Part shown: positions 1 to 64,000 of the stretch, one piece after another | Layout: every line of letters begins with the position of its first letter | Numbering within the stretch: the stretch's first letter is position 1 | Source of the DNA: Pseudacidovorax sp. RU35E | GTDB lineage: Bacteria > Pseudomonadota > Gammaproteobacteria > Burkholderiales > Burkholderiaceae_C | DNA: 64,000 nucleotides | NCBI RefSeq assembly: GCF_900156165.1 | Contig: NZ_FTMY01000003.1 | Location: 372,001-436,000 of the forward strand | Direction: 5' to 3' | The notes under the pieces: model-generated | The model's input: only the letters and a program-made list of their open reading frames with translations | Database searches by the model: none | What the model was told of the DNA's origin: nothing | Made by a program: the position numbers and the translations under genes

Positions 1-673
1 CGGTGTTGAGGCTGGTCTGCGCCACCGGGTAGACCGACAGCACATGGCGCGGCGCCGGCAGGCCGGCATCGCGCACGGCGACGGCCGTGGCCACCGCCAG
101 ATTGCCGCCGGCACTCTCGCCGGCCAGGGCCACGCGCACCGGGTCGCCGCCCAGCGAGGCGGCGTTCTGGCTCAGCCAGCGGTAGGCGGCCAGTGCGTCG
201 TCCCAGGCGGCGGGAAAGCGGTGCTCCGGTGCCTGGCGGTAGTCGACCGACACCACGATGGCATTCGCCGCCTTGGCCAGTCCGCGGGCACCGGCGTCAT
301 ACACGTCCTTGTCGGCGATGACCCAGCCGCCGCCGTGGAAGTACAGGATGACCGGGAAGGGACCGCCGCCCTGGGGCGTGTAGACATTGGCCGGCAGCGC
401 ACCGACGGCGCCATCGACCGTGATGGTCGTCATCGTGACGCCGGGCACCAGCACCTCGGGGTCGGTGGATTCGCCGCGCTTTTGCAGCAGGGCGATGACG
501 GCATCCTTGGCGGTCGGCTGCTGGCGGGCTTCGGCCACTTCCAGCTTCTCGATGGCCTTGGGGTTCAGCGACTCGTGCGCCTTGGCCAGTTCGAGCTGGT
601 CGTCATCGGCGCGCAGGGCGGCGATGGCGTTGGAGGCAGCGTTGAGGATGGGGTTGGGCTCGCCATGGCTCAT
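1..673 (-). CDS. alpha/beta hydrolase, HSL/family IV esterase (3' end outside window)
   Basis: Reading the minus strand from the ATG at 671-673 gives about 224 codons of an esterase or lipase of the hormone-sensitive-lipase family before the window ends. The family signatures are clear: the oxyanion-hole motif HGGGW about residue 119 and the nucleophile elbow GESAGG about residue 188. The catalytic Asp and His lie beyond the edge. An AAGGA ribosome site precedes the start by a few bases. Codons show the usual GC-rich third-position bias, which the plus-strand frames here lack. The natural ester substrate cannot be told. Confidence 0.85.
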   Translation of the reverse strand, partial: MSHGEPNPILNAASNAIAALRADDDQLELAKAHESLNPKAIEKLEVAEARQQPTAKDAVIALLQKRGESTDPEVLVPGVTMTTITVDGAVGALPANVYTPQGGGPFPVILYFHGGGWVIADKDVYDAGARGLAKAANAIVVSVDYRQAPEHRFPAAWDDALAAYRWLSQNAASLGGDPVRVALAGESAGGNLAVATAVAVRDAGLPAPRHVLSVYPVAQTSLNT

Positions 674-945
674 GGGCGGGATTCCTTGTGGTGTGTGCGG
701 CAGGGCCGCGGCGCGATGGCTGCGGGACTGCTGCATACCTTCACCGCGTGGGGCCGGAAGCCGCGTGCGCGGCCAGGACTGTGCGACGTAGGCGGGGGCT
801 CTCGTCGCTGGTGGGCGTCTTGCCCTCAGGGCGTGAAGGACAGGCCGCGCAGTCCGTGGCTGCGGGTGTGTGCCTCGTGCGCCGTCGCGTGCGCGATCGA
901 GGCCCTGACGCAGAGAGCTCCTTGGAAACGGCGGCAGGCCGCGCC

Positions 946-1584
946 TCAGGTGCCCTGCACGTAGGGATTGCTTTGGCGCTCGCGGCCGAAGCTGCTTTCC
1001 GGCCCGTGGCCGGGGATGAACACCGTCTCGTCGCCCATGGGCCACAGCCGCTGCACGATGCTGTCGATCAGCTGCGGATGGCTGCCGCCCGGAAAGTCGG
1101 TGCGGCCGATGCTGCCGGCAAATAGCACATCGCCCACGAAGGCCCGCTGCGCGCTGGCCGAATGGAAGACCACATGGCCCGGCGTGTGGCCCGGGCAGTG
1201 CCGCACCGTGAGCGTCTCCTCGCCCAGTGTCACCGTGTCGCCGTCGGCCAGCCAGCGCGTCGGCGTGAAGGCGCGCGCGGGCGGAAAGCCGAACATCGCG
1301 CTCTGCTGCGGCAGCCCGTCGATCCAGAACTGGTCGCCGGGGTGCGGCCCCACGATGGGCAGGCCCAGGCGCTCGGCCAGTTCGCCGGTGCCGCCGGCAT
1401 GGTCGATGTGCGCATGGGTGAGCCACAGCTGTTCCAGCGCCAGACCGCGCGACTCGGCCGCGGCGACCAGCCGGTCGATCTCGCCGCCCGGGTCGATCAG
1501 CGCGGCCTTGTTCGTCGCGTCGCACCAGACGAGCGAGCAGTTCTGCTGGAAGGGCGTGACGGGGAGGATCTGGTAGCGCAGCAT
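946..1584 (-). CDS. MBL-fold hydrolase, glyoxalase II-like
   Basis: A 212-residue metallo-beta-lactamase-fold protein. The metal motif THAHIDHAGG is at about residue 57-66, with further ligand histidines in HCPGHTPGH, the Asp in FVGDVLF and the His in IPGHGP. This is the compact YcbL-like form that lacks the C-terminal domain of classical glyoxalase II. It probably hydrolyses S-lactoylglutathione or a similar thioester in the cytoplasm. I chose the ATG at 1584 (MLRYQILPVTPFQ), because family members start here; an upstream in-frame ATG at 1650 would add an unconserved tail. About 270 bp with no recognisable gene separates its stop from the esterase start. Confidence 0.85.
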   Translation of the reverse strand: MLRYQILPVTPFQQNCSLVWCDATNKAALIDPGGEIDRLVAAAESRGLALEQLWLTHAHIDHAGGTGELAERLGLPIVGPHPGDQFWIDGLPQQSAMFGFPPARAFTPTRWLADGDTVTLGEETLTVRHCPGHTPGHVVFHSASAQRAFVGDVLFAGSIGRTDFPGGSHPQLIDSIVQRLWPMGDETVFIPGHGPESSFGRERQSNPYVQGT

Positions 1585-1666
1585 GGCGAAGGCGGTCGTG
1601 GGTCGGAGCCGGCGATTGTCGCGACCGCCATGCCCCGACGGCAGCGGCACACCGCCCGCCTGCGTC

Positions 1667-2065
1667 TCAGCCCGCGCGTGCGCCCATGACGCGGCAGCAG
1701 GCCGTGGCCCGCGCCACCTCGGTGCCGGCCTGCGCGAGCACCGCCTCCACGTAGCAGATGCTGCGTCCGCCGCCCACGATGGCCGAGCGGCCCTGCAGCC
1801 GGCCGGGCCGGGCCGGCGCGAGGAAGCTCAGGTTCAGCGTCAGCGTGACGACGCCGCCGCCTTCGCCCGCACGGGCGTCGACCACGGCGGCGCACAGGTC
1901 GTCCAGCATGGCGGCGAGCATGCCGCCCTGCACCGTGCCCGCGGGGTTGAGGAAGGCGGCGGTCGCCTCGTACTCGGCGGCCAGCGTGCCGGCCGTGGTG
2001 TCGAGGGCGAGCAGGCGGGCGCCGAGCAGGGTGGCGATGGGGGGTTCAGGACGTCCGGGCAGCAT
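1667..2065 (-). CDS. PaaI-family hotdog thioesterase
   Basis: A 132-residue single-domain hotdog protein. The segment NPAGTVQGGMLAAMLDDL is typical of the PaaI/YbgC-like acyl-CoA thioesterases, in which a polar residue of the long helix activates water. It is followed by the expected beta strands (TLTLNLSFLAPARPG). The gene lies 82 bp upstream of the MBL hydrolase in the same direction and 33 bp after the FAH-family gene, so co-transcription is likely. It may release CoA from aryl- or acyl-CoA intermediates; the substrate is unknown. Confidence 0.85.
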   Translation of the reverse strand: MLPGRPEPPIATLLGARLLALDTTAGTLAAEYEATAAFLNPAGTVQGGMLAAMLDDLCAAVVDARAGEGGGVVTLTLNLSFLAPARPGRLQGRSAIVGGGRSICYVEAVLAQAGTEVARATACCRVMGARAG

Positions 2066-2098
2066 GCGGATCTTGTGTTGGATTGGACAGCGCCGCCC

Positions 2099-2947
2099 TC
2101 ACTCGTCCCGGATGCCGTTGCGCAGCACGCCGATGGCGTCGACCTCGATCTCGCACACGTCGCCCGGCTTCATGAACACGGGCGGGGTGCGCTTGTTGCC
2201 CACGCCGCCGGGCGTGCCGGTGACGATCACGTCGCCCGGCTCCAGCGGGATGAAGGTGGAGATGTAGGCGATCTGGCGCGGGATGCTGTGCACCATCATG
2301 TCGGTGGTGGCGCGCTGCATCTCCTGGCCATTGAGGCGGGTGACCAGCGTCATCTTCTGGTCGGGCGCGATCTCGTCGGCCGTCACCATCCATGGACCGA
2401 AGGCGCCGGTCTTCCAGAAGTTCTTGCCCGGTGCCCACTGCGAGGTGTGCACCTGCCAGTCGCGCACGCTGCCGTCGTTGTAGCAGCTGTAGCCGGCGAT
2501 GTGCGACCACGAGTCCGCCTCGCTGATGTGGCGCCCGCCCTTGCCGATGACGATGGCGATCTCGCCTTCGTAGTCCAGCCGCTCGGAGGCCTGGGGGCGC
2601 ACGATGTCCTCGCCATGGGCCAGCTGCGAGTCGGCCACGCGCAGGAAGATCACCGGCTTCTCGGTCTCGGTCTTGCCGGTCTCGCGGATGTGCTCGCCGT
2701 AGTTCAGGCCGATGCAGAAGATCTTGCCGGGGTTGGGGATCACCGGCAGCAGCGTCACCTCGGACAGCGGCAGCGTGGCGCGGGCGGCCTCGACATGCGC
2801 GGCGGCCTGAGGTGCCAGCCCGGCGGCGATGAAGGCCTTGAGGTCCGGCGCCTGTGCGCCGAACACTGCGCGCAGGTCGACCACGCGGTCGCCGACGATG
2901 GCGCCATAGCCGTCCTGGCCGTTGTACTGGTAGCTGATGAGTCTCAT
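2099..2947 (-). CDS. fumarylacetoacetate hydrolase family protein
   Basis: A 282-residue FAH-superfamily enzyme. The metal-binding residues are visible as E-x-E in LDYEGEIAIV (about residue 125-130) and an Asp in the NDGSVRDWQ segment. The FCIGLNYGEH and GKNFWKTGAFGP blocks are family hallmarks. Such proteins cleave C-C bonds of acylpyruvates or decarboxylate oxo-dioates at the end of aromatic meta-cleavage and gentisate routes. Its neighbours are a flavin hydroxylase and a VOC/extradiol-type protein, so a lower-pathway hydrolase role is likely. An AAGGAATC ribosome site precedes the ATG. Confidence 0.88.
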   Translation of the reverse strand: MRLISYQYNGQDGYGAIVGDRVVDLRAVFGAQAPDLKAFIAAGLAPQAAAHVEAARATLPLSEVTLLPVIPNPGKIFCIGLNYGEHIRETGKTETEKPVIFLRVADSQLAHGEDIVRPQASERLDYEGEIAIVIGKGGRHISEADSWSHIAGYSCYNDGSVRDWQVHTSQWAPGKNFWKTGAFGPWMVTADEIAPDQKMTLVTRLNGQEMQRATTDMMVHSIPRQIAYISTFIPLEPGDVIVTGTPGGVGNKRTPPVFMKPGDVCEIEVDAIGVLRNGIRDE

Positions 2948-2980
2948 GGGGATTCCTTGGGAAGGGGAGGGAGGGTGGTG

Positions 2981-3736
2981 CTAGGCCAGCCGACCTCCGA
3001 TCCGCGTCGCGGCCTCGGTGATCAGACGGACCATCTTTTCAAGGTCGACGATCGCCAGGCGCGAGGTATCGAACACGAGGGAGATGGCGGCCCAGGCGCC
3101 GCCATCCGACTTGAGAACGGGCGCGGCCACGGCCGCCAGCTGGGGCTCCAGCTCGCCCTTGGAGACATAGTGGCCCGCCTTGCGGATGGCCGCGAAGTGG
3201 CGCCGGAACTCGGCCCAGTCGCCCGGCAGGCCGCAGCGCATAGCCTCGTCGCGGCGCGCGTCGAACAGCTTCCTGAGCGGCGCCGTGCCCAGCGTAGAGA
3301 GCAGCACCTTGGGCGCCGCGCCCTGGAACAGCGGCCGCGGCCGGCCGCGCGTGTAGGCCAGCGTGGCGGGCGCGCCGCCCATCTCGCGGTGCGTGTCCAG
3401 CACCTGCTGGCCGAAGGCCTCGGTCACCACGCAGTCGAAGCCGGTGGCATCGACCAGCTCGCGCAGCACCGGCAGGCCCACCTTGAGCACCGGATCGGCG
3501 CGGCGGATGTAGTGGTCCAGCAGGATGATGCGCGGGCCCAGCGCGTAGTGCGAGTCCTCCACGCGCTGCAGCAAACCCACCTGCAGCAGCTGGCGCACGT
3601 AGCGGTAGCTGGTGGGCAGCGAGACCTCCAGCGCCTTCGCGATGTCCTCCGCCGTGCGGGTGATGTGGTGGTCGTCGAAGAGGTCGAGCACGCCCAGCAT
3701 GCGTTCCAGGCTGGACGAGGGCGAAGGTTCGGACAA
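2981..3736 (-). CDS. IclR-family transcriptional regulator
   Basis: A 251-residue regulator. An N-terminal winged helix (about residues 9-70, SLERMLGVLDLFDD...) is followed by an IclR effector domain. The start is the TTG at 3734-3736: an in-frame stop lies just upstream, and the next ATG (3700) would remove the conserved SLERML start of the DNA-binding domain. It begins 24 bp after the monooxygenase stop and so is part of the same minus-strand string. It probably controls this aromatic/oxygenase cluster, perhaps through the inverted repeat at 5866-5892. Confidence 0.87.
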   Translation of the reverse strand: MSEPSPSSSLERMLGVLDLFDDHHITRTAEDIAKALEVSLPTSYRYVRQLLQVGLLQRVEDSHYALGPRIILLDHYIRRADPVLKVGLPVLRELVDATGFDCVVTEAFGQQVLDTHREMGGAPATLAYTRGRPRPLFQGAAPKVLLSTLGTAPLRKLFDARRDEAMRCGLPGDWAEFRRHFAAIRKAGHYVSKGELEPQLAAVAAPVLKSDGGAWAAISLVFDTSRLAIVDLEKMVRLITEAATRIGGRLA

Positions 3737-3760
3737 GGTGGGGCCCCGGGGTGTGGGTCG

Positions 3761-5260
3761 TCATGGCGCCACCGGGAGGTACTGGGAGATGCGGTCCAGC
3801 TCGGAGCCCGTGCGCGCCACGCCGACGATGTAGCGGTCGGGCCGTAGTATCACGGCGCCCGCTTCGTGGCTGCGCAGCCAGTCCGCCAGCGGCGGGTCGG
3901 GCTCGTCGATGACCAGGGCCTGGCTGCGGGCCCAGCGCTCGGCGGTGCCGGGCGCCGCGGCGGCCAGCAGGTCGCGCCGGCCGATCACCGCGCTGCGGCG
4001 GCCCAGCAACTCGTCGAGCAACCGGCCGTCGGCCAGCCGCGGCTGGGGAAAGGGCCGGCCCGCCAGGTCCTGCTGCAGGATGTCGAAGGCGCCTGCGCCC
4101 AGCAGCTGCGGCGGCAACTCGAAGACTTCGGGCGCGCCGGTCGCGAAGCGCGCATCGCGCTCGGCCGCCGCGGCCGGGTCGGTGGTCTGGATGATGTCGC
4201 CCAGGCGCACGGCCAGCTCGATCAGGGCGCGCACATGCGGCTTGCGCTCGGATTCGTAGGTGTCCAGCAGCGCCTCCGGCGCGCGGCCGGTCAGCACCGC
4301 GTCCAGCTTCCAGGCCAGGTTGGACGCATCGCGGATGCCCGCGCACATGCCCTGGCCCAGGAAGGGCGGCGTCTGGTGGCAGGCATCGCCCGCCAGCAGC
4401 AGCCGGCCCTGGCGCCAGCCGTCGGCGATCACCGAATGGAAGGTGTAGATGGCGGCGCGCTCCAGCCGGGCCTGATCGGGCCGTACCCACGGCGCGACCA
4501 GCTTCCACAGGTTGTCGGGTTGCACCATGGCCTCGCGGTCGTCGCCGGGCAGCACCATGATCTCCCAGCGACGGCGGTGGCCCACCACGTTGCAGTAGGT
4601 CATGGGCCGGCGCGGGTCGCAGTGCTGCACGGTGTGCGGCGGCAGGTCCACCGGTTCGGTCAGCACCACGTCGAACACCAGCCAGGGCTGGCGCAGGCCC
4701 AGGTCCACCATCGGGCTGCCCATGTGCTGGCGCACCGGCGAGCGGGCGCCGTCGCAGCCCACCACCCAGCGGGCGCGGGCCTCGAAGCTGCCGCCGTCCT
4801 GGCCCTGGCGGCCGTGCAGCGTGGCGCCTTCGCCGTCCATGTCGATGGCGGTGAGGGTGGTCTCCAGCCGCACATGCACGTTGGGAAAGCGCGCCAGGCC
4901 TTCGCGCAGCACGGCCTCCAGCTCGGGCTGGTGGAAGTAGTAGTTGTTGGCGCCGCCGTGCGGGCCCAGCGCCGCGGTGCCGCCGCGGATCAGCAGCGTC
5001 TGGCCCGCCGCATTGACGAAGTGCATGCCCTGCGTGCCGGGCCTGGAGATGGCCAGCACCTGCTGGCGCAGGCCCGCCGCCTGGAAGATGCGCAGCACCT
5101 CGCCGTCGTAGTGGATGGCGCGCGGCAGGGGAAAGATGTCGCGTTCCTTTTCGACCACCAGCACCGAGCGGCCGGCGGCGCCCAGCAGGTTGGCCAGCGT
5201 GGCGCCCGTGGGGCCCAGCCCCACGATGGCCACGTCGTAGACGGGCGCCGGCTCAGCCAT
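3761..5260 (-). CDS. FAD-dependent aromatic hydroxylase, MhpA-like
   Basis: A 499-residue group A flavoprotein monooxygenase. The FAD/NADPH fold starts with VAIVGLGPTGA (residues 10-20). The DG-type motif is VVGCDGARSPVRQ near residue 168-180, and the FAD ribityl-binding GD motif is LLLAGDACHQTPPF near residue 290. It resembles 3-(3-hydroxyphenyl)propionate hydroxylase and related enzymes that ortho-hydroxylate a phenolic ring. The gene overlaps the VOC gene by 8 bp, so the two are translationally coupled. This fits hydroxylation followed by ring cleavage. The true substrate could also be a hydroxylated N-heteroaromatic. Confidence 0.88.
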   Translation of the reverse strand: MAEPAPVYDVAIVGLGPTGATLANLLGAAGRSVLVVEKERDIFPLPRAIHYDGEVLRIFQAAGLRQQVLAISRPGTQGMHFVNAAGQTLLIRGGTAALGPHGGANNYYFHQPELEAVLREGLARFPNVHVRLETTLTAIDMDGEGATLHGRQGQDGGSFEARARWVVGCDGARSPVRQHMGSPMVDLGLRQPWLVFDVVLTEPVDLPPHTVQHCDPRRPMTYCNVVGHRRRWEIMVLPGDDREAMVQPDNLWKLVAPWVRPDQARLERAAIYTFHSVIADGWRQGRLLLAGDACHQTPPFLGQGMCAGIRDASNLAWKLDAVLTGRAPEALLDTYESERKPHVRALIELAVRLGDIIQTTDPAAAAERDARFATGAPEVFELPPQLLGAGAFDILQQDLAGRPFPQPRLADGRLLDELLGRRSAVIGRRDLLAAAAPGTAERWARSQALVIDEPDPPLADWLRSHEAGAVILRPDRYIVGVARTGSELDRISQYLPVAP

Positions 5261-5810
5261 GCTGGTCTTCCTGCATGCGGCGGGCGACGTCGGCCTGCCA
5301 TTGCGCCCGGCTCATGAATCGGGGGAAGCGCTTCGCGATGGCCTCGGCCTGCGCCAGGATGGCCTCGTCGCTCTGGGTGAGGTCGATGGGCTCGCGCAGC
5401 GGCTGCTCGCAGTACCAGGGCGTGTCCATGAACAGCTCCAGCCGGTTGCCCTCCGGATCGCGGCAGTAGACCGAGACGGCATTGCCGTGCGTCACCGGCA
5501 GCATCTCGCTCGCGCCCTCGGCCAGCAGCCGGTCATGGAAGGCGCGCAGCGTTGCCACGTCGGGCACGCGGAAGGACAACTGGTTGACCACGTTGAAGGC
5601 CATGTCCGCCGGCCGGCCGGTGGCCAGCACCAGCTGGTGGTGCTCGCTGGGATCGCGGCTCAGGAAGACCAGCTGCACCGGGCCCAGGTCGCCCGCGTCG
5701 GTCTGGGTGAAGCGCAGGGCGCGCTTGTAGAAGCCGGCCATGCGGGCCAGGTCGGTGACGTACAGGCCGATGTGGCTGAACTGCAGCTGCAGGGGTGTTC
5801 GAGGGGTCAA
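5253..5810 (-). CDS. VOC-fold protein, extradiol-dioxygenase-like
   Basis: A 185-residue vicinal-oxygen-chelate protein. Candidate metal ligands are His in FSHIGLYVTDL, His in EHHQLVLATG and Glu in NRLELFMDTP, the H-H-E pattern of type I extradiol dioxygenases, although with one module. It may open the ring made by the adjacent hydroxylase. I place the start at the TTG at 5808-5810, because GGAG at 5817-5820 sits six bases upstream and residues before it are not family-like. An ATG at 5849 in the same frame has no good ribosome site. It is the first gene of the minus-strand cluster. Confidence 0.78.
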   Translation of the reverse strand: MTPRTPLQLQFSHIGLYVTDLARMAGFYKRALRFTQTDAGDLGPVQLVFLSRDPSEHHQLVLATGRPADMAFNVVNQLSFRVPDVATLRAFHDRLLAEGASEMLPVTHGNAVSVYCRDPEGNRLELFMDTPWYCEQPLREPIDLTQSDEAILAQAEAIAKRFPRFMSRAQWQADVARRMQEDQHG

Positions 5811-5861
5811 CTTTGTCTCCGGGCGAGAACGGATGGCCGGGCAGGACATCCGATGGGCTGA

Positions 5862-5890
5862 ATAGTATTGTGATTATCGTATTTTGACAA
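5862..5890 (-). promoter_or_regulatory. candidate sigma-70 promoter for the VOC/hydroxylase cluster
   Basis: On the minus strand a TTGTCA -35 (5885-5890) and a TACTAT -10 (5862-5867) are separated by exactly 17 bp. They lie 52 bp upstream of the proposed TTG start, in one of the few AT-rich stretches of the window. The -35 overlaps the -35 of the divergent promoter. Confidence 0.5.
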
Positions 5891-5892
5891 TA
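5866..5892. promoter_or_regulatory. inverted repeat between divergent promoters, candidate operator
   Basis: TATTGT (5866-5871) and ACAATA (5887-5892) form a perfect 6-bp inverted repeat with a 15-bp centre, spanning both -35 boxes. A regulator bound here could control both directions. The IclR protein at 2981-3736 is the nearest candidate, but no binding evidence exists. Confidence 0.4.
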
Positions 5893-5911
5893 AACAATGT
5901 CTTCGTATGAT
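5884..5911 (+). promoter_or_regulatory. sigma-70 promoter for the Bug receptor gene
   Basis: A perfect TTGACA -35 (5884-5889), a 16-bp spacer and a TATGAT -10 (5906-5911) lie about 45 bp upstream of the Bug receptor ATG at 5955. This is the best sigma-70 match seen in the window. Its -35 is shared base for base with the oppositely directed promoter. Confidence 0.65.
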
Positions 5912-5954
5912 CCGGCACCGTGCAATCGGCACGCGTTCGCAAACGGAGACATTC

Positions 5955-6944
5955 ATGACCATCCTCAAGAGGCTCGCCGCCAGCGCGGCCGCCCTCCCGC
6001 TCGTGGCGGCCTTCGCCCTGGCGCCCACCGGCGCGGGCGCCCAGCCCGACTACCCCACCAAGCCGGTGCGCATCATTGCCCCCTTCCCCGCGGGCAGCGG
6101 CCCCGACGCCAACGCCCGCGAGCTGGCCGCAGAGCTCACGAAGATCCTGGGCCAGTCCTTCTATGTGGAGAACCGGCCGGGCGCCTCCAACATCATTGGC
6201 ACCGAGGTGGCGGCCAAGGCCGCCAACGACGGCTACTCGCTCTACATCGGCACCACCAGCTCGCTGTCGGTCGTGCCGCACCTCTACGGCAAGCTGCCCT
6301 TCAATGCCGAGCGCGACTTCGCGCCCATCAGCCTGCTGGGCGTGCTCAACACGGGGTTGATCGCCACGCCCTCGGTGCCGGCCAAGGACGCGCGCGAGCT
6401 GGTCGCCCAGCTCAAGGCCAAGCCCGATTCGGTCACCGTGGCCACGCAGGGCATCGGCAGCTATTCGCACCTGTCGGCGGTGTGGTTCAACAGCGTGGCG
6501 GGCGTGAAGTCGAACCTGGTGCCCTACAACAGCAACAGCCCCTACGCGGACCTGCTGGCCGGGCAGATCCAGCTGATGTTCGACGGCCTGCCCGCGGCGG
6601 CCACCAACGTGCAGGCGGGCAAGCTCAAGCTGCTGGCCATCACCGGCCGCGAGCGGCATCCGAGCTTTCCCAACGTGCCCACCTTCGCCGAGCAGGGCCT
6701 GCCCGACTACACGCCCATCGCCTGGCAGGGCCTGCTGGCACCGGCCGGCACCGCGCCCGCGATCCTGGAGAAGCTCAGCGCCGCCATGGGCAAGGTCTGC
6801 CAGTCGCCCGAGCTGGCCAAGAAGTGGCGCGATTACGGCGGCGAGCTGCGCTGCAACACGCCCGCCGAGTTCACCGCCTTCATCCAGGCCGACCGCGCGA
6901 TGTGGGGCAAGGTGATCCGCGCGGCAGGCGTCAAACTGGACTGA
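5955..6944 (+). CDS. Bug-family (TctC) tripartite tricarboxylate transporter receptor
   Basis: A 329-residue periplasmic solute receptor of the Bordetella uptake gene family. A signal peptide (MTILKRLAASAAALPLVAAFALAPTG) ends near residue 30. The mature start YPTKPVRIIAPFPAGSGPD is diagnostic, as are RPGASNIIGTEVAAKA and the C-terminal GVKLD. The start is the ATG at 5955 with GGAGA at 5945-5949; an upstream ATG (5907) lies inside the -10 region. No TctA/TctB membrane genes are nearby, which is normal for this amplified family. It is divergent from the hydroxylase cluster and may bind the aromatic acid that the cluster degrades. Confidence 0.9.
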   Translation: MTILKRLAASAAALPLVAAFALAPTGAGAQPDYPTKPVRIIAPFPAGSGPDANARELAAELTKILGQSFYVENRPGASNIIGTEVAAKAANDGYSLYIGTTSSLSVVPHLYGKLPFNAERDFAPISLLGVLNTGLIATPSVPAKDARELVAQLKAKPDSVTVATQGIGSYSHLSAVWFNSVAGVKSNLVPYNSNSPYADLLAGQIQLMFDGLPAAATNVQAGKLKLLAITGRERHPSFPNVPTFAEQGLPDYTPIAWQGLLAPAGTAPAILEKLSAAMGKVCQSPELAKKWRDYGGELRCNTPAEFTAFIQADRAMWGKVIRAAGVKLD

Positions 6945-6949
6945 AGGTA

Positions 6950-7969
6950 ATGGATGCCACGACCCCCGCCGGGGCGGATCTGCGCGCCGACGGCCTCGTC
7001 ATCAGCGTGCCGGGTGGCCCCGAGGTGCTGCGCTGGACGCCCGGCCTGGTCCTGCCCGTGCCGGCGCCCGACGAGGTGCTGATCGACGTGGCCTGGGCCG
7101 GCGTCAACCGGCACGACTGCAACCAGCGCCGCCGCGGCCCCACGCCCGCGCACAGCGACGTGCCGGGCCTCGAGGTGAGCGGCACCGTGCGCTGGGCCGG
7201 TGCACGGGCCGGCCACCTGCGCGTGGGCGACGCGGTGTGCGCCCTGGTCGATGGGGGCGGCTATGCCACGCGGGTGGTGGCGCCCGCCGCGCTCACCTTC
7301 GCCGTGCCCGCGGGCCTGGGCCTGCGCGAGGCGGCGGCGCTGCCCGAGGCGCTGTTCACCGTCTGGCACAACTTCTTCGGCGTCGCGGCGCTGGGGCCGG
7401 GCGAGGCGGTGTTGATCCATGGCGGCACCAGCGGCGTCGGCAGCCTGGCCCTCCAGCTGCTGGGTGCGCTGGGTCACCGCGTGGCCGTCACCTGCGGCAG
7501 CGCGGCCAAGGTGGCCGAGGCACGGACCCTGGGCGCCGCGGCGGCATTCGACTACCGCACGCAGGACTGGGTGCAGGCCGCGCTGGACTGGACCGACGGG
7601 CGCGGTGTGGACGTGGTGCTGGACATGGCCGGCGCTGCCCACGCCGCCCGCAACGTGCAGGTGCTGGCGCGACGCGGCCGGCTGGTGCACCTGTCGCCCG
7701 GCGACGGCGCCGACTTCGTGGCGCCGCTGCGGCCCATCCTGGCCAAGGAACTGCGCATCACCGGCTCGTTGCTGCGCCCGCTGCCGCTGGCCGAGAAGGC
7801 GCTGATCGCCGAGCGCCTGCGCGCCGTGGCCCTGCCGCTCGTGGCGGCCGGCCACGTTCGGCCCTGGGTGAGCGAGGTCTTCCCGCTCGCCGAGGCCGCG
7901 CAGGCCCATGCCCGCCTCGAATCGGGGCAGGCCATGGGCAAGCTGATGCTGGAGGTGACCCGGGCCTGA
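6950..7969 (+). CDS. NADPH:quinone oxidoreductase-like MDR enzyme
   Basis: A 339-residue zinc-free medium-chain dehydrogenase/reductase of the quinone oxidoreductase type. The GroES-like part spans about residues 1-130 (LEVSGTV, VGDAVCAL). It is followed by the nucleotide-binding motif in IHGGTSGVGSLALQL and the typical QVLARRGRLVHL strand. The zinc-ligand cysteines of classical alcohol dehydrogenases are missing. It reduces quinones or enones with NADPH in the cytosol. The ATG is five bases after the Bug receptor stop, so the two genes are probably co-transcribed. Confidence 0.85.
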   Translation: MDATTPAGADLRADGLVISVPGGPEVLRWTPGLVLPVPAPDEVLIDVAWAGVNRHDCNQRRRGPTPAHSDVPGLEVSGTVRWAGARAGHLRVGDAVCALVDGGGYATRVVAPAALTFAVPAGLGLREAAALPEALFTVWHNFFGVAALGPGEAVLIHGGTSGVGSLALQLLGALGHRVAVTCGSAAKVAEARTLGAAAAFDYRTQDWVQAALDWTDGRGVDVVLDMAGAAHAARNVQVLARRGRLVHLSPGDGADFVAPLRPILAKELRITGSLLRPLPLAEKALIAERLRAVALPLVAAGHVRPWVSEVFPLAEAAQAHARLESGQAMGKLMLEVTRA

Positions 7970-8014
7970 AGGGTGGACGACGTGCCCGGACGCCCGCCCA
8001 ACGGGCGATCCGGG

Positions 8015-8030
8015 TGGCACGCTGCTTGCA
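8015..8030 (+). promoter_or_regulatory. sigma-54 (RpoN) promoter upstream of atzF
   Basis: TGGCAC (8015-8020), five bases, then TTGCA (8026-8030) followed by T: this matches the -24/-12 consensus exactly, with GG and GC separated by 10 bases. The expected start of transcription is about 8041, 23 bp before the atzF ATG. Sigma-54 control fits nitrogen-limited expression of an allophanate/biuret pathway. No clear NtrC site was recognised in the short upstream gap; enhancer sites may lie within the preceding gene. Confidence 0.72.
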
Positions 8031-8041
8031 TCACATCATGT

Positions 8042-8055
8042 ATCCAAGAATGGAT
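8042..8055. promoter_or_regulatory. short inverted repeat at the predicted transcription start
   Basis: ATCCA (8042-8046) and TGGAT (8051-8055) form a perfect inverted repeat around AGAA. It lies exactly where the sigma-54 promoter should start and just upstream of the atzF ribosome site. It could be the operator of the GntR regulator encoded at the end of this gene string, or chance. Confidence 0.3.
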
Positions 8056-8063
8056 GCCTGAAC

Positions 8064-9821
8064 ATGGTGCACGAAGCCTCTTCCCCCGACGCCCTGACCC
8101 GCCCCTTTGCGGCTGCTGGTTCCGCCCAGGTGCCCGCGCCGCAGCCGGCCCCCGATGGCCGGCCCGAGGCGGCCTGGATCAGCCGCCCCGCCATGCCCAT
8201 CGCCGGTGCGGCCACCGGCCCGCTGGCCGGCCTGCGCTTTGCGGTCAAGGACAACATCGACGTCACCGGCCTGCCCACCACCGCCGCCTGCCCGGCCTTC
8301 GCCTATGCGCCCGAAGCGCACGCCACCGTGGTGCAGCGCCTGCTCGCAGCCGGTGCGTCGGTGGCGGGCAAGACCAACCTCGACCAGTTCGCCTGCGGGC
8401 TCAACGGCAGCCGCTCGCCCTACGGCGCGGTGCCCAATAGCTTCGATGCGCGCTACGTGTCGGGCGGTTCCAGCTCGGGTTCGGCCTATGCGGTGGCCAC
8501 CGGGCAGGTGGACTTCTCGCTCGGCACCGACACCGCCGGCTCCGGCCGCGTGCCGGCGGGGCTGAACAACATCGTGGGCCTCAAGCCCAGCAAGGGGCTC
8601 ATCAGCGCCAAGGGCGTGGTGCCGGCGGCGCAGAGCGTCGACTGCGTCTCCATCTTCGCGCCCACCGTGGCGCTGGCCGCGCGGGTGCTGGCCTGCGCCA
8701 TGGGGCCGGACGCGGGCGATCCGTACTCGCGCCGACTCGAGCTCGCGCGCACGCCGCTGCCGGCGCGCTTTCGCTTCGGCGTGCCGCAGCCGCTGGAATT
8801 CCACGGCGACGCGCTGGCCGCTGCCGCCTTCGAGCGGGCCATCGCGCAGCTGCGTGAGCTGGGCGGCGAGCCGGTGCCGGTCGACTACGCCCCGCTGGCC
8901 CGCGCCGCCGGCCTGCTCTACGACAGTGCGCTGGTGGCCGAGCGCTATGCCGCCGTGCGGCCTTTCTTCGACGCGCACGAAGCCGAGGTGATCGAGCCCG
9001 TGCGCGGCATCCTGGCGCGCGGCCGCAGCTTCGATGCGGCCGACCTCGTCGATGCCCAGACGCAGCTGCAGGCGCTCGGGCAGCAGGCCGCCGCCATGTG
9101 GGCCGGCATTGACGTGCTGCTGGTGCCCACCGCGCCCACGCACTGCACGCTGGACGCCATGCGCGCCGAGCCGGTGCGGCGCAACAGCGAACTGGGCCAC
9201 TACACCAACTTCGTCAACCTGCTGGACTATGCGGCCCTGTCGGTGCCGGCCAGCCTGCGGCCCGACGGCCTGCCCTTCGGCGTGACCTTCATCGGGCCCT
9301 GCGGCAGCGACTTCCGCCTGGCCGAGCTGGGCCAGCGCTTCCACCATGCCACCGGCCTGCCGATGGGCGCCACCGGCGGGCCGCTGCCCGCGCCCGAGCC
9401 GCCGGTCTGGCCGCCGCTGGCCGAGGGCGAAGCCATGCCCATCGCCGTGGTCGGCGCCCACCTCACGGGCATGCCGCTCAACCACCAGCTCATCGCACGC
9501 GGGGCCGCGTTGGTCGAGGCCACCACCACCGCAGCGCACTACCGCCTGTATGCGCTGCCGGGCACCACACCGCCCAAGCCGGGCCTTCAGCGCGAGCCCG
9601 GCAACGGCGTGCCCATCGCACTGGAGGTGTGGAACGTACCGCGCGCCGAAGTCGGCGCCTTCCTGGCGCAGATCCCGCCGCCGCTGGGCCTGGGCAGCGT
9701 CGAGCTGGCCGACGGCCGCTGGGTGCACAGCTTCATCTGCGAGGCCCATGCGCTGCAGGGCGCCGAGGACGTCAGCGCGCATGGCGGCTGGCGGGCCTAC
9801 ATCGCCTCGCGCAGCGCCTGA
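8064..9821 (+). CDS. atzF: allophanate hydrolase AtzF
   Basis: A 585-residue two-domain allophanate hydrolase. The amidase-signature domain has catalytic Lys62 (FAVKDNID), the cis-Ser in GGSSSGS (136-138) and the nucleophile Ser160 in GTDTAGSGR. A separate C-terminal domain from about residue 455 (AVVGAHLTGMPLN...HSFICE) is typical of AtzF and of the allophanate-hydrolase part of urea amidolyase. It hydrolyses allophanate (or dicarboxyurea) to ammonia and CO2, the last step of biuret and cyanuric acid use. No urea carboxylase gene is in the window, which argues for biuret/cyanurate rather than urea. It is the first gene behind the sigma-54 promoter. Confidence 0.92.
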   Translation: MVHEASSPDALTRPFAAAGSAQVPAPQPAPDGRPEAAWISRPAMPIAGAATGPLAGLRFAVKDNIDVTGLPTTAACPAFAYAPEAHATVVQRLLAAGASVAGKTNLDQFACGLNGSRSPYGAVPNSFDARYVSGGSSSGSAYAVATGQVDFSLGTDTAGSGRVPAGLNNIVGLKPSKGLISAKGVVPAAQSVDCVSIFAPTVALAARVLACAMGPDAGDPYSRRLELARTPLPARFRFGVPQPLEFHGDALAAAAFERAIAQLRELGGEPVPVDYAPLARAAGLLYDSALVAERYAAVRPFFDAHEAEVIEPVRGILARGRSFDAADLVDAQTQLQALGQQAAAMWAGIDVLLVPTAPTHCTLDAMRAEPVRRNSELGHYTNFVNLLDYAALSVPASLRPDGLPFGVTFIGPCGSDFRLAELGQRFHHATGLPMGATGGPLPAPEPPVWPPLAEGEAMPIAVVGAHLTGMPLNHQLIARGAALVEATTTAAHYRLYALPGTTPPKPGLQREPGNGVPIALEVWNVPRAEVGAFLAQIPPPLGLGSVELADGRWVHSFICEAHALQGAEDVSAHGGWRAYIASRSA

Positions 9822-9890
9822 GCCCGCTGCGGCCCCGGCACCGTCCTTCTCATTCCGTCCTTCCCTTCGTTCGTCCGCAGGAGTCTTCGC

Positions 9891-10889
9891 ATGAGCCCAT
9901 CGTCGTCCTTCCGTCCCTCCCGCCGCCATGTGCTGCAGGCCGGCGGTGCCGCCCTCGGCGCGCTGGCCGCGCCCGCCATCGTGCGTGCGCAGGGCGGCCC
10001 CAAGCTGCGCATCGGCTACTGGCCGGTGGCCGCGGGCCTGCCCTTCTTCGCCGCGGTCGAAAAGGGCTACTTCAAGGAAGCGGGCCTGGACGTGGAGCCG
10101 CTCAAGTTCGCCGGCGCCCAGCAGGTGATGGAGGCCATGCTCTCCGGCCGCTCCGACGGCAGCGCCAACGGCACCGGCAGCGCCAACCTCGCCATCGGCG
10201 AGATCGCGCAGCCGGGCCTCTTCAAGATCTTCTGCACCAACCCCAGCAACGCCAAGTACGTGCTGGAGGAGTTCCTGGTGCCCAAGGACAGTCCCGTCAA
10301 GAGCGTGGCCGAGCTCAAGGGCAAGCGCGTGGCCTCGGGCCCCGGCATCCAGAACGTGACGCTGGCCAAGACCATGCTGGAGCGCGCCGGCGCCGGCCCC
10401 ATGAACGTGACCGAGCTGCCCATCGGCCAGCACGTCGCGGCCCTGGCCGCCGGCCAGATCGACGCCGTCTACACGCTGGAGCCCACCGGCACCGTGGGCC
10501 GGCTCAACGGCACCACGCGCGTGCTAGAGGCCGGCGTGGTGGCGCACTACGTCCTGGGCGACCCGATGGCGCCCTGGCACGGCGGCTCGGCCAGCCTGAC
10601 CACCGACTTCATCAAGAAGAACCCGGACATCGCGAAGAAGTACATCGCCGCCTACAAGCGCGGCATCGAGCTGGTGCGCAACAACCCGGCCGACGCGCGG
10701 CAGTACATGAAGGGCTACACCGCCATCGAGGGTGCCCTCACCAACGAGGTGCCGCTCGCCTCGTACATGCTGCACGACGAGTTCAAGCCGGCCGACATCG
10801 CCTACTTCCAGAAGTTCTTCGACCTGTTCACCGAGAAGGGCATCTTCGAGAAGAAGGTGGCCGTGGACGGGCTGCTCTACCGGGGCTGA
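9891..10889 (+). CDS. ABC transporter periplasmic receptor, NMT1/SsuA-like
   Basis: A 332-residue solute-binding protein. The twin-arginine-like leader (SRRHVLQAGGAALGALAAPAIVRAQ) ends near residue 35. The mature part begins LRIGYWPVAAGLPFFAAVEKGYFKEAGLDVE, the hallmark of the NMT1/THI5 and TauA/SsuA receptor group. GGAG sits nine bases before the ATG. The stop overlaps the permease start, so the three ABC genes are coupled. Members bind sulfonates, nitrate, pyrimidines or ureides; the surrounding genes suggest a small ureide or amide. Confidence 0.88.
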   Translation: MSPSSSFRPSRRHVLQAGGAALGALAAPAIVRAQGGPKLRIGYWPVAAGLPFFAAVEKGYFKEAGLDVEPLKFAGAQQVMEAMLSGRSDGSANGTGSANLAIGEIAQPGLFKIFCTNPSNAKYVLEEFLVPKDSPVKSVAELKGKRVASGPGIQNVTLAKTMLERAGAGPMNVTELPIGQHVAALAAGQIDAVYTLEPTGTVGRLNGTTRVLEAGVVAHYVLGDPMAPWHGGSASLTTDFIKKNPDIAKKYIAAYKRGIELVRNNPADARQYMKGYTAIEGALTNEVPLASYMLHDEFKPADIAYFQKFFDLFTEKGIFEKKVAVDGLLYRG

Positions 10890-11734
10890 TGGCCATGACC
10901 GCGCCGTCCTCCACCGCGGGCGCCGCCACCGGCGCCTGGAAGCCGCCCGCCGCCGATGCCGCCCCCGTGCTGCCCCGGCCGCCGGTGTGGAACAAGCTGC
11001 TGCCGGCCATCGGACCCATCGCCCTCTTCGTGCTGTGGGATCTGGTGGTGCGGCTGGGCCTCATCAAGCCCATCCTGCTGCCACCGCCGCTGGCCACCTT
11101 CCAGACGCTGATCACGGGCCTGGCGGGCGGGCCGCTGCTGAACGACTTCCTCGTCACCGTGTGGCGCACGCTGGAGGCCTTCCTGATCGCCGCGGCCGTC
11201 GGCATGCCGCTGGGCGTGCTGCTGGGCAGCAACGAGAAGGCCTACCGCAGCGTGGAGTTTTTGATCGACTTCTTCCGCTCCACGCCCTCGTCGGCGCTGA
11301 TCCCGCTGTTCCTGATGATCTTCGGCACCTCGGACATCAACAAGGTCGCCATCGCCGCCTTCGGCGCCATGCTGATCGTGGTCTTCAACAGTGCCTACGG
11401 CGTCATCAACGCCCGCAAGCAGCGGGTGATGGCGGCCAAGGTGATGGGCGCTACGCGCTGGCAAATCTTCAAGGACGTGCTGGTCTGGGAAAGCCTGCAG
11501 CCCAGCTTCGTGGGCCTGCGCTCGGCGGTGTCGATGGCGCTGGTCATCGTCATCGTGGCCGAGATGTTCATCGGCGCGGACAGCGGCCTGGGCAACCGGA
11601 TCATCAATTCGCAGCAGGTGCTGAACGTCAAGAGCATGTACGCCAGCATCCTGGCGGCCGGGGCGCTCGGCTACGCGCTCAATGTGCTCTTCCTCGTGAT
11701 CGAGCGCCGCATCGTGCACTGGAGTGGAAGATGA
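10889..11734 (+). CDS. ABC transporter permease, SsuC/TauC type
   Basis: A 281-residue inner-membrane permease with about six hydrophobic helices after a Pro/Ala-rich cytoplasmic start. The ATPase-contact (EAA) loop is visible as AAKVMGATRWQIFKDVLVWESLQP around residue 185-210. The ATG at 10889 overlaps the receptor stop codon (TGATG); a second ATG two codons later is possible. It ends in an ATGA overlap with the ATPase gene and makes an importer with its two neighbours. Confidence 0.88.
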   Translation: MAMTAPSSTAGAATGAWKPPAADAAPVLPRPPVWNKLLPAIGPIALFVLWDLVVRLGLIKPILLPPPLATFQTLITGLAGGPLLNDFLVTVWRTLEAFLIAAAVGMPLGVLLGSNEKAYRSVEFLIDFFRSTPSSALIPLFLMIFGTSDINKVAIAAFGAMLIVVFNSAYGVINARKQRVMAAKVMGATRWQIFKDVLVWESLQPSFVGLRSAVSMALVIVIVAEMFIGADSGLGNRIINSQQVLNVKSMYASILAAGALGYALNVLFLVIERRIVHWSGR

Positions 11735-12552
11735 ACGCCGTCCTCAACGCCCCCGTCTTCGCCGATGTGCCTGCGCCCAAGTTCCGCCCAGGGCCTGCGG
11801 GCACGCACATCACCATCCGCGGCCTGACCAAGTACTTCGCGGGCTGGCCGCTGTACGAGGACTTCGACCTCGACATTCCCAAGCACAAGATCGTCTCGGT
11901 CTTCGGGCCCAACGGCTGCGGCAAGAGCACGCTGATCAACATGATCGCGGGGCTGATCCCCATCGACCGCGGCGAGATCCTGTTCGACGGCAAGTCGCTC
12001 AAGGACACCAAGATCGGCTACGTGTTCCAGAACTACCGCGAGGCGATGTTCCCGTGGATGCGCACCATCGACAACATCGCCTATCCGCTCAAGCTGGAAG
12101 GCCGCAGCAAGGCCGAGGTGGACCGCCGCATGGAAGAGCTGGTGGCCAGCTTCGACGTCAAGTTCGACCTGAACCGCTTTCCCTACGAGCTCTCCGGCGG
12201 CCAGCAGCAGACGGCATCGATCATGCGGGCCCTGGCCCCCGGGCCCGAGGTGCTGTTCCTGGACGAACCCTTCTCGGCGCTGGACTTCGAGATGACGCTC
12301 TTCATCCGCGAGAAGCTGCAGGAGGTGTTCATGCAGACGGGCACCACCATGCTGCTGGTCTCGCACGACCTGGAAGAGGCGGTGTACCTGGCCGACGAGG
12401 TGCTGCTGCTCACCAAGCGGCCGACGCGGGTGGCCGAGATCTTGCGTTACGACGACCCGCGCCCCCGCACGGTCGAGACGCTGAGCCAGCCGAGCTTCGT
12501 GGCGACCAAGAAGCAGAGCCTGGAGATCTTCCAGCGCGAAGTCCGCCGATGA
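11731..12552 (+). CDS. ABC transporter ATPase, SsuB/TauB type
   Basis: A 273-residue ATP-binding subunit. Motifs in order are Walker A GPNGCGKST (about residue 58), the Q-loop in GYVFQNY, signature LSGGQQQ, Walker B EVLFLDEP and the switch His in LLVSHD. It starts at the ATG overlapping the permease stop (ATGA). The signature has three glutamines in a row where GGxxQ-R is usual; this is a common variant. It powers the NMT1-type importer of this operon. Confidence 0.9.
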   Translation: MNAVLNAPVFADVPAPKFRPGPAGTHITIRGLTKYFAGWPLYEDFDLDIPKHKIVSVFGPNGCGKSTLINMIAGLIPIDRGEILFDGKSLKDTKIGYVFQNYREAMFPWMRTIDNIAYPLKLEGRSKAEVDRRMEELVASFDVKFDLNRFPYELSGGQQQTASIMRALAPGPEVLFLDEPFSALDFEMTLFIREKLQEVFMQTGTTMLLVSHDLEEAVYLADEVLLLTKRPTRVAEILRYDDPRPRTVETLSQPSFVATKKQSLEIFQREVRR

Positions 12553-12584
12553 AGAAGAAGCACCCCCCATGCCGCTTCGCGGCT

Positions 12585-12655
12585 CCCCCCTCCCTTGCGC
12601 CTTCGGCTTGGAGGGGGGCGCACCCCACGGCCTGGCAAAGCCAGTTCCGTGGGTG
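12585..12655. repeat. intergenic double-hairpin repeat element
   Basis: Two adjacent stem-loops fill the gap before atzG. The first has perfect 9-bp arms, C6TCC (12585-12593) and GGAG6 (12610-12618), around a loop that itself contains GCCTTCGGC. The second (12621-12655) pairs CACCCCACGG with CCGTGGGTG (one bulged C) and holds an inner CTGGC/GCCAG stem. From memory, similar elements recur between genes in Comamonadaceae genomes; that needs a search. Within an operon it may slow or partly stop transcription between the first importer and atzGE. Confidence 0.6.
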
Positions 12656-12748
12656 CCCTGGCATGGCCTGCTCCGCGGCCACTCGATCTCTGTCGCTGCA
12701 CTGGTTCGGATATCCGAGGGCGACGCGCAACTCTGGGGGAAGACTGTC

Positions 12749-12952
12749 ATGAATGCCCAACAGATCGAGACCTATGTCGACGCCGCCGCCGCGGCGCTGG
12801 ACCTGCCGCTTGCGCCCGAGCACCGGCCGGGCGTGCTGCGCTACTTCGCGCTCGCCGCCGACATGGCGGCGCTGACCGAGGCCGTGGAGCTGGCACCGCA
12901 CGACGAGTCGGCCCTGCGCTTCGAGCCGGTGGCACCGGGAGCGCAGGCATGA
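12749..12952 (+). CDS. atzG: AtzG-like small subunit (DUF4089)
   Basis: A 67-residue protein with the DUF4089/AtzG pattern: an N-terminal helix pair IETYVDAAAAALDLPLAPEHRPGVLRYFALAADMAAL and a short acidic tail. AtzG is a GatC-like partner needed for stable, active AtzE. The start ATG (12749) follows GGGGGAAG, and the stop overlaps the atzE start (ATGA), as expected for an obligate complex. An earlier in-frame ATG would run through the hairpin repeat and is unlikely. Confidence 0.85.
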   Translation: MNAQQIETYVDAAAAALDLPLAPEHRPGVLRYFALAADMAALTEAVELAPHDESALRFEPVAPGAQA

Positions 12953-14367
12953 GCGCCACACTGCCCTGGTTCGAGGCCGATGCCGCCGGCATCGCCGCCG
13001 CGGTGCAGTCCGGCGAGGCCAGCGCCACCGCCGTGGTGCAGTCGGCGCTGGACCGCATCGCCGCCACCGACGGTCGCGTCAACGCCTTCACCGCCGTGAC
13101 GGGCGAGCGGGCCCTGCAGCGGGCTGCCGCGCTCGACGCCCTGCCGGCCGAGGCCCGCGCCGCGCTGCCGCTGGCCGGCGTGCCGGTGGCGGTGAAGAAC
13201 CTGTTCGACGTCGCCGGCCTGCCCACGCTGGCGGGCTCGAAGATCGAGCGCGACGCGCCGCCGGCCAACACCGACGCCCTGCTGCTGCGCCGGCTCGAAG
13301 CCGCCGGGGCCGTGCTGGTGGGCGCGCTCAACATGGACGAGTACGCCTACGGCTTCACCACCGAGAACTCGCACGAAGGCCCCACGCGCAATCCGCACGA
13401 CCTGTCGCGCATCGCCGGCGGTTCCTCCGGGGGCAGCGGCGCCGCGGTGGCGGCCGGGCAGGTGCCGATCACGCTGGGTTCCGACACCAACGGCTCCATC
13501 CGCGTGCCGGCCTCGCTGTGTGGCGTGTACGGCCTCAAGCCCACCTTCGGCCGGCTGCCGCGCACCGGGAGCTATCCCTTCGTCAGCAGCCTGGACCACC
13601 TGGGTCCTTTCGCACGCTCGGTGCGCGACCTGGCCCTGGCCTACGACGCGATTCAGGGTCCCGAAGACGGCGCCCCCGGCGATCCGGGCTGTGCCCAGCG
13701 TGCGGCCGAGCCGGTGACCGCGCTGCTGCCGCAGGGCGCGGCCGGCCTGCGCGTCGGCGTGCTCGGAGGCTGGTTCGCCCGCAACGCCCTGCCCGAGGCC
13801 CAGGCCGCCGTGGCCCGCGTGGCCGAGGCCCTGGGTGCCACGCGCACCGTCGAACTGCCGCTGGTGGAGGCCGGTCGCGCCGCTGCCTTCCTGATCAGCA
13901 ATGCCGAGGGCGCGGCCCTGCACCTGCCGGACCTGCGCCGCCGCGCCCATGACTTCGAGCCGCTGTCGCGCGACCGCTTCCTGGCCGGCGCGCTGCTGCC
14001 CGCGGCCTGGGTCACGCGCGCGCAGCGCGTGCGCCGCCGCTATGCCGAGGCCGTGGCTGCGGTCATGCAGGACTTCGACCTGCTGCTCGCGCCCGCCACG
14101 CCGTGTTCGGCCACGCCCATCGGCACCGAATGGCTGGAGCTGGATGGCCGTCGCCAGCCGCTGCGGCCCAGCTTCGGGGCGCTCACGCAGCCCATCTCGT
14201 GCATCGGCCTGCCGGTGTGCGCCGTGCCGGTGTGGGGCGCGCAGACGCCGATGCCGGTGGGCGTGCAGCTGATCGCCGCGCCCTGGCGCGAAGACATCGC
14301 CCTGCGCGCCGCCGCCGCCCTGGAGGCCGCGGGCGTCACGCAGGCGCCCGTCGCCCCGCTGTCCTGA
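12949..14367 (+). CDS. atzE: AtzE-type amidase (1-carboxybiuret hydrolase family)
   Basis: A 472-residue amidase-signature enzyme. Catalytic Lys83 lies in AVKNLFDVAG, the cis-Ser in GGSSGGSG (about 160) and the nucleophile Ser183 in SDTNGSIRVPA. Length, gene pairing with AtzG and the DEYAYGFTTENSHEGPTRNPHD block match the AtzE family, which deaminates 1-carboxybiuret in cyanuric acid breakdown. The enzyme is cytoplasmic and acts between AtzD and AtzF. Homologues with other amide substrates exist, so the exact reaction is inferred from the company it keeps. Confidence 0.88.
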   Translation: MSATLPWFEADAAGIAAAVQSGEASATAVVQSALDRIAATDGRVNAFTAVTGERALQRAAALDALPAEARAALPLAGVPVAVKNLFDVAGLPTLAGSKIERDAPPANTDALLLRRLEAAGAVLVGALNMDEYAYGFTTENSHEGPTRNPHDLSRIAGGSSGGSGAAVAAGQVPITLGSDTNGSIRVPASLCGVYGLKPTFGRLPRTGSYPFVSSLDHLGPFARSVRDLALAYDAIQGPEDGAPGDPGCAQRAAEPVTALLPQGAAGLRVGVLGGWFARNALPEAQAAVARVAEALGATRTVELPLVEAGRAAAFLISNAEGAALHLPDLRRRAHDFEPLSRDRFLAGALLPAAWVTRAQRVRRRYAEAVAAVMQDFDLLLAPATPCSATPIGTEWLELDGRRQPLRPSFGALTQPISCIGLPVCAVPVWGAQTPMPVGVQLIAAPWREDIALRAAAALEAAGVTQAPVAPLS

Positions 14368-14416
14368 TTTCCTTGTTCTCCCTTCTCTCACCCAACCTTC
14401 CGCTGGAGCTTTTCGC

Positions 14417-15517
14417 ATGACCGCCTTCAATCGCCGCGAATCCCTCAAGACCCTGGCCGCCCTGGGCGCCGCCGGCAGCCTGGGCCCCCTGGCCTGGGCC
14501 CAGAAGCCGCTGACCGTGGGCGTGATCTACGTCGGCCCGCGCGACGACTACGGCTACAACCAGGCCCATGCCCAGGCCGCCGCCGAGCTCAAGAAGCTGC
14601 CCGGCGTGAAGGTGGTCGAAGAGGAGAACGTGCCCGAGACCGCCGCCGTGCAGAAGACCATGACCGGCATGATCCAGCAGGACGGCGCCTCGCTGCTCTT
14701 TCCCACCTCCTTCGGCTACTTCGACCCGCACATCCTGGCGCTGGCGCCCAAGTACCCCGACGTGCGCTTCTCGCACTGCGGCGGCCTGTGGACCGAGAAG
14801 AACCCCAAGAACGTGGGCAGCTTCTTCGGCTACATCGACGAATGCCAGTTCCTCAACGGCGTGATCGCCGGCCACATGAGCAAGAGCGGCAAGATCGCCT
14901 TCGTGGCCGCCAAGCCCATTCCGCAGGTGCTGCGCAACATCAACGCCTTCACGCTCGGCGCGCGTTCGGTCAAGCCGAACATCACCTGCCACGTGATCTT
15001 CACCGGCGACTGGTCCATGGCCGTCAAGGAGGCCGAGGCCACCAACAGCCTGGCCGACCAGGGCTGCGACGTGTTCACCATGCACGTGGACGGCCCCAAG
15101 GTGGTGGTGGAGACGGCCGCCAAGCGCGGCAAGATGGTCTGCGGCTACCACGCCAGCCAGGCCAAGCTGGCGCCCAATGCCTACCTCACGGGTGCCGAGT
15201 GGAACTGGCTCACGGCCTACAAGACGATCCTCGAAGCCGCCCAGGCCGGCAAGCCGCATCCCAACTTCCTGCGCGGCGGCCTGAAGGAGGGCTACGTCAA
15301 GACCTCGGCCTACGGCCCCATGGTGACCGACGCCGCCAAGAAGCAGGCCGACGACATCAAGGCCAAGATGATCGCGGGCAGCTTCGACATCTTCAAAGGC
15401 CCGCTCAAGGACAACAAGGGCAAGGAAGTCATCGCCGCCGGCCAGGTGCAGAAGCAGACCGACCTCAAGCTCGAGCAGATGAACTACCTGGTCGACGGCG
15501 TGGTCGGCTCGGTCTGA
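14417..15517 (+). CDS. BMP/PnrA-family ABC receptor
   Basis: A 366-residue solute-binding protein of the Med/BMP lipoprotein-like family, but with a twin-arginine style leader (FNRRESLKTLAALGAAGSLGPLAWAQ) instead of a lipobox. The blocks LTVGVIYVGPRDDYGYNQAHAQ and IGYIDECQFLNGVIAGHMSKSGKI-like segments are typical. The family binds nucleosides and flat N-heterocycles. The triazine receptor AtzT of Pseudomonas ADP is, as I recall, in this family, which makes a ureide or triazine ligand plausible. A pyrimidine-rich leader and GGAG precede the ATG. Confidence 0.85.
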   Translation: MTAFNRRESLKTLAALGAAGSLGPLAWAQKPLTVGVIYVGPRDDYGYNQAHAQAAAELKKLPGVKVVEEENVPETAAVQKTMTGMIQQDGASLLFPTSFGYFDPHILALAPKYPDVRFSHCGGLWTEKNPKNVGSFFGYIDECQFLNGVIAGHMSKSGKIAFVAAKPIPQVLRNINAFTLGARSVKPNITCHVIFTGDWSMAVKEAEATNSLADQGCDVFTMHVDGPKVVVETAAKRGKMVCGYHASQAKLAPNAYLTGAEWNWLTAYKTILEAAQAGKPHPNFLRGGLKEGYVKTSAYGPMVTDAAKKQADDIKAKMIAGSFDIFKGPLKDNKGKEVIAAGQVQKQTDLKLEQMNYLVDGVVGSV

Positions 15518-15548
15518 GCGCCCCGCCGCGTTGCGAGGAAAACCTGCC

Positions 15549-16631
15549 ATGCGATCCATGGGCCAGGACTTGGCGCTGCCGGTGCTCAGCATCGCGGCCG
15601 CGGTGGCGCTGTTCGGCGTCTTCGCGGCCGTGGCGGCCGGCAGCTCGCCGCCCGAGGTGTGGGCGGTGCTCTACCAGGGCGCCTTCGGCAGCTGGTTCTC
15701 GTGGCAGAACACGCTGCAGCGCGCGGCGCCGCTGATGCTCACCGCGCTGTGCGTGGCATTGCCGGCGCGCGCCGGCCTGGTCATCATCGGCGGCGAAGGC
15801 GCGCTGGTGCTGGGCGGCCTGGCCGCGGCGGCACTGCCCTATGCGGTGGCGCTGCCCGAGAACATCGCCGGCACAGCGGCCTTGTGCCTGGCCGGCATGG
15901 CGGCGGGTGCGCTGTGGATCATGCTGGCCGGCGCGCTGCGGCAGTACCGCGGCATCAACGAGACCATCAGCAGCCTGCTGCTGGCCTATGTGGCCATCGG
16001 GCTGTTCAAGCACCTGGTCGAAGGACCGCTGCGCGACCCGGCCAGCCTGAACAAGCCTTCGACGAACACGCTGGCCGAGGGCCTGCGCATCGGCGGCATC
16101 GCGGGCAGCGACGTGCACTGGGGCCTGGTCCTGGGCGTGGTCGCCTGCGTGGTGCTGGCGCTGTGGCTGCGCTGGACGCCCACCGGCTTCTCTGTGCGGG
16201 TGGTGGGCGGCAACCCCCGCGCCGCACAACTGGTGGGTCTGCCCGCCACGCGGCTGGTGCTGCTGGCCTGCGCGCTGGGTGGCGCCTGTGCGGGCCTGGC
16301 CGGCGCGGTGGAGGTGGCGGCGGTGCACACCAACGCCAATGCCTCGCTGATCGCGGGCTACGGCTATGCGGGCATCCTGGTGGCCTTCATCGCGCGGCAG
16401 AACCCGCTGGCGGTGATTCCGGTGGCCATCCTCTTCGGCGGCTTCGGCGCGGCGGGCAGCCTGCTGCAGCGCCGGCTGGGCCTGCCCGATGCCTCGGTGC
16501 TGGTGCTGCAGGGCATCGCCTTCGTGCTCATCCTGGCCAGCGAGGCGCTGCGCGGGCGCGACTGGCTCACGCCGCTGCGCCGCCTGCGCGGCAGTGCCGG
16601 TGCCCCGGCCTTGAAGGAGGCGAAGCCATGA
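15549..16631 (+). CDS. ABC permease 1 of BMP-type importer
   Basis: A 360-residue integral membrane protein with about nine to ten hydrophobic segments, of the BPD_transp_2 (ribose/nucleoside, YufP-like) type. The stretch RAAPLMLTALCVALPARAGLVIIGGEGALVLGG is characteristic. The ATG at 15549 with GAGGAAAA upstream is chosen over a TTG at 15531. It is coupled to the second permease by an ATGA overlap. It forms the importer channel with permease 2, the BMP receptor and the two-domain ATPase encoded three genes later. Confidence 0.85.
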   Translation: MRSMGQDLALPVLSIAAAVALFGVFAAVAAGSSPPEVWAVLYQGAFGSWFSWQNTLQRAAPLMLTALCVALPARAGLVIIGGEGALVLGGLAAAALPYAVALPENIAGTAALCLAGMAAGALWIMLAGALRQYRGINETISSLLLAYVAIGLFKHLVEGPLRDPASLNKPSTNTLAEGLRIGGIAGSDVHWGLVLGVVACVVLALWLRWTPTGFSVRVVGGNPRAAQLVGLPATRLVLLACALGGACAGLAGAVEVAAVHTNANASLIAGYGYAGILVAFIARQNPLAVIPVAILFGGFGAAGSLLQRRLGLPDASVLVLQGIAFVLILASEALRGRDWLTPLRRLRGSAGAPALKEAKP

Positions 16632-17545
16632 CCGCCGACATGCTGACCGCCTTCGTCGCCGCCATCGTGGGCGGGGCGCTGCGCGTGGGCACGCCCTTCC
16701 TCTTCGTGAGCCTGGGCGAGTGCCTGACCGAGAAGTCGGGCCGCATCAACCTGGGCCTGGAAGGCGTGCTGGTGCTGTCGGCCATGGCGGCCTTCGGCGG
16801 CGCCTACCTCACCGGCTCGGCCTGGCTGGGCGTGGGGGCAGGCGCCATCGCCGGTGCGCTGCTGGCACTGCTGCACGGGCTGCTGTGCTCGCTGCGCGGC
16901 GTCAACGATGTGGCCACCGGCATCGCGCTGATGCTGCTGGGCACGGGCCTGGCCTTCTACCTGGGCAAGCCGCTGATCCAGCCGCAGGCGCCGCAGATCC
17001 CCGCGCTGCCGCTGGGCGACTGGAGCAGCAATTCGGCGGTGCGCGCGGCCCTGCAGGTCAATGCGCTGGTGCCGCTGGGCCTGCTGCTGGCCGGACTGCT
17101 GTGGTGGGGCTTTGCGCGCACCCGCGCGGGCCTGCTGGTGCGGCTGGCCGGCGACTCGGCCGATGCGGCGCGGGCGCTGGGCTATTCGGTGTCGGCGCTG
17201 CGCATCGCGGCCACCACCGCAGGCGGTGCCATCGCCGGGCTGGGCGGCGCCTCGCTCACGCTGTTCTACCCGGGCAGCTGGAACGAGGGCATCTCCAGTG
17301 GCCAGGGCCTGATCGCCGTGGCGCTGGTGATCTTCGCGCGCTGGAGCCCGCTGCGCTGCGTGGGCGCGGCGCTGCTCTTCGGCGGTGCCGGGGCCGTGGG
17401 GCCGGCGCTGCAGTCCATCGGCATCGGCTGGGGCTACCACCTCTTCAACACCGTGCCCTACGTGCTCACGCTGCTCATCCTGGTGGCCTCGTGCCGGCCG
17501 GGGCAGGTGGCGGCGGGCAGTCCGGGCGAGCTGTCGGCCAAGTGA
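16628..17545 (+). CDS. ABC permease 2 of BMP-type importer
   Basis: A 305-residue BPD_transp_2 permease with about eight membrane helices and the motif LTEKSGRINLGLEGVLVLSAM near residue 35-55, typical of the second permease (YufQ-like) in nucleoside-type systems. Conserved GGAIAGLGGASLTLFYPGSWNEGISSGQGLIAVALVIFARW-type segments are present. It starts on the last codons of permease 1, and the next gene, formamidase, follows after 28 bp. Confidence 0.86.
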   Translation: MTADMLTAFVAAIVGGALRVGTPFLFVSLGECLTEKSGRINLGLEGVLVLSAMAAFGGAYLTGSAWLGVGAGAIAGALLALLHGLLCSLRGVNDVATGIALMLLGTGLAFYLGKPLIQPQAPQIPALPLGDWSSNSAVRAALQVNALVPLGLLLAGLLWWGFARTRAGLLVRLAGDSADAARALGYSVSALRIAATTAGGAIAGLGGASLTLFYPGSWNEGISSGQGLIAVALVIFARWSPLRCVGAALLFGGAGAVGPALQSIGIGWGYHLFNTVPYVLTLLILVASCRPGQVAAGSPGELSAK

Positions 17546-17573
17546 CCGGCGGCGCACACACAAGGAGTTTTCG

Positions 17574-18638
17574 ATGAGCGGATTAGGCGGCCTGAACAAA
17601 TCGGCCAACGGCGTGGTGGTGGGCCTGGTGCAGCTGCAGCTGCCGGTGGTCGCCACGCGCGAGCAGCTTGCGGCGCAGACGCAGCGCATCTGCGAGCTGG
17701 TGGGCAAGGCCCGCCGCAACCAGCAGACCATGGACCTGGTGGTGTTCCCGGAGTACGCGCTGCACGGGCTCTCGATGGACACCAACCCCGAGATCATGTG
17801 CAGCCTGGACGGCCCCGAGGTGGCGGCCTTCCGCGCCGCCTGCATCGAGCATCGCATCTGGGGCTGCTTCTCCATCATGGAGGCCAATCCCGATGGCAAC
17901 CCGTACAACAGCGGGCTGATCATCGACGACCAGGGCGCCATCCGCCTGTACTACCGCAAGCTGCATCCCTGGGTGCCGGTGGAGCCCTGGGAGCCGGGCA
18001 ACCTGGGCGTGCCCGTGTGCGACGGGCCCAACGGCAGCAAGCTCGCGCTCATCATCTGCCACGACGGCATGTTCCCGGAGATGGCGCGCGAGGCGGCGTA
18101 CAAGGGCGCGGAGATCATCCTGCGCACGGCCGGCTACACCGCGCCGATCCGCCATGCCTGGAAGATCACCAACCAGGCCAACGCCTTCTGCAACCTGGCC
18201 TACACCGCCAGCGTGTGCCTATGCGGCAGCGACGGCACCTTCGACTCCATGGGCGAAGGCATGTTCTGCAGCTTCGACGGCACCGTGATGGTGGAAGGCG
18301 GCGGCCGGCCCGACGAGATCGTCACCGCCGAGCTGCGTCCCGACCTGGTACGCGAGGCGCGCACCGGCTGGGGCGTGGAGAACAACATCTACCAGCTCTA
18401 CCACCGCGGCTACGTGGCGGTGAAGGGCGGCGCGCAGGACTGCCCCTACACCTACATGCACGACATGGCGGCCGGCCGCTACCAGCTGCCCTGGAGCGAC
18501 AAGGTGCAGGTCACCGACGGCAGCGGCTTCGGCTTCGCGCCGCCGGTGCGCTTCTACGGCGGTGCGGGCACCCATCCGCTGGTGCCGGCGCCGACGCCGC
18601 CGGTGCCCGACAAGGAACGGCTCAAGACCCTGGACTGA
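17574..18638 (+). CDS. formamidase / aliphatic amidase of the nitrilase superfamily
   Basis: A 354-residue C-N hydrolase. The catalytic triad is visible as Glu60 ([10 protein letters not shown]), Lys129 (YYRKLHPW) and Cys162 ([10 protein letters not shown]), close to the spacing in the AmiF/AmiE formamidase-amidase group. The QLYHRGYVA-type C-terminal segment ([14 protein letters not shown]) is also typical. It releases ammonia from formamide or short amides in the cytoplasm. Its place between two permease genes and biuH suggests that it handles an amide by-product of the same pathway. AAGGAG lies upstream of the ATG. Confidence 0.87.
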
Positions 18639-18642
18639 CACC

Positions 18643-19362
18643 ATGGACGCCACGACTTCCCCCGCTGCCACGACGCGCTTCGCGGCCGCAGAACCCTACC
18701 GCTGGCCCTACGACGGCGACCTGCGCCCCGACAACACGGCGCTCATCGTCATCGACATGCAGACCGACTTCTGCGGCAAGGGCGGCTATGTGGACGTGAT
18801 GGGCTACGACATCTCGCTCACGCAGGCGCCCATCGAACCCATCCGCCGGCTGCTGGAGGTGATGCGCCCGCTGGGCTACACCATCATCCACACGCGCGAA
18901 GGCCACCGGCCCGACCTGTCGGACCTGCCGGCCAACAAGCGCTGGCGTTCGCGCCAGATCGGCGAAGGCGGCGTGGGCATTGGCGACGACGGGCCTTGCG
19001 GCCGCATCCTGATCCGCGGCGAACCGGGCTGGGAGATCATTCCCGAGCTGGCGCCGCTGCCCGGCGAGGTGGTGATCGACAAGCCCGGCAAGGGCTCCTT
19101 CTACGCCACCGACCTGGAGATGATCCTGCGCACCCGCGGCATCCGCAACCTGGTGCTGGCCGGCATCACCACCGACGTCTGCGTGCACACGACGATGCGC
19201 GACGCCAACGACCGCGGCTTCGAATGCCTGCTGCTGTCGGACTGCACGGCGGCCACCGATCCCGGCAACCACGCGGCGGCGCTCAAGATGATCACCATGC
19301 AGGGCGGCGTGTTCGGCGCGCATGCGGTGTCGACCGCGCTGATCGAGGCGCTGGCGTCATGA
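18643..19362 (+). CDS. biuH: biuret amidohydrolase BiuH-like, isochorismatase fold
   Basis: A 239-residue cysteine hydrolase. The triad is Asp38 ([17 protein letters not shown]), Lys147 ([10 protein letters not shown]) and Cys180 ([12 protein letters not shown]). The N-terminal [17 protein letters not shown] block and the [21 protein letters not shown] segment closely resemble what I recall of the Rhizobium leguminosarum biuret hydrolase. The reaction would be biuret to allophanate plus ammonia, feeding AtzF. The gene lies four bases after formamidase and overlaps the ATPase start (ATGA), so it is translationally embedded in the transporter operon. Confidence 0.85.
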
Positions 19363-20927
19363 TCGCGCCCGTCACGCCCCATCCGCGCGCCCAGGGTGCG
19401 CTCGCGCTGGACACGCTGGACCTCACCAAGCGCTTCGGCGACTTCACCGCCATGGACCACGTGAGCATGCAGGTCGCGCCCGGCAGCGTGCATGCGCTGC
19501 TGGGCGAGAACGGCGCCGGCAAGAGCACGCTGGTCAAGTGCGTGGCCGGCTTCCAGCGGCCGGAGGAAGGCAGCATCCTCATCGACGGCCGCGAGCAGGC
19601 CATCGCCAACCCGGTGGTGGCGCGGCAACTGGGCATCGGCATGGTCTACCAGCACTTCACGCTGGCACCGGGCATGACGGTGGCCGAGAACCTGCTGCTG
19701 GCCGGTGGCCAGGTGCCCACGCTGATCGACTGGAAGGCCAAGCGCGCCGAGCTGCAGGACTTCCTGGCGACCACGCCCTTCCGCCTGGACCTGGACGCGC
19801 GGCCCTCGCAGCTGGCCGCGGGCGAGAAGCAGAAGCTGGAGCTGCTCAAGCAGCTGTACCTCAAGCCGCGCCTGCTGATCCTGGACGAGCCCACCTCGGT
19901 GCTCACGCCGCAGGAGGCCGACGAGGTGCTGGGCCATGTGCGCGCCTTCGCGCAGGGTGGCCACTGCACCGTGCTCATCATCACGCACAAGTTCCGCGAG
20001 GTGATGGCCTATGCCGACGCCGTGACGGTGCTGCGCCGCGGACGCGCCGTGCACCATGCCGCGGTGCGCGACACCGACCCGACGCGCCTGGCCCAGGCCA
20101 TGATGGGTGCGGGCGCCACGCCCGACGAGGCGAGCGAGGGCGCCAGCGCCGCCACGCCGCGCACGCCGGTCGCAGCCGGTGCGGCACCGGCGCTGGAGGT
20201 GGAATCGCTTTCCGCCCCCGGCGACCGCGGCACGCCCGCCGTGCAGTCGCTCAGCCTGCAGGTGCGCCCGGGCGAGATCCTGGGCGTGGCGGGCGTCTCC
20301 GGCAATGGTCAGCGCGAGCTGGTCGAGGCCCTGGTGGGCCAGCGCGCGCGCAGTGCCGGTCGCGTGCGCGTGGGCGGTCAGCCCTACCGCGCCAGCCGCG
20401 GCGACAACCGTCGCCTGCGCGTGCGCAGCCTGCCCGAGGAGCCGCTGCGCAATGCCTGCGTCGCCGGCCTGAGCGTGGCCGAGAACATGGCCCTGCGCGA
20501 CTTCGATCAACCGCCGCTGGCAGCCGGCGGCCTGCTGCGCTTCAGTCGCTGGCGGGCCCGGGCGCGGCAGTGGATCGCCGAATACGGCATCAAGACCCGC
20601 GGCGAGCGCGCGCCCATCGGCAGCCTCTCGGGCGGCAACGTGCAGCGCGCCGTGCTGGCCCGCGAGCTGGCGGGCGACATCCAGGTGCTGATCGCCGCCA
20701 ACCCGGTCTTCGGCCTGGACTTCGCCGCCGTCGCCGAGATCCATGCCCGCATCGTGCAGGTGCGCGAACGCGGCGGCGCCGTGCTGCTGGTCAGCGAGGA
20801 CCTGGACGAGCTGCTGGCCCTGTCGGACCGCATCGTGGTGATGAGCGAGGGCCGCATCGTGTACGAAACACCAGCCGCTTCGGCCGACAGACACGTCCTA
20901 GGCGCCCACATGGGCGGCGGGCACTGA
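19359..20927 (+). CDS. ABC ATPase with two ABC domains, BMP/nucleoside type
   Basis: A 522-residue protein with tandem ATPase domains. Domain 1 (about residues 13-245) has Walker [10 protein letters not shown], signature-like LAAGEKQK and Walker [10 protein letters not shown]. Domain 2 (about 275-515) has the degenerate VSGNGQREL loop normal for this family, and the LSGGNVQRA signature. Its second Walker B reads [12 protein letters not shown], which lacks the acidic DE pair, again as in relatives. It completes the BMP-type importer, although biuH and the formamidase gene separate it from its permeases. Confidence 0.88.
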
Positions 20928-20944
20928 GCAAGGAGAAAACAGCC

Positions 20945-21625
20945 ATGCGCCTGAACGACGCCCGCCCTTTCCCCTACGACTTCGATGTGGCCCGCACGGC
21001 CCTGGTGCTGATCGACATGCAGCGCGACTTCATCGAGCCCGGCGGCTTCGGCGAGACGCTGGGCAACGACGTGTCGCTGCTGGCGGCCATCGTGCCCGCC
21101 ACGCAGGCCGTGCTGGCCGCCTGGCGCCAGGCCGGCGGCCTGGTCGTGCACACGCGCGAGGCGCACCTGCCCGATCTGTCGGACTGCCCACCCGCCAAGC
21201 GGCTGCGCGGCCACCCGACGCTTCGCATCGGCGACGAAGGCCCCATGGGCCGCATCCTGGTGACGGGCGAGCCGGGCAACCAGATCATCGATGCGCTCGC
21301 GCCCATCGAGGGCGAATGGGTCATCGACAAGCCCGGCAAGGGCGCCTTCCATGCCACCGGCCTGCACGAGCTGCTGCAGGCGCGCGGCATCACGCACCTG
21401 GTCTTCGGCGGCGTGACCACCGAGGTCTGCGTGCAGACCAGCATGCGCGAGGCCAACGACCGCGGCTACGACTGCGTGCTGCTGGAGGACTGCACCGAGA
21501 GCTACTTCCCGCAGTTCAAGGCCGCGGCGGTGGAGATGATCCGCGCCCAGGGCGCCATCGTGGGCTGGACGGCCACCAGCGCGCAGCTGATCGCGGCGCT
21601 GGCGTCGGCGCCGCCGCAGACCTGA
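20945..21625 (+). CDS. isochorismatase-fold hydrolase, BiuH paralogue
   Basis: A 226-residue cysteine hydrolase. The triad is Asp24 (VLIDMQRDF), Lys129 ([10 protein letters not shown]) and Cys162 ([12 protein letters not shown]). It is clearly related to the BiuH-like protein 1.5 kb upstream (shared [18 protein letters not shown] and [11 protein letters not shown]) but lacks the long N-terminal extension and differs around the GGFG loop near residue 33. The pair looks like an old duplication with divergence, so it may use a different ureide, for example triuret or a ureido acid. AAGGAG lies seven bases upstream. Confidence 0.82.
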
Positions 21626-21644
21626 GCCTGCCCGCTACGATCCG

Positions 21645-22379
21645 ATGGTGTCCGCCGCCGTTCCTGCCCGTCCCCCCAAAGCCGCGCCCGCCGAGGCCGA
21701 GCTGCCTTTCCGCTCGCGCGCGGACGAGGTCTACGACCAGCTCAAGCGCGACATCGCCGACTTCCGCCTGGTGCCGGGCGACCGCTTCACCGAGAACGAG
21801 CTGTGCGAGCGCCTGGGCGTCTCGCGCACGCCGGTGCGCCAGGCGCTGATCCGGCTGCAGCAGGAAGGCTATGTCGAGGTGCTGTTCCGCGCCGGCTGGC
21901 GCGTGCTGCCCTTCGACTTCCAGCAGTTCGAGCAGCTCTACGACCTGCGCATGGTGCTGGAGACCACCGCCGTGCATCGCCTGTGCGAATCGGGCCGCGC
22001 GGTGGACCGCGCCCAGCTCGACGCACTGGCCGCCATCTGGCTGGTGCCCGCGGAGCAGCGCAGCAGCGATGCGGCGCAGGTTGCGCGCTGGGACGAGGAC
22101 TTCCATTGCCATCTGGTGGCCGCCGCCGGCAATGCCGAGATGGCGCGCGTGCACCGCGAGGTGACCGACCGCATCCGCATCATCCGGCGGCTGGACTTCA
22201 CGCAGCAGCCGCGCATCGACGCCACCTACGACGAGCACGCCAAGATCCTCAAGGCCGTGCGGGCCAACCGCGGCGATCAGGCCGCCATGATGCTGCGCGC
22301 GCACATCGAGACCAGCCAGTCCGAGGTGCGCAAGATCACGTTGCACCAGGTCTACCTGGCGCGGCAGCAAGGCGGCTGA
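21645..22379 (+). CDS. GntR-family regulator, FCD (FadR) type
   Basis: A 244-residue regulator. An N-terminal winged helix (about residues 24-88, RSADEVYDQLKRDIADFRLVPGDRFTENELCERLGVSRTPVRQAL) is followed by an all-helical FCD effector domain with a His-based metal site candidate (DEDFHCHLV). It is the last gene of the string, 19 bp after the BiuH paralogue and probably on the same transcript, so autoregulation is expected. It is the likely local controller of the allophanate/biuret operon. Confidence 0.88.
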   Translation: MVSAAVPARPPKAAPAEAELPFRSRADEVYDQLKRDIADFRLVPGDRFTENELCERLGVSRTPVRQALIRLQQEGYVEVLFRAGWRVLPFDFQQFEQLYDLRMVLETTAVHRLCESGRAVDRAQLDALAAIWLVPAEQRSSDAAQVARWDEDFHCHLVAAAGNAEMARVHREVTDRIRIIRRLDFTQQPRIDATYDEHAKILKAVRANRGDQAAMMLRAHIETSQSEVRKITLHQVYLARQQGG

Positions 22380-22408
22380 GCGCCGCTACCGCTGGCCGCG
22401 CCATCGGC

Positions 22409-22426
22409 CGCCCGTTGTAGCGGGCG
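22409..22426. terminator. hairpin between convergent genes
   Basis: CGCCCG (22409-22414) and CGGGCG (22421-22426) pair around a TTGTAG loop in the 66-bp gap between the GntR gene and the oppositely directed thiolase gene. There is no T tract on either side, so it is at best a weak or Rho-assisted stop for both directions. Confidence 0.3.
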
Positions 22427-22445
22427 CGCCTCGAAGAACCTTCCT

Positions 22446-23579
22446 TCAGACGCGTTCCAGCACGGTGGCGATGCCCTGCCCGCCGCCGATGCACTGCGTG
22501 GCCAGCGCATAGCGGCCGCCCTCGCGCGTCAGCAGCGACGCCGCCTTGCCGGTGATGCGCGCCCCCGTCGCGCCCAGCGGATGGCCGATGGCCAGGCCGC
22601 CGCCGTCGAGGTTGACCGTGGCCATGTCCAGCCCCAGTTCGCGGATGCAGGCCAGCGCCTGTGAGGAGAAGGCCTCATTGATCTCCACCACGTCCAGGTC
22701 GGCCGCCTGCAGGCCGGCGCGGGCCAGGGCCTTGCGCGTGGCGGGGATCGGGCCGATGCCCATCACCGCCGGGTCCACGCCCACGGTGGCGAAGCTGCGG
22801 ATGCGCGCGAGCGCGGCCAGGCCATGGCGCTCGGCGAAGTCGTCGCGCGTGACCAGCACCGCCGCGGCGCCGTCGGTGAGCGGCGAGGAGGTGCCCGCCG
22901 TCACCACCCCATCGGGCCGGAAGGCCGGCTTGAGCGCCGCCAGCGCCTCGGCCGAGGTGGCGGGGCGGATGCAGCCGTCGCTGTCGACGATGCTGCCGTC
23001 GGGCAAGGTGACGGGCACGATTTCCTGGGCCAGCCGGCCGGCCTCGCGCGCGGCGGCAGCCTTGCGGTGCGACTGCACGGCCAGCGCCTCCTGGTCGGCG
23101 CGGCTCACGGTCCAGCGCTCGGCCACGTTCTCGGCCGTCTCGCCCATGGAGAGGTAGGCGTCGGTGTCCGCCAGCAGGCCGGGGTGGGGCGAGAAGTTGA
23201 AACCGCCCTGCGGCACCATGGTCATCGACTCCACGCCCACGCACAGGTAGGCGTCGCCGATGCCGGCCTCGATCTGCGCCGCGGCGATGTGCACGGCCTG
23301 CATCGACGAGCCGCAGAAGCGGTTGACCGTCATGCCGCCGACCTCGTGCGGCAGCCCGGCCAGCAGGCCGACGATCCGCGCGAGGTTGTTGCCCTGCGCG
23401 GCCTCGGGATAGGCGCAGCCGAGGATCACGTCCTCCAGCAGCGCCGGGTCCAGCCCGGTGCGCTGCAGCAGGCCCTGCACGACGCCGGCGGCCAGCGTGT
23501 CGGGCCGCACCTCGGCCAGGCGGCCCTTGCGGGCGAAGTGGAAGGGCGAGCGCGCATAGGCGGCGATGACGGCTTTCAT
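22446..23579 (-). CDS. acetyl-CoA acyltransferase (thiolase)
   Basis: A 377-residue thiolase. The acyl-accepting Cys is in NRFCGSSMQAV (about residue 87), the NEAF block in VVEINEAFSSQAL, the His in GGGLAIGHPLGATGAR and the second Cys in CIGGGQG. All four catalytic elements are intact. The sequence is closest in style to FadA/PcaF-like degradative thiolases. The start is the ATG at 23579. It lies downstream of an aldo/keto reductase and an SDR on the same strand, so it may complete the oxidation of a short side chain. Confidence 0.9.
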   Translation of the reverse strand: MKAVIAAYARSPFHFARKGRLAEVRPDTLAAGVVQGLLQRTGLDPALLEDVILGCAYPEAAQGNNLARIVGLLAGLPHEVGGMTVNRFCGSSMQAVHIAAAQIEAGIGDAYLCVGVESMTMVPQGGFNFSPHPGLLADTDAYLSMGETAENVAERWTVSRADQEALAVQSHRKAAAAREAGRLAQEIVPVTLPDGSIVDSDGCIRPATSAEALAALKPAFRPDGVVTAGTSSPLTDGAAAVLVTRDDFAERHGLAALARIRSFATVGVDPAVMGIGPIPATRKALARAGLQAADLDVVEINEAFSSQALACIRELGLDMATVNLDGGGLAIGHPLGATGARITGKAASLLTREGGRYALATQCIGGGQGIATVLERV

Positions 23580-23622
23580 GGGATCTCCTTGCTTGCTTCT
23601 GAAGTGCGGGTGTGGTCTGCGG

Positions 23623-24633
23623 TCAGGCCACGGGTGTGGCGGGCGCCGTGAACGCCGCTGCCGCCGCAGGGGCCGATGCGGCGGTACGCGGCGCGCTGGC
23701 CGCGTCGAGCCGGCCGCGCTGCTCCGCCGAGAGCGTGATCTGCAGCGCGCCCAGGTTGGACTGCAGCTGGGCCAGGGTGCGTGGCCCCAGCAGCGGCTGC
23801 ACGTCCCGGCCCAACAGCCAGGCGATGGCGACTTGGTCGGGCGTGGCGTGCAGCTCGGCGGCCACGTCCAGCACGGCATCGAGCACGGCGGTGCGCTCGG
23901 CGGAGTTCTCCGCCTGGAACACCTTGCCGCCCAGCGCCTCGGCCCGTCCCCGTTCGCCCTGGCGGTACTTGCCGGTGAGCATGCCGCCGCCCAGCGGCGA
24001 CCAGGTGACGGCGGCCAGGCCCAGCGCCTGGGCGGCGGGCAGCAGGTCGACCTCCGGCGCGCGGTGCACCAGGCTGTATTCGAACTGCACCGCGGCGATC
24101 GGCACGGCACCGGTCAGCTCGGCCAGCGTCACGGCGCGACCCACGCGCCAGGCGGGAAAGTTGGACAGGCCGGCGTAGACGATCTTGCCCGCGCGCGCCA
24201 GGTCGTCCAGGCCGCGCACGATCTCCTCCGACGGCGTGACGCCGTCGGGGTGGTGCACCCAGTACAGGTCGATGCGGTCGGTCTTCAGCCGGCGCAGGCT
24301 GGCCTCCACCGAGGCCACCATGGCGCGGCGGCTGTTGCCGGTGACCAGCGGGCCGGCCTTGGGCGAGGCGCCGTTGCTGAACTTGGTGGCCAGGAAGAAG
24401 TCGTCGCGCCGCCCGGCCAGCAGGCTGCCCAGGATCTCCTCGGACTGGCCGAACTGGTAGACGTCCGCGGTGTCGATGACGTTGCCGCCAGCCGCGGCAT
24501 AGGCGTCCAGCAGGGCGGCGCTTTCGGCGGCGTCGGCGCCGTGGCCCCAGCGCTGGCCGAAGTTGGCGGTGCCCAGGGCGATCTGCGACAGCCGCAGGCC
24601 GGTGCGGCCGAAGGGGGTTTGCTGCATCTGCAT
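23623..24633 (-). CDS. aldo/keto reductase
   Basis: A 336-residue (alpha/beta)8 NADPH-dependent reductase. Catalytic residues in order are Asp in VIDTADVYQFG, Lys in FFLATKFSNG and His in LYWVHHPDGVTP. The GLSNFPAWRVG segment is typical of AKR families related to YajO/Tas. The C-terminal 30 residues are Ala-rich (ASAPAAAAAF), a low-complexity tail not seen in most relatives. It lies between the thiolase and SDR genes in one direction with short gaps, which suggests a single transcript. Confidence 0.87.
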   Translation of the reverse strand: MQMQQTPFGRTGLRLSQIALGTANFGQRWGHGADAAESAALLDAYAAAGGNVIDTADVYQFGQSEEILGSLLAGRRDDFFLATKFSNGASPKAGPLVTGNSRRAMVASVEASLRRLKTDRIDLYWVHHPDGVTPSEEIVRGLDDLARAGKIVYAGLSNFPAWRVGRAVTLAELTGAVPIAAVQFEYSLVHRAPEVDLLPAAQALGLAAVTWSPLGGGMLTGKYRQGERGRAEALGGKVFQAENSAERTAVLDAVLDVAAELHATPDQVAIAWLLGRDVQPLLGPRTLAQLQSNLGALQITLSAEQRGRLDAASAPRTAASAPAAAAAFTAPATPVA

Positions 24634-24647
24634 GGCGCGTCTCCGGT

Positions 24648-25448
24648 TCAGTGGGCGGCCAGGTAGCGCGGTGCCGGCGTGTTGCGCGACAGCTGCGGGC
24701 CCAGGGCGCGGCGGGCGTCTTCGAAGGCCTCCCAGGCCTCCACGGCATGCAGCGAGGGCAGGGTGACCGTCTCGCCGCGGTCCAGCCCGACCAGGGCGGC
24801 GTCGACCATGTCCTCGGCGCGCATCACGATGCGGGCGTCGAGGTTCTCGACCGGCAGGCCCCCGGCGGCCCAGAAGTCGGTGGCCGTGGCGCCGGGCAGC
24901 ACCGCCTGCACCCGCACGCCCTTGTCGACCAGCTCGTGCTGCAGCGACTGGCTGAAGGCCAGCATGAAGGCCTTGGTGCCGCCGTACACGCCGTTGAGGA
25001 TCTCGGGCGCCACCGCCACGATGGAGGCGATGTTGATCACCGTGCCGGCGCCGCGGGCCACGAAGGCGGGCACGGCCGCATAGGCCAGCCGCATCGGTGC
25101 GGTCACGTTCAGGGCCACCATGCGCGTCATGGCGGTCACGTCGCTGGCCAGCAGCGGCGTGTGGGTGCCGATGCCCGCGTTGTTGACCAGCAGGCCGATG
25201 CTGGCGTCCTCGCGCAGCTTGGCCTCCACCGTGGCCAGCGATGCCGCATCGGTCAGGTCGGCCGGCAGCACCTCGACGTTGCGGCCGGTGCGGCTGCTGA
25301 TGTCGCGCGCCAGCGCATTGAGCCGCTCGCGGTCGCGGGCGACCAGGATCAGGTCGTGGCCGCGGCGGGCCAGGCGGTCGGCATACAGGGCGCCGATGCC
25401 GGAGGAGGCGCCCGTGACGAGGGCGGTGCCGGAAGCGATGGAGGTCAT
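24648..25448 (-). CDS. short-chain dehydrogenase/reductase
   Basis: A 266-residue classical SDR. The cofactor motif TGASSGIG is near residue 12-19, NNAG near 88, the catalytic Ser in NIASIV and the YGGTK pair 13 residues later. The ATG at 25448 with AAGGA upstream is preferred; a longer in-frame start at 25577 would read through the divergent promoter region. It is the first gene of the minus-strand trio and is divergent from the GlxA-type regulator, the usual arrangement of a regulator and its target. Confidence 0.87.
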   Translation of the reverse strand: MTSIASGTALVTGASSGIGALYADRLARRGHDLILVARDRERLNALARDISSRTGRNVEVLPADLTDAASLATVEAKLREDASIGLLVNNAGIGTHTPLLASDVTAMTRMVALNVTAPMRLAYAAVPAFVARGAGTVINIASIVAVAPEILNGVYGGTKAFMLAFSQSLQHELVDKGVRVQAVLPGATATDFWAAGGLPVENLDARIVMRAEDMVDAALVGLDRGETVTLPSLHAVEAWEAFEDARRALGPQLSRNTPAPRYLAAH

Positions 25449-25566
25449 GGTCGGGGTCCTTGAATCCGCCTCGGTGGGCGGCATGGGACGAATGATGCGA
25501 CGGGCAGCGTCTGTCTCAAATGACGTATAACGACAGGATTCCAGACATCGCCTCCGAGGCCCTTCC

Positions 25567-26514
25567 ATGCACCGCATCGGCTACCTGCTGCCCGACCGCT
25601 TCCAGGTCATGGCCCTGGCCACCCAGGCCGTGTTCGAGTTCGCCAACCTGGCGGCGCGCGAGCGCGTCTATGGCGTCGAGAACTACTCGCTGGCCGGCGG
25701 CGAGGTGGCCCCGTCGGTGGGCACCCGTGTGCCCACGCGGGCGCTGACCTCGCGCACCGCGGTGGACACCTGGCTGGTGGCCGGCACGCTGGCGCCGCTG
25801 CGCATGGCGGCCGATGCGCCACTGGTGCAGGCCCTGGGCCGTGCGGCACCGCGGGCCCGGCGCGTGGCGGGCCTGTGCACCGGCGCCTTCCTGCTGGCCG
25901 ATGCCGGCCTGCTCGACCAGCGCCGTGCCACCACGCACTGGAACTGGGCCGAGGCCATGCAGCAGCGCCATCCGGCCATCCAGGTGGAGCCCGACCGCAT
26001 CTTCATCACCGACGGCCCCTTCTGGACGTCGGCAGGCATGACGGCCGAACTCGATCTGGCGCTGGGCCTGGTCGAGAAGGACCTGGGCGCCGACGCCGCC
26101 CGCGCCGTGGCCCGCGGCCTGGTGATGCCGCAGCGGCGCTCCGGCGGGCAGTCGCAGCATTCCGAGCTGCTGCAGATGGCGCCGCGCTCCGACCGCATCC
26201 AGCAGGTGCTGGAATACGCCCGCGCCCACCTAGCCGCGCCGCTGTCCGTGGAGCAGCTGGCCGAGGTGGCGCACCTGAGCCCGCGCCAGTTCAGCCGCGT
26301 GTTCGCGGCCGAGACGGGCCAGTCGCCCGCCAAGGCGGTGGAGCGGCTGCGGCTGGAAGCCGCGCGGCTGATGGTGGAGCGCAGCCGCCATCCGCTCGAG
26401 GTGGTGGCGCGTGAGACGGGCTTTCGCGATGCGCGGCACCTGCGCGAGGTCTTCCTGCGCGGCTTCGGCGTGCCGCCGCAGGTGGTGCGACGGGCCGCGC
26501 GCGGCACGGACTGA
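25567..26514 (+). CDS. GlxA-type regulator (DJ-1/PfpI plus AraC domain)
   Basis: A 315-residue two-domain regulator. Residues 1-185 form a DJ-1/PfpI-like domain with the nucleophile-elbow Cys in AGLCTGAFLLA. Residues 215-310 carry two helix-turn-helix units of AraC type (LSVEQLAEVAHLSPRQFSRVFAAETGQSP and HPLEVVARETGFRDARHLREVF). The 118-bp divergent gap to the SDR contains CTGTC (25511-25515) and GACAG (25532-25536) flanking TATAAC, a possible operator over a -10 box. It probably responds to a small amine, amide or carbonyl compound and controls the SDR-AKR-thiolase genes. Confidence 0.88.
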   Translation: MHRIGYLLPDRFQVMALATQAVFEFANLAARERVYGVENYSLAGGEVAPSVGTRVPTRALTSRTAVDTWLVAGTLAPLRMAADAPLVQALGRAAPRARRVAGLCTGAFLLADAGLLDQRRATTHWNWAEAMQQRHPAIQVEPDRIFITDGPFWTSAGMTAELDLALGLVEKDLGADAARAVARGLVMPQRRSGGQSQHSELLQMAPRSDRIQQVLEYARAHLAAPLSVEQLAEVAHLSPRQFSRVFAAETGQSPAKAVERLRLEAARLMVERSRHPLEVVARETGFRDARHLREVFLRGFGVPPQVVRRAARGTD

Positions 26515-26658
26515 GCGGCGACGCGCGCGCGGGCGCATGCCCCGCGCTCGCCGCGTGGGCTCGCCTACCCGCGCCTCGCCGGCTTCCTACAAGGGCCGGG
26601 CCGTGCGCGGCAACGATGGGTGTCGACTTTCCTTCCTCCACGCAAGGACCCCGACCCC

Positions 26659-27813
26659 ATGCTTGCCATGAACTACCGCGGCCCCTACCGGGTCCGCATC
26701 GACGAACGCGCCGAGCCCGAGATCGAGCATCCGGGCGATGCCATCGTGCGCGTCACCCGCAGCTGCATCTGCGGCTCGGATCTGCACCTCTACCACGGCC
26801 TGGTGCCCGACACCCGCGTCGGCACCACCTTCGGCCACGAGTTCACCGGCGTGGTCGAGCGCGTGGGGCCCGATGTGCAGCGCCTCAAGCCCGGCGACCG
26901 GGTGCTGGTGCCCTTCAACATCTTCTGCGGCACCTGCTTCTTCTGCAGCCGCGAGCTGTTCAGCAACTGCCACAACGTCAACCCCGAGGCCACCGCCGTG
27001 GGCGGCATCTTCGGCTACTCGCACACCACCGGCGGCTATGCCGGCGGGCAGGCCGAGTACGTGCGGGTGCCCATGGCCGACATCGGCCCCACGGTGCTGC
27101 CGGAGGGCCTGGACGAGGACGACGCGGTGCTGCTGACCGACGTCTTTCCCACCGGCTACCAGGCGGCGGAAATGGGCAGCATCCGCGAGGGCGACACGGT
27201 GGTGGTCTTCGGTGCGGGGCCGGTGGGCCTGTTCGCTGCCCGCTCGGCCTGGTTCATGGGGGCGGGCCGGGTGATCGTGGTGGACCACGTCGAATACCGC
27301 CTGGCCTTCGCCCGTGAGTTCGCCCATTGCGAGACGGTCGACTTCAAGTCGGTGCGCGACATGGCCATCCACATCAAGAAGATGACGGACGGCCTGGGCG
27401 CCGACGTGTGCATCGACTGCGTGGGCGCCGAGGCCGCCGGCAGCTTCGCGCAGACGCTGACGGGCGTGAAGCTCAAGCTGCAGGGCGGCGCCGCCACGGT
27501 GCTGCACTGGGCCATCAACTCGGTGCGCAAGGGCGGACATGTGTCCATCGTGGGCGTGTACGGCCCCACCTTCAACGCGCTGCCCATCGGCAACGCGGTG
27601 AACAAGGGCCTGACGCTGCGCATGAACCAGGCCTCGGTCAAGCGCCACCTGCCCAAGCTGATCGAGCACATCCAGGCCGGCCGCATCCGGCCCAGCGACA
27701 TCATCACCCACCGCTTGCCGCTGGAGGAGGTGGCCGAGGGCTACCACCTGTTCAGCAGCAAGCTGGACGACTGCATCAAGGTCGTGCTGCTGCCGCCCTC
27801 GGCGCGCGCCTGA
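26659..27813 (+). CDS. zinc-dependent alcohol dehydrogenase
   Basis: A 384-residue zinc MDR enzyme. Catalytic zinc ligands are in SCICGSDLHLYHG and GHEFTGVVE, the structural zinc cysteines in FCGTCFFCSRELFSNCHN, and the Rossmann motif in VVFGAGPVGLFAARSA. The architecture and insertions resemble the glutathione-independent formaldehyde/alcohol dehydrogenase group. The ATG at 26659, ten bases after AAGGA, is preferred to an ATG at 26620. The next two genes follow closely and may form a small stress-type operon. Confidence 0.87.
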   Translation: MLAMNYRGPYRVRIDERAEPEIEHPGDAIVRVTRSCICGSDLHLYHGLVPDTRVGTTFGHEFTGVVERVGPDVQRLKPGDRVLVPFNIFCGTCFFCSRELFSNCHNVNPEATAVGGIFGYSHTTGGYAGGQAEYVRVPMADIGPTVLPEGLDEDDAVLLTDVFPTGYQAAEMGSIREGDTVVVFGAGPVGLFAARSAWFMGAGRVIVVDHVEYRLAFAREFAHCETVDFKSVRDMAIHIKKMTDGLGADVCIDCVGAEAAGSFAQTLTGVKLKLQGGAATVLHWAINSVRKGGHVSIVGVYGPTFNALPIGNAVNKGLTLRMNQASVKRHLPKLIEHIQAGRIRPSDIITHRLPLEEVAEGYHLFSSKLDDCIKVVLLPPSARA

Positions 27814-27836
27814 CGAACGGACACGGAGGCACTCCC

Positions 27837-28373
27837 ATGGCAGACACCACGACGAACGATTCGGCATCCTCTTCTGCGGCCACGCCTGCGCGCCATGCCC
27901 ACATCCCCGGTTGGGGCGTGGACCGCGAGCGCAGCAGCCGCCCCGCCGTGCCGATGGAGCGCACGCCGCCCCGGCTGGAGGGCGTGCACTGGACGCAACC
28001 CGCGCAGCAGCCCCAGACGGTGGAGGTGCTGTGCTCCACCGAGCGAGACAGCACGATCACGCCCATCTTCGGCAGCACGCTGCCGCCGCAGGGCGCAAGC
28101 GGCGGGCTTCGGCGCGCTGCCTTCCGTTTCAGCGAGAACGACCTGCGCCACTGGCTGATCCTGCTGCTGGCCGACCGTACCGACATGGTCGAAGGCGTGA
28201 TCGACGACCTGCGCCGCGGCCATGTGCCCAACGTGGTCGCCGAGATGGGCCTGGGCGCCGCCTGGACGCACGACCGGCCGAGGCTGGTGCGCAAGCTGGC
28301 CTGGACGGCCGGCAGCGCCGTGCTGCTGTGCTGGCTGATGGGCCGCAAGCGCGGCAGCCGGCGCGTGCGCTGA
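27837..28373 (+). CDS. hypothetical membrane-anchored protein
   Basis: A 178-residue protein that I do not recognise. Residues 1-60 are polar, Ser/Thr/Pro-rich and probably disordered. Residues 60-150 are mixed and contain an ENDLRHWLILLLADRTDMVEGVIDDLRRGH segment with helical character. Near the C-terminus one hydrophobic helix (GSAVLLCWLMG) is followed by a basic tail (RKRGSRRVR), as in a tail-anchored cytoplasmic protein. GGAGG at 27825-27829 supports the ATG. It sits 23 bp after the alcohol dehydrogenase gene and before the hemerythrin gene. Confidence 0.75.
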   Translation: MADTTTNDSASSSAATPARHAHIPGWGVDRERSSRPAVPMERTPPRLEGVHWTQPAQQPQTVEVLCSTERDSTITPIFGSTLPPQGASGGLRRAAFRFSENDLRHWLILLLADRTDMVEGVIDDLRRGHVPNVVAEMGLGAAWTHDRPRLVRKLAWTAGSAVLLCWLMGRKRGSRRVR

Positions 28374-28435
28374 GCCGCCGCGCATGACCTTGTCCGCGGT
28401 CCCGCGACCACGATTCCTCAGAGAACGGAAGCCCC

Positions 28436-29017
28436 ATGATGCGAACCGCCACCGAATGCCTGGCGCCCTACGCCACCAACATGATCCGGCTCGACCACAC
28501 GCACGTGGTCGCCACCTTCCACCAGTACCGCACGACCGACAACCCGCGCGTGAAGCGCGGGCTGGTCGACCAGGTCTGCCTGGCGCTGGAGGTCCATGCG
28601 CAGCTGGAGGAGGAGATCTTCTATCCCGCGCTGCGTGCTGTCGCAGGCGATGAGGAGGCCATGCAGAAGAGCGTGCCCGAGCACGACGAGATGAAGCGGC
28701 TGATCGGTCGCCTGCGCGGCATGGAGGCCGACGATGGGGCCTTCGACGACACCTTCATGGAACTGCTGCGCGACGTGCTGCACCATGTGGCGGACGAAGA
28801 GACCATCCTGCTGCCGCTGGCCGAACGACGGCTGCATGACCGCCTGGGCGAGCTGGGCTTGGCCGTGACCAAACGGCGCATGGAGCTGCTGGTGCCCCGC
28901 ACTGGCGAACTGGCCTCGGCCATGGCGCGGTCGATGTCGCTGGGCACGCTGGCCGCCACGGCCGCCGTCGCGGCGGCGCTCACGGCGCGGTGCCTGCGGC
29001 CGCGCAGATCGGCCTGA
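28436..29017 (+). CDS. hemerythrin-domain protein
   Basis: A 193-residue protein with a four-helix hemerythrin/HHE domain. Candidate diiron ligands are His in RLDHTHVVATFHQYR, His/Glu in EVHAQLEEEIFYPAL, His in PEHDEMKRL and His/Glu in LHHVADEETILLPLAE. After about residue 140 an extra helical segment leads to a hydrophobic stretch (LGTLAATAAVAAALTA) and a basic end, which suggests a membrane anchor. It may sense or scavenge O2, NO or iron. It is probably co-transcribed with the alcohol dehydrogenase and the unknown protein before it. Confidence 0.83.
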   Translation: MMRTATECLAPYATNMIRLDHTHVVATFHQYRTTDNPRVKRGLVDQVCLALEVHAQLEEEIFYPALRAVAGDEEAMQKSVPEHDEMKRLIGRLRGMEADDGAFDDTFMELLRDVLHHVADEETILLPLAERRLHDRLGELGLAVTKRRMELLVPRTGELASAMARSMSLGTLAATAAVAAALTARCLRPRRSA

Positions 29018-29027
29018 GCGCAGCGGC

Positions 29028-29933
29028 TCAGCCGCCGTCTGCACCGAGTGCGGCCAGCCGTTCGCGCAGGAACTCGGCGAAGGCATAGGCGATCACCGGC
29101 AGCTGCCGCCCCCGCAGGCATCCCAGCACCAGCTCACCCTGCGGAAAGGCGCGGTCCTCGATGGCGCGGGCCACCAGGTCGGGCGTCGTGAGGTCGGTTC
29201 CAATGGCCATCTGGAAGGTGATCGACCGCCGGTCGGCCAGGCAGCCGAGCAGGAATTCGAAGCTGTTGCTTTCCACCATGGGCTGGAAGCGGATGGAGCT
29301 GCGCGACAGAAAGCGCTCCAGTAGCTGCCGCCCACCGATGTCGCGGTTGGGCAGCACCAGCGGATAGTCGGCGCAATCGCGCAAGCGCAGCGCGCTGCGG
29401 CCGGCCAGCGGATGCTCGGCATGCATCATGGCCATCAGCCGCTGGCCGGCCACGTCCAGGCGCTGGATGTCCGATTCGGCGGGCAGGTTGAACACCAGGG
29501 CCAGGTCGGTGTCCAGGCTGCGCAGGGCCTCGGCCGCGTGCACATGGTCGCCGATGCGCGCGTCGAAGGCCACCAGCGGATGCGTCTCGCGGAAGGCGGC
29601 GATGGCCGCGGGCAGGAAGCGGGGCGCCAGCGCCTGGCTGGCCACCAGCCGCACCCGGCCGCGGCGCAGGCCCTGCAACTCCTCGATCTCGGAGCGCACG
29701 CGCTCCAGCTCCGCGCCCCGGTCGCGGACATAGCGCACGAACAGCTCGCCCGCGGCCGTGAGCCGCATGCCCCGCGGCAGCCGTTCGAAGAGCGGCGTGC
29801 CCAGCTCCTCCTCGATGTCCTGGATGCGGCGGTTGACCGCCGAGGGCGCCACATGCAGGCGCTCGGCTGCCTGGCGGATGGATCCGATGCGCGCCACTTC
29901 ATCGACGTAGCGCAGCAGGCGCAGGTGGTTCAT
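29028..29933 (-). CDS. LysR-family regulator
   Basis: A 301-residue LysR-type regulator. The winged helix spans residues 1-60 (LRLLRYVDEVARIGSIRQAAERLHVAPSAVNRRIQDIEEELG), followed by a two-lobed effector domain. The start is the ATG at 29933. It overlaps the stop of the upstream XRE-family gene by ATGA, so both regulators are made from one message. Together they are divergent from the long ring-degradation gene string that begins at 30935. Confidence 0.88.
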   Translation of the reverse strand: MNHLRLLRYVDEVARIGSIRQAAERLHVAPSAVNRRIQDIEEELGTPLFERLPRGMRLTAAGELFVRYVRDRGAELERVRSEIEELQGLRRGRVRLVASQALAPRFLPAAIAAFRETHPLVAFDARIGDHVHAAEALRSLDTDLALVFNLPAESDIQRLDVAGQRLMAMMHAEHPLAGRSALRLRDCADYPLVLPNRDIGGRQLLERFLSRSSIRFQPMVESNSFEFLLGCLADRRSITFQMAIGTDLTTPDLVARAIEDRAFPQGELVLGCLRGRQLPVIAYAFAEFLRERLAALGADGG

Positions 29934-30829
29934 GCGCCCATTGTGGTGTCTGCATGGGCATGCAGCAGGCGCGCCAGTTCTGCGCTGGCGGCTGCGCCCT
30001 TCAGGGCCGAATCCCACAGGCGCGCGGCGAGTGTCTCGTGCAGGCGCAACGCTTCCTCGTCCTCGCTGATCATGGCTACGCCGTAGTGCAGGTTGGTCGG
30101 CTCAACGATCCGGAAGGGGCTGGTCACGAGTACGCGGCGCCCGTGCGGCAACTGGACCAGCTGGAAGCCGCTGGTCGGCAGCGGCTGGGTGGTCAGCACG
30201 ACCTGGATGCCCATCGGCGGCGAGGCAATGAGGCCGGCCAGGCGCTCCATTTCGCGCCGCGCGGCGAGCCGCCGGGCGGTGCGCTCGGCCGCGGGCAGGC
30301 GCGGGTGGCCGCCGAGCCCGTGCGTCAGGTAACGCTCGATGTCGCTCACCGGCACGATGTTGACGAGCGCCGGCCGGTTGCGTGTGAAGGCGGCCTTGCG
30401 CTTGGCCAGCAGGTGCATCAGCCGTTCGGCCTCGGCCGGGCTCAGGGCGGTCTGGTCGTCGCGCTGATCGACCAGGCGCTCGGCCAGCGCGGCGTCGTAG
30501 GCGTCCGAGCTCAGCATGTAGGCCTGCGGCCCGAACACCACGGTCATCTGCGTGGCCTCGGCCTCCAGCCGCTGCTGGCGATCGAAGAACAGCATGCCGT
30601 GGGTGATGTACTCGTTGCCCAGGCCGAGCAGGGCCCCGGTGGAGGTTTCGTACAGCCGGGCCAGCCTTTCCAGCACCTCGAGCTTGACCACCTCGCCCGA
30701 CTCGTAGCGGTAGAGCAGCGCGCGGGAGATGCCCGCCGCGCGCGCCACCTGCTCGGTGCTCAAACGCGCATCCTGGCGCCGGCTGCGCAGGCGCTCGCCG
30801 ATGTGGGCGTAGTGGTGCGTGGTGGTCAT
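29930..30829 (-). CDS. XRE-type transcriptional regulator with unknown C-terminal domain
   Basis: A 299-residue protein. Residues 9-65 form an XRE/Cro helix-turn-helix (IGERLRSRRQDARLSTEQVARAAGISRALLYRYESGEVVKLEVLERLA). The remaining ~230 residues have no cupin or peptidase motif that I recognise. They contain a possible ligand domain (IQVVLTTQPLPTSGFQLVQLPHGRRVLVTSPFRI). It is divergent from the alpha/beta hydrolase gene at 30935 and is the best candidate to bind the palindrome at 30884-30896. Confidence 0.83.
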   Translation of the reverse strand: MTTTHHYAHIGERLRSRRQDARLSTEQVARAAGISRALLYRYESGEVVKLEVLERLARLYETSTGALLGLGNEYITHGMLFFDRQQRLEAEATQMTVVFGPQAYMLSSDAYDAALAERLVDQRDDQTALSPAEAERLMHLLAKRKAAFTRNRPALVNIVPVSDIERYLTHGLGGHPRLPAAERTARRLAARREMERLAGLIASPPMGIQVVLTTQPLPTSGFQLVQLPHGRRVLVTSPFRIVEPTNLHYGVAMISEDEEALRLHETLAARLWDSALKGAAASAELARLLHAHADTTMGA

Positions 30830-30873
30830 GGCTGCTGCCGTCTCGTTAATGAGTCAGTTCGCGAAATTGCACG

Positions 30874-30902
30874 TTGTGACGCCGGTCGGGCCGACCTACG
30901 CT
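30874..30902 (+). promoter_or_regulatory. promoter with embedded palindrome upstream of ring-degradation string
   Basis: TTGTGA (30874-30879), a 17-bp spacer and TACGCT (30897-30902) form a moderate sigma-70 promoter 33 bp before the ATG at 30935. The spacer holds a perfect palindrome: GGTCGG (30884-30889), G, CCGACC (30891-30896). An operator at this place would block RNA polymerase. It lies between the divergent XRE/LysR regulator genes and their probable target. Confidence 0.45.
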
Positions 30903-30934
30903 GACCCGCCATCGCAACACCTTACGCAACGAAC

Positions 30935-31702
30935 ATGCCCACCATCTCCGTCGACGGGGTGCCCGTCCACTACGCCGAGGCCGGCAGCGGCGAGCGCGCC
31001 ATCGTCTTCATGCACGGCGGCTTCGGCAGCTCCTCTGAACTGTGGGAGCGCACCCTGAAGGCGCTCCCGCCCGGCTGGCGCGGCTATGCCATCGACAACT
31101 TCCTGCGCTCGGCCGCGCCACCCGACGGGTACAGCGTGCAGTCGCTGGCCCGCCGCGTGCGTGGCTTCGTGGATGCGCTGGGCCTCGAGAAGCCGGTGAT
31201 CGGTGGCCATTCGATGGGCGGCGTGGTGAGCCAGATCGCCGCCTCGAACGACCCCGGGCGCTACGGTGGCGTGGTGCTGGTGTGCACCGGCGCCTTCATG
31301 ACCAACCACACGCTGGGCCGTGTGCTGCTGCAGGACCTGCGCGACAACGGCCATGCCAACCTGCGCGAGATCAGTGCGCACTGGTTCCGCGAACTGCCCG
31401 AGGGCTTCTTCGAGGGCTATGTAGAGCGCGCGCAGACGGCGCCGCTGGCAGCCATGATCGACGTGCAGCAGAGCCTGCTCTACACCGACTGCCGGCCGCT
31501 GCTGCCGAAGATCACCGCGCCAACGCTGGTGGTGTTCGGCGCCCACGACGCGGGCCGCACCATCGATCACGCGAACACGCTGCTGGCCGGCATTCCGAAC
31601 AGCCGCCTGGCCCGCATGCCCGACAGCGGGCACACGCCGATGGTCGAGACGCCTGCGGCATTCGACGCCGCGCTGCACGCCTTCCTGCTCGAAACCCACT
31701 GA
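30935..31702 (+). CDS. alpha/beta hydrolase
   Basis: A 255-residue alpha/beta hydrolase. The oxyanion motif is HGGFGSSSELW, the nucleophile Ser in GGHSMGGVVS (about residue 93) and the catalytic His in DSGHTPMVETP. The acid is probably the Asp in GAHDAGR. It has no signal peptide. It belongs to the broad family that contains C-C hydrolases, esterases and amidases. It is the first gene of the 30935-42694 string, directly behind the candidate regulated promoter, so it may act on the imported substrate. Confidence 0.85.
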   Translation: MPTISVDGVPVHYAEAGSGERAIVFMHGGFGSSSELWERTLKALPPGWRGYAIDNFLRSAAPPDGYSVQSLARRVRGFVDALGLEKPVIGGHSMGGVVSQIAASNDPGRYGGVVLVCTGAFMTNHTLGRVLLQDLRDNGHANLREISAHWFRELPEGFFEGYVERAQTAPLAAMIDVQQSLLYTDCRPLLPKITAPTLVVFGAHDAGRTIDHANTLLAGIPNSRLARMPDSGHTPMVETPAAFDAALHAFLLETH

Positions 31703-31713
31703 GGACCTCCACC

Positions 31714-32496
31714 ATGTTCCGACGCTCCCTCCTCGCCCTGGCCGTGGCGGCCGGCGGCTCCTTGCTCACGATGCCGGCCGCGCTGGCCGACACGCTCGAC
31801 GACGTGCAGAAGGCCGGCGTGCTGCGCGTCGCCATCACGCTCGACTACCCGCCTTTCGGCTCGGTCGATGCCAACATGAGCCCGCAGGGCTACGACGTGG
31901 AATTCGCCAACCTGATGGCGGCCGCACTGGGCGTGAAAGCCGAGCTGGTGCGGGTGACGGCCCAGTCCAAGATCCCGACCATGGCCACGCGCAAGGCGGA
32001 TCTGCTGCTCAACATCGGCCGCAACGAAGAGCGCGCCAAAGTGGTGGACTTCACGCAGCTGTACGCGCCTTACTACATCGGCGTGTTCGGCCCGGTCGAC
32101 CAGACCGCCACGGGCGTGGCCGACCTGGCCGGCAAGAAGATCGCGGTGACGCGCGGCACGCTGGAGGACCAGCTGCTCACCAAGATGGCGCCGCCGGAGG
32201 CCGCGATCCAGCGCTATGAGGACCACAGCAACACCATCAGCTCCTTCCTGAGCGGACAGAGCGACCTCATGTCCGTCGGCAACATCGTGGCCGCGGCCAT
32301 CATGGAGAAGAACCCCCCGCGCAAGCCCGAGCAGAAGTTCCTGCTGATGAACTCGCCCGTGTGCGCCGCCGTCACCAAGGGCGAGCAGCGGTTGCTCGAG
32401 CGGATCAACGCCGCCATCACCGAACTCAAGACCAACGGCCGGCTCGCCGCCATGGCCACGCGCTGGCTCAAGCAGCCGCTGCCGGCCAATCTCTGA
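31714..32496 (+). CDS. amino-acid-type ABC receptor without partner genes
   Basis: A 260-residue SBP_bac_3-family periplasmic protein. A signal peptide of about 25 residues (MFRRSLLALAVAAGGSLLTMPAALA) precedes LDDVQKAGVLRVAITLDYPPFGSVDANMSPQGYDVEFANLMAA, the diagnostic family start. No polar-amino-acid permease or ATPase is adjacent, so it must borrow a membrane component or act as a sensor. It follows the hydrolase after 11 bp. The ligand is probably a small polar or amide compound. Confidence 0.85.
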   Translation: MFRRSLLALAVAAGGSLLTMPAALADTLDDVQKAGVLRVAITLDYPPFGSVDANMSPQGYDVEFANLMAAALGVKAELVRVTAQSKIPTMATRKADLLLNIGRNEERAKVVDFTQLYAPYYIGVFGPVDQTATGVADLAGKKIAVTRGTLEDQLLTKMAPPEAAIQRYEDHSNTISSFLSGQSDLMSVGNIVAAAIMEKNPPRKPEQKFLLMNSPVCAAVTKGEQRLLERINAAITELKTNGRLAAMATRWLKQPLPANL

Positions 32497-32508
32497 AGCG
32501 CCGGCGGA

Positions 32509-32529
32509 CCGTTGCCGCAACGGCAACGG
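32509..32529. promoter_or_regulatory. perfect 9-bp inverted repeat, operator or weak terminator
   Basis: CCGTTGCCG (32509-32517) and CGGCAACGG (32521-32529) are perfect inverted arms around CAA, 12 bp after the receptor stop. No T tract follows, so an intrinsic terminator is unlikely; an operator or an mRNA-stabilising hairpin is more plausible. It starts a 97-bp gap within an otherwise tightly packed gene string. Confidence 0.5.
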
Positions 32530-32565
32530 CGCTACCGCGATAAAGCGCCGGAAAGTGAGCGCCAG

Positions 32566-32585
32566 TGGCACGGGCGATGCGTGCC
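32566..32585 (+). promoter_or_regulatory. possible second sigma-54 promoter or inverted repeat
   Basis: TGGCAC (32566-32571), five bases and ATGCG (32577-32581) keep the GG-10-GC spacing of sigma-54 promoters, with an imperfect -12 box. The same bases also form a GGCACG/CGTGCC inverted repeat (32567-32572, 32580-32585). A start near 32592 would leave the ATG at 32594 almost leaderless, which weakens the promoter reading. Confidence 0.28.
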
Positions 32586-32593
32586 CCTGACGC

Positions 32594-33436
32594 ATGCACA
32601 GCGATGAACGCACTTCCGGCACCAAGTTGGACACGGCCCCCGGCGACACCCCCGGCTTCGGCCCCGCGGCCGCCAACCGCTGGCAGTTGCAGGACGGGCG
32701 CCTGAGCCTGGTCCGCACGCCGCCGGCGCCGCGGCCGCTGGCGCTGCCGGCACAGCCCGAATCGCTGGTGATCGACCTGGCCCGCACCGCCCTGGTGGTG
32801 GTCGACATGCAGAACGACTTCTGCCACCCCGAAGGCTGGTTCGGCCAGAAGGGTCTGGACGTGCAGGCCGCGCGCCGGCCCATCCCGGTGCTGCAGGCGC
32901 TGCTGCCCGCCTGGCGCCGCGGGGGCAGCCCGCTCGTCTGGTGCAACTGGGGCATCCGTGCCGACCGGCGCAACCTCGGCCCCACGGTGCAGTTCAAGGG
33001 CAAGCGCACGGCCGAGGGTGTGGGCTACGGCGAGCGCTCGCCCGTCGACCACGGCCCGTCGCTGGTGCAGGGCAGCTGGGGTGCGGCGCTGATCGACGAA
33101 CTCGCGGCCGAGCCCGGCGACATCCTGGTGCACAAGCACCGGCTCTCGGGCTTCTGGGACAGCGAACTCGACAGCGTGCTGCGCAACGCCGGCATCACCA
33201 CGCTGCTGTTCGCCGGCATCAACACCGACCGCTGCGTGTTCTCGACGCTGCAGGACGCGGCCTTCCTGGGCTACGACTGCGTGCTGCTGGAGGACGCCTG
33301 CAGCACCTCGTCGCCCGGCTACGTGACCGATGGCGTGCTCTACCTCGTGCGCCTGCTGCACGGCTTCACCGCCCGCGCCGCCGACCTGGGCGCGGCGCTC
33401 GCCGATCTTTCCGACCTTCCTTCCCAACCCGACTGA
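32594..33436 (+). CDS. isochorismatase-fold cysteine hydrolase
   Basis: A 280-residue hydrolase. The triad Asp is in VVVDMQNDFC (about residue 70), the Lys in LVHKHRLSGF and the Cys in GINTDRCVFSTL. The first 55 residues are an extension that is polar and Pro/Ala-rich. It differs from the BiuH pair of the other operon: the KxxRxSGFWDSELDS block is the form found in ureidoacrylate hydrolase RutB and related amidases. A ureido-acid or carbamate substrate is therefore plausible. No strong ribosome site precedes the ATG at 32594, so the start is uncertain. Confidence 0.82.
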   Translation: MHSDERTSGTKLDTAPGDTPGFGPAAANRWQLQDGRLSLVRTPPAPRPLALPAQPESLVIDLARTALVVVDMQNDFCHPEGWFGQKGLDVQAARRPIPVLQALLPAWRRGGSPLVWCNWGIRADRRNLGPTVQFKGKRTAEGVGYGERSPVDHGPSLVQGSWGAALIDELAAEPGDILVHKHRLSGFWDSELDSVLRNAGITTLLFAGINTDRCVFSTLQDAAFLGYDCVLLEDACSTSSPGYVTDGVLYLVRLLHGFTARAADLGAALADLSDLPSQPD

Positions 33437-33448
33437 GGAGCCTTCGCC

Positions 33449-34498
33449 ATGACCTCGACCCTCTCCCTGTTCGCCCGCCGACTGCGGCCTCTGCTCGGCG
33501 CCGCCGCCCTGGCGCTGGCCGCGCTGCCGGCCGCTGCGCAGACGCCCATCAAGCTGGTGCTCAACTGGAAGTACGAAGGCCCGCAGGCCTGGTTCTTCCT
33601 GGCGCAGGACCGTGGCTATTTCAAGCAGGAAGGCCTGGACGTCACCATCGACCAGGGCGAGGGCTCGGCCGCCTCGATCCCCAAGGTCGCGGCGGGCACC
33701 TACCAGGCCGGCTTCGGCGACATGAACGCGCTGATCGACCTGGCCTCCAAGCGGCCGGCCGATGCGCCGGTGGGCGTGTACATGCTCTACAACACGCCCC
33801 CCTTCGCCGTGGTGGTGCGCAGCGACAGTCCCATCAAGACGCCGAAGGACCTCGAAGGCAAGACCCTCGGCGGCCCCGCCAACGACGGCGCGCTCAAGCT
33901 CTTCCCGGCCTTCGCCAAGCTCGCCAAGATCGACCCCGCCAAGGTCACGATCTCGAACATGGCGCCCAACCTGCGCGAGCAGATGCTGGTGCGCGGCCAG
34001 ATCGACGGCGCCTTCGGCTATGTCACCACCGTGAGCTTCAGCGCCCGCGGCATGGGGCTGGACCCGGCCAAGGACCTGCGCTTCATCCGCTACGGCGACC
34101 ACGGCATGGACCTCTATGCCAACACCGTCTTCTTCTCGCGCAGCTTCGTGCAGGACAAGCCCCAGGCCGTGACCGGCTTCGTGAAGGCCCTCAACCGCGC
34201 CATCAAGGACGTGCTGGCCAACCCCGACGCCGGCATCGACGCGGTGATGAAGCGCGAGCCGCTGCTCAAGCGCGACGTCGAGAAGGAGAAGCTCCTGGCC
34301 ACGCTCAAGAACGACATGAGCCATCCCGAGATCGCCCGCATCGGCCTGGGCGACGTGGACGACGCGCGGCTGAAGAAGGCCATCGGCATCGTGGCCGAGG
34401 CCAACCAGCTGCCGCGCCAGCCCGAGGTGGGCGAGGTCTTCGACCGCCGTTTCCTGCCGGCGCGCGCCGAGCGCCCCTCCAGCACCGTCGCGCCCTGA
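33449..34498 (+). CDS. NMT1/THI5-type ABC receptor (copy 1)
   Basis: A 349-residue periplasmic receptor. The signal peptide (residues 1-30, ending LPAAAQ) is followed by [42 protein letters not shown], the core signature of NMT1/THI5-like proteins, some of which bind pyrimidines. It is a clear paralogue of the receptor at 39723-40784 and shares the C-terminal [10 protein letters not shown] block (here [10 protein letters not shown]). It is separated from the single permease/ATPase pair by three enzyme genes. Two receptors sharing one membrane complex would widen substrate range. Confidence 0.88.
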   Translation: MTSTLSLFARRLRPLLGAAALALAALPAAAQTPIKLVLNWKYEGPQAWFFLAQDRGYFKQEGLDVTIDQGEGSAASIPKVAAGTYQAGFGDMNALIDLASKRPADAPVGVYMLYNTPPFAVVVRSDSPIKTPKDLEGKTLGGPANDGALKLFPAFAKLAKIDPAKVTISNMAPNLREQMLVRGQIDGAFGYVTTVSFSARGMGLDPAKDLRFIRYGDHGMDLYANTVFFSRSFVQDKPQAVTGFVKALNRAIKDVLANPDAGIDAVMKREPLLKRDVEKEKLLATLKNDMSHPEIARIGLGDVDDARLKKAIGIVAEANQLPRQPEVGEVFDRRFLPARAERPSSTVAP

Positions 34499-34536
34499 CC
34501 ACTCCGACAAGCCCCCTGAAGAAAGAAGAGACCGCC

Positions 34537-35328
34537 ATGGATCTGCAACTGCGCGACAAGGTCGCCATCATCACCGGCCCGGCCAAGGGCATGGGCGCCG
34601 CCATCACCCTGGCCTTTGCCCGCGAAGGCGCCAAGCTGGTGCTGGCCGGCCGCGACACCGCCGCCATCGAACCCGTGGCCGCCGAGGCCCGCGCGCTGGG
34701 CGTGCCAGCCCAGGTCGTGGCCTGCGACCTCACCGTCTCCAGCCAGACCGAGGCGCTGGCCACGGCGGCGCTCGCCGCCTTCGGCCGCATCGACATCCTG
34801 GTCAACGTGGCCGGCGGCTCCGGCCCCATCGGCAAGACCGGCTGGGAGACCACGACGGAAGAGTTCGACGAGATCGTGCGCCTGAACATGACCGGCTGCT
34901 TCAACACCATCCGCGCCGTGATGCCCGCGATGGTGGAGCAGCGCAGCGGCAAGATCGTCAACGTGGGCGGCACCTTCGGTCTGCGGGGGCGCGCCGGGCG
35001 CATGGCGTACTCGGCGTCCAAGTGGGGCCTGCGCGGCATCACCAAGAGCTTCGCGCTGGAGGCCGGACCGCACAACATCAACGTCAACAACGTCGCACCG
35101 GGCATGGTCGACGGGCCGCGCTTCCGCGAGAAGGTGTGCGCCAACATGGCCCAGCGCCTGGGCATCACGCTGGAAGAAGCCATGCAGCGCCATGCGGCCG
35201 ACTACGCACTGCGGCGCGTCTCCACCGACACCGACATCGCCAACGCCTGCCTGTTCATGGCCAGCGAGGTGTCGCGGCAGATCACCGGCGCCGACCTGCC
35301 GGTCGACGGCGGCTGGGCCGCGCTGTGA
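34537..35328 (+). CDS. SDR-family protein lacking the usual catalytic Ser
   Basis: A 263-residue SDR. The cofactor motif TGPAKGMG spans 13-20, NVAG is near 90, and Tyr158 and Lys162 lie in YSASK. The residue 13 before Tyr, normally the catalytic Ser (NxSS or NIGS), is Gly145 in NVGGTFG; Thr146 is next to it and might substitute. It ends with the usual ITGADLPVDGGW. It may oxidise or reduce a ring hydroxyl or oxo group before ring opening by its neighbours. The ATG follows an AAGAAGAG purine stretch. Confidence 0.85.
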   Translation: MDLQLRDKVAIITGPAKGMGAAITLAFAREGAKLVLAGRDTAAIEPVAAEARALGVPAQVVACDLTVSSQTEALATAALAAFGRIDILVNVAGGSGPIGKTGWETTTEEFDEIVRLNMTGCFNTIRAVMPAMVEQRSGKIVNVGGTFGLRGRAGRMAYSASKWGLRGITKSFALEAGPHNINVNNVAPGMVDGPRFREKVCANMAQRLGITLEEAMQRHAADYALRRVSTDTDIANACLFMASEVSRQITGADLPVDGGWAAL

Positions 35329-35345
35329 GCACGGGAGCGAACACC

Positions 35346-36818
35346 ATGCGACCCGAAGTCGACCTCGTCATCCGCGGCGCGAGCGTGGTCTCGCCCGACG
35401 CCATCGTGCCGGCCAGCGTGGCCATCGCCGGCGAGCAGATCGTGGCCGTGGGCCACGACGACACCATGCCGCCCGCGCGCGAGGAACTGCGCGCCGATGG
35501 CCTGTTCCTGCTGCCCGGCGCCATCGACAGCCATGTGCACTTCCGCGACCCCGGCTATCCGCACAAGGAGACCTGGCGCACCGGCTCGGCCGCCGCGGCG
35601 CTGGGCGGCGTGACCACCGTCTTCGACATGCCCAACACCTCGCCGGCCACCGGCACGGTGGAGGCGCTGCGCCTCAAGCAGAAGGCGGCCGAGGCCTCGT
35701 ACTGCGACTTCGGCATCCACGGCCTGCTGGGCGACGACACCATCGAGCGGCTGGAGGAGCTGCTGGAGGCCGGCGTCACCAGCTTCAAGGCCTTCGTGGG
35801 CAACACCTTCGGCAACCTGCCCGCGCCCACGGACGGTGCGTTGCTGGAGGGCTTCGAGACGCTGGCGCCGCTGGGCATCCGCACCGTGGTGCATGCCGAG
35901 AACTCGTCCATCCTCTTCCGCCGCCAGAAGAAGATGCAGGACGCCGGCCGCATCGACGCGCTGGCGCACCTTGCTGCGCGGCCCGCCGTGGCGGAGATCG
36001 AGGCCATCGGCCGCGTGCTCACGCTGGCCGAATGGACCGGCGCGCGGGTGCACATCGCGCACCACAGCGCGGCGGATTCGCTCTTCCTGCTGCGCGAGGC
36101 CAAGCGCCGAGGCGTGGACGTGACGGCCGAGACCTGCCCGCAGTACCTGCTGCTCAACACCGAGCACATGCGCAAGCTGGGCGGCGTGATGCGGCTGAAC
36201 CCGCCCATCCGCGAGCCGCGCCACAACCAGCCGCTGTGGGACGCGCTGATGGACGGCACGCTGGACATGATCGCCACCGACCATGCGCCGCACGCGCCCG
36301 AGGAGAAGACGCGCGAGAGCATCTGGGACTGCGACTGCGGCTTCCCGGGCGTGGAGACGCAGATGCCGCTGATGCTCACCGAGGTCAACCGTGGCCGCGC
36401 CTCGCTGATGGACTACGTGCGCTGGAGCGCCGTCGCGCCGGCCAGGGCCTGGGGCCTGTATGGCACCAAGGGCGTGATCGCGTCCGGCGCCCATGCGGAC
36501 ATCGCCATCGTCGACATGGCGCGCCAGGGCGTGCTGTCGCAGAACCGGCTGCAGAGCATCAGCCGCATCTCGCCCTGGAACGGCCGGCCGGTGCAGGGCT
36601 ATCCGCTGCATACGCTGCTGCGTGGGCGCTTCGTCATGCGCGAAGGCCGGCTGGTGGAAGACGCCGTGGGCTGGGGCCGTTCGGTCAAGGCGGTGCAGAA
36701 GATGCCCACGCCCCGGCCGCGCAACACCGAGCACTACAGCCGCGCCATCCTGCAGACGCCGCCCGGCGTGCCGTCCACCGCGGTGCCGGTGGGCGAGGTG
36801 GACTGGAGCGCCGAATGA
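35346..36818 (+). CDS. cyclic amidohydrolase, dihydroorotase/allantoinase/hydantoinase type
   Basis: A 490-residue amidohydrolase. Metal ligands His63 and His65 are in DSHVHFRDPG, the probably carbamylated Lys148 in TSFKAFVGN, further His in VVHAEN and IAHHSA, and the Asp in ATDHAPHAPEEK. This is the class I dihydroorotase/allantoinase/dihydropyrimidinase core. The dedicated arrangement next to an AtzD-type gene speaks for a catabolic ring opener of five- or six-membered cyclic ureides rather than biosynthetic PyrC. Its stop overlaps the next start (ATGA). Confidence 0.88.
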   Translation: MRPEVDLVIRGASVVSPDAIVPASVAIAGEQIVAVGHDDTMPPAREELRADGLFLLPGAIDSHVHFRDPGYPHKETWRTGSAAAALGGVTTVFDMPNTSPATGTVEALRLKQKAAEASYCDFGIHGLLGDDTIERLEELLEAGVTSFKAFVGNTFGNLPAPTDGALLEGFETLAPLGIRTVVHAENSSILFRRQKKMQDAGRIDALAHLAARPAVAEIEAIGRVLTLAEWTGARVHIAHHSAADSLFLLREAKRRGVDVTAETCPQYLLLNTEHMRKLGGVMRLNPPIREPRHNQPLWDALMDGTLDMIATDHAPHAPEEKTRESIWDCDCGFPGVETQMPLMLTEVNRGRASLMDYVRWSAVAPARAWGLYGTKGVIASGAHADIAIVDMARQGVLSQNRLQSISRISPWNGRPVQGYPLHTLLRGRFVMREGRLVEDAVGWGRSVKAVQKMPTPRPRNTEHYSRAILQTPPGVPSTAVPVGEVDWSAE

Positions 36819-37942
36819 GCGCCCGCGTCCCCCAGCATGTGGACGCCCATGTGGTGCCCTGCCGCGGGCCCGGCGACCTGAGTGGCGTGCAGGCCCTCGT
36901 CGAGGCCGGCGTGCTCGAACCGCGCGACATCGTCGCGGTGATGGGCAAGACCGAGGGCAACGGCTGCGTCAACGACCACACGCGCGACTTCGCCGCCATG
37001 GCCTGGTGCCACTACCTGGCGCCCCACCGCGGCTGCACGCCGCAGGCGGTGCATGCGCAGGTGGCGCTGGTGATGTCCGGTGGCACCGAGGGCGTGCTGT
37101 CGCCGCACTTCACCGTCTTCACCCGCCGCGCGGCATTGCCGCATGAAGTGGTGGAGGGCGAGAAGCGGCTGGTGGTCGGCATCGCCCACACGCGCGACTT
37201 CGCGCCGGAGGAGATGGGCCGCCAGGCGCAGATCGCCGCCACGGCCGAGGCGGTGCAGGCCGCCATGCGCGACGCCGGCATCGACAGCGCGGCCGACGTG
37301 CACTTCGTGCAGGTGAAGTGCCCGCTGCTCACTTCGGCCAAGGTGGACGACGCGCTCGGCCGCGGGTTGGACACGGTGACCCGCGACACCTACGAGTCGA
37401 TGGGCTACTCGCGCGCCGCCTCGGCGCTGGGCGTGGGCGTGGCGCTGGGCGAGATCGACCCGGCCCGCGCGACCGATGCCGCCGTGCTGCACGACACGTC
37501 GCTGCATTCGGCGCGCGCCTCGGTGTCGGCCGGCATCGAGCTGGAGGGCAACGTGGTCATCGTGCTGGGCGAGGCCACGGGCAGTGCCTCGCCGCTGCGC
37601 ATCGGCCATGCGCTGATGCGCGACGCCGTCGACACTGCCGGCCTGCGCACGCTGCTGCGCGAGCACTTCGGGCTGGACCCGGAGGCCGATGCGGCGCTCA
37701 TCGCGCAGCAGCTGGTCAACCTGCTCGCCAAGGCCGAGGCCAGCCCCGACGGCCGGGTGCGCGGCCTGCGCCACACCATGCTGAACGACTCGGACATCCA
37801 CTCCACCCGTCACGCCCGTGCCGCCGTCGGCGCGGTGCTGGCCTCGGTGGCCGGCCGCACGGCGCTGTACGTCTCGGGCGGTGCCGAGCACCAGGGCCCG
37901 CCCGGCGGCGGCCCGGTGGCGGCGCTGGTGCGCGTGGGCTGA
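36815..37942 (+). CDS. atzD: ring-opening amidohydrolase, cyanuric acid hydrolase (AtzD) / barbiturase family
   Basis: A 375-residue member of the small AtzD/barbiturase family. The first Lys-Ser pair is Lys45 (VMGKTEGNG) and Ser88 (MSGGTEGVLSPH). Other blocks that match AtzD as I recall it are HFVQVKCPLLTSAK, DTYESMGYSRAASALG, RHTMLNDSDIHSTRHARA and YVSGGAEHQGPPGGGP. It opens cyanuric acid to carboxybiuret, or barbiturate to ureidomalonate. AtzE/G, BiuH and AtzF in the same window favour cyanuric acid; the dihydropyrimidinase-like neighbour leaves barbiturate possible. It is coupled to the cyclic amidohydrolase by ATGA. Confidence 0.87.
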   Translation: MSARVPQHVDAHVVPCRGPGDLSGVQALVEAGVLEPRDIVAVMGKTEGNGCVNDHTRDFAAMAWCHYLAPHRGCTPQAVHAQVALVMSGGTEGVLSPHFTVFTRRAALPHEVVEGEKRLVVGIAHTRDFAPEEMGRQAQIAATAEAVQAAMRDAGIDSAADVHFVQVKCPLLTSAKVDDALGRGLDTVTRDTYESMGYSRAASALGVGVALGEIDPARATDAAVLHDTSLHSARASVSAGIELEGNVVIVLGEATGSASPLRIGHALMRDAVDTAGLRTLLREHFGLDPEADAALIAQQLVNLLAKAEASPDGRVRGLRHTMLNDSDIHSTRHARAAVGAVLASVAGRTALYVSGGAEHQGPPGGGPVAALVRVG

Positions 37943-37964
37943 CACCTCTTTCGCGGGAACCTCC

Positions 37965-38834
37965 ATGAGCCAGAGCTTCATCCAACTCTCCGACGTGATG
38001 CTGCGCTACGGCGGCGGCACCATCGCCCTGGACCACACCACGCTGGGCATCGACCGTGGCGACTTCGTCGCGCTGGTCGGCCCCAGCGGCTGCGGCAAGT
38101 CCACCATCCTCAAGCTGCTGGCCGGCCTGCTGCGTCCCACCTCGGGCGCCGTCATCGCCGGCGGGCGCGAAGTGGGGCCGGCGGGTGCCCGGCCCGTGGC
38201 GGCCGGGCGGCCGGCGCTGCGCATCGGCCTGGCCTTCCAGAACCCGACCATGCTGCCCTGGCTCACGATCCGCGAGAACGTGATGATCCCGCTGAAGATC
38301 GTCGAGCCCTTCCGCCAGGATTACGCCCGCAAGAAACGCGGCGAGTACGCCGAGCGCGCCGACGCGCTGCTGGCCCAGGTGGGCCTGCGCGGCTTCGGCG
38401 ACAAGCGGCCCTGGCAGCTGTCGGGCGGCATGCTGCAGCGCGCCTCGCTGTGCCGCGCGCTGGTGCACCAACCCGAGCTGCTGCTGCTGGACGAGCCTTT
38501 CGGCGCCCTCGACCAGTTCACCCGCGAGGAGCTGTGGGACATCATGCAGACGCTGTGGATGACCCAGCGGCCCACCGTGCTGCTGGTGACGCACGACCTG
38601 CGCGAGTCGGCCTACCTGGCCAACCGCATCTGCGTGATGAGCGCGCGGCCCGGCCGCATCCTGGAGACGCGCGACGTGGACTTCGCCCGGCCGCGCACGC
38701 TGCAGTCCAGCTACGACCCCGCCTTCGGCGCGCTGGTGCAGCAGCTGCGCATGCGCATCGCCGAGGCGCGCTGCGAGGGCGACGCGACGCCCGCGCCCGT
38801 GGCGGTGCCCGCGCTGCAGGAGGTGGTGGCATGA
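37965..38834 (+). CDS. ABC ATPase of NMT1-type importer
   Basis: A 289-residue ATPase. Walker A is GPSGCGKST (about residue 41), the Q-loop FQNPTMLPW, the signature LSGGMLQRA, Walker B LLLLDEPFGALD and the switch His in LVTHDLRES. The insert [18 protein letters not shown] before the Q-loop is longer than in most SsuB/TauB relatives. The C-terminal tail is Ala/Pro-rich. It overlaps the permease start by ATGA and serves the receptors at 33449 and 39723. Confidence 0.88.
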   Translation: MSQSFIQLSDVMLRYGGGTIALDHTTLGIDRGDFVALVGPSGCGKSTILKLLAGLLRPTSGAVIAGGREVGPAGARPVAAGRPALRIGLAFQNPTMLPWLTIRENVMIPLKIVEPFRQDYARKKRGEYAERADALLAQVGLRGFGDKRPWQLSGGMLQRASLCRALVHQPELLLLDEPFGALDQFTREELWDIMQTLWMTQRPTVLLVTHDLRESAYLANRICVMSARPGRILETRDVDFARPRTLQSSYDPAFGALVQQLRMRIAEARCEGDATPAPVAVPALQEVVA

Positions 38835-39622
38835 AGACCGGCCTGTCGCCCCTGGCGCGCCAGCGCCTGCTCTCCGGCCTGGCGCTGGTCGGCTTCTTCG
38901 TGGCGTGGGAGCTCATCTGTCTGGCCACCGGCATCTCGGACCTGGTGCTGCCGCGGCCCAGCCAGATCGCCCGCGTGCTGATCGAGCGCATGCCGCTCCT
39001 GTGGCCGCACACGGTGCAGACGCTCTACACCACGCTGCTGGGCTTCGCGCTGGGCGTGGCGGCGGGCATCGTCATCGGCGTGGGCATCGGCTCGTCGCGG
39101 CTGGCCTACGACGTCACCTATCCGCTGCTGGTGGGCTTCTCCAGCATTCCGAAGGTGGCGGTGGTGCCGCTGTTCGTCGTGTGGTTCGGCGCCGGCACCG
39201 TGCCGGCGGTGCTGACCTCGATGGTCATCAGCATCTTCCCGGTGGTGGTCAACGTGGCCACGGGCCTGGCGAGCACCGAGCCTGAATTGGAGGACGTGCT
39301 GCGCGTGCTGGGCGCGCGCAAGCGCGACATCCTCTGGAACGTGGGCCTGCCGCGCGCCATGCCCTACCTGTTCGCCTCGCTCAAGATCGCCATCACGCTG
39401 TCCTTCGTGGGCACGGTGCTGTCGGAGACCGTGGCCTCCAACCGCGGCATCGGCACCGTGATGATGATCGCCAGCGGCAACTTCGACGTGCCGATGGTGT
39501 TCGCCGGCCTCTTCCTGCTGGCGGCCATGGGCGTGGTGCTCTATGCGCTGTCGGCGCTGGTGGAGCGGCGCGTGACCGGCTGGTCGCAGCGCAAGACCGA
39601 CCTGGCGGCCACGGGCGCCTGA
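38831..39622 (+). CDS. ABC permease of NMT1-type importer
   Basis: A 263-residue BPD_transp_1 permease with about six membrane helices and the EAA loop [29 protein letters not shown] around residue 156-185. It has the length and layout of SsuC/ThiX-like permeases. It starts inside the end of the ATPase gene. A 100-bp gap with a short repeat follows before the second receptor gene. Confidence 0.88.
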
Positions 39623-39645
39623 GATGCGGGTCGGTGAACCCCACA

Positions 39646-39672
39646 TCGTTCAGGCTGAGCCTGTCGAAGCCG
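39646..39672. repeat. short palindromic repeat of the CAGGCTxAGCCTG type
   Basis: CAGGCT (39651-39656), G, AGCCTG (39658-39663) is a perfect palindrome inside a sequence reading CGTTCAGGCTGAGCC then TGTCGAAGCC. From memory, this is a dispersed REP-like intergenic repeat in many Pseudomonadota. It lies between the permease and the second receptor in the operon and may affect local mRNA stability. Confidence 0.55.
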
Positions 39673-39722
39673 GGGCACCCGCTCGCCAAAGCCCTTCTTC
39701 TTTCGACTTCCAAGGAGCTTCC

Positions 39723-40784
39723 ATGTCCCGCTTCCTCCCCCGTCGCGCCGCTGGCCTGGCGCTGTCGGCCCTGTCCCTGCTGATGGCCCTGGGCGCCACG
39801 CTGGTGCCCGCGCCGGCCGCCGCGCAGGCCGAGACCCCGATCAAGTTCGTCCTCGACTGGAAGCTGCAGGGCGTGCACGCCTGGTACTACCTCGCGCAGG
39901 ACCGGGGCTACTTCGCCCGCGAGAAGCTGGCCGTCACCATCGACCAGGGCGATGGTTCGGCCGCCACCGTCACCAAGATCATGGCCGGCGCCTACCAGGC
40001 CGGCTTCGGCGACGTGAACGCCATCGTGCAGAACGCCGCCGCCAAGCCCGGCCAGGCGCCGGTGATGGTCTACATGCTCTACAACCGCGCGCCCTTCGCG
40101 CTGATCGCCAAGGCCGACGGACCGATCCGCACGCCCAAGGACCTGCAGGGACGTACCGTCGGCACGCCCGCGGGCGGGGCCGCGGCCCGCATGTTCCCGG
40201 TGATCGCGGCGCGCACCGGCATCGACGCCGCCAAGGTCACCTGGACCAACGTCGCGCCCAACCTGCAGGAGCAGCTGCTGCTCAAGGGCCATGTGGATGC
40301 CGCGGCCGTGTTCTCGGTCACCAGCTACATGAACCTGGTGGCGCAGGGCATCGACCCGGACAAGGACATCCGCTGGTTCCACTACGGCGACTACGGCGTC
40401 GAGCTCTACGGCAACGGCGTGATGGTGTCTCAGCAGCTGCTGCGCGAGCGGCCCGAGGCCGTGGCCGGTCTGGTGCGGGCGATCAACCACGCGGTGCGCG
40501 ACACCATCGCCGACCCCGACGCCGCCATCGCCGCGCTGGTCAAGCGCGAGCCGCTGCTCAACAAGGAGCTGGAGAAGCGCCGGCTGCTCTACACGCTCAA
40601 GACCGTCATGCTCATGCCCGAGGTGACCACGCAGGGCCTGGGCGACGTGAGCGATGCCCGCTTCGCCCGCGGCTTCCTGCAGCTCAAGGAGGCCTTCGAC
40701 CTGCCGCGCGTGCCCACGGCCGCCGAGGTCTTCGACCGCCGCTTCCTGCCGCCGCTGGCCGAGCGCACGGTGGCCAAGCGATGA
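39723..40784 (+). CDS. NMT1/THI5-type ABC receptor (copy 2)
   Basis: A 353-residue receptor with signal peptide [20 protein letters not shown]... ending near residue 37 (AAAQA). The mature start [27 protein letters not shown] parallels copy 1 at 33449 almost position by position, and both end in [10 protein letters not shown]-type blocks ([13 protein letters not shown] here). It lies directly after the permease, so it is probably the original partner. The ATG at 39723 with AAGGAG upstream is chosen over one at 39624 that would read through the repeat. Its stop overlaps the amidohydrolase start (ATGA). Confidence 0.9.
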
Positions 40785-42238
40785 GCGACACCGCCACCGT
40801 CCTCGACTGCGCCTGGCTGCTGGCCGAGCCCGGTGCGGCCTCCGCGCAGCGGGACAGGCGCATCCGGCTCGATGGCGGTGTCGTGTCCGCCATCGAGGCC
40901 CTGCCTGCCCCGGTGCCCGGCCGCCGCCGGCTGGCCCTGCCGGCGCTGGCCAATGCGCACGACCATGCGCGCACCGTGCGCAGTGCCACGCTGGGCGCCT
41001 TCGGCCAGCCGCTCGAAGGCTGGCTGCCCTTCCTGGGCGTGGTGCCGGGCATGGACCCATACCTGTGCGCCGCGACCTCCTTCGCCCGCTCGCTGCGCAA
41101 CGGCGTGGTGGACCTGATGGTGCACTACACCCGTGTGCAGGGCGGCCTGCCCTATGTCGACGAGGCAGCGGCCGTGGGCCGGGCCGCGCGCGACGTGGGC
41201 GTGCGCATCGGCTTTGCCGTCGCCATGCGCGACCGCCACGGGCTGGGCTACGCGGATGACGGGGCGGTGCTGGCCGCGCTGCGCCCGGCCATCCGCGACG
41301 ACATCGCCCGCCGGCTGTCGGCGCCGTCGGTGCCGCCCGCGCAGCAGCTTGCGCTGGTGGAAGAAGTCGCGCAGCGCTTCGCCGACGAAGGGCTCGGCGC
41401 CCATGCGGATCTGCAGTACGGCCCCACCGGCGTGCAGTGGTGCAGCACGCCGCTGCTCGAAGCCATCGCGCAGGCCTCGGCCGACACCGGCCGCCGCGTG
41501 CACATGCACCTGCTGGAGACGCAGTACCAGCGTGCCTGGGCCGATGCCGCGCATCCGGGCGGCATCGTGCGCTTCCTGGACGACATCGGCCTGCTCGGCC
41601 CGCGGCTCACGCTGGCGCACTGCACCTGGGCGCGGCCGGAGGAGCTGGCCCTGATCGCCGAACGTGGCGCGACCATCGCGGTCAACACCAGTTCCAACCT
41701 GGGCCTCCAATCGGGCATCGCCCCGATGGCGCAGATGCTGGCGAGCGGCTGCCGCGTCGCCATGGGCCTGGACGGCATGGCCTTCGATGAGGACGACGAC
41801 GCCCTGCGCGAGGCACGCCTGGCCTATGCGCTGCACCGCGGCTGGGGCTACGACACCACCATGACGCCGGCCCAGCTCTGGCGCTTCGCCTCGCGCGGGC
41901 GCATCGCACCGGGCGAGCGGGCGGATATCGTGCTGCTCGACTGGGACGCGCTGGACGACGACGCCCTGTTCGACGACGTCGATCCGCTGGACCTGCTGCT
42001 CGCCCGCGGCAGCGGCCGGCACGTGCACACCGTCATCGCCGGTGGCCGCGCCGTGGTCGAGGCCGGCCGCGTGCAGGGCGTGGACGAGGTCGCCCTGCAG
42101 GTCGAGCTGCGGACGCGCATGCGGGCGGCCCTGGCAACGGATACTGCCCAGGCCGGCTGGCGTCGCACCGTCAAGGCCTTCGCCGAGGACATGGCGCCCT
42201 TCTGCCGCGACGGCCGCTTCCTGGGCGGCTGCTGCTGA
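40781..42238 (+). CDS. ATZ/TRZ-type amidohydrolase (metal-dependent deaminase/dechlorinase family)
   Basis: A 485-residue amidohydrolase of the ATZ/TRZ, guanine and 8-oxoguanine deaminase superfamily. Metal ligands are the HDH of [10 protein letters not shown] (about residue 63-67), His in [10 protein letters not shown], His in LTLAHCTW and the Asp in [13 protein letters not shown]. Members remove amino, alkylamino or chloro groups from triazines, pyrimidines and purines. Here it would act just before ring opening by the AtzD-type enzyme. The leaving group cannot be inferred. It is coupled to receptor copy 2 by ATGA. Confidence 0.87.
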
Positions 42239-42268
42239 CCCTTCTCCTTTTTCCAGAATCCTTCTTTC

Positions 42269-42694
42269 ATGACCCGTATCCGCATGCAGGCCGCCGGCTT
42301 CGACTTCGTCGCCGAGACCCATCCCGACGCGCCGCAGACCGTGGCCGCCTTCCTGCAGCTGCTGCCCTATCGGCAGAAGCTCATCCATGTGCGCTGGAGC
42401 GGCGAAGGCTGCTGGGTGCCGTTGGGCGAGTTCCGCCTGACCAACGAGGGCACGCCGGTGGGCTTCGAGAACCACACCAGCCACCCGTCGCGCGGCGACG
42501 TGCTGTTCTACCCGGGCGGCTACAGCGAGACGGAGATCATCCTGGCCTATGGCGCCTGCAGCTTCGCCAGCCGCATGGGCACGCTGGCCGGCAACCACTT
42601 CCTCACCATCGTCGAAGGCCGCGAGCACCTGCCCGAGCTGGGCCGGCGCGTGCTGTGGGAAGGCGCGCAGGACGTGGTGTTCAGCCTGGCCTGA
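42269..42694 (+). CDS. DUF3830 family protein
   Basis: A 141-residue cytoplasmic protein with the DUF3830 (cyclophilin-like fold) pattern: an early PQTVAAFLQLLPYRQKLIHVRWSGE block, HPSRGDVLFYPGGYSETEIILAYG, and FASRMGTLAGNHFLTIVEG. No catalytic residues are established for the family. It is often found beside hydantoinase and other cyclic-amide genes, so an accessory or isomerase-like role in the same pathway is inferred. It is the last gene of the string, 30 bp after the amidohydrolase and 8 bp from the convergent HDOD gene. Confidence 0.83.
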   Translation: MTRIRMQAAGFDFVAETHPDAPQTVAAFLQLLPYRQKLIHVRWSGEGCWVPLGEFRLTNEGTPVGFENHTSHPSRGDVLFYPGGYSETEIILAYGACSFASRMGTLAGNHFLTIVEGREHLPELGRRVLWEGAQDVVFSLA

Positions 42695-42702
42695 AGGTCG
42701 CC

Positions 42703-43587
42703 TCAGCGCGGACGGCTCAGCGCCTGCTGCATCGCCTGCACCTGGGCGTGCGCCTCGCGCACCACCTGGGCGGCCTCGCCGCGCTCCAGGATCTCGTCCA
42801 GGTCGATGCCGCAGACCGCCGGGTCGCGGGAGAACTCCTCGAAGGGCGACTGCGTCTGCGCCATCAGGTTGGCCAGTTGCAGCACGTCGCCCAGCGTCTC
42901 GGGCGGCGCCACCACGTAGCCGCGCCAGAGGGTCTCCATGGCCTGCGACAGCTCAATCGGTACGCGAAGCGCGGCCAGCAGGCGGCGGGTGCCGACGGCG
43001 AGCACGGCGTCGTTGCGTTGCGGCGCCGCCTCGGCGCCCGTCCACGGATGCGCGGCCAGGTCGATGCCGATGGCCTGCACCTGTGTGCGCGCCTTGGCCA
43101 GCACATAGAAGCCGGCGATGTCATGCAGCATGCCGGCGAAGAGCGCGGTGTCGGGGCTCACGGGGGTGAAGCGCCGCGCCAGCACCGCCGCCAGCGCCGC
43201 CACCTCGGTGCTGTGCGCCCACAGCCGGTCCACCATCGGCACGTTGACGCCCGCCGCCCGGTCGGCCAGCTGTGCGGTGACCAGCGACGAGGCCACTGCC
43301 CGCAGCATCTTCATCCCCAGCAGGTTGAGCGCCTCATGCGCGCTGGTGACGGTGCGGCCCGGCCGGCCATAGGCGGCGCTGTTGGCCAGCGCCACCATCT
43401 TGGCCGAGACCAGCGGCTCCCGGCTCACCAGCTGCACCACGTCGTCGAGGGTGCTGTCCTCGTGGCTGGCGCGGTCGATCAGCTGGATCAGCCCGGTGGA
43501 GGAGGTCAGGAAGGTCAGCGGCTCGTTGTCGAGGCCGCTGAACAGGGCCTCCTGCATGGCATGGCGGCTCGTCAGTTCCAGTCGCAT
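42703..43587 (-). CDS. HDOD-domain signalling protein
   Basis: A 294-residue protein with an HDOD domain over about residues 15-215. Visible elements are the LVSREPLVSAKMVALANSAAYG helix pair, the EALNLLGMKMLRAVA segment and the HDxAGFYVLAK turn (LFAGMLHDIAGFYVLAK). It is a non-catalytic relative of HD phosphohydrolases, usually tied to c-di-GMP, chemotaxis or stress control. The start is the ATG at 43587 with GGAG upstream. It marks the change from catabolic to core gene content. Confidence 0.85.
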   Translation of the reverse strand: MRLELTSRHAMQEALFSGLDNEPLTFLTSSTGLIQLIDRASHEDSTLDDVVQLVSREPLVSAKMVALANSAAYGRPGRTVTSAHEALNLLGMKMLRAVASSLVTAQLADRAAGVNVPMVDRLWAHSTEVAALAAVLARRFTPVSPDTALFAGMLHDIAGFYVLAKARTQVQAIGIDLAAHPWTGAEAAPQRNDAVLAVGTRRLLAALRVPIELSQAMETLWRGYVVAPPETLGDVLQLANLMAQTQSPFEEFSRDPAVCGIDLDEILERGEAAQVVREAHAQVQAMQQALSRPR

Positions 43588-43642
43588 GGGAGGTTCTCCA
43601 AGGGGGCGCGGGCGCGGGCGGATGCGTTGCAGCTTGCCGGTA

Positions 43643-44446
43643 CTACAGCGTGAAGTCGTAGTCGATGGTGATCGGCGCGTGGTCGCTGAACTTGATGGTC
43701 TTGAAGATGTGCTCGCTGCGCGCGAGCTGGGCCATGGCCGGCGTGGCCAGGTGGTAGTCCAGCCGCCAGCCCACGTTCTTGGCATAGGCCTGGCCGCGGT
43801 TGCTCCACCAGGTGTAGCAGGCGTCGGTGGTGTCGGGCTGCAGGTGGCGGTACACGTCCACCAGGCCCGCGCCTTCGGCCCCGGCATCGAGCAGGCGGGT
43901 CATCCAGGCGCGCTCCTCGGGCAGGAAGCCGCTGTTCTTGAGGTTGCCCTTCCAGTTCTTCAGGTCGGCTTCCCGGTGGGCGATGTTGATGTCGCCGCAG
44001 AGGATGAACTCACGCGTGCGCTTGAGTTCGACCAGGTAGGGCATGAAGCCTTCGAGGAAGCGGAACTTGGCCGCCTGCCGCTCCTCGCCGGAGCTGCCGC
44101 TCGGGAAGTAGCAGCTGATGATCGACAGCTTGCGCCCGGGCGTGTCGAAGCGCAGCTCCAGGTAGCGGCCTTCGGCGTCGAACTCGGTATTGCCCCAGCC
44201 GATCACGATGTCGGTGGGCGCGTGCCGCGTGTAGATGGCGGTGCCGGCATAGCCCTTCTTCTCGGCGAAGTGGAAGTGGCCCTGCAGGCCGGCCATCTGC
44301 TCGAAGCGGCCCTGCACATCGCTCGCCTGGACGCGGATCTCCTGCATGCAAATACAATCCGGCGCCGCTTCGGCCACCCAGTCAGCGACCCCTTTTGTCG
44401 AGGCGGAACGCAGGCCGTTGAGGTTGAGGCTGGTGAGTTTGAACAC
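43643..44446 (-). CDS. xthA: exodeoxyribonuclease III
   Basis: A 267-residue AP endonuclease/exonuclease, the usual length for ExoIII. Motifs are LNLNGLRSA at the start, catalytic Glu in CMQEIRVQ, Asp/Asn in LCGDINIAH and the terminal Asp-His in [13 protein letters not shown]. It repairs abasic sites in DNA. The start is the GTG at 44444-44446 ([11 protein letters not shown]), where the family begins; the upstream extension runs into pyrE. It is divergent from pyrE with only 16 bp between starts. Confidence 0.92.
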
Positions 44447-44462
44447 GTTTCGAGGAATCCGG

Positions 44463-45161
44463 ATGGCAGTGGACGGCAAGCAGCAGCACCAGCAGCAACA
44501 GGACGGGCGCCTGGCGCAGGACTTCGTGGCGTTTGCGATCGAGGCTGGCGTGCTGCGCTTCGGCGAGTTCAAGACCAAGGCCGGGCGCCTCAGCCCCTAC
44601 TTCTTCAACGCGGGCCTGTTCAACGACGGCACCCGCATCGCGCGGCTCGCGGAATTCTATGCAGCGCGCCTGATCGACTCCGGCCTGGAGTTCGACATGA
44701 TCTTCGGTCCCGCCTACAAGGGCATCCCGCTGGGGGCCACGGTCGCGGCCGAGCTGGCACGGCGGGGGCGCAACGTGCCCTTCGCCTACAACCGCAAGGA
44801 AGCCAAGGACCACGGCGAGGGCGGCTCGCTGGTCGGCGCGCCGCTGGCCGGCCGCGTGCTGATCGTGGACGACGTCATGTCCGCCGGCACCGCGGTGCGC
44901 GAGTCCATCGCCACCATCCGCGCTGCCGGTGCGACGCCGCATGCCGTGGCCATCGCGCTGGACCGTCAGGAGATGGCCACCGAGAACGGCCAGGACGTGC
45001 CCCACAGTGCCGTGCAGTACGTGCGCAACCAGCTCGGCATGGCCGTGGTGGCGATCGCCACGCTCGAGGATCTGCTGGCCTACCTCGACCAGCGCGCCGG
45101 CGCCGATCTGCGCGCCCACCGTGCCAGCGTGCAGGCCTACCGCGAGCGTTACGGTGCCTGA
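44463..45161 (+). CDS. pyrE: orotate phosphoribosyltransferase
   Basis: A 232-residue enzyme of UMP synthesis that joins orotate and PRPP. The PRPP loop is [17 protein letters not shown] (about residue 137-153). The [19 protein letters not shown] and [10 protein letters not shown] blocks are diagnostic. The N-terminus carries a Gln/His-rich stretch ([10 protein letters not shown]) before the conserved domain. The ATG at 44463 has GAGGA upstream; an earlier ATG at 44346 lies inside xthA. Confidence 0.93.
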
Positions 45162-45879
45162 GGCCCGCTGCGCCGCCACCCTCCAGGCTCCGAATTTCCG
45201 TGCCCGGGCATCGCTGTGCGCGATGCCGGCCCTCGTCGCCGCGGCACTGTGCGCGCCGGTCGGCGCCCAGGCGCAGCAGCCGGGCAGCGGCACGACCCAG
45301 GGCAGCATCTACACCTGCACCGATGCGCGGGGTCGGCACCTGACCTCCGACCGCTACATCGCCGAGTGCGCCGACCGGGTGCAGCTGGAGCTTTCGCCCA
45401 ATGGTGCGCTGCGCCGCCGGATCGAGCCGGCGCTGTCGCCGCAGCAGCAGGCCGAGCGCGAGCAGCAGCGCCAGGCCGAAGCGCGGGCCGAGGCCCAGCG
45501 GCGCGACGAACGCCGGCGCGACCTCGCCCTGCTGGCGCGTTATCCCGATGCGGCCACGCACGACCGGCGCCGGGCCGAGGCCCTGGCCCAGGCCGAGTCC
45601 GAGATCGGCACCGCCCGCAAGCGCCTGGCCGAACTGGCCCAGGCCCGCCGCAAGCTGGACGAGGACATGGAGTTCTACCGCAAGAACCCGGCTGCGGCCC
45701 CGGCCGCGCTGAAGGCGCAGATCAGCGACAACGGCAATGCCACGTCGCTGCAGGAGCGCCTGCTGCGCGAGCAGGAAGAAGAGAAGCGGCGCATCGACGC
45801 CCGCTTCGACGAGGAGCGCCAGCGCCTGGACCGGCTCTGGGGCCTCAGCCGCCCAGCCGCGCCTTCAACAGCGCGTTGA
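45154..45879 (+). CDS. DUF4124-type secreted protein with coiled coil
   Basis: About 241 residues. A signal-peptide-like start (…[22 protein letters not shown]) is followed by the DUF4124-like segment [26 protein letters not shown]. Then comes a long charged, Gln/Arg/Glu-rich coiled coil (about residues 95-235). I start it at the GTG at 45154, which overlaps pyrE by 8 bp and gives a complete leader; an ATG at 45223 would leave almost no n-region. The 3' end overlaps the convergent gatB by 35 bp. Such proteins are common after pyrE in this group; the function is unknown. Confidence 0.75.
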
Positions 45880-47338
45880 CCTGGGCCGGGTTGGCCTTGC
45901 CCTTGCTCTCCTTCATCACCTGGCCGACCAGGGCGTTGAAGGCCTTCTCCTTGCCGGCGCGGTATTCGGCGATGTTCTTCTCGTTCTTCGCGAGCACGTC
46001 GTCGACGATCTTCTCCAGCGCGCCGGTGTCGTTCATCTGCTTGAGGCCCTTGGCCTCGATGACGGCGTCGACCGATTCGCCTTCGCCGCTCCAGAGTGCG
46101 TCGAAGACCTGGCGGGCGGCGTTGTTGGAGATGGTGCCGTCGCCGATGCGGCCGATCAGCTGCGCCAGCTGGGCGGGCTTGACCGGCGCGGCGTCGATGG
46201 CCGTCTCCTGCGTGTTCAGGCGCTTGGCGATCTCGCCCGACAGCCAGTTGCTGGCCAGCTTGGGCGTGGCGCCCGCGGCCACGGCGGCGTCGAAGTAGGC
46301 CGCGTGCGCCGGGCTCTGCGTGAGCTGGGTCGCGTCGTAGTCGGTCAGGCCGAAGTCGCGCACATAGCGCTCGGCCATCGCGCGCGGCAGCTCGGGCATC
46401 TGCGCCTTCACGGCATCGACCCAGTCGCGCCCGATCACCAGCGGCGGCAGGTCCGGGTCGGGGAAGTAGCGGTAGTCGGCCGCGTCTTCCTTGGTGCGCA
46501 TGGCACGCGTCTCGCCCGTGTCGGGGTCGAACAGCACGGTGGCCTGCTGGATGGCGTGACCGTCCTCGATCTGCTCGATCTGCCAGCGGATCTCGAAGTC
46601 GATCGCCTGCTGCATGAAGCGGAAGCTGTTGAGGTTCTTGATCTCGCGGCGCGTGCCCAGCGGCTGGCCCGGCCGGCGCACCGACACGTTGGCGTCGCAG
46701 CGGAAGGAGCCTTCCTGCATGTTGCCGTCGCAGATGCCGATCCAGGTGACGATCTTGTGCAGCTCGCGCGCATAGGCCACGGCCTCGGCGCTGGAGCGGA
46801 TGTCCGGCTCGGTCACGATCTCCAGCAGCGGCGTGCCGGCGCGGTTCAGGTCGATGCCCGACTGGCCGATGAAGTCCTCGTGCAGCGACTTGCCGGCGTC
46901 TTCCTCGAGGTGGGCGCGCACCAGGCGCACCGTCTTGAGTTCGCCGTCCAGATAGAAGCTGACCGAGCCCCCCTGCACGACGGGAATCTCGTACTGGCTG
47001 ATCTGGTAGCCCTTGGGCAGGTCGGGGTAGAAGTAGTTCTTGCGCGCGAAGATGCTGCGCGGCGCGATGGTGCTGCCCAGGGCCAGGCCCAGGCGGATGG
47101 CGCGCTCGACGGCGCCGCGGTTCATCACCGGCAGCGTGCCGGGCAGGGCCAGGTCCACGGCGCAGGCCTGCGTGTTGGGCTCGGCGCCGAAGGCCGTGGG
47201 TGCGCGGCTGAAGATCTTGCTCTGGGTGGAGAGCTGGGCATGCGTCTCGAAGCCGATGACGACTTCATAGCCCTGCACCAGCGGGCCGGTGGGGCGGCCC
47301 TCCTGGGCGGCGGCGAAGGTGTTGGTCTCGGTGCTCAT
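45845..47338 (-). CDS. gatB: Asp/Glu-tRNA amidotransferase subunit B
   Basis: A 497-residue subunit of the transamidosome. It begins with [34 protein letters not shown], and zinc-type cysteines and the [16 protein letters not shown] block follow. The C-terminal tRNA-binding YqeY-like domain ends in [14 protein letters not shown]. It activates mischarged Glu/Asp-tRNA as a phosphate intermediate for amidation by GatA. It is one base after the gatA stop in the gatC-gatA-gatB operon. Confidence 0.95.
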
Positions 47339-47339
47339 C

Positions 47340-48826
47340 TCAGAAGCCGGTGGGCGTGCGTTGGTGCCAGTCGGTGGCCTGCTGGAAGCGGTGGGCGGCG
47401 TTCAGCAGCCGGCCTTCGGCGAAGTAGTTGCCGATCAGCTGCAGGCCCACGGGCATGCCGCCGTCGAAGCCACAGGGCAGCGAGAGGCCCGGCAGGCCGG
47501 CCAGCGAGCCGGGCAGCGTGAAGACGTCGGCCAGGTAGTCGGCCACGGGGTCGTCGCTGTGCGCGCCGATGGCCCAGGCCACGGTGGGCGCGGCGGGGCC
47601 GGCGATGACGTCGCAGTCGCGCAAGGCGGCCTGGAAGTCGTCCGCGATCATGCGGCGCACCTTCTGCGCCTGCAGGTAGTAGGCGTCGTAGTAGCCGTGC
47701 GAGAGCACGTAGGTGCCGATCATGATGCGGCGCTTGACCTCGTCGCCGAAGCCTTCGGCGCGGGTCTTCATGTACATCTCGGCCAGGTCCTTGTACTGGC
47801 TGGCGCGGTGGCCGAACTTCACGCCGTCGAAGCGGCTCAGGTTGGAGCTGGCCTCGGCCGCGGCAATGATGTAGTACACGGGAATGGCCAGCTCGGTGCG
47901 CGGCAGGCTCACTTCGACGCGCTTGGCACCGAGCTTTTCGTACTCGGCCAGCGCGGCGTCGATGGCGGCGCGCACGCCGGGGGCCACGCCGTCGCCCAGG
48001 AACTCCTTCGGCACGCCGATGCGCAGGCCGTCGAGCGAGCCGGCCAGGCCCTGCGAGAAGTCCTCGGCGGGGCGGTCCAGCGAGGTGGAGTCGCGGTCGG
48101 GGTCGGGCCCGCACATGGCCGACAGCAGCAGGGCGCAGTCCTCGGCCGAGCGGGCCATGGGACCGGCCTGGTCCAGGCTGGAGGCGAAGGCGATCATGCC
48201 GTAGCGGCTGGCGCGGCCGTAGGTGGGCTTGATGCCGGTGATGCCGCAGAAGCTGGCCGGCTGGCGGATCGAGCCGCCGGTGTCGGTGCCGGTGGCGGCG
48301 GGCGCGAGGCCCGCGGCCACGGCCACGGCGCTGCCGCCGGAGGAGCCGCCGGGCACGCGCGCCGTGTCCCAGGGGTTGCGCACGGGCACGGGCTGGTCGG
48401 CGCCGACGGCGGGCACGGCCACGTTCTGGTTGGACGAGCCCATGGCGAATTCGTCGCAGCTGAGCTTGCCCAGCGTGACCATGCCGGCCTCGCCCAGCTT
48501 GCGCACCACGGTGGCGTCGAAGGGCGACTGGTAGCCGGCCAGCATGCGCGAGCCGGCGGTGCTGGGCCAGCCGGTGGTCACGAAGATGTCCTTGTGGGCG
48601 ATGGGCACGCCGGCCAGCGGGCCGGCGCTGCCGGCCGCGATGGCGGCGTCGGCGGCGCGGGCCTGGGCCAGGGTGGTGTCCGCGTCGACGGCGACGAAGG
48701 CGCCGAGGTCCTGGCGGGCGGCCATGCGGCCCAGGAAGTGCTGCGCGGTCTCCACGGCCGAGACTTCGCGGGCGGCCAGGGCGCGGGCCAGGTCGGCCAC
48801 GCCGCGGCGGTGCAGGTCGGGCGCGC

Positions 48827-48830
<4 letters not shown>
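47340..48830 (-). CDS. gatA: Asp/Glu-tRNA amidotransferase subunit A
   Basis: A 496-residue amidase-signature glutaminase subunit. The catalytic Lys is in [18 protein letters not shown], the cis-Ser in [15 protein letters not shown] and the nucleophile Ser in [14 protein letters not shown]. It frees ammonia from glutamine for tRNA-bound Glu or Asp. The start ATG (48830) overlaps the gatC stop (ATGA). It is the third amidase-signature enzyme of the window, besides AtzF and AtzE. Confidence 0.95.
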
Positions 48831-50400
<1,570 letters not shown>

Positions 50401-50419
50401 GCCGCCGCCGCTGTCCGCA

Positions 50420-50450
50420 GGCCGGCCCCGTTCCACGGGCCGGCCTTTTT
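50420..50450 (+). terminator. intrinsic terminator between mreB and mreC
   Basis: GGCCGGCCC (50420-50428) pairs with GGGCCGGCC (50437-50445) around a short CGTTCCAC loop and is followed directly by TTTTT (50446-50450). This is a strong Rho-independent signal 20 bp after the mreB stop. It probably lets MreB be made in excess over MreCD and PBP2, with read-through or a separate promoter for mreC. Confidence 0.8.
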
Positions 50451-50489
50451 GCCATATAGACGCCGCCTCTTCCCGCCAGGTCCGACCCC

Positions 50490-51614
50490 ATGCCGCTCGG
50501 CACGCTCGACCGCTCCGCCCCGCCCCTGTTCAACCAGGGGCCGTCGGCGTTGTCGCGCTTCGTCTTCTGCAGCGCGCTGGCCGTCTTCCTGATGGTGGCC
50601 GACGCGCGCTTCGACGTGGTGGCACCGGTGCGCACAGCGCTGGGCACGCTGCTGTTTCCGCTGCAATGGGCGGTGCTCAAGCCGGTGCAGTGGGTGTCGG
50701 CCACCAACCGGCAGTTCGAGGACCTGGCCACCGCCCAGCGCAACGAGGCCGAGGCGCGGCGCCGACTGGTGCTGCAGTCCGAGCGCGCCAGCCAGGCCGA
50801 TGCCCTCGCGCGGGAGAACGCGCGGCTGCGCAACCTGCTGGAGTTGCGGCAGAACGCGCCGACGCCGGGCCGCGCCGCCGAGGTGCTGTATGACGCAGCC
50901 GATCCGTACACGCGCAAGGTGGTGATCGACCAGGGGCAGGTGCACGGCATCGCCGCCGGCTCGCCGGTGATCGACGAGCAGGGCGTGCTGGGGCAGGTGA
51001 CACGGGTGATGGCCTTTTCGAGCGAGGTGACGCTGGTGATCGACCGCGACCTGTCCATCCCCGTGCAGAACACCCGCACCGGCGCGCGCAGCGTGGCCTT
51101 CGGCGACGCCGGCCCGCACAGCGCCGGCATGGAGCTGCGCTTCACTGCCGCCAACGCCGACGTGCGCGAGGGCGACCTGCTGTCCACCAGCGGCGTCGAT
51201 GGCGTCTATCCCGCCGGGTTGCCGGTGGCGCGGGTGGATCGCATCGACCGGCGCGCCGATTCGGCCTTCGCCCGGATCCATTGCGTGCCCCTGGCCCGCG
51301 TGGGCGCCGCCCGCTATGTGATGGTGCTCACCCCTGTGGGCGAGGCGCCGCCGACTTCGCGGCCCGCACCGGCGTCTGCGGGCGCGGCCACCGATGGCCG
51401 CAAGGCCGAGCGTTCGAACCGCAAGGCCGATCCGGCGGCGGCGGTCCTGCCGGCGCCGGCCGTGCGTCCTGGCGCCGCCAGCCCCAAGACGTCCGCGCCG
51501 GCGGCGTCCACGACGCGCGGCGCGGCACCCGCGCCGTCAACTGCGCCGGGCGCGGCTGCGCAGCCCATCAACCGGCGCCCTGCGTCCACCGAACAGACAG
51601 GGGCGGCCCGATGA
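50490..51614 (+). CDS. mreC: rod-shape protein MreC
   Basis: A 374-residue periplasmic scaffold protein anchored by one N-terminal helix (about residues 22-40). A coiled coil around residues 70-115 (AQRNEAEARRRLVLQSERASQADALARENARLRNLLELR) is followed by the beta-rich MreC domain with VVIDQGQVHGIAAGSPVIDEQGVLGQV. The last ~95 residues are a long Ala/Pro-rich low-complexity tail, longer than in E. coli. It links MreB to the PBP2/RodA synthase. It overlaps mreD by ATGA. Confidence 0.93.
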   Translation: MPLGTLDRSAPPLFNQGPSALSRFVFCSALAVFLMVADARFDVVAPVRTALGTLLFPLQWAVLKPVQWVSATNRQFEDLATAQRNEAEARRRLVLQSERASQADALARENARLRNLLELRQNAPTPGRAAEVLYDAADPYTRKVVIDQGQVHGIAAGSPVIDEQGVLGQVTRVMAFSSEVTLVIDRDLSIPVQNTRTGARSVAFGDAGPHSAGMELRFTAANADVREGDLLSTSGVDGVYPAGLPVARVDRIDRRADSAFARIHCVPLARVGAARYVMVLTPVGEAPPTSRPAPASAGAATDGRKAERSNRKADPAAAVLPAPAVRPGAASPKTSAPAASTTRGAAPAPSTAPGAAAQPINRRPASTEQTGAAR

Positions 51615-52132
51615 TCATGCGCCCTGGCCAGGAACAGTTGCTGCTGCCCGTGAAGCCGGTCTTCATCTGGGGCAGCCTGTTGCTCGCGCTGCTGCTCAAC
51701 ATGATGCCGCTGGGGCGTCTGCCCTGGATGCCCGATCTGCTGGCGGTGGTGCTGGTCTTCTGGGGCGTGCATCAGCCTGCGCGCATCGGGCTCGGCGCCG
51801 CCTTCGTCTTCGGCCTCGCCATGGACGTGCACGAGTCCTCGCTGCTGGGCCAGCACGCGCTGTCCTATGCCACGCTGAGCTTCTTTGCCATCACCATCCA
51901 CCGGCGGCTGCTGTGGTATCGGCTCTCGGCCCAGGCGCTGCAACTGGTGCCGCTGTTCGCACTGTCGCGGCTGATCGAACTGGGCATCCGGCTGGTCGGC
52001 GGCGGCATCTTCCCGGGCTGGATCACGCTGCTGGGTGCGGCCATCGAGTCGCTGCTGTGGCCGGTGATCACCTGGCTGCTGCTGATCCCGCAGCGCCGGC
52101 CGCCAGAGCAGGACGAGAACCGCCCTCTGTGA
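51611..52132 (+). CDS. mreD: rod-shape protein MreD
   Basis: A 173-residue polytopic membrane protein with about five helices. LPWMPDLLAVVLVFWGVHQPARIGLGAAFVFGLAMDVHESSLLGQHALSYATLSF is the conserved MreD core. It belongs to the elongasome with MreC and PBP2. The ATG overlaps the mreC stop, and mrdA follows after 70 bp. Confidence 0.9.
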   Translation: MIMRPGQEQLLLPVKPVFIWGSLLLALLLNMMPLGRLPWMPDLLAVVLVFWGVHQPARIGLGAAFVFGLAMDVHESSLLGQHALSYATLSFFAITIHRRLLWYRLSAQALQLVPLFALSRLIELGIRLVGGGIFPGWITLLGAAIESLLWPVITWLLLIPQRRPPEQDENRPL

Positions 52133-52202
52133 GCGCAGGTCTTGCTATGCATGCACTCGCCGCCGCCCTAAGCTTCGTGCGCCCGCCCGTCCCGCCACAG
52201 CC

Positions 52203-54173
52203 ATGACAGAGATCCGCAACGTCGCCGCCGACCTCGCGCGCTTCAAGCGCCGGGTGCTGGTGATCGGGCTGGTGGTGCTGACGGCTTTCGTATTGCTGGG
52301 CCTGCGCCTGTTCCACCTGCAGGTCACGCGCCACGAGGAGCTGGCGGAGCGCGCCGAAAGCAACCGCACGGCCGTGGTGCCGGTGGTGCCCAACCGTGGG
52401 CTGATCCTCGACCGCAACGGCGTGATCCTGGCCTCCAACTATTCGGCCTATACGCTGGAGATCACGCCCTCGAAGGCGGGCGACCTGGAGCAGACCATCG
52501 ACGCACTGGCGCAGATCGTCGAGATCCAGCCGCGCGACCGTCGTCGCTTCAAGCGCCTGCGCGAGGACTCCCGCAGCTTCGATTCCATTCCCATCCGCAC
52601 CCGCCTCACCGACGAGGAGGTCGCCCGCTTCGCCGCCCAGCGCTACCGGTTCCCGGGCGTGGAGATCAAGGCGCGCCTGTTCCGCAACTACCCCATGGGC
52701 GACCTGGCCAGCCATGTGCTGGGCTACATCGGCCGCATCAACCAGCGCGAGAAGGCCGCCATGGAGGACTGGCCCGAGGAGGACCAGGCCAACTACAAGG
52801 GCACCGACTACATCGGCAAGCTGGGCATCGAGCAGAGCTACGAGAAGGTGCTGCACGGGCAGACGGGCGTCGAGCAGATGGAGACCTCGGCCGGCGGTCG
52901 CGCGGTGCGCCGGCTGGCCAGCCATCCGGCCACCCCCGGCAACACCGTGATGTTGTCGCTCGACATCAAGCTGCAGAAGCTGGTGGAGGACATGTTCGGC
53001 GACCGCCGGGGCGCGCTGGTGGCGCTCGACCCGCGCAACGGCGAGATCCTGGCCTTCGTCAGCAAGCCGACCTTCAATCCCAACCTCTTCGTCGAGGGCA
53101 TCGACAGCGAGAGCTGGGCCGCGCTCAACGAGTCGATCGACAAGCCGCTGCTCAACCGCGCACTGCGCGGCACCTACCCGCCGGGCTCGACCTACAAGCC
53201 ATTCATGGCGCTGGGGGCGCTGGAGCTCGGCAAACGCTCGCCGACCCTGGTGGTGAACGACCCGGGCTTCTATACCTACGGCGGCCATACCTTCCGCAGC
53301 CACGAGGGCGGGCTGGGGGGCGTGGACATGGTGCGGGCCATCCAGTTCTCCAGCAACACCTACTTCTACTCGTTGGCCGTGGACATGGGCGTGGACACCA
53401 TCCACGACTTCATGAAGCCGCTGGGCTTCGGCCAGATCACCGGCGTCGACCTGCCCGGCGAGGTGCGCGGCGTGCTGCCCAGCACCGAGTGGAAGCGCAG
53501 CGTCAACAAGCGGCCGGAGGCGCGGCGTTGGTATTCCGGCGAGACGGTGTCGCTGGGCATCGGCCAGGGCTACAACAACTTCACCATGCTGCAACTGGCG
53601 CTGGCCGAGGCGACGCTGGCCAATGGCGGCACCAAGTTCCGGCCGCATGTGGTCAAGGCCATCAAGAACACGGTGACCGGCCAGGTGCAGGAGCTGCCCC
53701 AGCCACCGGGCGAGAACCTCGGCTACAAGGCCAGGAACGTCGACATCGTGCGGGCCGGCCTGGTGGCGGTGAACAAGGCCGGCACGGGCACACGCATCTT
53801 TGCCGGGGCGCCCTACACCTCGGCCGGCAAGACCGGGACAGCCCAGGCGGTGAGCCTGGGCCAGAACGTCAAGTACAACGCCAAGGCGCTGGAGGAGCAC
53901 CAGCGGGACCACTCGCTGTTCGCCGCCTTCGCCCCGGCCGAGAACCCACGCATCGCGCTGGCCGTGATCGTGGAGAACGCCGGCTTCGGCGCCGCTGCCG
54001 CCGCGCCCATCGTGCGCCGGGTGTTCGACTACTGGCTGCTCGGCCAGTACCCCAACGAGCAGGATCTGGCGGCGGTGCGGGCCGGCAAGGCGGCCGCTCC
54101 CATCGGCCAGCCGCTGCCGGCCACGGAGGTGGCACTGCCATCGTCGGCTGCGTCCGCCGCCGCGGCGCCCTGA
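52203..54173 (+). CDS. mrdA: penicillin-binding protein 2 (elongasome transpeptidase)
   Basis: A 656-residue class B PBP. One N-terminal membrane helix (VLVIGLVVLTAFVLLGLRLFHLQV) is followed by the pedestal domain (VPNRGLILDRNGVILASNYSAYTLEI) and the transpeptidase domain. The active-site motifs are SxxK in PPGSTYKPF, SxN in FSSNTYFYS and KTG in SAGKTGTAQAV. It cross-links peptidoglycan in side-wall growth. Unusually for beta- and gammaproteobacteria, rodA/mrdB does not follow; a convergent TSUP permease gene does. Confidence 0.95.
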   Translation: MTEIRNVAADLARFKRRVLVIGLVVLTAFVLLGLRLFHLQVTRHEELAERAESNRTAVVPVVPNRGLILDRNGVILASNYSAYTLEITPSKAGDLEQTIDALAQIVEIQPRDRRRFKRLREDSRSFDSIPIRTRLTDEEVARFAAQRYRFPGVEIKARLFRNYPMGDLASHVLGYIGRINQREKAAMEDWPEEDQANYKGTDYIGKLGIEQSYEKVLHGQTGVEQMETSAGGRAVRRLASHPATPGNTVMLSLDIKLQKLVEDMFGDRRGALVALDPRNGEILAFVSKPTFNPNLFVEGIDSESWAALNESIDKPLLNRALRGTYPPGSTYKPFMALGALELGKRSPTLVVNDPGFYTYGGHTFRSHEGGLGGVDMVRAIQFSSNTYFYSLAVDMGVDTIHDFMKPLGFGQITGVDLPGEVRGVLPSTEWKRSVNKRPEARRWYSGETVSLGIGQGYNNFTMLQLALAEATLANGGTKFRPHVVKAIKNTVTGQVQELPQPPGENLGYKARNVDIVRAGLVAVNKAGTGTRIFAGAPYTSAGKTGTAQAVSLGQNVKYNAKALEEHQRDHSLFAAFAPAENPRIALAVIVENAGFGAAAAAPIVRRVFDYWLLGQYPNEQDLAAVRAGKAAAPIGQPLPATEVALPSSAASAAAAP

Positions 54174-54197
54174 ACGGCAGCGCGCTGCAACCGGCGC

Positions 54198-54956
54198 TCA
54201 GCGCAGGAAGGCGTCGTAGGCCGTCTTGCAGATCAATGCGCTGACCACCACGATGAAGGCGCCGCGCACGAAGCCGGCCCCATGACGCAGGGCCAGACGG
54301 GTGCCGATCAGGCTGCCCCCGATGTTGGCCACTGCCATCGCCAGGCCGAGCGTCCAGATCACGTGGCCTTTCAGGCCGAAGAGCAGCAGTGCGCCCAGGT
54401 TGGTCATGATGTTGATGACCTTGGCGCTGGCAGACGCATGCAGGAAGTCATGCCCCAGCCAGCGCACGAACAGGAAGATCAGGAAGCTGCCGGTGCCCGG
54501 GCCGAAGAAGCCGTCGTAGAAGCCCAGCAGCAGGCCCACGGCGCCGGTGGCGGCCAGTTCGGCCTTGCCGGTGAAGCGGGGACGGTGCGTGAGGCCCAGG
54601 TCCTTGCGGGCCAGCGTGTAGAGCAGCAGCGCCCCGAGAATGACTGGCAGGGCCTTTCGCAGGGCATCCGTCGGCACCCAGGTCACCACCCAGGCCCCGG
54701 CGAGCGAGCCGCCGAAGGCCAGGGCGGCCGCCACCGCCAGCGATCGCCAGGGCAGGTGCACGCGGCGCACATATTGGGCGGCCGACGCGGCCGTGCCCCA
54801 GACCGAGGCGCTCTTGTTGGTGCCCAGCAGCGTCGCGCCGGCCGTGTCGGGGAAGGCCGCAAACAGCGCTGGCACCAGCACCAGTCCGCCGCCGCCGACG
54901 ATCGCGTCCATGAATCCCGCTGTCAGCGAGGCCAGTGCCATCCATGCCCATTCCAT
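54198..54956 (-). CDS. TSUP (TauE/SafE) family membrane permease
   Basis: A 252-residue protein with about eight membrane helices in two homologous halves. The signatures are TAGFMDAIVGGGGLVLVPAL near the start and LLLGFYDGFFGPGTGSFLIF in the second half. The family moves sulfite, sulfoacetate or other small organosulfur anions. I chose the ATG at 54956 (MEWAWMALAS), where relatives start; ATGs at 54968 and 55067 are alternatives, the last lying against the upstream terminator. It converges on mrdA with a 24-bp gap. Confidence 0.87.
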   Translation of the reverse strand: MEWAWMALASLTAGFMDAIVGGGGLVLVPALFAAFPDTAGATLLGTNKSASVWGTAASAAQYVRRVHLPWRSLAVAAALAFGGSLAGAWVVTWVPTDALRKALPVILGALLLYTLARKDLGLTHRPRFTGKAELAATGAVGLLLGFYDGFFGPGTGSFLIFLFVRWLGHDFLHASASAKVINIMTNLGALLLFGLKGHVIWTLGLAMAVANIGGSLIGTRLALRHGAGFVRGAFIVVVSALICKTAYDAFLR

Positions 54957-55067
54957 ATCTTGCGGCATTGTCGCAGCGTTGAACGCTATTATTTCGAGAG
55001 CATTGAACAGGCGATCTTCCTGAGCGAAGACCGGATCCGTCGAAAGCCACCGGTGAAAAACCTGCAC

Positions 55068-55097
55068 AAAAAAAAAGCGCCGACTGAGCGGCGCTTT
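55068..55097 (-). terminator. intrinsic terminator downstream of kup
   Basis: On the minus strand GCGCCG/CGGCGC (55077-55082 with 55089-55094) forms a stem around a 6-base loop. It can be extended by three A-T pairs and is followed by a run of nine Ts (55068-55076 complement). It is 207 bp after the kup stop, so it ends either a long kup 3' UTR or a separate small transcript in that interval. Confidence 0.75.
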
Positions 55098-55156
55098 GAA
55101 AAGTGTTTGGCTTCGCGTTGGAACGGAGGCCCTTGGAATCTCATGAATTTTGATTT

Positions 55157-55278
55157 TTCTGGATTTGTCTCCTCAGACCCTCGCGCATCAGCAGGACGAG
55201 GCCTGCTGCGAGTGGCGAGACTTTAGGTCTTGCACCGCGGTAGTGCATTGGGAGTAACCCGTGGCCAGAAATCCAGAA
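55157..55278. ncRNA. candidate structured RNA between kup and the TSUP gene
   Basis: The stretch 54957-55303 has no gene that I can support, but it folds as a rod. Outer arms TTCTGGATTT (55157-55166) and AAATCCAGAA (55269-55278) pair perfectly over 10 bp. Inside are CTCC/GGAG, a TGCAC/GTGCA side hairpin (55231-55247) and a terminal stem made of AGACC/GGTCT, CTCGC/GCGAG and CAGCAGG/CCTGCTG (55175-55230). A closing stem, a bubble with a 3' side hairpin and a terminal stem recall 6S RNA, but I cannot confirm the family or the strand. A kup 3' UTR structure is the main alternative. Confidence 0.38.
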
Positions 55279-55303
55279 GGTGCGCGCCTGCGTACGGGTG
55301 CCG

Positions 55304-57172
55304 TCAGATCTCGATCTTGGAGCCCAGCTCCACCACCGCGTTGTTGGGCAGGCTCATGAAGTCGGCCACGCCGCTGGCGTTGTGGTGCATCTGCGCGAAG
55401 AGCTTTTCGCGCCATGGCGCCATGCCGCTGCCGAGCGTCGGGATCACCGTATCGCGCGAGATGAAGTAGCTGGTGGTCATGCGCTCCAGCTGGCAGCCGC
55501 GCAGCCTGGCCTGCTCCAGCGCGCGGGGGAGGTCGATGTCGTTCTTGAAGCCGTAGTGGATGGTGATCTGCCAGCAGTGATGGCCCAGAGGCTCCATCTC
55601 CACCCGCCGCTCCATCGGGATCCAGGGCACCTCATGGTTGCGCACCGTGACGAACAGGTTCTGCTCGTGCAGCACCTTGTTGTGCTTGAGGTTGTGCAGC
55701 AGCGCGGTCGGCACCACGCCCGCCTCGGACGTCAGGAACACCGCCGTGCCCTCCACCCGCGCCGGCGGGCTGACGAACACCGCCTCAAGGAAGCTGCGCA
55801 GGTCGATGGCATCGGCGCGCTGGGCATCGGCCATGAGGCTGCGTCCGCGCTTCCAGGTGATCATCAGCGTGAACACGCCGATGCCGATCATGACCGTGAA
55901 CCAGCCGCCTTGCGGCAGCTTGAGCAGGTTGGAGGCGAAGAAAGCGAAGTCGATGACGAAGAAGATGGCCGTCGCGCCGATGCACAGCAGCAGCGGCAGC
56001 TTCCAGGCATAGCGGATCACGAAGAAGGTGAGCATCGTCGTGATCAGCATGTCGGTGGTCACGGCGATGCCGTAGGCCGCCGCCAGGTTGCTGGAGCTGC
56101 GGAACATCACCACCGCCAGCACGATGGCCACGAACAGCGACCAGTTGATGAAGGGGATGTAGATCTGTCCCGCGGAGCGCGCGCTCGTGTGCTCGATCCG
56201 CAGCCGCGGCAGGTAGCCCAGCTGGATCACCTGCCGCGTGACGCTGAAGGCGCCGGTGAGCATGGCCTGCGAGGCGATCACCGTGGCAGCCGTCGCCAGC
56301 AGCACGACGGGCACCACGGCCCAGTCGGGCGCCATCAGGAAGAAGGGGTTCTTCACGGCCGCCGGGTTGCCCAGCAGCAATGCGCCCTGGCCGAAGTAGT
56401 TCAGTACCAGGGCCGGCATCACGACCGAGAACCAAGCGATGCGGATCGGCCCCTTGCCGAAGTGGCCCATGTCGGCGTACAGCGCCTCGGCGCCGGTCAC
56501 GCACAGCACCGTGGCGCCCAGGATGATGAAGCTGGTGCCGGGGTTGTCCCAGATGAATCGCAGCATGTAGTGCGGGCTCACGGCCTTGAGGATCTCAGGG
56601 TGCGTCAGGATCTGCGCCACGCCCAGCAGCGCCAGCACGCCGAACCATGTGAGGGTGATGGGGCCGAAGAAACGGCCGATGCCGGCGGTGCCGCGCTTTT
56701 GCACCACGAACAGGCAGAACAGCACCACCAGCGTGATCGGGATGACATAGCCGGTGAAGTGGGGCGACACCACCTCCAGGCCCTCGACCGCCGACAGCAC
56801 GGAGATGGCCGGCGTGATCACGCCGTCGCCGTAGAACAGGGCGGTGCCGAAGATGCCCAGCGCCAGCATGCCGTTGCGCAGGCGCGGCTTGTCGGCCACC
56901 GCCCGCGAGGCCAGGGCCAGCATGGCCACCAGGCCGCCTTCGCCCTCGTTGTCGGCCCGCAGCACCAGCACCACGTACTTCAGCGAAACGATGATCGTCA
57001 TCGTCCAGAAGATCATCGAGAGCATGCCGTACACGTTCTCGATGGTGAATGGCACGTGGCCGTGGCCGAAGATTTCCTTGATGGCGTACAGCACGCTGGT
57101 GCCGATGTCGCCATAGACGATGCCGATGGCGCCGAGCACGAGGGCCGGCATGGAGGACTTGGAGGCAGACAC
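55304..57172 (-). CDS. kup: potassium uptake protein Kup
   Basis: A 622-residue K+/H+ symporter with about twelve membrane helices in residues 8-435. Signatures are [26 protein letters not shown] at the start, then [20 protein letters not shown] and [22 protein letters not shown] cytoplasmic C-terminal domain follows ([10 protein letters not shown]...). I use the GTG at 57172 ([17 protein letters not shown]), matching the family N-terminus and length; no strong ribosome site is seen. The upstream ATG at 57304 would add an unconserved 44-residue tail. Confidence 0.93.
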
Positions 57173-57297
57173 GAAGTGGCGAGGAAACGGGTGGGCCGCA
57201 CCTCGCCCCACCGGCGGCTCTTCGGCGCCGGGGAGCCAAGCTCCGCCCTCGGTTTTCCGTTGCTGTGGAAGTGTGGATTGTGCGCGCCGGCCGTGCC

Positions 57298-57322
57298 GCC
57301 GCAAGCCCGCGCGGGCTGCGGC
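57298..57322. terminator. GC-rich hairpin after gshA
   Basis: GCCGC plus AGCCCGC pairs with GCGGGCT plus GCGGC (57298-57322, one unpaired A), 15 bp beyond the gshA stop on the minus strand. There is no T tract, so it may be a Rho-assisted stop or a 3'-end stabiliser between gshA and kup. Confidence 0.4.
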
Positions 57323-57336
57323 CAGGCGGCGTCAGC

Positions 57337-58638
57337 TCACTCGTAGACCTCGGCCTCGGGGTTGGTGGCCTCGAGTTCGTAGGAGGCGGCCACCATGGCC
57401 AGGCGGCCGATCACGCCGTACATGTAGAAGCGGTTGGGCGCGCTGGCGCCCGGCTTGGCGCCCGGCTGGGGCAGGTGGCCGCTCTGCGAGAAGGCCAGCG
57501 GCACGAAGCTCGCGCCCGGCAGGGCCAGGCTCTCGTCCGGGCCGCGGTCGGGGTGGACGCGGTAGAAGCCGCCCACCACGTAGCGGTCCATCATGTAGAC
57601 CACCGGCTCGGCCATGCCGTCGTGCACCCGCTCGCGTGTGAGCACGCCTTCCTGCACGACCACGTCGGTCGGGCCCGCGTCGTCGGTGGTGGCGCCGGCC
57701 ATGGCCTTCTGGCGGGGCTTCTTGGTCAGCGCTTCGAGTTCCTTGACGTCGCGGATGGTCGAGATCGGCAGCGTGCTGGCGCCGTTCTCGCTTTTGACGA
57801 TGACGAAGGGCTTCTCGTTGATGCCGTATTCCTTGTACTTGCGGCGCACCTTGGTCAGCACCTGGTCGACCGCCGCCGTCAGGCCCTCGACCCCCCTGCC
57901 GCGGGCCAGGTCCACGCCCTCCGCGCGGCCGTAGATCGACTGGATCAGCCAAGGGTCGATGCCCAGCAGCTTGCCGAAGCGCTTGGAGACTTCCTCGTAG
58001 CTGTGGAAGTGGTTGCTCTTGCGGCGCACCGACCAACCGGCATGCAGCGGCGGCAGCAGGTACTGCTCGTGCAGGTCTTCCAGGATGCCGGGCGTGCCGG
58101 CGGCCAGGTCGGTGTTGAGCAGGATGGTGCAGGGGTCGAAGTTCTTCAGGCCGAGGCGGCGCTTGCTGCGCACCACCGGCTCCAGGCAGACGGTGCTGCC
58201 GTCGGGCAATTCCACCTTCTTGGGCGACTTGATGGCCGGATCGATGGAGCCGACGCGCACGTTCAGCCCGGCCATCTGGAAGATGCGCACCAGCTGGGCC
58301 ACGTTGGCCATGTACGAGGTGTTGCGGCCGCGGTTCTCCGGGATGACCAGCAGGTTGCGCGCTTCGGGGCAGATCTTCTCGATCGCGGCCTGGGCGGCCT
58401 GCACCGCCAGCGGCAGCATCTCGGTGGTCAGGTAGTTCCAGCCCCCAGGGAAGAAATTGGCGTCCACCGGCGCCAGCTTGAAGCCGGCGTTGCGCACGTC
58501 GACCGCGGTGTAGAACGGCGGGGTGTGCTCCATCCACTCGAGCCGGAACCAGCGCTCGATGGCGGGCATGCTGTCGAGGATGCGCTGCTCGAGTTCGTTG
58601 ATCGGGCCGGTCAGGGCGGTGACGAGATGCGGAACCAT
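57337..58638 (-). CDS. gshA: glutamate-cysteine ligase, proteobacterial ferrooxidans type
   Basis: A 433-residue enzyme of the non-E. coli gshA family found in beta- and some gammaproteobacteria. Recognisable segments are FFPGGWNYLTTEMLPLAVQAAQ, LLVIPENRGRNTSYMANVAQL and INEKPFVIVKSENGASTLPI. It joins Glu and Cys with ATP as the first step of glutathione synthesis. The ATG at 58638 fits relatives. A TACAAT box (complement of 58684-58689) may be its -10, but no -35 was found. gshB is not in the window. Confidence 0.9.
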   Translation of the reverse strand: MVPHLVTALTGPINELEQRILDSMPAIERWFRLEWMEHTPPFYTAVDVRNAGFKLAPVDANFFPGGWNYLTTEMLPLAVQAAQAAIEKICPEARNLLVIPENRGRNTSYMANVAQLVRIFQMAGLNVRVGSIDPAIKSPKKVELPDGSTVCLEPVVRSKRRLGLKNFDPCTILLNTDLAAGTPGILEDLHEQYLLPPLHAGWSVRRKSNHFHSYEEVSKRFGKLLGIDPWLIQSIYGRAEGVDLARGRGVEGLTAAVDQVLTKVRRKYKEYGINEKPFVIVKSENGASTLPISTIRDVKELEALTKKPRQKAMAGATTDDAGPTDVVVQEGVLTRERVHDGMAEPVVYMMDRYVVGGFYRVHPDRGPDESLALPGASFVPLAFSQSGHLPQPGAKPGASAPNRFYMYGVIGRLAMVAASYELEATNPEAEVYE

Positions 58639-58748
58639 GCGGCTGCCTTGTTATGCGGGTTTGCGGCCAGAGGCGGACCGGCGATTGTAGGCAGCCGGCC
58701 TGGCCGCCCCATGACAGCGCGGCGGCCGCTTTCTGGTACGCAGCCAGG

Positions 58749-60023
58749 CTACTGGCGGATCTCGCCCTGGCCCAGAACGATGTACTTGAGCGAGGTCAGT
58801 CCCTCGATGCCGACCGGGCCGCGGGCATGGAACTTGTCGGTGCTGATGCCGATTTCGGCGCCCAGTCCGTACTCGAAACCATCCGCGAAGCGTGTGCTCG
58901 CATTCACCATCACGCTCGCCGAATCGACTTCGCGCAGGAAACGCTGCGCATGGCTGTGGTCGTTGGTGACGATGGCGTCGGTGTGGTGGCTGGAATAGCG
59001 GTTGATGTGGTCGATGGCTTCGTCGACGCCGTCCACCAGCTTGATGCTGATGATCGGTGCCAGGTATTCCTCGGACCAGTCCTGTTCGGTGGCGGCCACC
59101 ACGCGGGGTTGGCCGGCCAGCAGGGCAGCCGCCTCGGCGTCGCAGCGCATCTCCACGCCCTTGGCGGCGAACACGGCGCCGATGCGCGGCAGGAAGGCCG
59201 GTGCGATGGCGCGGGCGACCAGCAGGCCTTCGGTGGCGTTGCAGGGGCTGTACTTCTGCGTCTTGGCGTTGTCGACCAGGGTGACGGCCATGTCGAGATC
59301 GGCGCTGGCATCGACGAAGGTGTGGCAGTTGCCATCCAGGTGCTTGATGACCGGCACCTTCGCCTCGCGGCTGATGCGCTCGATCAGGCCCTTGCCGCCG
59401 CGGGGAATGATCACGTCCACGTACTCGGGCATGGCCACCAGGCGGCCGACGGCCTCGCGGTCGGTGGTGGGCACCAGCTGCACGGCGTCCTCGGGCAGGC
59501 CGGCGTCCAGCAGGGCGGCGCGCACCAGGGCGGCGAGCGCCTTGTTGGAATCGATGGCCTCGGAGCCGCCGCGCAGGATGGCGGCATTGCCGCTCTTGAT
59601 GGCCAGGCTGGCGGCCTCGATGGTCACGTTGGGCCGGCTCTCGTAGATCATGCCGAACACCCCGATGGGCACCCGCATCTGGCCCACGCGGATGCCGCTG
59701 GGCTGCTGCTTCATGCCGATGATCTCGCCGATCGCGTCGGGCATGGCCGCCAGCTGCTCGCAGCCTTCGGCGCAGGTGGCGATGACCTTGGGCGTGAGCT
59801 TGAGGCGGTCCACCATCGGCTCGGCCAGACCGGCGGCGCGGGCGCGCTCCAGGTCGCGGGCGTTGTGCTCGGCCAATGGCTCCACGCTCGCCCGCAGCCG
59901 TTCGGCCAGGCTGCGCAGCGCGTGCGCCTTGGCTGCGGCGCTGGCTTTGGCCATCTGCGCCGACGCCGCGCGCGCCTGGGCGCCCAGCGTGTTCATCAGT
60001 TCGAGGGTGGAGATCGCGTTCAT
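58749..60023 (-). CDS. proA: gamma-glutamyl phosphate reductase
   Basis: A 424-residue aldehyde-dehydrogenase-fold enzyme of proline synthesis. The catalytic Cys is in [16 protein letters not shown], the NADPH site in [14 protein letters not shown] and the family block in [28 protein letters not shown]. It reduces glutamyl-5-phosphate to the semialdehyde. It lies on the same strand as gshA, separated by 110 bp, and 22 bp downstream of the molybdenum-hydroxylase gene. The partner kinase proB is not adjacent. Confidence 0.95.
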
Positions 60024-60045
60024 GGACGCGATTTTCTCACCGGGC

Positions 60046-62394
60046 TCAGTCCGCCTGCTGCAGCAGCGACCAGACCCGCACCGGCGTCAGCGGCATCTGC
60101 AGCCGTGCTGCCAGCGAGCCACGTCCGTTGCGCGCCAGGGCGTCGGCCACCGCATTGACCACCGCCGGCGTAGCGCCGATGGTGCCCAGCTCGCCCACCC
60201 CCTTCACGCCAAGCGGGTTGTTCTTGCAGGGCACCGATTCGTCCATCTCGGTGCGGAAGTGCGGCGCCGTGCCCGCCACCGGCAGGGCGTAGTCCATCAG
60301 GCTGCCCGTCACCAGCTGGCCGGTGGCCCCGTCGTAGACCACCTGCTCCAGCAGCGCCTGGCCGATGCCCTGCACCGCGCCGCCGTCGAGCTGGCCGCGC
60401 ACGATCATCGGGTTGACCACGCGGCCGACGTCGTTGACCGAGGCATAGGCGACCACTTCCACGTCGCCGGTCTGCGGATCGACTTCGACCTCGCAGACAT
60501 GGCAGCCGTTCGGCCAGGTGGGACCGTCCACCTTGCTGGTGGAGTCCACGAAGATCCGGCCCTCCGCCTGCCGCCCGGCCAGTTCGAACAGGCCGATGCC
60601 CAGGTCGGTGCCGCGCACGGTGAAGCGGCCCTGGCCGTAGTCGATGTCGGCGGCCGCGGCCTCCAGCGCCTCGGCCGCCAGCTCGCGACCGCGCGACAGC
60701 GTGCGGTCGGCGCCGGTGCGCATGGCCGAACCGCCGGTGAACAGCGAGCGCGAACCGGCGCTGCCGAAGCCATTGCCGCGGTCGGTGTCGCCCAGCACCA
60801 CGCGCACCTGCTCGATGGGGACACCGAAGGCGTCCACCACCAGTTGCGCCAGCGTGGTCGCGATGCCCTGGCCCATGGCGTTGACGGCCGAATAGACCTC
60901 GATCACGCCGTCGGCCTGCACGTCGACCGTCACGCGTTCCTCGAAGACGTTGCCGCCCGTCCATTCGAGGAAGGTGGCAATCCCCAGCCCGCGCCACAGG
61001 CCGCGCGCGGCCGATTCTGCGGCGCGGGCGTCGAAGCCGTCCCAGTCGGCGAAGGCCAGGCCCCGGTCCATCATGTGCTCGAAGGCGCCGGTGTCGTAGG
61101 TCTGCCGCATCGGGTTGGTGTAGGGCATCTGCTCCGGGCGGATGAAGTTGCGCCGGCGCAGGGCCACGCGGTCGATGCCCGTCTGCCGCGCGGCCTCATC
61201 CATCAGCCGCTCGATCAGGAAGATGGCCTCCGGGCGGCCGGCACCGCGGTAGGCACCCGTGGGCGACTGGTTGGTCATCACCGCGCGGAAGTGGAAGTCG
61301 ATGACCGGGATGTCGTAGACGCTCGTCTGCACCCAGGGGCCGATCAGCAGCTGGATGGCCACGCCGGTGCCCGTCGGGTAGGCGCCCACGTTGGCATCGC
61401 TGTGCACGCGCAGGCCCAGCACGCGGCCATTGGCGTCCAGCGCCATGGCGGCGCGGGCGCGCACGTCGCGGCCGTGGGTGGTGGTGAGGAATTCCTCGGA
61501 GCGCTCGCCGGTCCACTTGACGCTGCGGCCCAGGGCCTTGGCGGCGAAGGCCACCACGGCGTCCTCGGGGTAGAGGCCGGTCTTCATGCCGAAGCCGCCG
61601 CCCACGTCGCTGACGCGCACGCGGATCTGCTCGGCCGGCAGGCCGAGCACCGTCGCCAGCGTGCCGCGCACGCCGGTGGGCATCTGGGTGCTCATCTGCA
61701 GGCTGAGCCGGCCGTCCTGGGCGTCCATCTCGGCCAGCACGGCGCGCGGCTCCAGCGTGACGGCGGCGACGCGCTGGTTGTCGACGGTGAGTTCGACGAC
61801 GTGCGCGGCCTGGGCGAAGGCGCGGGCCGTGGCCTCGGCATCGCCGTGGCGCATCTCGGCGCTGATGTTGTCGGGGGCCGCCTCACACAGGGCCGGCGCG
61901 CCCTCGGCCAGCGCCGCGTCGAGGGTGGGAATGGCCGGCAGGTCTTCGTAGTCGACCCACACGGCCTCGGCCGCGTCCTTGGCGGCCTGGAGCGAAGTGG
62001 CGACCACGGCCACCACCGCCTCTCCGACGAAGCGCACCACCTCGTGCGCCAGCGGCAGCCGCGCCGCGGTCACGCCGGGCGAGCCGTCGGCGCGCACGAA
62101 GCCGGCCACGCCGGGGATGGGCTGGACGCCCTGGGCGACCAGGTCCGCGCCGGTGTAGACGGCCAGCACACCGGGCAGTGCACGCGCAGCGTCGGCATCG
62201 ATGCTGCGGATGCGCGCGTGCGGATGCGGCGAGCGCTGGAAGGCCAGCGCGGCGCAGTCCTGCAGGCGGATGTCGTCGGTGTAACGGCCGCGGCCTGCGA
62301 GCAGGGCTTCATCTTCCAGTCGGCGCACGGCCTGGCCGCTGCCGAAGCGGCCAGCAGAGGGGGTCGAGGCGGCGGAATGCACTTTGTCCAGCAT
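60046..62394 (-). CDS. molybdenum hydroxylase large subunit, CoxL form II / aldehyde oxidase type
   Basis: A 782-residue molybdopterin-binding subunit of the xanthine dehydrogenase/CO dehydrogenase superfamily. It has the N-terminal hammerhead domain (about residues 25-140), [14 protein letters not shown], the active-site loop [10 protein letters not shown] near residue 380 and the catalytic Glu in [12 protein letters not shown]. The loop is form II (AYRGAGR) and lacks the Cys of true CO dehydrogenase. The Fe-S and FAD subunit genes are absent: fadD lies upstream and proA downstream. The ATG at 62394 has GGAG upstream. It may hydroxylate an aldehyde or N-heterocycle. Confidence 0.87.
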
Positions 62395-62471
62395 GGGGAT
62401 CTCCGTGGAGGAAATGGTCTTGCACGTACCGCCGCCCTTGTACCCGTTTGGCAGCGAGCCTGCTCGCAGCA

Positions 62472-62515
62472 CCGGCCGACGGGCGGCCGGGCAGCACCGG
62501 CGCCAGTCCGGCGCC
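62472..62515. repeat. two tandem GC-rich hairpins after fadD
   Basis: CCGGCCG/CGGCCGG (62472-62478, 62484-62490) and GGCGCC/GGCGCC (62499-62504, 62510-62515) are two perfect stem-loops in the 146-bp gap between fadD and the molybdenum-hydroxylase gene, both on the minus strand. There is no T tract. They may protect the fadD mRNA end or act with Rho. Confidence 0.35.
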
Positions 62516-62540
62516 GCGCCGCCCTTTTCAGGGTGTCGGC

Positions 62541-64000
62541 CTACTTGCGCGCGTCGCGCAGTTCGCGCCGCAGGATCTTGCCCACGGGCGTCTTGGGCAG
62601 GTCGGTGCGGAACTCGATGATCTTGGGTCGCTTGTAGCCGGTCAGGTTGTCGTGGCAGAAGCTGCGCACCTGCTCCTCGGTGAGCGCCGGATCCTTCTTG
62701 ACGATCACCAGCTTGACGGCCTCGCCGGTCTTGTCGTCGGGCACGCCGACCACCGCGCACTCGAGCACGCCGGGCAGCGTGGCCACCACGTCCTCGACCT
62801 CGTTGGGGTACACGTTGAAGCCGCTGACCAGCACCATGTCCTTCTTGCGGTCCACGATCTTGGTGTAGCCGCGCTCGTCCATCACGCCCAGGTCGCCGGT
62901 CTTGAACCAGCCGTCCGCGGTCATGACCTTGGCCGTCTCGTCCGGGCGCTGCCAGTAGCCGGCCATCACCTGCGGGCCGCGCAGCGCGATCTCGCCCACC
63001 TGGCCCAGCGGCACCGGCTGGCCGGCGTCGTCCAGCAGCGTGATGTCGGTGCTGGGCAGCGGCACGCCGATGGTGCCGCTGTATTCCTGGCTGGTGGTCG
63101 GGTTGCAGGTGGCCGAGGGCGAGGTCTCGGACAGGCCGTAGCCCTCGCAGATCGGGCAGCCGGTCTTGTCCAGCCACAGCTTGGCGACGGCACTTTGCAC
63201 TGCCATGCCGCCACCCACCGAGATCTTGAGATGGCTCCAGTCGACGGTGTTGAAGTCCGGATGGTTGGCCAGGCCGTTGAAGAGCGTGTTGACTGCCGGG
63301 AAGCTGTGGATGCGGTGCTTGGAGAGATCCTTGAGCGTGGCTGCCAGGTCGCGCGGATTGGGGATGAGGATCAGCAGGCCGCCCGTGCGCATCGACAGCA
63401 TCATGCCGACGGTGAAGGCGAAGATGTGATAAAGCGGCAGCGCGCACACGGTGGTGGGCTGCTCGCCCTGCGGCACGCGCTGCATCACCGGGCTGTTCCA
63501 GGCCTCGGACTGCAGCACGTTGGCGATCACGTTGCGGTGCAGGAGCACCGCGCCCTTGCTCACGCCGGTGGTGCCGCCGGTGTACTGCAGCACCGCCACG
63601 TCGTCGCCGCCGATGGCCGGCGCCTGCAGGCCGCGGCGGCGACCCTGCGACAGCGCGTCGTTGAAGCGCACGGCGCCCGGCAGGCTGAAGGCCGGCACCA
63701 GCTTCTTCACGTTGCGCACCACGTAGTTGACGATGGCGCCCTTGAGCAGGCCCAGCCGATCGCCCATGGAGGCCAGCACCACATGCTTGACCATCGAATT
63801 CGCGATGCACTTTTGCAGCGTATTCGCGAAGTTCTCCATGATCACGATGGCCTTGGCGCCACTGTCCTTGAGCTGGTGCTCCAGTTCGCGCGCCGTGTAC
63901 AGCGGATTCACGTTCACCAGGATCAGGCCCGCGCGCAGGATGGCCGCCACGGCGATGGGGTACTGCGGGCAGTTGGGCATCATCACCGCGACGCGGTCGC
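62541..64000 (-). CDS. fadD: long-chain fatty-acid-CoA ligase FadD (5' end outside window)
   Basis: About 486 codons of an ANL-superfamily acyl-CoA synthetase; the first ~70 residues are beyond the window end. The reading frame stays open to base 64000 (…DRVAVMMPNCPQYPIAVAAILRAG). Motifs are the P-loop YTGGTTGVSKGA, the A5 segment EGYGLSETSP, the A7/A8 hinge GWFKTGDLGVMDERGYTKIVDRKKDMVLVSGFNVYPNEVED and the catalytic Lys in TPVGKILRRELR. It activates fatty acids to CoA esters through an acyl-adenylate at the inner membrane. Confidence 0.93.
   Translation of the reverse strand, partial: DRVAVMMPNCPQYPIAVAAILRAGLILVNVNPLYTARELEHQLKDSGAKAIVIMENFANTLQKCIANSMVKHVVLASMGDRLGLLKGAIVNYVVRNVKKLVPAFSLPGAVRFNDALSQGRRRGLQAPAIGGDDVAVLQYTGGTTGVSKGAVLLHRNVIANVLQSEAWNSPVMQRVPQGEQPTTVCALPLYHIFAFTVGMMLSMRTGGLLILIPNPRDLAATLKDLSKHRIHSFPAVNTLFNGLANHPDFNTVDWSHLKISVGGGMAVQSAVAKLWLDKTGCPICEGYGLSETSPSATCNPTTSQEYSGTIGVPLPSTDITLLDDAGQPVPLGQVGEIALRGPQVMAGYWQRPDETAKVMTADGWFKTGDLGVMDERGYTKIVDRKKDMVLVSGFNVYPNEVEDVVATLPGVLECAVVGVPDDKTGEAVKLVIVKKDPALTEEQVRSFCHDNLTGYKRPKIIEFRTDLPKTPVGKILRRELRDARK

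Follow-up and report, generated by a model that had tools for sequence, protein, structure and literature searches.

The DNA analysed here, which we call the window, is a stretch of 64,000 nt from Pseudacidovorax sp. RU35E (NZ_FTMY01000003.1, 372,001-436,000; all positions below are those of the window). It carries an operon that, judged by gene content and conservation, is a real and widespread bacterial importer and ring-opener set for small nitrogen-rich rings. Read in this way, the locus is a composite of two catabolic modules: a conserved core, and AtzD, a probable cyanuric acid hydrolase feeding a known pathway. The core genes other than AtzD look like an apparently undescribed pathway. 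The first-pass annotation had proposed the whole gene string as an undescribed ring-degradation system. This held insofar as the operon is conserved and no description of it was found in the open-licence literature searched; the AtzD route, however, is known, and its later enzymes are encoded in the same window at 8130-22379.

The operon consists of 12 genes, all on the + strand, spanning 30935-42694, and every gene named in the first-pass annotation was located there. The ATGA overlaps that it called frequent occur at 3 of the 11 junctions (DHO/AtzD, ATPase/permease and SBPb/AHY), whereas the other 8 are separated by gaps, six measuring 11-38 bases and the remaining two 97 and 100. Upstream, divergent and on the - strand, are the genes of a LysR-type regulator (29028-29933) and an XRE-family regulator (29930-30829, named from sequence). 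Family scans (Pfam/NCBIfam) back 10 of the 12 operon genes. The ABC ATPase (37965-38834) and permease (38831-39622), each in 44/49 loci, were named from sequence and from the Skermanella and Azospirillum orthologs, whose annotations read ABC transporter ATP-binding protein and ABC transporter permease.

Conservation was counted in 49 well-flanked loci. The proposed search for synteny showed that the gene order of the operon is common to many genera; the core order is kept in these 49 loci, also in Skermanella and Azospirillum. Such conservation argues that the gene string is not due to chance. The core includes the divergent LysR gene, which lies directly upstream in most loci (opposite strand in 40/49, at least 34% identity), and the genes of a RutB-like cysteine hydrolase of the isochorismatase fold (32594-33436, 44/49), an NMT1/THI5-like solute-binding protein (SBPa, 33449-34498, Pfam NMT1 135.6 bits, 45/49), an SDR oxidoreductase (34537-35328, adh_short 176.2 bits, 48/49), a dihydroorotase/allantoinase-like cyclic amidohydrolase (DHO, 35346-36818), the ABC ATPase and permease, and a DUF3830 protein of cyclophilin-like fold (42269-42694, Pfam 107.7 bits, 41/49). 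Often a second NMT1-type solute-binding protein (SBPb, 39723-40784, Pfam NMT1 121.5 bits, 39/49) and an ATZ/TRZ-type amidohydrolase (AHY, 40781-42238, Amidohydro_1 100 bits, 33/49) are also present. The two NMT1-type proteins had received no separate mention before. The alpha/beta hydrolase (ABH, 30935-31702, Pfam Abhydrolase_1 80.4 bits) and the family-3 solute-binding protein (SBP3, the receptor of the first-pass annotation, 31714-32496, Pfam SBP_bac_3 100 bits), previously counted as parts of the operon, turned out to be accessory, since they occur in 5/49 and 4/49 loci, respectively. The XRE gene accompanies them (4/49), and in one locus ABH is directly behind DHO.

AtzD (36815-37942) passes the curated equivalog model NF052395 with 520.4 bits (cut-off 360) and shares 57.1% identity with the Pseudomonas sp. 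ADP enzyme. The three Ser-Lys dyads and R195, T321, R325, G345 and G346 (AtzD numbers, PMC3758960), located by motif at residues 45-356 of the window protein, are all present. Barbiturase was rejected: instead of its signature Asn195, His321, Lys325, Val345 and Ser/Ala346, the cyanuric acid hydrolase residues occupy all five positions. Among the triazine, pyrimidine or hydantoin-like substrates suggested previously, the model and the residues support the triazine, predicted to be cyanuric acid, for AtzD.

The BiuH, AtzE and AtzF genes sit 17-29 kb upstream of AtzD, each over its curated cut-off. All genes of this region given with coordinates here are on the + strand: AtzF allophanate hydrolase (8130-9821, TIGR02713 738.7 bits, cut-off 511.05), an AtzE family amidohydrolase (12949-14367, TIGR02715 674.9 bits, cut-off 425.75) and BiuH biuret hydrolase (18643-19362, NF050097 419.4 bits, cut-off 370). 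The 67-aa ORF before atzE (12749-12952) is possibly an AtzG-like small protein, a likeness that we presume. The region also encodes a formamidase-family protein (17574-18638, NF009803 568.6 bits, cut-off 406), a second BiuH/TrtA-like cysteine hydrolase (20945-21625, 260.8 bits to the BiuH model, under the cut-off), BMP-type ABC proteins and a GntR-type regulator of the biuret cluster (21645-22379, named from sequence). This content agrees with the triuret/biuret cluster (trtA, trtB, biuH, atzF, bmpA-nupABC, gntR; PMC7948467, PMC12625717). The window differs in also having AtzE and an NMT1-type ABC set, and its TrtA and TrtB are assigned by position and similarity only; the formamidase-family gene is possibly TrtB by its position, given the cluster content in PMC12625717. 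AtzD, AtzE, AtzF and BiuH, known from cyanuric acid catabolism in Pseudomonas sp. ADP (atzDGEHF) and from the biuret route (AtzD, BiuH, AtzF), are all in the window, but here atzD is apart from the rest, inside an operon with DHO, SDR, the RutB-like gene and its own ABC importer. Of 23 genomes with AtzD, 18 had a BiuH over the cut-off, compared with 2 of 11 genomes without AtzD (Fisher p 0.002, for genomes that are related to each other in part and with several bins among the 11, so that independence does not hold). AtzD orthologs with 71-75% identity lie in or beside the biuret cluster in three relatives (L039, L043, L045), and the 19-20 kb regions examined there contain no core genes.

The RutB-like enzyme scores below the cut-offs of both RutB (TIGR03614, 141.9 vs 377.95) and BiuH (NF050097, 117 vs 370). 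It keeps the D/K/C triad; the biuret-binding K145/T171/Q215 are not kept (L, N, no Gln). A covalent adduct of N-carbamoyl-aspartate with the BiuH Lys142Ala variant has been captured (PMC5806882), so that this fold can attack a compound of the N-carbamoyl-aspartate type. The RutB-like gene is absent in 5/49 loci and some clusters hold an FmdA-type amidase; therefore, the last step of the core is not fixed. In the SDR, N117, G145, T146, Y158 and K162 are conserved. The N, Y and K of the catalytic set are kept in 69/69 sequences, but the classical Asn-Ser-Tyr-Lys set is broken: the Ser position, occupied by Ser in two PDB alignments, is Gly in 68/69 (Gly145 here) and Cys in 1/69. AHY, earlier called a ring deaminase/dehalogenase, did not reach the cut-off of any of 23 families, among them the ATZ/TRZ and 8-oxoguanine deaminase ones (best NCBIfam 112.7 vs 543), and that name is unsupported in this form. 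The best structural match of DUF3830 is 3kop. Its genes adjoin PuuE and a UraD-HIU hydrolase in some genomes, which suggests that this cyclophilin-fold protein is tied to ureide/purine catabolism. No paper on DUF3830 was found in the open-licence literature searched, and the operon gives the family a testable ureide context.

The reading that we tentatively favour, at somewhat less than even chances, is that the core would reduce and hydrolyse an acidic (aza)pyrimidine or ureide ring, while its partner AtzD would take cyanuric acid onward via BiuH, AtzE and AtzF. The sequence itself shows which genes are present, their conservation, the type of AtzD, the linkage to biuret genes and the residue patterns; from these we infer the substrate of the first module, the SDR direction, the step order and the cause of the pairing. 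In the first module, the NMT1-type ABC importer would bring in a small N-heterocycle, and AHY, where present, would probably strip an amino group. The SDR would shift the redox state of the ring; reduction of C=N or C=C is favoured because the catalytic Ser is missing. DHO would hydrolyse the resulting cyclic amide, and from the N-carbamoyl compound thus formed the RutB-like enzyme would release an amino acid, CO2 and ammonia. In the second module, AtzD would open cyanuric acid to carboxybiuret/biuret, and the BiuH, AtzE and AtzF gene products would convert these to ammonia and CO2. The modules may often occur together through a common source, e.g., oxidised purines, or a common importer. It is also conceivable, if unlikely, that the core is an undescribed aerobic route in which orotate or oxonate (5-azaorotate) is reduced, the dihydro ring is opened by a catabolic dihydroorotase and the product is decarbamoylated by the RutB-like enzyme, AtzD having arrived beside it repeatedly, since an oxidised-purine origin would be common to cyanuric acid and rings of this kind. 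Clostridium oroticum ferments orotate anaerobically by the logic that we propose for the core: the ring is reduced by a flavoprotein, opened with dihydroorotase, and N-carbamoyl-aspartate is cleaved. Here, in contrast, the candidate reductase is an SDR without the catalytic Ser, in proteobacteria. The Rut and reductive pyrimidine pathways share with the core an isochorismatase-type ureido hydrolase and a cyclic amidohydrolase, but the RutB score is low and there is no oxygenase among the operon genes. To our knowledge, SDR and DUF3830 are foreign to both pathways.

DHO passes the subfamily model TIGR00857 (322.3 vs 279.05 bits) and no equivalog among the 25 families listed. Its metal ligands HxH, K, H, H and D (H63, H65, K148, H183, H239, D312) each occur in at least 69 of the 70 sequences, and the clamp R67, N97, H316 in 70/70 and in 8/9 distant loci, one of which (L113) is also among the 70. 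We take the clamp to bind the substrate carboxylate. In the motif alignment, human CAD shares R and N with DHO and presumably has a matching His; DHO retains carboxylate residues of the dihydroorotase type. A carboxylate held beside the ring NH would make the substrate dihydroorotate-like or aza-orotate-like. Since the genome has a separate PyrC, DHO is not needed for biosynthesis. By sequence and fold, DHO is no farther from allantoinase and L-hydantoinase than from dihydroorotase. The core might be an allantoin/ureide pathway in which DHO acts as allantoinase and a later ureide is cleaved by the RutB-like enzyme or by FmdA. DHO misses the AllB cut-off (TIGR03178) by 7 bits (351.2 vs 357.85), its Skermanella ortholog passes with 375.5 bits and is annotated allB, the nearest fold is allantoinase 3hm7, and the neighbours of DUF3830 fit. 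Nevertheless, we consider this distinctly unlikely: 3hm7 has Asn and Ser where DHO has R67 and H316, none of the ten operon proteins covered by the scan was recognised as an allantoate or ureidoglycolate enzyme, and we know of no place for an SDR in the allantoin route. R67 is absent from a Bacillus allantoinase and a hydantoinase aligned with DHO; Asn97 is also found in 3hm7, and His316 in hydantoinase 1gkr. Very unlikely, in our opinion, is the degradation of hydantoins or dihydropyrimidines with the RutB-like enzyme as N-carbamoyl-amino acid hydrolase. L-hydantoinase 1gkr is the top PDB match of DHO by sequence, and one distant SDR-DHO pair (L190) has a hydantoinase-A gene nearby, but DHO does not reach the D-hydantoinase/dihydropyrimidinase cut-off (TIGR02033, 301.5 vs 393.25), and a dihydropyrimidinase proper, without the clamp residues, is encoded elsewhere in the genome (L240, 533.5 bits).

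A rather unlikely, though more serious, rival is one linear pathway, in which AHY, SDR, DHO and the RutB-like enzyme would pare a substituted triazine or aza-pyrimidine down to cyanuric acid, whose ring AtzD would then open. The atzD gene overlaps the DHO gene by 4 bases and is directly behind it in 34/49 loci, and AHY occurs in 27 of the 37 AtzD-bearing loci. The AtzD tree calls for 5 changes of the in-module state, and well-supported branches force no fewer than 3 of these, also in the careful tree omitting five long rows. The gene is found behind DHO, behind DUF3830 (L091) or behind AHY (Skermanella), and we read these positions as separate arrivals in the module. Against a linear pathway, AtzD is absent from 12/49 loci, 6 of which have AHY, and no AtzD relative was found in 11 of the 20 assemblies checked, nor in G650 and G755 (100% completeness, SDR-DHO present). 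The argument from absence is weakened by the fact that only 4 of the 11 AtzD-less assemblies have the full core (RutB-like, SDR, DHO and ABC in the locus): three metagenome bins (L082, L102, L104) and one symbiont (L097). The Methyloversatilis and Azoarcus isolates without AtzD have SDR, DHO, DUF3830 and AHY only. Among the seven non-bin genomes of the 20 with a full-core locus (L077, L083, L090, L091, L097, L106, L116), an AtzD relative is encoded somewhere in six, the exception being the symbiont; every ordinary isolate genome that carries the full core but has no AtzD directly behind DHO (6 of 6) retains one. The complete genome G700 (SDR, DHO, ABC, AHY) has a relative at 47% identity. AtzD could be a constant companion of the core, and the two activities are clearly connected.

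Where cyanuric acid comes from in nature is described as poorly understood (PMC12342508). A conserved operon in which AtzD is repeatedly found beside a second ring-opening module offers a concrete clue to this origin. Genes for relatives of cyanuric acid hydrolase are found in numerous bacteria: in 132 of 72,556 plasmid records and in 17 of 399 genomes of the host's family.

The 12 consecutive genes at 30935-42694 all lie on the plus strand, with XRE and LysR genes placed divergently upstream (29028-30829). A Pfam scan backed the ten proteins scanned in the operon, including two NMT1-type solute-binding proteins (SBPa and SBPb), and the names of the ABC ATPase and permease rest on their sequences and on annotated orthologs. 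The genes had been described in the first-pass annotation as often joined by ATGA overlaps. Overlaps of 4 bases do exist, but only at 3 of the 11 junctions. The promoter scan gave 0 sites, and the terminator scan gave 6, compared with an average of 3.1 in shuffled sequence.

The conservation of this order was assessed using the protein of the dihydroorotase/allantoinase-like cyclic amidohydrolase (DHO, 35346-36818). The scan gave 77 loci; 66 bacterial loci were left after DHO proteins of less than 55% identity were dropped, and 49 after removal of those with less than 4.5 kb on either side. For genomes fetched under two locus numbers (for example, L035 and L058), one set was counted. Many of the genomes are metagenome assemblies, so absences in the following counts may be gaps, and related genomes are not independent. 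The short-chain dehydrogenase (SDR) gene was found in 48 of the 49 loci, in 46 of them directly upstream of DHO. SBPa was present in 45, the RutB-like cysteine hydrolase, the ABC ATPase and the permease in 44 each, DUF3830 in 41, SBPb in 39 and the ATZ/TRZ-type amidohydrolase (AHY, 40781-42238) in 33; a LysR gene lay on the opposite strand in 40. Thus, the synteny proposed as a check is borne out, the core order being kept across many genera. The alpha/beta hydrolase, the family-3 solute-binding protein and XRE were rare (5, 4 and 4 loci). The first two had been counted as members of the ring-degradation system, and these numbers rule them out as fixed parts.

The closest named relatives of the locus are from Pseudacidovorax, and the operon is also carried by Variovorax, Xenophilus, Rubrivivax, Limnohabitans, Pigmentiphaga, Verticiella and Halopseudomonas. 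Azoarcus and Methyloversatilis have SDR, DHO, DUF3830 and AHY only. The operon also occurs on plasmids of named alphaproteobacteria. On that of Skermanella rosea, LysR diverges from genes for a solute-binding protein, SDR, DHO, ATPase, permease, solute-binding protein, amidohydrolase, ring-opening amidohydrolase, FmdA-type amidase and DUF3830. Two Azospirillum plasmids carry this set split in two arms and without the ring-opener; no AtzD relative was found on the plasmids of these Azospirillum strains. Haloarchaeal DHO relatives are 36-39% identical, and three have a RutB-like match of 33%; no core partner above 34% identity was found at these loci. A TIGR00730 (LOG-like) gene, with 16 clustered members from 16 loci, lies mostly between the permease and DUF3830 (for example, L083:13256-13882) and was not seen in the window operon. 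It might mean that the source compounds are nucleotide-derived bases. Behind the window operon lies pyrE (44463-45161; 183.5 bits, cut-off 106.8). Since pyrE and xth recur in 20 fetched loci, some of which are one genome fetched twice, the operon occupies a constant chromosomal position within this group.

The product of the gene directly following DHO (36815-37942) is AtzD. With the model for cyanuric acid hydrolase, whose cut-off is 360, it scored 520.4 bits, and it matched the cyanuric acid amidohydrolase 4bvq at 412.9 bits versus 294 for the barbiturase 5hwe. The residue set of AtzD is present, among it R195, T321, R325, G345 and G346 (AtzD numbers), positions that differ in barbiturase according to PMC3758960. 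Residues and scores together rule out a barbiturase. Another region of the window, 8130-22379, encodes AtzF, AtzE, BiuH and formamidase, all over curated cut-offs, a second BiuH/TrtA-like protein below the cut-off, BMP-type ABC proteins and GntR. The formamidase-family protein (17574-18638) directly precedes biuH and is a TrtB candidate; in Rhizobium leguminosarum, formamidase is likewise 5' of an isochorismatase-family hydrolase and atzD. A small ORF in front of atzE is possibly AtzG-like. The gene content of this region agrees with the triuret/biuret cluster described in PMC12625717. AtzD orthologs of 71-75% identity lie inside or beside a biuret cluster in three loci from other genomes (L043, L045 and L039), with no core genes in the fetched 19-20 kb. 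In L039, the biuret cluster and AtzD adjoin xth-pyrE, the chromosomal neighbour following the operon in the window. The source genome has a second AtzD-family gene in a separate cluster (L051:6703-16804, contig C14), whose product has Gln at AtzD position 321. By the look of their sequences, its neighbours are PuuE-like, racemase-like, an AtzE-like amidase, an FAD monooxygenase, an NMT1-type ABC system and AtzH-like.

The operon had been proposed as an undescribed system. The core module is real and conserved, and apparently undescribed: no description was found in the open-licence literature searched, and an earlier mention elsewhere is possible. This novelty does not extend to the AtzD part, which belongs to the known cyanuric acid-biuret route.

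We tentatively favour, at somewhat below even odds, a conserved core module joined to the cyanuric acid-biuret route. We take AtzD to be closely associated with the core, probably acting on cyanuric acid that reaches it from a source or importer common to both. AtzD is present in 37 of the 49 loci and directly behind DHO in 34. The main rival, a single pathway running through the core and AtzD, is rather unlikely. Against it, a search at E 0.001 gave no AtzD relative in 11 of 20 genomes with a DHO locus where AtzD does not immediately follow DHO. However, only four of these 11 (L082, L097, L102 and L104) keep the full set of RutB-like protein, SBPa, SDR, DHO, ATPase and permease. These four are three metagenome bins and one symbiont assembly, and the remaining AtzD-free genomes have partial sets or cut contigs. 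In addition, each of the six ordinary isolates that have a full core but no AtzD directly behind DHO (L077, L083, L090, L091, L106 and L116) keeps an AtzD relative, either within the locus or at another site. These observations weaken the two-module explanation and strengthen the single pathway. Of 11 additional genomes or records, two have an AtzD relative (G700 and bin G825), and two complete genomes with SDR-DHO (G650 and G755) lack one, which again speaks against a single pathway.

Among 34 chosen genomes, BiuH exceeded its cut-off in 13 of the 16 whose operon includes AtzD, in 5 of the 7 that have AtzD at another place and in 2 of the 11 that lack it; the family baseline is 38 of 150. This distribution speaks for two modules. 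The value of 2/11 does not favour biuret as the core product. As a counterpoint, AtzF at E up to 1e-120 was found in 6 of these 11 genomes (5 over cut-off) versus 22 of 23 with AtzD. For the AtzD tree, only stop-free matches of at least 300 aligned residues were used (76 rows), and near-identical ones were thinned to 63 (40 in the module, 23 outside). On this tree, 5 changes are required to explain the module label, and starred branches force at least 3 of them. L132 and L138 lie near contig ends, making their label unsure; the figures of 5 and 3 held when these rows went uncounted and also in a careful tree from which five long rows had been left out (58 rows). The Skermanella and Rhizobium sequences were flagged as long branches that meet. 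A single change was seen in 0 of 200 bootstrap trees. The changes may be gains or losses; we read separate arrivals of AtzD from its differing place, since it can follow DHO, DUF3830 (L091) or AHY (Skermanella).

An allantoin or ureide pathway is improbable, although the predicted structure of DHO (pLDDT 94.2) best matched the allantoinase 3hm7 and L-hydantoinase, with dihydroorotases lower. DHO scored 322.3 with the dihydroorotase subfamily model TIGR00857 (cut-off 279.05); no equivalog was reached among the families shown, AllB being missed by 7 bits. Its motifs HVHFRDPG and MPNT match HVHLREPG and MPNT of human CAD, in contrast to HVHFNEPG in 3hm7 and HVHIIDMD and MPIT in 1gkr. Judged by these motifs, the predicted active site differs from those of allantoinase 3hm7 and L-hydantoinase 1gkr. 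R67, N97 and H316, a putative clamp for the substrate carboxylate by analogy with CAD, are invariant in 70 sequences. One of nine distant DHO loci (L119) lacks R and N at the aligned place, and the dihydropyrimidinase of the source genome lacks equivalents of all three. A biosynthetic dihydroorotase is ruled out by a class II PyrC in the genome (456.3 bits, cut-off 292.95). The CAD-like motifs, the invariant residues and the separate PyrC would thus favour a ring carrying a carboxylate as the substrate. The orotate pathway of Clostridium oroticum is a comparison system. Titles and abstract openings of the 12 best of 36 orotate papers mentioned no bacterial catabolic operon, and no open-licence paper on oxonic acid together with cyanuric acid was found.

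At the catalytic Ser position, the SDR (34537-35328) has Gly in 68 of 69 sequences and Cys in 1, while Asn, Tyr and Lys are retained; the pattern is the same at all 9 of the distant loci examined. The missing catalytic Ser would favour a reaction outside the classical type, for instance reduction of a C=N or C=C bond. In the RutB-like enzyme, the D/K/C triad is intact and the residues that bind biuret are not conserved, which, with the curated scores, rules out RutB or BiuH. AHY reached no curated cut-off, and a term search of PMC13054789, a paper possibly relevant to it, gave no gene context.

DUF3830, found in 28 of 398 genomes surveyed, has many invariant polar residues and a predicted cyclophilin-like fold (pLDDT 79.7, weak stretch 84-104), with 3kop as the best match, followed by the Pictet-Spenglerase KslB. 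Further contexts came from 17 stretches fetched around DUF3830 or SDR matches, apart from those within L196-L198. In L193, DUF3830 adjoins a PuuE allantoinase and an OHCU decarboxylase-HIU hydrolase fusion, both over cut-off, and by their protein starts the neighbourhoods in L189, L194 and L203 resemble it. Distant SDR-DHO pairs have as neighbours 2-oxoglutarate oxygenases, hydantoinase A and a D-Glu cyclase-type protein (L187 and L190), a Rieske oxygenase (L088) and FmdA (L103). These neighbours suggest an oxidised N-ring as the entry compound. The Methyloversatilis genome of L088 has no AtzD relative. In this locus (L088:4452-8800), the Rieske oxygenase and a pyridine nucleotide-disulphide reductase are encoded between the SDR-AHY and SDR-DHO genes.
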